IMG/VR virus record: IMGVR_UViG_3300043773_000549
Location: 1-23,377 of that record
DNA length: 23,377 nucleotides
Reading direction: 5' to 3' (one strand)
Source: a virus
Within the stretch, counting starts at the first letter, position 1, and every line of letters starts with the position of its first letter. The notes beneath the pieces were generated by a model. It was given only the letters and a program-made list of their open reading frames with translations. It did no database searches and was not told where the DNA came from. The translations under genes were made by a program, and so were the position numbers. This document shows, piece by piece, positions 1-23,377 of the stretch.

Positions 1-194
1 GAACCTTGTTGACCTTGTGAACCCTGAACACCTTGGAAGCCTTGTTCGCCTTGATGCCCTTGATAACCTTGATAACCTTGTTCGCCTTGATGACCTTGTG
101 CACCTTGAACGCCTTGCTCACCTTGATAACCTTGGAAGCCCTGCTCACCCTGTACACCCTGTACACCTTGGAAACCTTGAGCGCCTTGAGCACC
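1..194 (-). repeat. Collagen-coding repeat tract 3 (about 21 triplets, continues off the window)
   Basis: The Gly-X-Y pattern resumes after the Trp-rich module (KGAQG, GFQGVQG and so on). It reaches position 1 with no stop, so the tract and the gene extend further left. Confidence 0.85.
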
Positions 195-2618
195 TTTTTC
201 TGCTATCTTAGTCCAGAATATTCCTTCGGCAGGAGTATCTCCGACATTTCCTCCGTTGGCATTTATTCTATACCAAGTCTCGCCAGCGTATGTAGCAACG
301 TCACCAACGGCATAACTAGTACCAGGACCATACGCACCAGTAAAGTTCCATAGAGCATCGGCGCCTTGATCACCCTGGACACCTTGGAATCCTTGAACAC
401 CTTGATGCCCTTGGACGCCTTGATAGCCCTGTTCACCTTGTGAACCTTGCGGACCGACAATACCTTGATGCCCTTGGAATCCTTGTTCACCTTGATCTCC
501 CTGTACACCTTGGTGTCCTTGAACACCTTGGAAACCCTGTTCGCCCTGTACACCTTGGAAACCCTGTTCGCCTTGACGACCTTGAGCGCCCTGCACACCT
601 TGGAAACCCTGTTCGCCCTGATGACCCTGGAATCCTTGTTCACCTTGGTGCCCTTGCTCTCCTTGAACTCCCTGGAATCCTTGGTGTCCTTGATCACCCT
701 GTACACCTTGATAACCCTGAACACCTTGGAAACCTTGAGCGCCTTGTTCACCTTGATGTCCCTGAGCGCCCTGTACACCTTGGAAACCTTGCTCACCTTT
801 ATCACCACGATCACCAGTTCTTACGAATGTAATCGTCACATTTGCAAGATTTGGTAAACTCGTAACACCAGTTGTATGTGCAATTGGAACTTCAAAATAA
901 TTTAAAGTATGTACATGCGATCCATTAATATCAAAGAATGCAAACTCATTTACGTTTGCAGTATTTGCGACTTTAAATGTACCTTTAATTGTCGATGATG
1001 AGTCGTCAATTGTTTGTAGATAATTGAATACATTAGCACCAGTATCATCGATGTTGTCGATGTACAATCTGGTTGCACCACTGAAATTAGTATTATCAAA
1101 CTTTAAATTTGCAATACCAGGATCGGTATTTGCAGTATTTGTTAGGTAGACAAATTCAAATGATGCGCCGCCAAATTCGCCAGTATCACCTTTTGATCCT
1201 GTGCTACCTTGAACACCTTGGAAACCTTGTGCACCTTGTTCACCCTGGCGACCTTGTGCGCCCTGAACACCTTGCTCACCTTGATAACCTTGTGAACCCT
1301 GCTCACCTTGCACGCCTTGATGACCTTGAACGCCTTGTGAACCTTGTACGCCTTGATGACCCTGTACGCCTTGGAAACCCTGTGAGCCTTGTTCACCCTG
1401 ACGACCTTGGAAACCTTGCTCACCTTGGTGTCCCTGTTCACCTTGCACACCTTGATGACCTTGATCACCTTGAACACCTTGGAAACCTTGTGAGCCTTGT
1501 TCACCTTGACGTCCCTGAGAACCTTGAACGCCTTGATGACCCTGAACACCTTGGAAACCTTGAGCGCCTTGTTCACCTTGATGTCCCTGAGCGCCCTGTA
1601 CACCTTGGAAACCCTGTTCGCCCTGATGACCCTGGAATCCTTGTTCACCTTGGTGCCCTTGCTCTCCTTGAACTCCCTGGAAACCTTGCGAACCTTGTTC
1701 ACCTTGAACACCTTGTGCACCCTGTACACCTTGAAAACCTTGTGAGCCCTGTTCGCCCTGTACACCTTGATGCCCTTGAATACCTTGAGCACCTTGTCTG
1801 CCTTGATAACCTTGTGCTCCTTGTTCGCCCTGTACACCTTGAGCACCTTGAACGCCTTGAGCACCTTGAACGCCTTGGAAACCTTGCTCACCTTGATGAC
1901 CTTGAGTGCCTTGACGACCTTGAGCGCCTTGTACACCTTGAAATCCTTGCTCACCTTGATGTCCTTGGAATCCTTGTTCACCTTGGAAACCTTGTTCGCC
2001 TTGAACGCCTTGTGAACCTTGACGACCTTGAGCGCCTTGAGCACCCTGCACACCTTGCGATCCTTGAACACCTTGGAAACCCTGATGACCTTGAACGCCT
2101 TGTGAACCTTGTACACCCTGTTCGCCTTGTACGCCTTGATGACCTTGTGAGCCTTGAACGCCTTGTTCACCCTTCTGACCTTTTTCGCCTTGGCGACCTT
2201 GTGAACCTTGGAAGCCTTGTTCACCTTGTGGACCTTGATCGCCAGCTAGACCTGTGCCGCCAGTATCACCTTTTTGTCCCTTCTCACCTTGTACACCGAC
2301 AACGCCTTGTGAACCTTGTGCACCTTGCACACCTTGGAAACCTTGGTTGCCTTGATGACCCTGTGAACCTTGTGCGCCCTGTACACCTTGAAAGCCTTGT
2401 GCGCCTTGAATACCTTGTTCACCTTTGTCGCCAAATTCACCCTTTTGACCTTTCTCGCCTTGAACGCCTTGTGAACCTTGTGGTCCTTGTAAACCTTGCG
2501 GACCTGATACAGCAACAATTAGTTGATCCCAACTCGTGCCGTTCCATTGGTAAATTACATCACCAACAGTAAATTGTTGACCAGGTGTAGGCGAATCTGG
2601 AAAATTTGGTATTGTCAT
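1..2618 (-). CDS. Giant collagen-like tail fibre protein (C-terminal part lies beyond the left edge)
   Basis: The reading frame starts at ATG 2618, just after the stop of the upstream fibre gene, and stays open to the left edge, giving at least 872 residues. Residues 1-38 form a short module (FPDSPTPGQ, then YQWNG and W) of a kind common at fibre N-termini. Residues 39-482 are about 148 Gly-X-Y triplets, mostly G-X-Q with X = V, F, Y, H, S, A or E. Residues 483-601 are a folded non-collagen domain starting GGASFEF and ending TFVRTGD, a module type I associate with marine phage fibres. Residues 602-751 are about 50 more triplets. Residues 752-808 are a Trp/Tyr-rich module (WNFTGAY, YAVGDV, TWYR, FWTKIA) resembling small carbohydrate-binding repeats. 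Collagen then resumes to the edge. Phage collagen tracts form trimeric rods, so a long host-contacting fibre is inferred. The receptor-binding end is not visible. Confidence 0.88.
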   Translation of the reverse strand, partial: MTIPNFPDSPTPGQQFTVGDVIYQWNGTSWDQLIVAVSGPQGLQGPQGSQGVQGEKGQKGEFGDKGEQGIQGAQGFQGVQGAQGSQGHQGNQGFQGVQGAQGSQGVVGVQGEKGQKGDTGGTGLAGDQGPQGEQGFQGSQGRQGEKGQKGEQGVQGSQGHQGVQGEQGVQGSQGVQGHQGFQGVQGSQGVQGAQGAQGRQGSQGVQGEQGFQGEQGFQGHQGEQGFQGVQGAQGRQGTQGHQGEQGFQGVQGAQGVQGAQGVQGEQGAQGYQGRQGAQGIQGHQGVQGEQGSQGFQGVQGAQGVQGEQGSQGFQGVQGEQGHQGEQGFQGHQGEQGFQGVQGAQGHQGEQGAQGFQGVQGHQGVQGSQGRQGEQGSQGFQGVQGDQGHQGVQGEQGHQGEQGFQGRQGEQGSQGFQGVQGHQGVQGSQGVQGHQGVQGEQGSQGYQGEQGVQGAQGRQGEQGAQGFQGVQGSTGSKGDTGEFGGASFEFVYLTNTANTDPGIANLKFDNTNFSGATRLYIDNIDDTGANVFNYLQTIDDSSSTIKGTFKVANTANVNEFAFFDINGSHVHTLNYFEVPIAHTTGVTSLPNLANVTITFVRTGDRGDKGEQGFQGVQGAQGHQGEQGAQGFQGVQGYQGVQGDQGHQGFQGVQGEQGHQGEQGFQGHQGEQGFQGVQGAQGRQGEQGFQGVQGEQGFQGVQGHQGVQGDQGEQGFQGHQGIVGPQGSQGEQGYQGVQGHQGVQGFQGVQGDQGADALWNFTGAYGPGTSYAVGDVATYAGETWYRINANGGNVGDTPAEGIFWTKIAEKGAQGAQGFQGVQGVQGEQGFQGYQGEQGVQGAQGHQGEQGYQGYQGHQGEQGFQGVQGSQGQQG
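595..677 (-). repeat. 83-base exact repeat, block B copy 1
   Basis: Read base by base, this stretch is identical to 1600-1682, and mismatches bound it on both sides (C/T on the left, T/A on the right). The offset is 1005 bases, a multiple of three, so both copies encode the same peptide in frame. Exactness over 83 bases exceeds what G-X-Q coding requires, since synonymous positions are also identical. Confidence 0.9.
714..788 (-). repeat. 75-base exact repeat, block A copy 1
   Basis: This stretch is identical to 1539-1613 with mismatches just outside both ends. The offset is 825 bases, a multiple of three but different from the 1005-base offset of block B. The two blocks were therefore not copied as one unit. 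Confidence 0.9.
1539..1613 (-). repeat. 75-base exact repeat, block A copy 2
   Basis: This is the partner of 714-788. In plus-strand order it precedes block B, the reverse of the arrangement at 595-788. Confidence 0.9.
1600..1682 (-). repeat. 83-base exact repeat, block B copy 2
   Basis: This is the partner of 595-677. Here it overlaps the right end of block A (1539-1613) by 14 bases, whereas in the other copy blocks B and A are 36 bases apart and in the opposite order. Confidence 0.9.
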
Positions 2619-2623
2619 TTAGG

Positions 2624-5600
2624 TTACACTGGCATAGAAATTCTTGAAATATTTAGGGTATTCACTGCGAACACAGGATCAAATAATAAGCGCATTTGTC
2701 CAGAACTAATGTCTGAACTGAACGAACCTAAGTATGACCCTGTTGTTACTGTTGCATATTCTGTCATGTAAGTTGTTGTTCCGTTATGTAACAACATCAC
2801 TTCAGTTGCTTGATAATTTGCACCGCTCTTAATTTGAATTAAATATTTTACTGTTCTATATTCACTAACTGGTAAAATGTCAACAACAGTTTGTGCTGCT
2901 ACTGATGTTGTTCCTGTGTTAGCAGAAAGTGTAATTGTATTTACTTTATACTCTGTTGCTTTAACAGTTAATCTACCATTTGATTCAATCAATGTGCTTG
3001 TCACATTTAACTTTGTACCATTTTGTAATACTGATACATTGCCTGTAAATGTGTCACCAGAGCGATTTGCTTTTTCTTGATTCAATGTATTCGCAGATGC
3101 AGCAGAAGCCGCAGTGTTTGCGTCACTGAATAGTAGGTTGCTTGAAGTATTTACGACAGGTGATGGTGTGAGCGATACCCATTGAGTGCTTGTTCCATCA
3201 TTATAGTAAATGTAGAACTTACCAGTATTTGCTCTCCACCATAATGCAGTATTTGAATTTGCTGAACCAGGTGGTGTGTCTGAAATATAAAGTTCAGTGT
3301 TGCCATAAGCAGAAAGACCACTGCCGCCAAGTTTTGGATTATCAAATACAAGAATAACTTTATTATTTGTTGGATCGTCAGTTCCAGTAATAGTTAAGTT
3401 TGAAGAATTTGCTGATTGGAAATCAATTATTCTTCTTGAACCAATATCTGAACTGTCTACCTGAATTGGTGTTACATTTGCTACATTTGCTGTTTCATAT
3501 GCAGCATTCGCTTGATCGTGAGCATCACCAGCAAACAAGTATGCGTCATTAGCAGTTACATAAGCACCATTTGCTTGATTGTAAGCATTATTGGCTTGAT
3601 CGTATGCAAGCGCAGATTGTTGATTTCCAATTGCAAGAGTTGCAAAGGATGTATATGAAATGCCGTCGTCAGTCCATTCCCAATTATCAGAACTTTCATT
3701 CCAACGAATTGAAACGTTTGTGTTTGCGCCACGATTAACTGTGAGTAATGCATTGAGTAGAGGTTCGCCAGTTACATTTGAGTTAAGAACAATTTCATTG
3801 TCCTCAACTTTGATCATTGATACGTTGAGTACTGTACTATCACCAAGAACAGAAAGATTACCTGTAACTGTTAAGTCGCCATTGATTGTTGATAAGGTGG
3901 CATTTGAAACAGAAGTGACGCGACCTTTATCATCAACAGTAATTGAAGCAATGTTTGAACTATCACCATAAGTTCCAGCAATCACACCTGTTGTAGCAAG
4001 TCCAAATTCAACGTTAGCATTACCAGAAGCAGCGCCTGCACCAGCAGTAACACTTACTGTCACATCACCAGTGTTAACAAAATTAAGCTGTTGTTTGCTT
4101 AATGTTGACCCACCATTTGCAGAAACACGAACAGTATTTGCTGCAAGATTAGCAGTTGGTGATAATACATTATTAACATAAGTTCTTAGAGCATCAGTTT
4201 GCTCTATAGCATCTACCGCAAGCTCTTCTACAGTACCAATATATTGATCTAATTCATATACAGTATTTGCTGTCGCTGCTAATGATTTACTGTTACTATC
4301 AAGAAAATCATACAGCTGAACAACACCAGTTTGTGTTGTATTTGCTTCACGAATAGAAACATTTGCAACAACAACATTACTTGTGTTTGATGTACTGACT
4401 GATAATAACGAACCTCCAATCGTTTGAACTTTTAGATTTGCGCGTTCAGTTGTATCGTTAACCCAAGTTTGAACATTGTAACCAGCAAGATTGATTGAAT
4501 TTGCAGTCAGACTGGTAATGGCAATTTCATCACCAACAGTCGTACTTACTTGAGTGTTGCCGAGGAACAATGTAGTTCCTGACAAATACAAATCGCGGAA
4601 ACGTTTATTAGGTGTACCGAGATCGTATGTGACGTCTAGATCGGGAACAATATTTTGCGATATGATTGTTGCGGCAACATTCAAGTTGCCAGTCATTGTA
4701 TCGCCAGCCTTCAATACGCGAGTATTTGCGTTATCGTTTGCTGTATTTGCTTGAGTGTATGCTGCATTTGCTTGACTGTAAGCAGAATTTGCTTGGTCAT
4801 AAGCGGAGTTTGCTTGATTAAATGCGGCAATAGAATTTACATCATCGCCTTTAGCGCCTTGTGCGCCAGAATCGCCTTTGTCGCCTTTTGATCCTGTTGC
4901 ACCTTGCGCACCATCAATGCCAGCTGTGCCTTGTGCGCCAGCAAGACCTTGTGCGCCCGTGTCACCTTTATCACCTTTTGTTCCTGCATCACCAGCAAGA
5001 CCTTGTGCGCCTGTGTCACCTTTTGATCCAACAGCACCTTGTGCACCATCAACACCAGCTGCGCCTTGTACACCCTGAGCACCAGTATCACCCTTTGCGC
5101 CCACACTACCTTGTGGACCAGCAGTACCAGCTTCGCCTTTTTCGCCAGCAGCACCTTGAATACCTTGTGCGCCAACTTCACCTTTTGCGCCCGCATCACC
5201 TTGCGCACCAACAGCACCTTGTGTGCCTGCTAAACCTTGAAAACCTTGCGCGCCGACTTCGCCTTTCGAACCAACATCACCTTGTGCACCTACAAGACCT
5301 TGTGCGCCAGTATCGCCCTTATCACCTTTGGTGCCAGCAATACCCTGCGCACCTTGCACACCTTGCTCACCAATACCAGCAAATGTACCTGGAATACCTT
5401 GTGCACCCTGCACACCTTGCGCGCCTTGTACACCCTGAGAACCTTGTACGCCTTGGAAACCTTGATTACCTTGTGCACCCTGCACACCTTGCGCGCCTTG
5501 TACACCCTGAGAACCTTGTACGCCTTGGAAACCTTGATTACCTTGTGGACCAGATGCGCCAGCAATCGGAGTTCCACTACCAAGAACAACCGAGCCGATA

Positions 5601-5629
5601 GCGTTTTTATTCGTTAAATTGATTTTCAT
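2624..5629 (-). CDS. Collagen-containing long tail fibre protein (1001 aa)
   Basis: After about 23 residues a collagen tract runs to about residue 260, first G-X-Q, then mixed with charged KGDKGDTG units. Next comes an Ala/Asn-rich heptad-like stretch (QANSAY repeats, about 267-298). A segment with AGDTMTGNL and [15 protein letters not shown] follows, typical of marine phage fibres. A second QANNAY-type stretch lies at about 671-716, followed by a segment with LYISDTPPG and [11 protein letters not shown]. The last 95 residues ([23 protein letters not shown]) resemble a C-terminal domain common in T4-like marine virion proteins. A rod-and-coil trimeric fibre is inferred. The start ATG overlaps the stop of the preceding gene by four bases (ATGA), implying coupled translation. 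The stop is five bases before the next fibre's ATG. Confidence 0.9.
4850..5560 (-). repeat. Collagen-coding tract of the 1001-aa fibre
   Basis: About 79 Gly-X-Y triplets occupy residues 24-260, with a break near residues 77-82 ([13 protein letters not shown]). The N-terminal third is G-X-Q and the rest mixes GAQG with Lys/Asp/Glu triplets, unlike the nearly pure G-X-Q of the left-edge fibre. Confidence 0.85.
5395..5547 (-). repeat. 72-base exact tandem duplication within the collagen tract
   Basis: Positions 5395-5466 and 5467-5538 are identical, and the match runs nine bases further to 5547. Each unit encodes eight triplets (24 residues), so the duplication keeps the frame. No base difference between the copies suggests a recent event or ongoing homogenisation. 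Confidence 0.93.
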
Positions 5630-5958
5630 CTAGTTACCTGAGGTGTGACTGTTACTATGCCTTCCATAATTCTAATTGTCACATCTGTGGTATCCATCAT
5701 TAAAATGTCATAAACGTAACGCCCTGGCTTGATATTGGCAGTAACTTCTGAAGCCATTGTTATCTTTAAATTACCGTTTGGACCATCGATGATGGTAACG
5801 ATTAAATTTGCGGTTAGATTTGTTGAATAGTGAGACTTGCGAAGTTGACCTGTGAATGTATAACCAGCGACACTCATAGGAGTGCCGTCGTCATTTTTCA
5901 AATCCATATTTGTTTGATAATCAGTTCCCTGATCAACAAATAAGTCTATATAAGCCAT
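5626..5958 (-). CDS. Small beta-rich virion protein upstream of the long fibre (110 aa)
   Basis: The preferred start is ATG 5958; a TTG one codon upstream would add one residue but is less likely. The protein begins MAYIDLFVDQGTDYQ and contains GYTFTGQLRKS, PGRYVYDI and the ending [10 protein letters not shown]. This layout occurs in short phage tail proteins, seemingly Ig-like or baseplate-adaptor folds, carried beside fibre genes; my recognition is of the pattern only. No signal peptide or membrane segment is seen. The start overlaps the stop of the previous gene (TGATG), and the end overlaps the 1001-aa fibre start (ATGA). The three genes are therefore translationally coupled, and a role in fibre attachment or assembly is inferred. 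An AAGAG ribosome-binding-like motif lies about eight bases upstream, inside the previous gene. Confidence 0.8.
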   Translation of the reverse strand: MAYIDLFVDQGTDYQTNMDLKNDDGTPMSVAGYTFTGQLRKSHYSTNLTANLIVTIIDGPNGNLKITMASEVTANIKPGRYVYDILMMDTTDVTIRIMEGIVTVTPQVTR

Positions 5959-6464
5959 CAATTATCTCTTAGATACTCGTATGTTAAGGTTTTTAGTGTG
6001 TCAAAATCAGAACAATTCACTATCCTTGTATCTGATGGCATATCTCTTAATTTTTGTTTTTTAGCGGCAATCGTTGTTTTTAACGCAACATCACCCGATT
6101 CGTCTGCTTTTTGATAATCTATGTCAAGTTGTTCTAAGTCTGCGCTTCTCATTGATCTGATATAATTCGCATGACATTCTTTAGCCTTTTCCATATTTAT
6201 GGTAAATTGAATTGGAGAAGAAACGTCGTCAAAATTGCCTTCTAAAGCAACCCAGTAACCGACATTTGCACTATTTGAAAGTGCGACCTTATCAAATTCA
6301 GCTTTATCGGTTGGATTTTCTAAATCTACAACTTTATATTGAGAGTTTTCAGGAATATCTTTAGCAATAACCTGTTCCAAAGGAAGAACCCCTGTAGGCA
6401 TTAAAATAGCGAAAGAACCACCATTATTCTTCAAATTATCGTTGGTATAAACAACTAATTTCAT
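5958..6464 (-). CDS. Tail-fibre assembly (chaperone-like) protein, putative (168 aa)
   Basis: The N-terminal half has a layout seen in small phage proteins next to fibre genes: MKLVVYTND, then AILMPTG, LEQVIAKDIP and YKVVD. The C-terminal half is helical and charged (EKAKECHANYIRSMR, LDIDYQKADESGD, KKQKLRDMP). This recalls the helical ends of Tfa-type fibre chaperones, but there is no clear match to a named family, so the function is inferred from layout and place. It is the first gene after the 54-base gap and is preceded by a good ribosome-binding site and a late-promoter-like octamer. Its TGA overlaps the next ATG. It could instead be a minor virion component. Confidence 0.75.
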   Translation of the reverse strand: MKLVVYTNDNLKNNGGSFAILMPTGVLPLEQVIAKDIPENSQYKVVDLENPTDKAEFDKVALSNSANVGYWVALEGNFDDVSSPIQFTINMEKAKECHANYIRSMRSADLEQLDIDYQKADESGDVALKTTIAAKKQKLRDMPSDTRIVNCSDFDTLKTLTYEYLRDN

Positions 6465-6473
6465 GTTAAAAAA

Positions 6474-6480
6474 CTCCTAA
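6474..6480 (-). promoter_or_regulatory. Strong ribosome-binding site for the chaperone-like gene
   Basis: The coding strand reads TTAGGAG nine bases before ATG 6464. This is a cleaner Shine-Dalgarno than most genes here have, as expected for the first gene of a transcript. Confidence 0.75.
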
Positions 6481-6493
6481 AGATATTTGTTTA

Positions 6494-6501
6494 TATTTAT
6501 T
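6494..6501 (-). promoter_or_regulatory. T4-type late promoter candidate (AATAAATA)
   Basis: The coding strand holds AATAAATA followed by an AT-rich run, 29 bases before ATG 6464, in the longest intergenic gap of the window. T4 late promoters are a lone TATAAATA box without a -35 element, and the looser NATAAATA form is, as I recall, described for marine T4-like phages. It would launch the chaperone and long-fibre transcript. Confidence 0.6.
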
Positions 6502-6518
6502 CATCAGTGTTTCGCTTA

Positions 6519-7904
6519 TTAACTGGTAGGTTTACTACCGACCACAATAACGCTTGCATCTTGTGATATGAAATATCGGGTTGCACGATTTCCTGAACTA
6601 TAATTCCCAGACAATCCATAAGCAACTTCTACATAACTGGTGGTTTTATCGATCAGTTGCAAATGACCACTTCCAAGATAATAATATGTAGACTCAGCAG
6701 AATTTGGTTTTCTAGCGGAACCTATGACTGAAAAGTTCGCATCTGTCATTGGAGTCCCGAAATTAAGTCTGTAAACATAAACCGTAACAGGGTAAGCGCG
6801 TTTCCTTATACCAGGTTGAATGTAAGAAGATATAGTTATACTTGAAATGTTATTGCTCGAGGAAATGGTGGGACTAAATCCAGTAAACCCTCCACTAAAG
6901 TTTGCATAAGCTGAAACAAGTTCTGCAACTATTGCATCATCTCCAACTATTCCTGTATAACCAAGATCGCCTTTTTCGCCCTTTTCTGAAGCAGCAGCAT
7001 TCGTTCCAGCATCACCTAAAATGCCCTTATCGCCCTTCGCTCCTTTTTCACCTTTTGTTGCACCTATTGATTCGCCTTTCTGACCTTTCTCCCCATCATC
7101 GCCAAATTGTCCATAACCAAACTCACCTTTGTCACCTTTATCGCCCTTTGTTCCACCGATAACTTCACCAGTTTGACCGATGAATCCTTGAAATCCCTGA
7201 GCTCCTTGTGTGCCTTGTCGACCCGAAACGCCTTGTGAACCTTGCGCGCCCTGCACACCTTGAACGCCAGGTTGTCCTTTTTGCCCCTTTTGCCCTTTAA
7301 TGCCTTTGTTGCCATCATCAGGTAAAGATATTTCAACTTCAACATCAGTAACTTTTGTATTCGCAGTATTTGACGTCACTACAGCGGAAGCAATGCTATT
7401 TGCTAAAAAATTCAATCCACGATCAATGCCTTGAAATACACCTTCAACATAAATTGGAGTTTTGGAAGGATATGGATCGCCTTGAATCCAACATTCTCCA
7501 GAATTGTCACCACCAACAGTCAAATCAGTTACGATAGTGTTTTGGCCAATAATCAATGTATTTGAAATTAAATATTTTGCAGATAAAGTATTTGCAATTT
7601 CTAAAATAACTTTTGTATTTGAAAAACGCGCATCATCACCATGATAAAATGCTTGATCGTGGACAATTTTAGTTTTTGTGGTAAAGTTGTTTTGAACGTT
7701 TGCATTTGCTGCAACATTCAATGTAATGCCTGTTTGTTTGTCCACAAACAACGCACCATTATTAATGATAAAATTCTCACCTTTATCTTTTACATAATCT
7801 CCATTACGAAGATCATTAATAGAATTAGCAAGATCATTTGTCGCACCACGCCAATCGCTGAACGTGTTGCTTAATGTTATGTGTGATATATTTGCATTAG
7901 CCAT
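6519..7904 (-). CDS. Collagen-containing fibril protein, downstream paralogue (461 aa)
   Basis: Residues 1 to about 199 are a folded N-terminal region starting MANANISHITLSNTFSDW, with NDLRNGDYVKD, SNTLIIGQNTI and CWIQGDPYPS. From about 200 to 320 is a collagen-like tract rich in charged triplets (GQKGQKGQ, TKGDKGDKGE), with several non-Gly-X-Y breaks (GEVIGGTKG, GTNAAASEKG). Residues 325-461 form a C-terminal domain (FGTPMTDANFSVIGSARKPN) related to one found at the ends of many marine phage fibre-like proteins. It is a clear paralogue of the gene just upstream, ten bases away. The ribosome-binding site is weak (AAGAT), so coupling to the upstream gene is plausible. A trimeric accessory fibre or whisker is inferred. 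After its stop comes the 54-base gap with a promoter candidate. Confidence 0.88.
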   Translation of the reverse strand: MANANISHITLSNTFSDWRGATNDLANSINDLRNGDYVKDKGENFIINNGALFVDKQTGITLNVAANANVQNNFTTKTKIVHDQAFYHGDDARFSNTKVILEIANTLSAKYLISNTLIIGQNTIVTDLTVGGDNSGECWIQGDPYPSKTPIYVEGVFQGIDRGLNFLANSIASAVVTSNTANTKVTDVEVEISLPDDGNKGIKGQKGQKGQPGVQGVQGAQGSQGVSGRQGTQGAQGFQGFIGQTGEVIGGTKGDKGDKGEFGYGQFGDDGEKGQKGESIGATKGEKGAKGDKGILGDAGTNAAASEKGEKGDLGYTGIVGDDAIVAELVSAYANFSGGFTGFSPTISSSNNISSITISSYIQPGIRKRAYPVTVYVYRLNFGTPMTDANFSVIGSARKPNSAESTYYYLGSGHLQLIDKTTSYVEVAYGLSGNYSSGNRATRYFISQDASVIVVGSKPTS

Positions 7905-7914
7905 TTATAAAATC

Positions 7915-9327
7915 TTATTCTCTCACAACGATAACGTCAGCTTGTGATGGTATGTAGTAAGTGGTTTCGAGGTCAGCTGCACCAGTGATCGCAAAAGCAA
8001 CGACAACATAATTTGCATTTCGACTTAAAAGTTGCATATGACCAGATGCACTATAATAGTAATTCTTAGGCTCAGTTCCATAAACATATAACATTTCAGT
8101 ATTGTTTGGTTTTCTTGCAGTACCAGCAACGGCATAGTTTTGATCAGTCATTGGAGTTGTGAAATTAATTCGAATTTGAATCAGTGGGGTGGCGAGACCC
8201 CAGAATCCACCATCATAATTTCTATCTGACGTAACAGTAATGCTTGAAACATTGTTTGAACCATTAATTGTTATTGGGCTTGCTGGTACAATATCTCCTG
8301 GTAACATTGCTGAACCTGTAAATGAGACGTAGGCTTTTACAAGTTGAGTTGTACCAGAAGGTGTTCCCTTGTCGCCCTTTGAACCTTGAGCGCCTTGATC
8401 GCCCTTTGCGCCTTTGTCTTCTGATGTGCCAGCAGTACCTTGATTACCTTTGTCGCCTTTATCGCCTTTGTCGCCAATATCACCACTGCCACCAACTTCA
8501 CCTTTTTGACCTTTTGTTCCTTGGAATCCTTTGTCACCTGCGCCTTGTTCACCCTTATCGCCTTTTAGTCCAACACCACCAGTTCCAGGTTCACCCTTAC
8601 CGCCCTGAACGCCCTGATGACCTTGCACACCTTGGACTCCTTGAGCGCCCTGAAATCCTTGAAATCCTTGCGCGCCTTGTGCGCCCTGAGCGCCTGTGTC
8701 TCCAGGTGCACCCTTATCGCCTTTAACGCCAGGATTACCAGCAGTGCTTGGTGCATCAAAAACAATGTCAATAATTTTTGTATTTGAAACGTTAGCGACA
8801 GCAGTAATTGCTCCGATGCCAGTACCACGGAAATTTAAACCTCTGCGTGTGGCAACAAAAGTTCCATCTTGATAAACTGGAGTTCTTGAGGGTTCAGGAT
8901 CTCCTTGAATCCAACAGTTACCATTTGCATAACTTGAACCAACTGTTAAATCTGTTGTGATTGTATTTTGACCAGTTATAATCGTATTTGAAATTAAATT
9001 TTTAGTAAAGATAGAATTGGCGACTTGCACATATGAACAGGCATTAGTGAATTGAGCATTAGCGCCATTTACAGTAATGTCATCTGTTGCTACAAATGTC
9101 TTAACAGTTAACTGATTTGCAACAGAAGCGTCTGAGGCAACAACGAGTGTTGTGCCCGTTGGCTTGGCTATGATCACATTACCAGAAGCAATAATTAAGT
9201 TGCCTTCATCTTTTACATAATTACCATTACGCAAATCGTTTGTGGAATTGGCAAGAACGTTGGTAATAACGCGCCACTCATTAAACGTATTGTTTAATTG
9301 TAATTGTGCTATATTTGCATTAGCCAT
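7915..9327 (-). CDS. Collagen-containing fibril protein, upstream paralogue (470 aa)
   Basis: The N-terminal region (about 1-197) starts MANANIAQLQLNNTFNEW and shares NDLRNG, SNTIITGQNTI, CWIQGDP and RGLNF with the downstream paralogue. Residues 198-322 are collagen-like: a GFQGFQG/GVQGVQG core flanked by KGDKG and KGTKGQKG units, with fewer breaks than the sister protein. The C-terminal domain (327-470) carries KAYVSFTG, TTPMTDQNYAVAGTARKPN and SGHMQL, matching the same positions in the sister. Tandem duplication followed by divergence is inferred. The start ATG overlaps the stop of the upstream 74-aa gene by eight bases. It is likely a trimeric virion fibril; attachment site and receptor are unknown. 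Confidence 0.88.
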   Translation of the reverse strand: MANANIAQLQLNNTFNEWRVITNVLANSTNDLRNGNYVKDEGNLIIASGNVIIAKPTGTTLVVASDASVANQLTVKTFVATDDITVNGANAQFTNACSYVQVANSIFTKNLISNTIITGQNTITTDLTVGSSYANGNCWIQGDPEPSRTPVYQDGTFVATRRGLNFRGTGIGAITAVANVSNTKIIDIVFDAPSTAGNPGVKGDKGAPGDTGAQGAQGAQGFQGFQGAQGVQGVQGHQGVQGGKGEPGTGGVGLKGDKGEQGAGDKGFQGTKGQKGEVGGSGDIGDKGDKGDKGNQGTAGTSEDKGAKGDQGAQGSKGDKGTPSGTTQLVKAYVSFTGSAMLPGDIVPASPITINGSNNVSSITVTSDRNYDGGFWGLATPLIQIRINFTTPMTDQNYAVAGTARKPNNTEMLYVYGTEPKNYYYSASGHMQLLSRNANYVVVAFAITGAADLETTYYIPSQADVIVVRE

Positions 9328-9544
9328 TCGAATTCTCTACCTTTTCTATAAGTTTTTTCATCATATCCTTCAAATCATTAATCTCATTTTTTAATTCTTT
9401 AATTTCTTTTTCTTTTTCTTTATTTTTCGCAAGTTCGCGTTTATATGCCTCATCTTTCGATACAGCCTTACGATCTGTATTTAATAATGCCATCGTATTG
9501 ATGTCGCGAATGAAAGGAGTATTTTTCACTTTGACGTATGTCAT
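9320..9544 (-). CDS. Small coiled-coil protein of the fibre cluster (74 aa)
   Basis: The start at ATG 9544 is preferred over an upstream alternative because it follows the previous stop by one base and gives a natural N-terminus (MTYVKVKNTPFIRD). Residues 1-30 contain RDINTMALLNTDR, a motif type I recognise from small proteins among T4-like marine phage structural genes. Residues 36-70 are Lys/Glu-rich with Leu/Ile/Met at heptad spacing (IKELKNEINDLKDMMKKL), a strong coiled-coil signature. No transmembrane segment is present. The stop lies within the start of the next fibril gene (eight-base overlap). Its function is unknown; a trimerising adaptor or chaperone for the fibril proteins is a guess from position and coiled coil. 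Confidence 0.8.
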   Translation of the reverse strand: MTYVKVKNTPFIRDINTMALLNTDRKAVSKDEAYKRELAKNKEKEKEIKELKNEINDLKDMMKKLIEKVENSNG

Positions 9545-9545
9545 A

Positions 9546-12254
9546 TTAACCCTTTGGTGTTGCGATCGTACGCATATCAAGAATACTTGGATATACAGTT
9601 GGATCGGATGAAGTTAAAGCAATTTTAACTGCGAATGTTTTAAACTTACCGCCAATTGGATATGTGACATTATTTTCAACATATTTCAATTCTCCACTTT
9701 CCAACGTTGGACGGAACTCAATTTGTACAGGTGTTTCCTGATCTTTACTTGTGAAGTCCGTAAACTTCTTCATTATTCTCCATGATTTATTTGTAAATGG
9801 ATCAGGATCTGATCCCGAAAGAACCTTGTAATAAACATGAATATCCGTGCCAGGTGGCTTAATTGCACGCAAGTAAACGCGCATGTCACCAGCATCAAAT
9901 CCATCAGCAAGAACAATCTGTTTCGAGATATATTTACTAAAGATATTTCCACCGTTTCTTCCAGTCTCACCAGAAATTGTTGCAGTTGCTGTAGTATTGC
10001 CAGCAGAAACTGCTGGTGCTGCAATTGTAATTGTTGGTGTAGTGATATAACCAAATCCTGGATTATCAATTATAATATGATCAATGGTATTTGCTAATGG
10101 TGATCCAGCCGTATTATTTCTTACAGCATAACCATTAGCACCCGAACCATTACCATCTGGATCAACAATGGTTATTGCAGCGTTCGTAGTATAACCAGTA
10201 CCAGAATTAGTAATTGAGATTTTACCATTTGAAATTCCAGCATTATTAATAACATTACGCATTGCAATAATACCAAGACGTTCGCGATTGATAATTGGCG
10301 AAACATCTGCGTCACTGGTTATCATTTCCAATTGAACATTAATGCTTTGTTTAGAACCTGCACTCAAAATACGACGTCTTGAAGAAGTTTTAATTGACGT
10401 GCTCAAATCTCCACCAAAACTATAAACTCTATTTGGTGAAATTGTGATGAAGTCAGCATCCATTGCCCCAGTGTTTGCAGATTTAGTTTTAATCTTATAG
10501 TCAATATCTGTAGTTGAGAATGAAGTGCCTGTTGCATGCAAATACATACGATCCATTAACACTAATTTGGTTACTGGAGTGTGTTGGAAACCAACTCTAG
10601 CAATCGTGTCTTTAGTGAATGAACATTTATTAATCACAAACATTAAGTCTTGATTTTGATATGGCGTCCATGTAGAAGCATTTTGAGAACGGAAGAATGA
10701 ACCGACATATGGTTGTTCAGAAACACGTCTTGGTGGATTTGAACCAAGAACGTCCTGACCCAACTCAGAAATAAACACTTCATAATCTGGAGATTCAGAT
10801 TGAACCACCAAAGCATACTCAGTATCTGGTGCCAGATATACTGGATCTGGAAATCTGAATTTAGTCAATGTTGATGGATCATTTGCGTCTGGAATGTCAG
10901 AAGTTACAACATCTTTCCATTCAACAGTTGCGACAGAAATAATTGTTTCTGTTGGGAATCCATTCAATGTCGTTACAATGCGACAATTAACTGGGAATTG
11001 AACACCGTCAATACCATCAACATCAGTGCCTGATTTTGGTTTTGCTTTGAAAAACAAATCTACGCTGCTGATAAAGATACCATAATTTTGTTTTGGACTT
11101 TTTGGTACTGGTGTGAAGAATGTTTGAGCCACTGGATCGCGACGACGTCGGCGTGTTGTTGGTGGCTGCTCTCTTGGTGGAGTAACAATCTGAGTTGGTG
11201 GCGTTGAAACTGGTGGTGTAACTACAGTATTAACTATACCAAGTGCAGTATATTTTGCTGATGCATATAAACCAATATCACTATCTTTAGCTGAAGTGCG
11301 ATCTGTTATTACGAAAAGTTTTTCGCCAATAGTAAATTTGAAGTTTGGTGTTTCTGGAATATGGAAAATGCCAGGAACTGTTCCAAAATCATCAATGTAA
11401 GATTTGCCAATTGAATATTTGGTATTTGTTGAAAATTCAATTGATGGTGCAACGTTAAGTACAAGTTCAGCTCCATTAATAACATTATCAATTGTACGAG
11501 CCTGACCCAATCCAGTACCAGAAGCAACGTAAACCACATTTCCAACAATGGAACTTGAAACGTTCGTTGAGGTGAATAGCGTTCTGCTATTTCCACTATT
11601 TGCGCGGAAAACAATGCCTGAGTTATGTTCTGAACTTACAATCGTAAGTGTATTACCTGTGTCGACAGAACGAACAACTTGTGATGCTGCAAAACGATTA
11701 TTTGCAACAACGCTGGCTAAATTTGCTGTGAATGCGTCACCTAATTTATAAACTATACTTGTTGCATTACCAACAGCAACATTACCAGAAATAGGAGACA
11801 TTACAAGAACAGCATTCGCATGATCCCAATGTTCAACTCTAGCAATAAATCTGCTGTCAGCATATGACCCTGGATTTGTCGCATTAGTTTGATACACAAT
11901 ATCATTTGCAGCAAAATTAGTTGCCGAAAAAGATCCAACAACAAGCGACATATTTGCAGTAATGAAATTCTCATTCAAATAAAGAATGTTATTTGCTGTA
12001 GATACAACTTTAGCATATGCTTTTGTTGTGTTATTGATTACGCCGCCATTTTGACCAAAATTGGAACTTGCGACGTTTTGCGAAACTACTAGTTTAGAAG
12101 GTTTTTGAACAAAGTTATTTACAGCAACATCATCAAAGAAAAAATTAACTTCTTTGTCTGGGCGTAAATTTGTTCCCACAAATAATACTTCTCTCCCACG
12201 AATATGTGGAACGACTTGAGTATTAACTACTGCTCTTTGCGTTGTATCTGTCAT
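9546..12254 (-). CDS. T4-like marine phage virion structural protein (902 aa), baseplate or tail
   Basis: The N-terminus (RAVVNTQVVPHIRGREV, then LRPDKEVNFFFDD) matches a layout conserved in large structural proteins of T4-like marine phages. A Pro/Thr-rich linker (about 343-367) ends in five arginines (368-372). A conserved block follows: DPVAQTFFTP, GIFISSVDLFF, YLAPDTEYALVVQSES and RSQNASTWTP. Near 681 and 729 are two GxGY beta repeats (NSGTGYTT, NPGFGYITT). The C-terminal 160 residues hold KQIVLADGFDAGDMRVYL and end at SILDMRTIATPKG. It has no enzymatic motif I can see. The start ATG is preceded by an AAGGT motif ten bases after the stop of the 237-aa gene. A structural place at the baseplate rim, linking to the fibre genes that follow, is inferred from order. 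Confidence 0.85.
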   Translation of the reverse strand: MTDTTQRAVVNTQVVPHIRGREVLFVGTNLRPDKEVNFFFDDVAVNNFVQKPSKLVVSQNVASSNFGQNGGVINNTTKAYAKVVSTANNILYLNENFITANMSLVVGSFSATNFAANDIVYQTNATNPGSYADSRFIARVEHWDHANAVLVMSPISGNVAVGNATSIVYKLGDAFTANLASVVANNRFAASQVVRSVDTGNTLTIVSSEHNSGIVFRANSGNSRTLFTSTNVSSSIVGNVVYVASGTGLGQARTIDNVINGAELVLNVAPSIEFSTNTKYSIGKSYIDDFGTVPGIFHIPETPNFKFTIGEKLFVITDRTSAKDSDIGLYASAKYTALGIVNTVVTPPVSTPPTQIVTPPREQPPTTRRRRRDPVAQTFFTPVPKSPKQNYGIFISSVDLFFKAKPKSGTDVDGIDGVQFPVNCRIVTTLNGFPTETIISVATVEWKDVVTSDIPDANDPSTLTKFRFPDPVYLAPDTEYALVVQSESPDYEVFISELGQDVLGSNPPRRVSEQPYVGSFFRSQNASTWTPYQNQDLMFVINKCSFTKDTIARVGFQHTPVTKLVLMDRMYLHATGTSFSTTDIDYKIKTKSANTGAMDADFITISPNRVYSFGGDLSTSIKTSSRRRILSAGSKQSINVQLEMITSDADVSPIINRERLGIIAMRNVINNAGISNGKISITNSGTGYTTNAAITIVDPDGNGSGANGYAVRNNTAGSPLANTIDHIIIDNPGFGYITTPTITIAAPAVSAGNTTATATISGETGRNGGNIFSKYISKQIVLADGFDAGDMRVYLRAIKPPGTDIHVYYKVLSGSDPDPFTNKSWRIMKKFTDFTSKDQETPVQIEFRPTLESGELKYVENNVTYPIGGKFKTFAVKIALTSSDPTVYPSILDMRTIATPKG

Positions 12255-12264
12255 TTTTTATACC

Positions 12265-12978
12265 TTAATTACTATCATAACGATATCTTAAGAAATCCAC
12301 ATCAATTGATCTACCACTAGTGCCTCTTCTTGAAGAATCCACTGCAATTGAATTTTCCACGACTAATGGATCCATTCCAGCACCATTAGTTGGCTGTTGA
12401 TCTGTTGATCTTCCGAAGAATTCCACTAGAGAAGAAATAGGGCGTTGACCATCTACCGTTCTCTGAGAATTTACTGTTGCAGCAGGTTCCGAATTCAATA
12501 CACCCCAAACAACTTCTGTTGAATTGTCCGCCAACGTTGGAACATTAACTCCAGAAGTGGCAGCAAACAAGCCACCAGTCAATTGTGTTGAGTTAAATGG
12601 CACAAGTGAAGAAAGTAGAAGGTCTGTTGATAAATTTACTGGGAAGATTGTTGAATTTAGAACTCCTGGTTGCGTTGCAGCATTTACAAGGTTATTTAAT
12701 CCACGAGAATCGCTTGTTTGATTTGTTGTGGTTGGTGTTAATTTCTCAGAAACAAACACGTCAGTTTCTGGATTAAGTTTTAAATAACCATCAAAACGAG
12801 CAAATTCATAAGGCTGAACCGTAATTGCTTTAGTCGCAGTTGTTTGCGAAATTGCAGGTTCTTCCGTAAAATTTAAAGTGATAGTTTTATCATTTATTTT
12901 ATAACCACTTGTACCAGAAATTGCTGATGAGTGTATTAACTCAAGTGGTGTTTTTTCAGTATATGGTCCTAATGCCAT
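12265..12978 (-). CDS. Virion structural protein of unknown role (237 aa)
   Basis: The protein starts MALGPYTEKTPLELIHSSA and contains ITVQPYEFARFDGYLKLNPE followed by TDVFVSEKLTP. That motif recalls a short segment (NPY...W.G...LSP..D.W) that I remember near the C-termini of DUF4815-type proteins, so this may be a detached C-terminal piece of the gene just upstream. This is inference. It ends in a basic/aromatic tail (DFLRYRYDSN). The sequence is rich in Ser, Thr and Asn and has no membrane segment. A good AGGGAG ribosome-binding site lies six bases before the ATG, and an 11-base gap separates it from the DUF4815-type gene. Confidence 0.75.
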   Translation of the reverse strand: MALGPYTEKTPLELIHSSAISGTSGYKINDKTITLNFTEEPAISQTTATKAITVQPYEFARFDGYLKLNPETDVFVSEKLTPTTTNQTSDSRGLNNLVNAATQPGVLNSTIFPVNLSTDLLLSSLVPFNSTQLTGGLFAATSGVNVPTLADNSTEVVWGVLNSEPAATVNSQRTVDGQRPISSLVEFFGRSTDQQPTNGAGMDPLVVENSIAVDSSRRGTSGRSIDVDFLRYRYDSN

Positions 12979-12984
12979 CTTAAA

Positions 12985-12990
12985 CTCCCT
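12985..12990 (-). promoter_or_regulatory. Ribosome-binding site AGGGAG for the 237-aa gene
   Basis: The coding strand reads AGGGAG six bases before ATG 12978 and overlaps the end of the upstream stop codon region. It fixes the start of the 237-aa gene. Confidence 0.7.
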
Positions 12991-15900
12991 TATTCTATTG
13001 ACGCTAAGAAGTCGTCATTAGTAATGTCTGCAGTCAAAAACCCTTCAAACGTATCTACAACAATACCATATTTTTCTTTTTCGCGTAAATTATCTTCATA
13101 CAATATTGCTGTATCTGATGCGAGAGCCTCTATTTGTGTCAATGACGTATAGATTTCTAATGCTTCGATTCTCTTTTCAAGAGTACCAATATCTCTCATC
13201 GTATATCGTTTATTTTCTACATACTGCAATTTAATTTCTGCAACATTTGCCGCATACGCAGGAGAATTGATGACATACAATGTCATTGCGTCATCTGAAT
13301 CGTTTGGTGGAATTGGATTTACGGCAGAAGTTCCTCTGCGAATCTTAAATTCCTTATCTTTTGTTAGAATCAATTTATCAATTCTTGGTAAATAGAATTG
13401 ATATGACAATTCCATCACTTCAGAAGGTTTCTGTACCCTATTTCCAAAGAAAGAAACGGATGGTTGTCCTACTGTTCTGGTAGGTCTAAAGTCAACGCAA
13501 TCGCGTAGATTGTAATATCCGCCATTTTGGCTATAATAAATTGGGATTGCACCTGATGCATACTCTGTTGCAGGATAAGAATCCACATTGAAGTAACCAG
13601 ATGCAGCACCAGCAGAGTGATCGTAATATTTTAAGAATACGACAATTTGTCCCTTTGGTGCATTGTAACCTGGACGGAGTGTAATACTTGCGTGGTCATA
13701 TAAGTTATCTCTTTGACCACCATCAAGGTAATAATGTTCAGTAATGTCGATTGCATTAACAGTATTTGGCGCATAATTAATATCACCAGAATCATAAACT
13801 TTGATAAGTTTAACGACGTCAGGAACATAAAGACTCATTGGAACGCCTGGTTCACTTTCAATTGGTCCTGCGCTTGTAAACCAAACATGTCCTCTGGTCG
13901 CATCAATTTTAACAGAAGCGCCAATTGGTGCGCCCACGGAAACGCCATTGCTTGGTGTGTCGGATGCAGTCAATACAGTGTTTGATGTGTTTCCAACAAC
14001 ATTTTTTCTTCGACGAGCAACAGATTCTGTTTGTGTGTCATCAACCTTAACTGTCATCAAAACGTCAGCAACAATTGCTGCGCCAGTGCCTGTGTAAATT
14101 GTTATTGATTTTTCATTAGTTTGGAAGATACCAGAAGTGCCAGTCGTTAAATCAATAATATCGCCGTTTGCATATAATGTTGAACCTGAGTTACTACGAA
14201 CAATAGCAATAACATCTGTATTTGCTTGAGTATCTGAAACAAAACTTCCAGTTCTACCAAAAGTAAAGGATTCACCAGTTGATAGATGTCCACCACCGTC
14301 GGAAAGAGTAATCTGACCGTTGCTTGTAAACGTTAAGTTAGTCAATACCTTTCTGTGGTAAAAATCAGCATTAGTGATCGATCCGTTAGCAACATAATTT
14401 TGACCCAAGCGGAAGATCATCGTATTCAAATTAGTGTCAGTAATGTAGGTATTGCTTGTAGAGTCTTTACTATCTGGATGAACATCCATAGTTGCATATA
14501 CACTACGAATAGTATTCCAATTACCATCAGTAGCAGAAGGTGCATAGGTCATAGAATTCAAATCTTTAATTGAGAAATCTAAACGACCTGTGCCACTTGC
14601 TGATGTAGTAAATGGTGATGCAACTGTTGCAGTTCTTGTGCTACCAACATAATTAACAATTTCTCTACTATCGCCAGTAGAATCTAATGTCACTATAACA
14701 TTAGTGTATGCGTTGTCTGTTGAAGAAAAATCTGAAGGTAGTATCAAAGTTGAAGATGTGCCACTTACAACAGTAAAAGAAAGTGGTTGAACATTGGCTT
14801 CGCAAATATATGCTTTATAAATCGTAGCAGATTCTCTATCAAAATTGCGAATCTTTGCCGTTCCGATTCTTGTGTTTGCATATGTTCCAAAAGAATATTT
14901 GTCTACATTCGCGCTATTGACGCAATGTAGATCAATTGTTGGTAGAGCAAAGTTGAAGAAACCTTGATTACTTGAATGTACATTTGCAACATACAAGTAA
15001 TTTCCATATTCAATGTTTAAATCAAAGTCTGTAGAAGTTTGTTTATCGCGAGCCTTTGAAGCAAGCAATTGAGTTGGTCCGACTGTCTCGAACTCAAATC
15101 CTTTAACGTATGCCTTACCAGGATCAAGATTGATAATATAAGTGTTTCCTGTTGCATCTTTAGTATTTGCGCTTAAAGTTGCACGGAAGTTTCTTACTGT
15201 GTAATCACCTGATTCATCAAAGGTACGACGAGCAAGAGTTTTTTCCAATTCAGAATAGATTGGGTATTTGACTTGCTTTGTGATAATACCATTTTCAACA
15301 CGGAGCAATTCAAAGAAGCGAGATTCATCTGTTGAATTAAGAGCTCTTGTTGTTAATTTGAGAGAAAATTTATAACGATTTGCTCCAGGTGCTTGGTAGT
15401 TGAATGAGCCAAGTGCAGGATCTAGTAATGTAGAATCTTGAGACGCATCAACGATGTCATCTTCAATTTGTAAACCAATTTTTGCAGAAGGTGTAATTCC
15501 ATATGGATCTAAAGTAATTGTTTGTGGCAATACTTTAACGAAGAAACCGCTTGCATAAAAAACGCCTTCTTCGATACTTACTGTTGTGCCAACTCCGACT
15601 GCGTCAGTCAATATTGTTTGAGCGTAATATGTGGTTGCGCCGACGGTTCGGAAAGTCTCATTGTTGACCAAAGAACCACGCAACATCTTTACCATTAAAG
15701 TTGGTGAAGTTCCTGTTGCTGTTGGCGCAAATGTAGCAATGACGCGACCACGCTTAACTTCGCTACCGCTATTATTGATAATTTGTTTATTTAAAAAGTT
15801 GTCGAGGTCTACGTCTTCATTATTATAAGTTGGTAAAATTTTAACATATGATACATTATTGTCAATGGTCAGCTGACCGCCAACTACAGGACTACCATCT

Positions 15901-16070
15901 TTGAAAATATGATCGCCGAACTTCTTAATTTGATCTTGAATGATCGTTTGAAGTTGCGTCAATTCTCTCGCTTGGACAGCGTACTCTGGACGAAACAATA
16001 TACGAACATAATTATTATCTTCGTCGAAGTCGTCATAGTATGGTTCAATGTTAAAAAAACCAATTGCCAT
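12990..16070 (-). CDS. DUF4815-type baseplate or tail structural protein (1026 aa)
   Basis: The N-terminus (MAIGFFNIEPYYDDFDEDNN, then YAVQARELTQLQTIIQDQI and FGDHIFKDGS) is the hallmark start of the DUF4815 family, a large virion protein of T4-like marine and related phages. Further motifs include GKAYVKGFEFET (about residue 315) and YYNLRDCVDFRPTR (about 850). Near the C-terminus are a helical segment (TMRDIGTLEKRIEALEIYTSL) and the ending TNDDFLASIE. The length is near what I expect for this family. It follows gp8 by 15 bases, so it sits where T4 has gp9-gp10. A role as baseplate-to-fibre connector is inferred from position, not shown. A TAGGT ribosome-binding motif precedes the start. Confidence 0.87.
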   Translation of the reverse strand: MAIGFFNIEPYYDDFDEDNNYVRILFRPEYAVQARELTQLQTIIQDQIKKFGDHIFKDGSPVVGGQLTIDNNVSYVKILPTYNNEDVDLDNFLNKQIINNSGSEVKRGRVIATFAPTATGTSPTLMVKMLRGSLVNNETFRTVGATTYYAQTILTDAVGVGTTVSIEEGVFYASGFFVKVLPQTITLDPYGITPSAKIGLQIEDDIVDASQDSTLLDPALGSFNYQAPGANRYKFSLKLTTRALNSTDESRFFELLRVENGIITKQVKYPIYSELEKTLARRTFDESGDYTVRNFRATLSANTKDATGNTYIINLDPGKAYVKGFEFETVGPTQLLASKARDKQTSTDFDLNIEYGNYLYVANVHSSNQGFFNFALPTIDLHCVNSANVDKYSFGTYANTRIGTAKIRNFDRESATIYKAYICEANVQPLSFTVVSGTSSTLILPSDFSSTDNAYTNVIVTLDSTGDSREIVNYVGSTRTATVASPFTTSASGTGRLDFSIKDLNSMTYAPSATDGNWNTIRSVYATMDVHPDSKDSTSNTYITDTNLNTMIFRLGQNYVANGSITNADFYHRKVLTNLTFTSNGQITLSDGGGHLSTGESFTFGRTGSFVSDTQANTDVIAIVRSNSGSTLYANGDIIDLTTGTSGIFQTNEKSITIYTGTGAAIVADVLMTVKVDDTQTESVARRRKNVVGNTSNTVLTASDTPSNGVSVGAPIGASVKIDATRGHVWFTSAGPIESEPGVPMSLYVPDVVKLIKVYDSGDINYAPNTVNAIDITEHYYLDGGQRDNLYDHASITLRPGYNAPKGQIVVFLKYYDHSAGAASGYFNVDSYPATEYASGAIPIYYSQNGGYYNLRDCVDFRPTRTVGQPSVSFFGNRVQKPSEVMELSYQFYLPRIDKLILTKDKEFKIRRGTSAVNPIPPNDSDDAMTLYVINSPAYAANVAEIKLQYVENKRYTMRDIGTLEKRIEALEIYTSLTQIEALASDTAILYEDNLREKEKYGIVVDTFEGFLTADITNDDFLASIE

Positions 16071-16085
16071 TTTTTGTACCTACTA

Positions 16086-17675
16086 TTAAATCTTTACAAT
16101 TAAACGAATAACTTCAGCTTGTTGGTCATCTCTCACTATCGGGCTGCGATTATCAATATAAAGTAATCTGCCCGTAAATGGCGAAACCTCAGTGTCTTCT
16201 TGAGTTATGATTGAAGTCTGAGTACCAGTCGTTCTGCCTACGATTGGAAGGTTTAAATCGACCGTTCCACGCGTGTTGTTTAAATGAAGTGTTTTCGTAT
16301 CATAATCCCAATGAACTACTGTGCCTGTAAAGGTTGCGTTTGCAAAAACGTCGCCTTGATAGACAGTTTCGTCTAAAGCATATTTATTGCCCGAGGATGG
16401 AGCAACTAATCCTAATCGAGTAGTGGTAACGTACACCAAATCATTAGCGAACGCTGTTGTCGTTGGATATAATCTTGGATTTAAAAGCAATCCAATTTGT
16501 CTATAATCGAGTTTCTCATCACCAGATATTGTTGGTATTTTTCCACCCTCGTCGCCGTCAAGTTCGACGGCAATCATTACATGAGATGCACCCAATTCAT
16601 GAACTGGATTTGAACCATGTCCATTTATAGGGGCAATTTGAACATCGAATTCGGCATTTGCACCAGTTGCACCTGTATCGTCGATAATAACATTAGCGTA
16701 TGAATAACCGCTTCCACCATTTAAAATGTTCAATCCAGTAAAGACGCCTTCTTCGATTTTTGCTGTTACATTGGCTTCTGTTCCATCACCTTCAATGGTA
16801 ACAATAACTGCGGAATTGCTATTGCCTCCACTTATGTAACCATCTCCCCCATTAAGGATTTTAATTACGTCGATGGAACCTGCACCAGCCGTTCTAGCAA
16901 CTAGACTATCCGTCAACACAGGCATCCAATCCTTACTCATAAACTTCAATTTTTTGCTGGCTGGAATAGTGTAAAGATACTTCCACTTATAACCGTCGCC
17001 TAATTCAATATATGGGTTTTCTGGGAGTTGACCAGCTACCGTTATTTCTGGCATAATTGTAGAGTTGGCACCATCATTATTGAACAAGCATTTGAACACT
17101 TGATCTTTTGTATTTCTAACATAGAATTGTTGAGAATAACTTGGAGAGCCATTCACTATAGAATAAGCAGCGTTGGAAACGATAGCCGCTGTACTAAATT
17201 TGTTATTTACTGTTAGGTATGTGTTATTGGCAATATTAATGACTTCGCGCGAAACGCCATTAATCTTTATAATTCTATTATTTGAAACGTTGGTACTAAA
17301 TTGTGTATTCCTACCAACTACGATTACGCTATTTGCCGCAACGTTTACTGTACCTTGAATTTGTGTAGTTGTGATTGGCGTAAACAAATCTGTACCATCA
17401 TCATATTCATCATATGGCGTATTATTAGCCCAATCTTTTCTTGGCACGATAATTTGAATATCTGAGCCGATAATCTTTTTCATCGCAATCATATCGCGAT
17501 AAACTTGATTCGTATAATTTGTAGTTTCTTCAGGAGTTTCTACGCTTGTGTCGTTGGTACTCCAAGTGACTGGACGACCTATCGTAACATAGGTATTTGC
17601 TACTGAACTTGCAAATATATCGTCGATTCTTTCTACGATTGAAACACCGAAACTTTTTAAAATTTTACTGCTCAT
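16086..17675 (-). CDS. 8: Baseplate wedge subunit gp8 (529 aa)
   Basis: The N-terminal part carries YTNQVYRDMIAMKKI, IIVPRKDW and YDEYDDG, a conserved run of gp8 in T4-like marine phages. VRNTKDQVFKCLFNN and YIELGDGYKWKYLYTI follow, also typical. gp8 is a dimer in each of the six baseplate wedges and acts during sheath contraction triggering. At 529 residues it is longer than T4 gp8 (about 334), and the extra length includes GxGY beta repeats near 273 (GGDGYISGG) and 319 (GGSGYSYAN). It lies between the gp7-like gene (six-base gap) and the DUF4815-type gene. The ribosome-binding site is poor (AAAAAGAA), consistent with coupling to the upstream gene. Confidence 0.88.
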   Translation of the reverse strand: MSSKILKSFGVSIVERIDDIFASSVANTYVTIGRPVTWSTNDTSVETPEETTNYTNQVYRDMIAMKKIIGSDIQIIVPRKDWANNTPYDEYDDGTDLFTPITTTQIQGTVNVAANSVIVVGRNTQFSTNVSNNRIIKINGVSREVINIANNTYLTVNNKFSTAAIVSNAAYSIVNGSPSYSQQFYVRNTKDQVFKCLFNNDGANSTIMPEITVAGQLPENPYIELGDGYKWKYLYTIPASKKLKFMSKDWMPVLTDSLVARTAGAGSIDVIKILNGGDGYISGGNSNSAVIVTIEGDGTEANVTAKIEEGVFTGLNILNGGSGYSYANVIIDDTGATGANAEFDVQIAPINGHGSNPVHELGASHVMIAVELDGDEGGKIPTISGDEKLDYRQIGLLLNPRLYPTTTAFANDLVYVTTTRLGLVAPSSGNKYALDETVYQGDVFANATFTGTVVHWDYDTKTLHLNNTRGTVDLNLPIVGRTTGTQTSIITQEDTEVSPFTGRLLYIDNRSPIVRDDQQAEVIRLIVKI

Positions 17676-17681
17676 TTCTTT

Positions 17682-20657
17682 TTAAATCCCAGGAATGATT
17701 TTATAGTCAACTTCTTCATAAAATGGCGAAACGACATAAATCCTACTATTTGCATTTACGCCATCAAAATTTGAATTGCATGTAATACGTTTAGTTACAT
17801 TGTTAATAATACTAATTTCTTTCGTTACGATAACAGAATTTGATGAATTTGATGTGTTTGCCACATTTACTGTGATTAGATCACCAACCGCCAAAAACGA
17901 ACTTAAAGCAATAGAAGTATCATAAATGGTAATGATAGCAGTATCGTTACCAACATTTGCACGCCCGAAACCAATAAATGATAAGTTGCTTTCTAATTCT
18001 AAACTTGTATCACTATTGACTTCTACGATGTATTTAGATTGCTCTCTATAAGTGTTTCCTGTGTCAATAACGATAATATCGTTTGCATTAGCTGTAGAGG
18101 TGAATGTAGTTCCAATTCCCTCTATTGTTAGTGATTCGCCGTTAGCATTTACTGTACCGATTACAGGCGCAATAATTGCGACATTAACTGTCGTTTCTTC
18201 AGCCTTAAATTCTAACTCGCTGTTGATATTATATTGCCCGAATAATATACCACCTGCAGAGTGCAATATTGCAAGAACTGCATCCTTATATTTGTTCAAC
18301 GCTTCTTCAACAGCCAAAACATAAGAATATGTTTGATATTTTCTCGGACCCTCTAACCTTTTATCGGCGCTTAAGAATCCATCAGTGTTCAAATAATAAC
18401 CATCATAATTAATTAAGCCATTTGCGAATTCTACATTCGCTAACGCTCTGCCGTCGCCATAAGTTGTTACTCTATATGCGCCGTTTGAATATTGAGCAAT
18501 ATTGAACGTCACATTAGATGAGGAAACGCTATTTGCTGTTGTAAAGGTATTTTGTACGTTTAAAGTTCCTGCGTAATTGTAGATACGAAGTATTCCTTCA
18601 GCATCGTCATAATAATCAATCAATGCAGTAAAGTCGGTCGTAGCCCCTGTATTTTGCCAAATACGGTCACCAGAAACAATAATTTTATCAATGGTATCTT
18701 CTTTTTTAATATAAACGTCTTTAATCTTTAACGATACCTCTGGCTTTGAGATGTAGTCAAATCCACGTTGAACGATACGAAAATCTTGAATTTCGCCATT
18801 ACCCTCAACTACTGCATTAGCGATTTCATTATTGCTGAGTATACCAGCACTCAATATTGCGCCAGAACCGCCTGATGTTTGAACGCTTACTGTCGGCGCT
18901 TGATAGTACCCTTCGCCTCTTTCTGTTACGGTAATTTCAGTAATATTACCAACACCACCCACATCAGAAACATGTGCATTGGCGCCATATCCAATTGATG
19001 TTGAACTATTAAATAAAATTAAATCGTTGATCGAATATCCTGTACCACCTGAGATAATTCGAACGTTAGCCACCTGACCTAAATCCTTCATTCTTGGGCG
19101 GTTTTCAACAAAAACTTTTACATTTTCGGTTATTGGTGCAGAGAATGTGCGGTCGACAACAAGTAAAACTGATCCATCATCTTGCGGAACAGCTTGAACT
19201 ATCTTACGAAGTTCTCTTGTAGCACGACTATTCTTTTGTACAATCAAGACAAAAGAACCTTCATAATACGTTATTGGTGTTGTTGACAAATAAAGCGATC
19301 GAGTGTTTGGTCCTGCTAAAGGTGTGGTATCAACTTCAATCATACCATCTTCGTCTAACACCAAATCACTACCATAAAAAGTTTCAAATTCTATTTGAGG
19401 TGGTGTTATGTAACCAGCACCACTTTGTCTTACGTCTACTAATTTTAAAGGTGCAACTTCTACGTCAGAGAATGCAAAGGCTTGTTCAAGAGTTGTGGCG
19501 ATAGTTGAAGTGCCAACATTCTCGAACAAAAAGTTTGCTGCTTGTAGTTCAGTGTCTTTTTTGAATTCAATTGTATCTGTGTTCACAGTTATTGATACTG
19601 CATTATCAGTATCGACTGCACGAACATAGATATTCGCACCATGACCGTTTGTTGGCGTTAAGGTTGTGACATAGGTATTAGTGAATGTTCTATATCCTAA
19701 ACCAGCGTCAATTAAATCAATAGTTTCAATACCACCGCTCGTTACATTTTTGACAAAGGCTTCCGCTTTAATTGCATCAGGAGCATCAGACAAACCGCCA
19801 TAAAAAACTACTGGGTCGCCAGGGTATGTGATGGCATTTGTATCGGGATCAATTTCTAAACCGCGATATTTTGAGCCGCGACGATTAGGATTGATTCTTA
19901 AATTAGAAATTGATCCAATGATCTTTTGACGAATACGTTGTGCAACATTGTTTGCGTCAACATAATCGATAATTGCGTATTCGCCCGCATTAAATGGGCG
20001 ATCTAAATTTGAAATAAACATTTCAAGGATCTGACGACCCGAATCGCGATCTATTGTTTTATATGCATTTTCAATAATACAAAAGTTGTTTGAAGTTTCT
20101 CCATACAACTTTCTCTTAATTAAAAGATTTGTATCTAAACCATACAACTCATCAGACGCTGTAATGCGGATTGCTTGCGGTAATGTCCACTTACCGTGAG
20201 ACGTTTTTAGAATGTCTTCTTTCGGATAATATATTTCGACATCTTTATTATACAAAACGCGAAACAAGAATTTATATGCAGCTATACCGCCTTTTGTGCT
20301 ATACAAATCTTGTATTTGTTTTACGAGTTTTTCGCGGTTTAAATTCGATGTTGTACCTGTACCTGTTGTACCTGTGCCCGTTCCGCCATTAGGATCTTGT
20401 TGATCTTCTGGCGGAATATACTTTAAATAATTTTTTAAGAATTGATCGTTAAATTGAGAAAGTGAACTGTCGATTTTATCAATATCGATAGCGTCTCTTA
20501 ATGCTTTATTATAGAATATCACACCACCTTCATCAGAATCTTCCAACCATTCATAATATGCTTTTAGAAAAGCAACAAATTTTGGATGATCTTCTGCGAC
20601 GAAAGATGGTACTTGAGTATCAATTAAATTGGATATATTTTCAAATAGTTTAGTCAT
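17682..20657 (-). CDS. Baseplate wedge protein, gp7-like by position (991 aa)
   Basis: The start MTKLFENISNLIDTQVPSFV, then HPKFVAFLKAYYEWLE, is a well-conserved opening of a large structural protein between gp6 and gp8 in T4-like marine phages. A Gly-Thr linker follows at about 94-105, then STKGGIAAYKFLFRVLYNKD and EIYYPKEDILK. The middle and C-terminal parts contain GxGY beta repeats near 317, 411, 536 and 580, and the protein ends DYKIIPGI. T4 gp7 has about 1032 residues and the same place in the order 6-7-8, so gp7 equivalence is inferred from position and size; direct similarity to T4 gp7 cannot be judged by eye. The ATG overlaps the gp6 stop by one base (TAATG). Confidence 0.8.
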   Translation of the reverse strand: MTKLFENISNLIDTQVPSFVAEDHPKFVAFLKAYYEWLEDSDEGGVIFYNKALRDAIDIDKIDSSLSQFNDQFLKNYLKYIPPEDQQDPNGGTGTGTTGTGTTSNLNREKLVKQIQDLYSTKGGIAAYKFLFRVLYNKDVEIYYPKEDILKTSHGKWTLPQAIRITASDELYGLDTNLLIKRKLYGETSNNFCIIENAYKTIDRDSGRQILEMFISNLDRPFNAGEYAIIDYVDANNVAQRIRQKIIGSISNLRINPNRRGSKYRGLEIDPDTNAITYPGDPVVFYGGLSDAPDAIKAEAFVKNVTSGGIETIDLIDAGLGYRTFTNTYVTTLTPTNGHGANIYVRAVDTDNAVSITVNTDTIEFKKDTELQAANFLFENVGTSTIATTLEQAFAFSDVEVAPLKLVDVRQSGAGYITPPQIEFETFYGSDLVLDEDGMIEVDTTPLAGPNTRSLYLSTTPITYYEGSFVLIVQKNSRATRELRKIVQAVPQDDGSVLLVVDRTFSAPITENVKVFVENRPRMKDLGQVANVRIISGGTGYSINDLILFNSSTSIGYGANAHVSDVGGVGNITEITVTERGEGYYQAPTVSVQTSGGSGAILSAGILSNNEIANAVVEGNGEIQDFRIVQRGFDYISKPEVSLKIKDVYIKKEDTIDKIIVSGDRIWQNTGATTDFTALIDYYDDAEGILRIYNYAGTLNVQNTFTTANSVSSSNVTFNIAQYSNGAYRVTTYGDGRALANVEFANGLINYDGYYLNTDGFLSADKRLEGPRKYQTYSYVLAVEEALNKYKDAVLAILHSAGGILFGQYNINSELEFKAEETTVNVAIIAPVIGTVNANGESLTIEGIGTTFTSTANANDIIVIDTGNTYREQSKYIVEVNSDTSLELESNLSFIGFGRANVGNDTAIITIYDTSIALSSFLAVGDLITVNVANTSNSSNSVIVTKEISIINNVTKRITCNSNFDGVNANSRIYVVSPFYEEVDYKIIPGI
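20351..20386 (-). repeat. Short Gly-Thr-coding repeat
   Basis: Near-repeats of ACAGGTACA code for GGTGTGTTGTGTT, an uncharged flexible linker between the N-terminal domain and the rest of the gp7-like protein. Such a run can change length by slippage in steps of three bases. Confidence 0.7.
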
Positions 20658-22720
20658 TATTTGGATATTGGTGTTAATCTGACGGAGATACTTTCAGGGT
20701 CGTCATAATTCAACGTTAAAATCTTATTCTGATTTGATTCAAAAACTGTATTTTCTGGTTTTGCGTGAATGCTTAATTGCTTAAAGTCGTTGAGAACATC
20801 TAATATTGCCAATTCACTGATCGTAACTTTACCTGTTGTATAATCAATTGTGCCAATACTTTCGTTTACGAAAACCTTTATTTGATTATCGTCAAAATAG
20901 TACATTCTCAAATTACCAGTTTTGCCCTGAATGACAACTTTTGCAGAAGCACCTCTAGCCTCTGAACCACCACCAGAAATTCTAGCGACTGCAGTTGTAT
21001 ATTCTGAGCCTCGTTTGATGACATTAATTGATCTAATTCTACCATTTACGACAACTGGTTGTGCAGTCGCGCCAGTGCCGTCGCCGATAATTTCAACAGT
21101 TGGAGTTTCAGTGTACCCAGTACCTGGATCTAAAATTTCAACTGTATCAATTCCTGAATATGAGAATGGTACTTCTTCAATAAAGCAAGTACGAATCACA
21201 TTGCTTGTATCGGCAATTTCAAATCCTGGAGAAGAATATAAACGATTTTCTGTTGTTCCACGAGCAAGTGGAATACCAAAATCTAAAGTATATGAACGTC
21301 TATTATTCAAGAAAGGTTTAAATTTCTTTTGTATAAAGATATTGAGTTCATTACTCAAGATAGCAGGATCTGAGTCGTCAATCTTTCTTGTTAAACGAGA
21401 TGCTCTAAATGTTGAATTGAACTTATTCAATTCTTGATTTACAAAGGTTGTAATCGCAACTTTTATCGCACTTTCAATCTGAGGAGGTGTTTTGTTTGTT
21501 CTCAATGGATCATAAGTTGCACGAACACCAAAGTTCAAATAGTTATAATCTGCATCGATAAATTCTGGCGTAACAGTCAAGATACTGATTGGTTTGAGAA
21601 TTTCTTCTTTAAGGAAATTCTTTTCCACTTCTGTGATTTCAAATCCATCTCTTGGTTTGGCGGAAATGAATACTCTACCATATTGTGGTGGTACCAATTC
21701 TTCGCCGCCCCAAACTGTTACTGAATCGAAATATGGATACTTTTTATTAATTAATGCGATGTAGTCGTTTTTAGTTACTGCACGATTTTGTGACAAATAT
21801 GCTTTAGGTGCGCTAAAACGAATACTGTCAATTGTTTCAATATCAGCACCAGCTGAAGCACTTTGGGCTGTTGTGACAGAAACGTTACTGAAACCGTCTA
21901 AACTATCAATTAGTGAAAACGTATTTGCTTTATTAGATAAAGGACCATCGGTAATCAAATAACTAATTACAACAAGATTACCATCCTCTAGTTTTTTACC
22001 GAGAACGTTATCGCCGAAGTATATTTGATATTTCCCATTATCAACTTCATCAACATAGTATACTGGGCTAGTTGCTTCAACAACGGAAGCATCTTCTGCC
22101 AACACAAACTTTTCTGTTTGTAGATTTGTTGCAGACTTTTGAATGGTAACTTCGATCGTTGATGTATCAATTCCTGTATCAGGAAGTTTAAATTTTTGTT
22201 GTGGATTTGTTAAGTCATCTACCACAAAAGTATAGATGAGTGGAACACCTTGTTTGATTACGGCATTTGGTAAAGTAAACTTACCATTGGTTTTTTCTAA
22301 AGTTTTATCTTCGAGTAAAACGAATGTGAAATTTGTTCCATTTATATTTTCGCTTCTGAAGCGTGTGAAGCGAGGAATCAAAAGCAAATTTTGATTGCTT
22401 TCGCCAACGCCAGGAGTGACCTCAACATTAACTCGAGCAATTGGCGCTACTCTTGATCTTGGCATATATCCTAAAAGTTTTGCGTGCGAAACGACAGACG
22501 ATCTAAGATCAGCAGTATCCATAAACATTTCATTCGCAATCATATTTGTGTAATATGACATGTAGTGAGTGTTGTATGCAAGAATATCCATAAGAATATT
22601 CAAGCCTGCACCCTCGAAATCATAATCCGTAAATTCTGGTTTCGATTTGATGAAATTTTTCAGATTATCTTTAATGTTCTGAAATTCTAATTCAGTTATT
22701 CGAATTTTCGATTCTGCCAT
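20657..22720 (-). CDS. 6: Baseplate wedge subunit gp6 (687 aa, BaseplateJ-like)
   Basis: The N-terminal region (IRITELEFQNIKDNLKNF, DYDFEGAG at 32-39, LAYNTHYMSYYTNMIANEMF, KLLGYMPRSR) is typical of gp6. This protein dimerises to form the continuous ring joining the six wedges around the hub. The middle part has YLSQNRAVTKNDYIALINKK and YPYFDSVTVWGGEE, the BaseplateJ-type core shared with P2 gpJ. T4 gp6 has 660 residues, so the length fits. An inserted GxGY module lies at about 533-575 (DPGTGYTETPTVEI), which I do not know from T4 gp6. The start is ten bases after gp25, with a TAGGT motif upstream, and the stop overlaps the next start. Confidence 0.93.
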   Translation of the reverse strand: MAESKIRITELEFQNIKDNLKNFIKSKPEFTDYDFEGAGLNILMDILAYNTHYMSYYTNMIANEMFMDTADLRSSVVSHAKLLGYMPRSRVAPIARVNVEVTPGVGESNQNLLLIPRFTRFRSENINGTNFTFVLLEDKTLEKTNGKFTLPNAVIKQGVPLIYTFVVDDLTNPQQKFKLPDTGIDTSTIEVTIQKSATNLQTEKFVLAEDASVVEATSPVYYVDEVDNGKYQIYFGDNVLGKKLEDGNLVVISYLITDGPLSNKANTFSLIDSLDGFSNVSVTTAQSASAGADIETIDSIRFSAPKAYLSQNRAVTKNDYIALINKKYPYFDSVTVWGGEELVPPQYGRVFISAKPRDGFEITEVEKNFLKEEILKPISILTVTPEFIDADYNYLNFGVRATYDPLRTNKTPPQIESAIKVAITTFVNQELNKFNSTFRASRLTRKIDDSDPAILSNELNIFIQKKFKPFLNNRRSYTLDFGIPLARGTTENRLYSSPGFEIADTSNVIRTCFIEEVPFSYSGIDTVEILDPGTGYTETPTVEIIGDGTGATAQPVVVNGRIRSINVIKRGSEYTTAVARISGGGSEARGASAKVVIQGKTGNLRMYYFDDNQIKVFVNESIGTIDYTTGKVTISELAILDVLNDFKQLSIHAKPENTVFESNQNKILTLNYDDPESISVRLTPISK

Positions 22721-22730
22721 TTTAAATAAC

Positions 22731-23126
22731 CTATCTTAATCTTTCTAGGAAGATGCTTACTGTTACTGGTTCTAAACGATTTACGATAAAAAACTCAATT
22801 GTGATGTTGTAGCCCTGATTATCATAATCGGACTGAACATAAACATTACGAAGTTTGACACGAGGTTCATAATTTGCAATAGTGAGTTCAATTTCTTTCT
22901 GTAATAAAATTCCCGTTTCTGCCGTCATTGGTTCAAAAAGTAAACGACGAACGTTAGATCCAATTGATGGATTAAATGGTTTTTCGAAATAGTTCAAAAG
23001 TATCAAATTTTTAACTGCGGTGACAATCGCGCGATCGCCGACCTTTCGATTTACATCTTTAGTGACTGGATTTGCGCCAAAGTTTAAATCTAAATCGGCA
23101 TATGTTCTTGATACGTTTGATGTCAT
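22731..23126 (-). CDS. 25: Baseplate wedge subunit gp25 (131 aa, GPW/gp25 family)
   Basis: The protein contains VKNLILLNYFEKPFNPSIGS, then RRLLFEPM and the EPR motif at residues 87-89 (NYEPRV). The EPR motif is conserved across gp25, phage P2 gpW and type VI secretion TssE and is needed to start sheath assembly. T4 gp25 has 132 residues, so this one is full length. It is the first complete gene of the operon in view and is preceded by a 35-base gap with a late-promoter-like octamer. Its stop is ten bases before gp6. The order 25-6-7-8 differs from T4, where gene 25 lies elsewhere, but is usual for marine T4-like phages. Confidence 0.95.
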   Translation of the reverse strand: MTSNVSRTYADLDLNFGANPVTKDVNRKVGDRAIVTAVKNLILLNYFEKPFNPSIGSNVRRLLFEPMTAETGILLQKEIELTIANYEPRVKLRNVYVQSDYDNQGYNITIEFFIVNRLEPVTVSIFLERLR

Positions 23127-23150
23127 TTTACTACTTAAAGTTAATAGAAT

Positions 23151-23158
23151 TATTTATT
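23151..23158 (-). promoter_or_regulatory. T4-type late promoter candidate (AATAAATA) upstream of gp25
   Basis: The coding strand reads AATAAATA, then ATTCTATTAAC, 24 bases before ATG 23126, just outside the stop of the upstream gene. The octamer equals the one at 6494-6501. T4 late promoters consist of one TATAAATA-type box read with gp55 and the sliding clamp. Confidence 0.6.
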
Positions 23159-23161
23159 AGG

Positions 23162-23377
23162 TTACGCCAAACGGTGGTAGCCTTGTTTGTATAATCTATG
23201 GTTGTTGAAAGTTGCATTTTTAACCACAGTTGTGCCTGCTGGTCGGTTTCCAGACTTATTATATGAGATATGAATCCAAGGCAAACCAGATCCTGTTGTT
23301 TTATATTCTAAAAGTAACTGATCATGCGGTACGTTATCGCGGATAAAGAGGACAATATCGTAGTATTCTGATTTACT
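23162..23377 (-). CDS. C-terminal end of a probable peptidase M15-like hub or baseplate enzyme (partial)
   Basis: Only the last 71 codons lie in the window; the frame is open to the right edge and stops with TAA at 23164-23162. The segment reads SEYYDIVLFIRDN, then HDQLLLEYKT, PWIHISY and SGNRPAGT. The W-x-H signature within PWIHISY matches the final metal-binding His region of M15 D-Ala-D-Ala carboxypeptidase-like domains, and QLLLEY before it fits the same fold. Such domains act on peptidoglycan cross-links. In T4-like marine phages a baseplate enzyme of this type upstream of gp25 would take the place of the gp5 lysozyme; this is inference. The catalytic Zn ligands upstream cannot be seen here. 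Confidence 0.65.
   Translation of the reverse strand, partial: SKSEYYDIVLFIRDNVPHDQLLLEYKTTGSGLPWIHISYNKSGNRPAGTTVVKNATFNNHRLYKQGYHRLA

Follow-up and report, generated by a model that had tools for sequence, protein, structure and literature searches.

In Streptococcus thermophilus phages, the collagen-like repeats of the antireceptors have been proposed as recombination hotspots (Desiere 1998; Duplessis and Moineau 2001, as cited in the relevant passages of PMC7242381 and PMC5601072), and the same passages of PMC7242381, with the references there, indicate that deletions in phage collagen-like repeats are already known. In the collagen domains of EPclA and EPclB, side tail fibres of E. coli prophages, length varies in multiples of three residues, according to the passages of PMC3368898 that deal with them. 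In the Guarani virophage, an 81-nt in-frame deletion that arose within the population in the collagen-like gene ORF8 was linked to a wider host range (PMC7242381), and in Enterococcus phage EfV12-phi1 in-frame tandem duplications of the tail fibre were selected under co-evolution (PMC6365445). In addition, the sections of PMC7029224 on pelagimyophages and cyanomyophages describe a host recognition cluster downstream of VrlC that forms a hypervariable island, with putative receptor-binding proteins that include collagen repeats. The process in which phage collagen repeats recombine and change length is thus already known, and the stretch of viral DNA analysed here (positions 1 to 23,377 of IMG/VR record IMGVR_UViG_3300043773_000549, hereafter the window) is a clear, small and well-resolved new case of it.

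The case lies in a minus-strand gene (3..2618) that begins with an ATG at 2618 and, according to the ORF list, runs past the left end of the window with at least 872 aa. The gene matches Pfam Collagen (PF01391, E 8e-111) and the tail fibre families of PHROG. Its protein starts with a short N-terminal segment, after which come collagen tract 1 (1164..2504, 149 Gly-X-Y triplets), a non-collagen bead domain of about 120 residues (816..1175, FGGASFEF... to ...TFVRTG), collagen tract 2 (357..815, 51 triplets), a second bead (192..374) and the start of collagen tract 3 (6..194, 21 triplets before the window ends), all on the minus strand. Both the long, uninterrupted Gly-X-Y tracts and the position of the gene within a tail-fibre and baseplate region are features of a collagen-like tail fibre. 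Baseplate wedge genes and VrlC homologues occupy 9546-23126 of the window, in the gene order of the Pelagibacter phages HTVC008M and Mosig (family Kyanoviridae), and the fibre gene therefore sits at the described site of the host recognition cluster. A DNA search of cultured phages gave no close relative, tblastn with the whole rod found the bead only, and no RNA families or tRNAs were detected in the window. Judged from its sequence, the gene is a predicted multi-bead collagen-like tail fibre of an uncultured T4-like phage, downstream of the baseplate and VrlC genes.

Searches of Pfam and of PDB folds with the first bead returned weak matches only, among them a Pfam match to the N-terminal domain of the PRD1 P5 spike, and its structure model had a mean pLDDT of 69.6. 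Strong matches to viral collagen proteins were found in BFVD, where this bead is common. The bead recurs three to four times in relatives' versions of the fibre, and across relatives (including the IMG/VR contigs that we designate L089 and L091; other L numbers are used likewise) the number of bead copies per gene varies from one to four, with the beads interrupting the collagen tracts. The second bead weakly resembles a chitin-binding module, carbohydrate-binding module 5/12, at an E value of 4e-4 that is under the Pfam cut-off, and it had no match among cultured phages.

The VrlC-like baseplate protein (9546-16070, minus strand) is split into three ORFs of 1026, 237 and 902 aa in the lineage of the window. 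In Pelagibacter phages and in L040 a single gene of about 2000 aa encodes it, and in L016, L022 and L024 there are two ORFs of about 1250-1315 and 900-970 aa, a series that resembles the splitting of a gene in successive steps. Positions 12265-12280, which fall at the end of the ORF for the 237-aa protein, hold 16 nt (TTATGATAGTAATTAA on the coding strand) that are found in the window and in L009 and are absent from L010, L011 and L088; their presence or absence swaps the last few residues and the stop of the 237-aa protein.

Within the fibre gene, two blocks of sequence occur twice, base for base. Block B comprises 83 nt (595-677 and 1600-1682, offset 1005) and block A comprises 75 nt (714-788 and 1539-1613, offset 825), all on the minus strand; an exact-repeat search reproduced both blocks and their positions as given in an earlier note on this DNA. 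That note had placed all copies in one collagen tract, which is incorrect, as they lie in two tracts with the first bead between them. In coding order, tract 1 carries block B first (1600..1682) and then block A (1539..1613), joined at a 14-nt word common to both, GGTTTCCAAGGTGT in coding sense (1600..1613), by which the two overlap. In tract 2, block A comes shortly past the bead (714..788) and block B comes 36 nt past A (595..677). Because of the overlap of B and A in tract 1, GGTTTCCAAGGTGT recurs in tract 2 at 775-788 and 595-608, exactly 180 nt apart. The copies are direct and not inverted, and their edges are sharp, with the same diagonals at background right outside A and B. The only other exact repeat longer than 32 nt in the whole window is an 81-nt tandem repeat in the neighbouring gene. 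The offsets are in frame, as had been claimed; in addition, each leaves a remainder of 6 on division by 9 and the difference between them is 180 (20 x 9), so that the Gly-X-Gln triplet register is kept along with the reading frame.

We consider it probable that the 83- and 75-nt rod stretches were recently copied in register between tracts 1 and 2 by a repeat-mediated process. We infer that recombination, either homologous or by template switching, brought this about in the course of replication; the nine-base Gly-X-Gln repeats would serve as homology within the fibre gene. The two offsets and the opposite order, which one direct duplication cannot yield, require a minimum of two template steps. 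These could have been two separate patches, or else a 180-nt tandem duplication of A, the linker and B at the shared 14-nt word may have created the B-A junction, followed by a single transfer of 144 nt into the other tract. The earlier proposal of at least two in-frame exchanges is accordingly right as to two steps and a preserved frame, but one tandem duplication plus one transfer could account for them. A larger, circularly permuted unit that includes the 36-nt linker was also considered and rejected, as the linker does not rise above background identity when compared with the sequence past A in tract 1. The immediate outcome would be a rod that is rearranged or replaced, and over time such a process could alter rod length and bead spacing. 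Genes of a diversity-generating retroelement or an invertible cassette were not assigned among the scanned ORFs, which form part of those in the 23-kb window.

An origin outside the gene is an unlikely alternative source of the blocks. Here, rod sequence would have reached both tracts during co-infection, from a relative of the phage or from a different fibre gene, which would be in keeping with the hypervariable host recognition clusters of these phages as outlined in PMC7029224. The gene also extends past the window, where a further copy could lie. However, exact-pattern scans of 2.9 million IMG/VR viral contigs, which may omit the window's own record, located the A and B cores in one contig only, IMGVR_UViG_3300042539_000600, and this contig has the same A/B arrangement as the window. 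A source and a target within the same gene are also simpler.

The second contig comes from a separate metagenome and is 99.87% identical to the window: over 14.3 kb the two differ by three SNPs and a 16-nt indel, all of which lie outside 496-7855. It bears on the possibility, raised in the earlier note, that the second copies were produced by the assembler, through repeat-induced misjoining or chimerism of strain variants. The fibre gene is very rich in repeats, out-of-frame differences of the kind that misassembly produces occur in other contigs of the group, and the comparison is between contigs, so that 3300042539_000600 could share an assembler bias. Nevertheless, an identical arrangement without SNPs across 496-7855, in a contig that differs elsewhere, weakens this escape; moreover, A and B lie in different flanks, and frame and register are intact through the whole ORF. 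Misassembly of repeats usually collapses copies rather than inventing them. We therefore regard an assembly artefact as improbable. Between near-identical IMG/VR contigs, L090, L116 and L110 show out-of-frame differences of 50, 74 and 103 nt, which are probably assembly faults and call for caution with repeat genes in such contigs.

The age of the rearrangement was approached through the closest divergent relative, 3300010354_000352 (L089), which has about 80% nucleotide identity to the window and a fibre version of 2282 aa with three beads. Colinearity of tract 1 with L089 begins near codon 56 and extends to position 1704 of the window, with 0.77-0.83 identity where the background is 0.61-0.67; its end falls at the edge of block B, and the fused B-A block is at background (0.66 vs 0.65). 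The A/B repeat pair is absent from L089, in which there is no exact repeat longer than 47 nt. In tract 2, nearly the same 20-nt word follows the bead in both and the sequences then diverge. Either direction of copying fits the comparison with L089: tract 1 breaks at the edge of B, and tract 2 departs from L089 as well, some 20 nt inside A. The first bead starts at residue 482 in the window and at residue 479 in L089, so that tract 1 differs by one triplet and replacement fits as well as insertion. The search gave no relative at 90-98% identity. By this comparison, the rearrangement would be either younger than the split from L089 or erased in L089.

Relatives that share the arrangement with normal substitutions between the copies, for which the earlier note had proposed to look, were not seen, the nearest divergent relative having no A/B pair. 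This also bears on a reading in which the repeats are old and have stayed identical because gene conversion is ongoing or because selection acts on the DNA itself, for example on a recombination signal. Repeats of similar size do occur in the same gene class of another lineage (L102-L107), where exact dispersed repeats of 89 and 75 nt have an offset of 243. However, those repeats differ from A and B in sequence and offsets, and the A/B repeats are missing entirely from L089, the nearest relative whose tract 1 is colinear, which makes great age very unlikely.

Chance matching of a low-complexity tract was ruled out by the shuffle nulls. When the 221 nine-base units of the gene were shuffled (1000 runs), the longest exact repeat was 41 nt, compared with the 83 and 75 nt observed, and when synonymous codons were shuffled with the protein fixed (1000 runs) it was 56 nt; the probability that all codons are identical given the same peptide is about 10^-6.5 per block. 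Convergence through a small nine-base vocabulary that yields long matches without copying is hardly credible: only 86 of the 221 units are distinct, the best non-self 90-nt matches elsewhere have about 0.80-0.87 identity, and a second-order model gave 75 nt or more in 2 of 1000 runs (an unfair null, since it was trained on the gene with the repeats included), but both shuffles fall short of two independent matches of this size, and the larger collagen genes of L089 and L091 reach just 38-41 nt in their dispersed repeats. The gene thus holds exact internal copies beyond chance with the frame kept, one of the features by which repeat-mediated intragenic recombination is recognised.

Differences in length occur in neighbouring and related collagen genes. 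The neighbouring collagen fibre gene (2624-5629) contains the exact 81-nt direct repeat (5395..5547, minus strand), with copies at 5395-5475 and 5467-5547 and a period of 72 nt. The 72-nt unit is present in two copies in the window and in L088 and in one copy in L009 (3300042894_002146), which is 99.9% identical to the window over 18 kb and has one SNP near the missing unit. Further pairs or sets of near-identical contigs differ within their collagen tracts, by 9 and 9 nt in L091/L092, by 81 nt in L110/L113, by 108 nt in L102/L119 and by 9 or 18 nt in L012/L013/L019. All of these differences (9, 18, 72, 81 and 108 nt) are multiples of nine. Those of 72, 81 and 108 nt have 50-98 nt of junction homology, and it is therefore possible that they reflect collapse by short-read assemblers; the 9-nt differences are less open to this. 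Taken at face value, the multiples of nine by which near-identical contigs differ point to variation of fibre length in natural populations of phages. The earlier idea that the gene shuffles its rod and may change length agrees with the length-altering shuffling that seems to occur in this gene class, but for A and B themselves a change of rod length is not supported, with tract 1 within one triplet of that in L089. It is conceivable, and we offer it tentatively, that frequent in-register copying between tracts acts in natural populations as a standing generator of frame-safe variants in rod sequence, length and bead spacing, with the reach of the fibre a variable trait tuned by recombination. 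A functional change resulting from the A/B copying is likewise something that we infer.

In conclusion, what is new at this locus is a clear internal record of opposite-order copying, together with hints of standing length variation. The A/B record documents in readable form how phage collagen fibres of great length are rebuilt out of segments that they already contain, and if fibre length varies in populations, reach could track changes of the host surface as fast as receptor-binding tips do. As in the S. thermophilus antireceptors, collagen-like repeats are found in a host-recognition tail protein; unlike in those, as far as the passages cited above describe them, there are two exact internal copies in opposite order within a much longer, multi-bead T4-like fibre. 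EPclA and EPclB share with this gene class collagen lengths that vary in steps of three residues, whereas their rods are shorter and their other domains are different non-collagen ones, and the passages of PMC3368898 on these fibres do not describe internal copied blocks. Guarani ORF8 is similar in having an in-frame change in a collagen-repeat gene, but the change there is a deletion in a virophage of giant viruses and here it is copying inside a phage tail fibre (PMC7242381). In EfV12-phi1, a long tail fibre gene likewise contains an internal in-frame duplication, which lies upstream of a domain predicted to bind carbohydrates; however, that duplication is a 1.8-kb tandem for which collagen is not mentioned and which, in contrast to the present case, was under direct experimental selection (PMC6365445). 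Finally, the fibre gene sits downstream of VrlC as in the pelagimyophage and cyanomyophage cluster, for which the relevant sections of PMC7029224 describe turnover at the level of whole genes, in contrast to the intragenic copying seen here.
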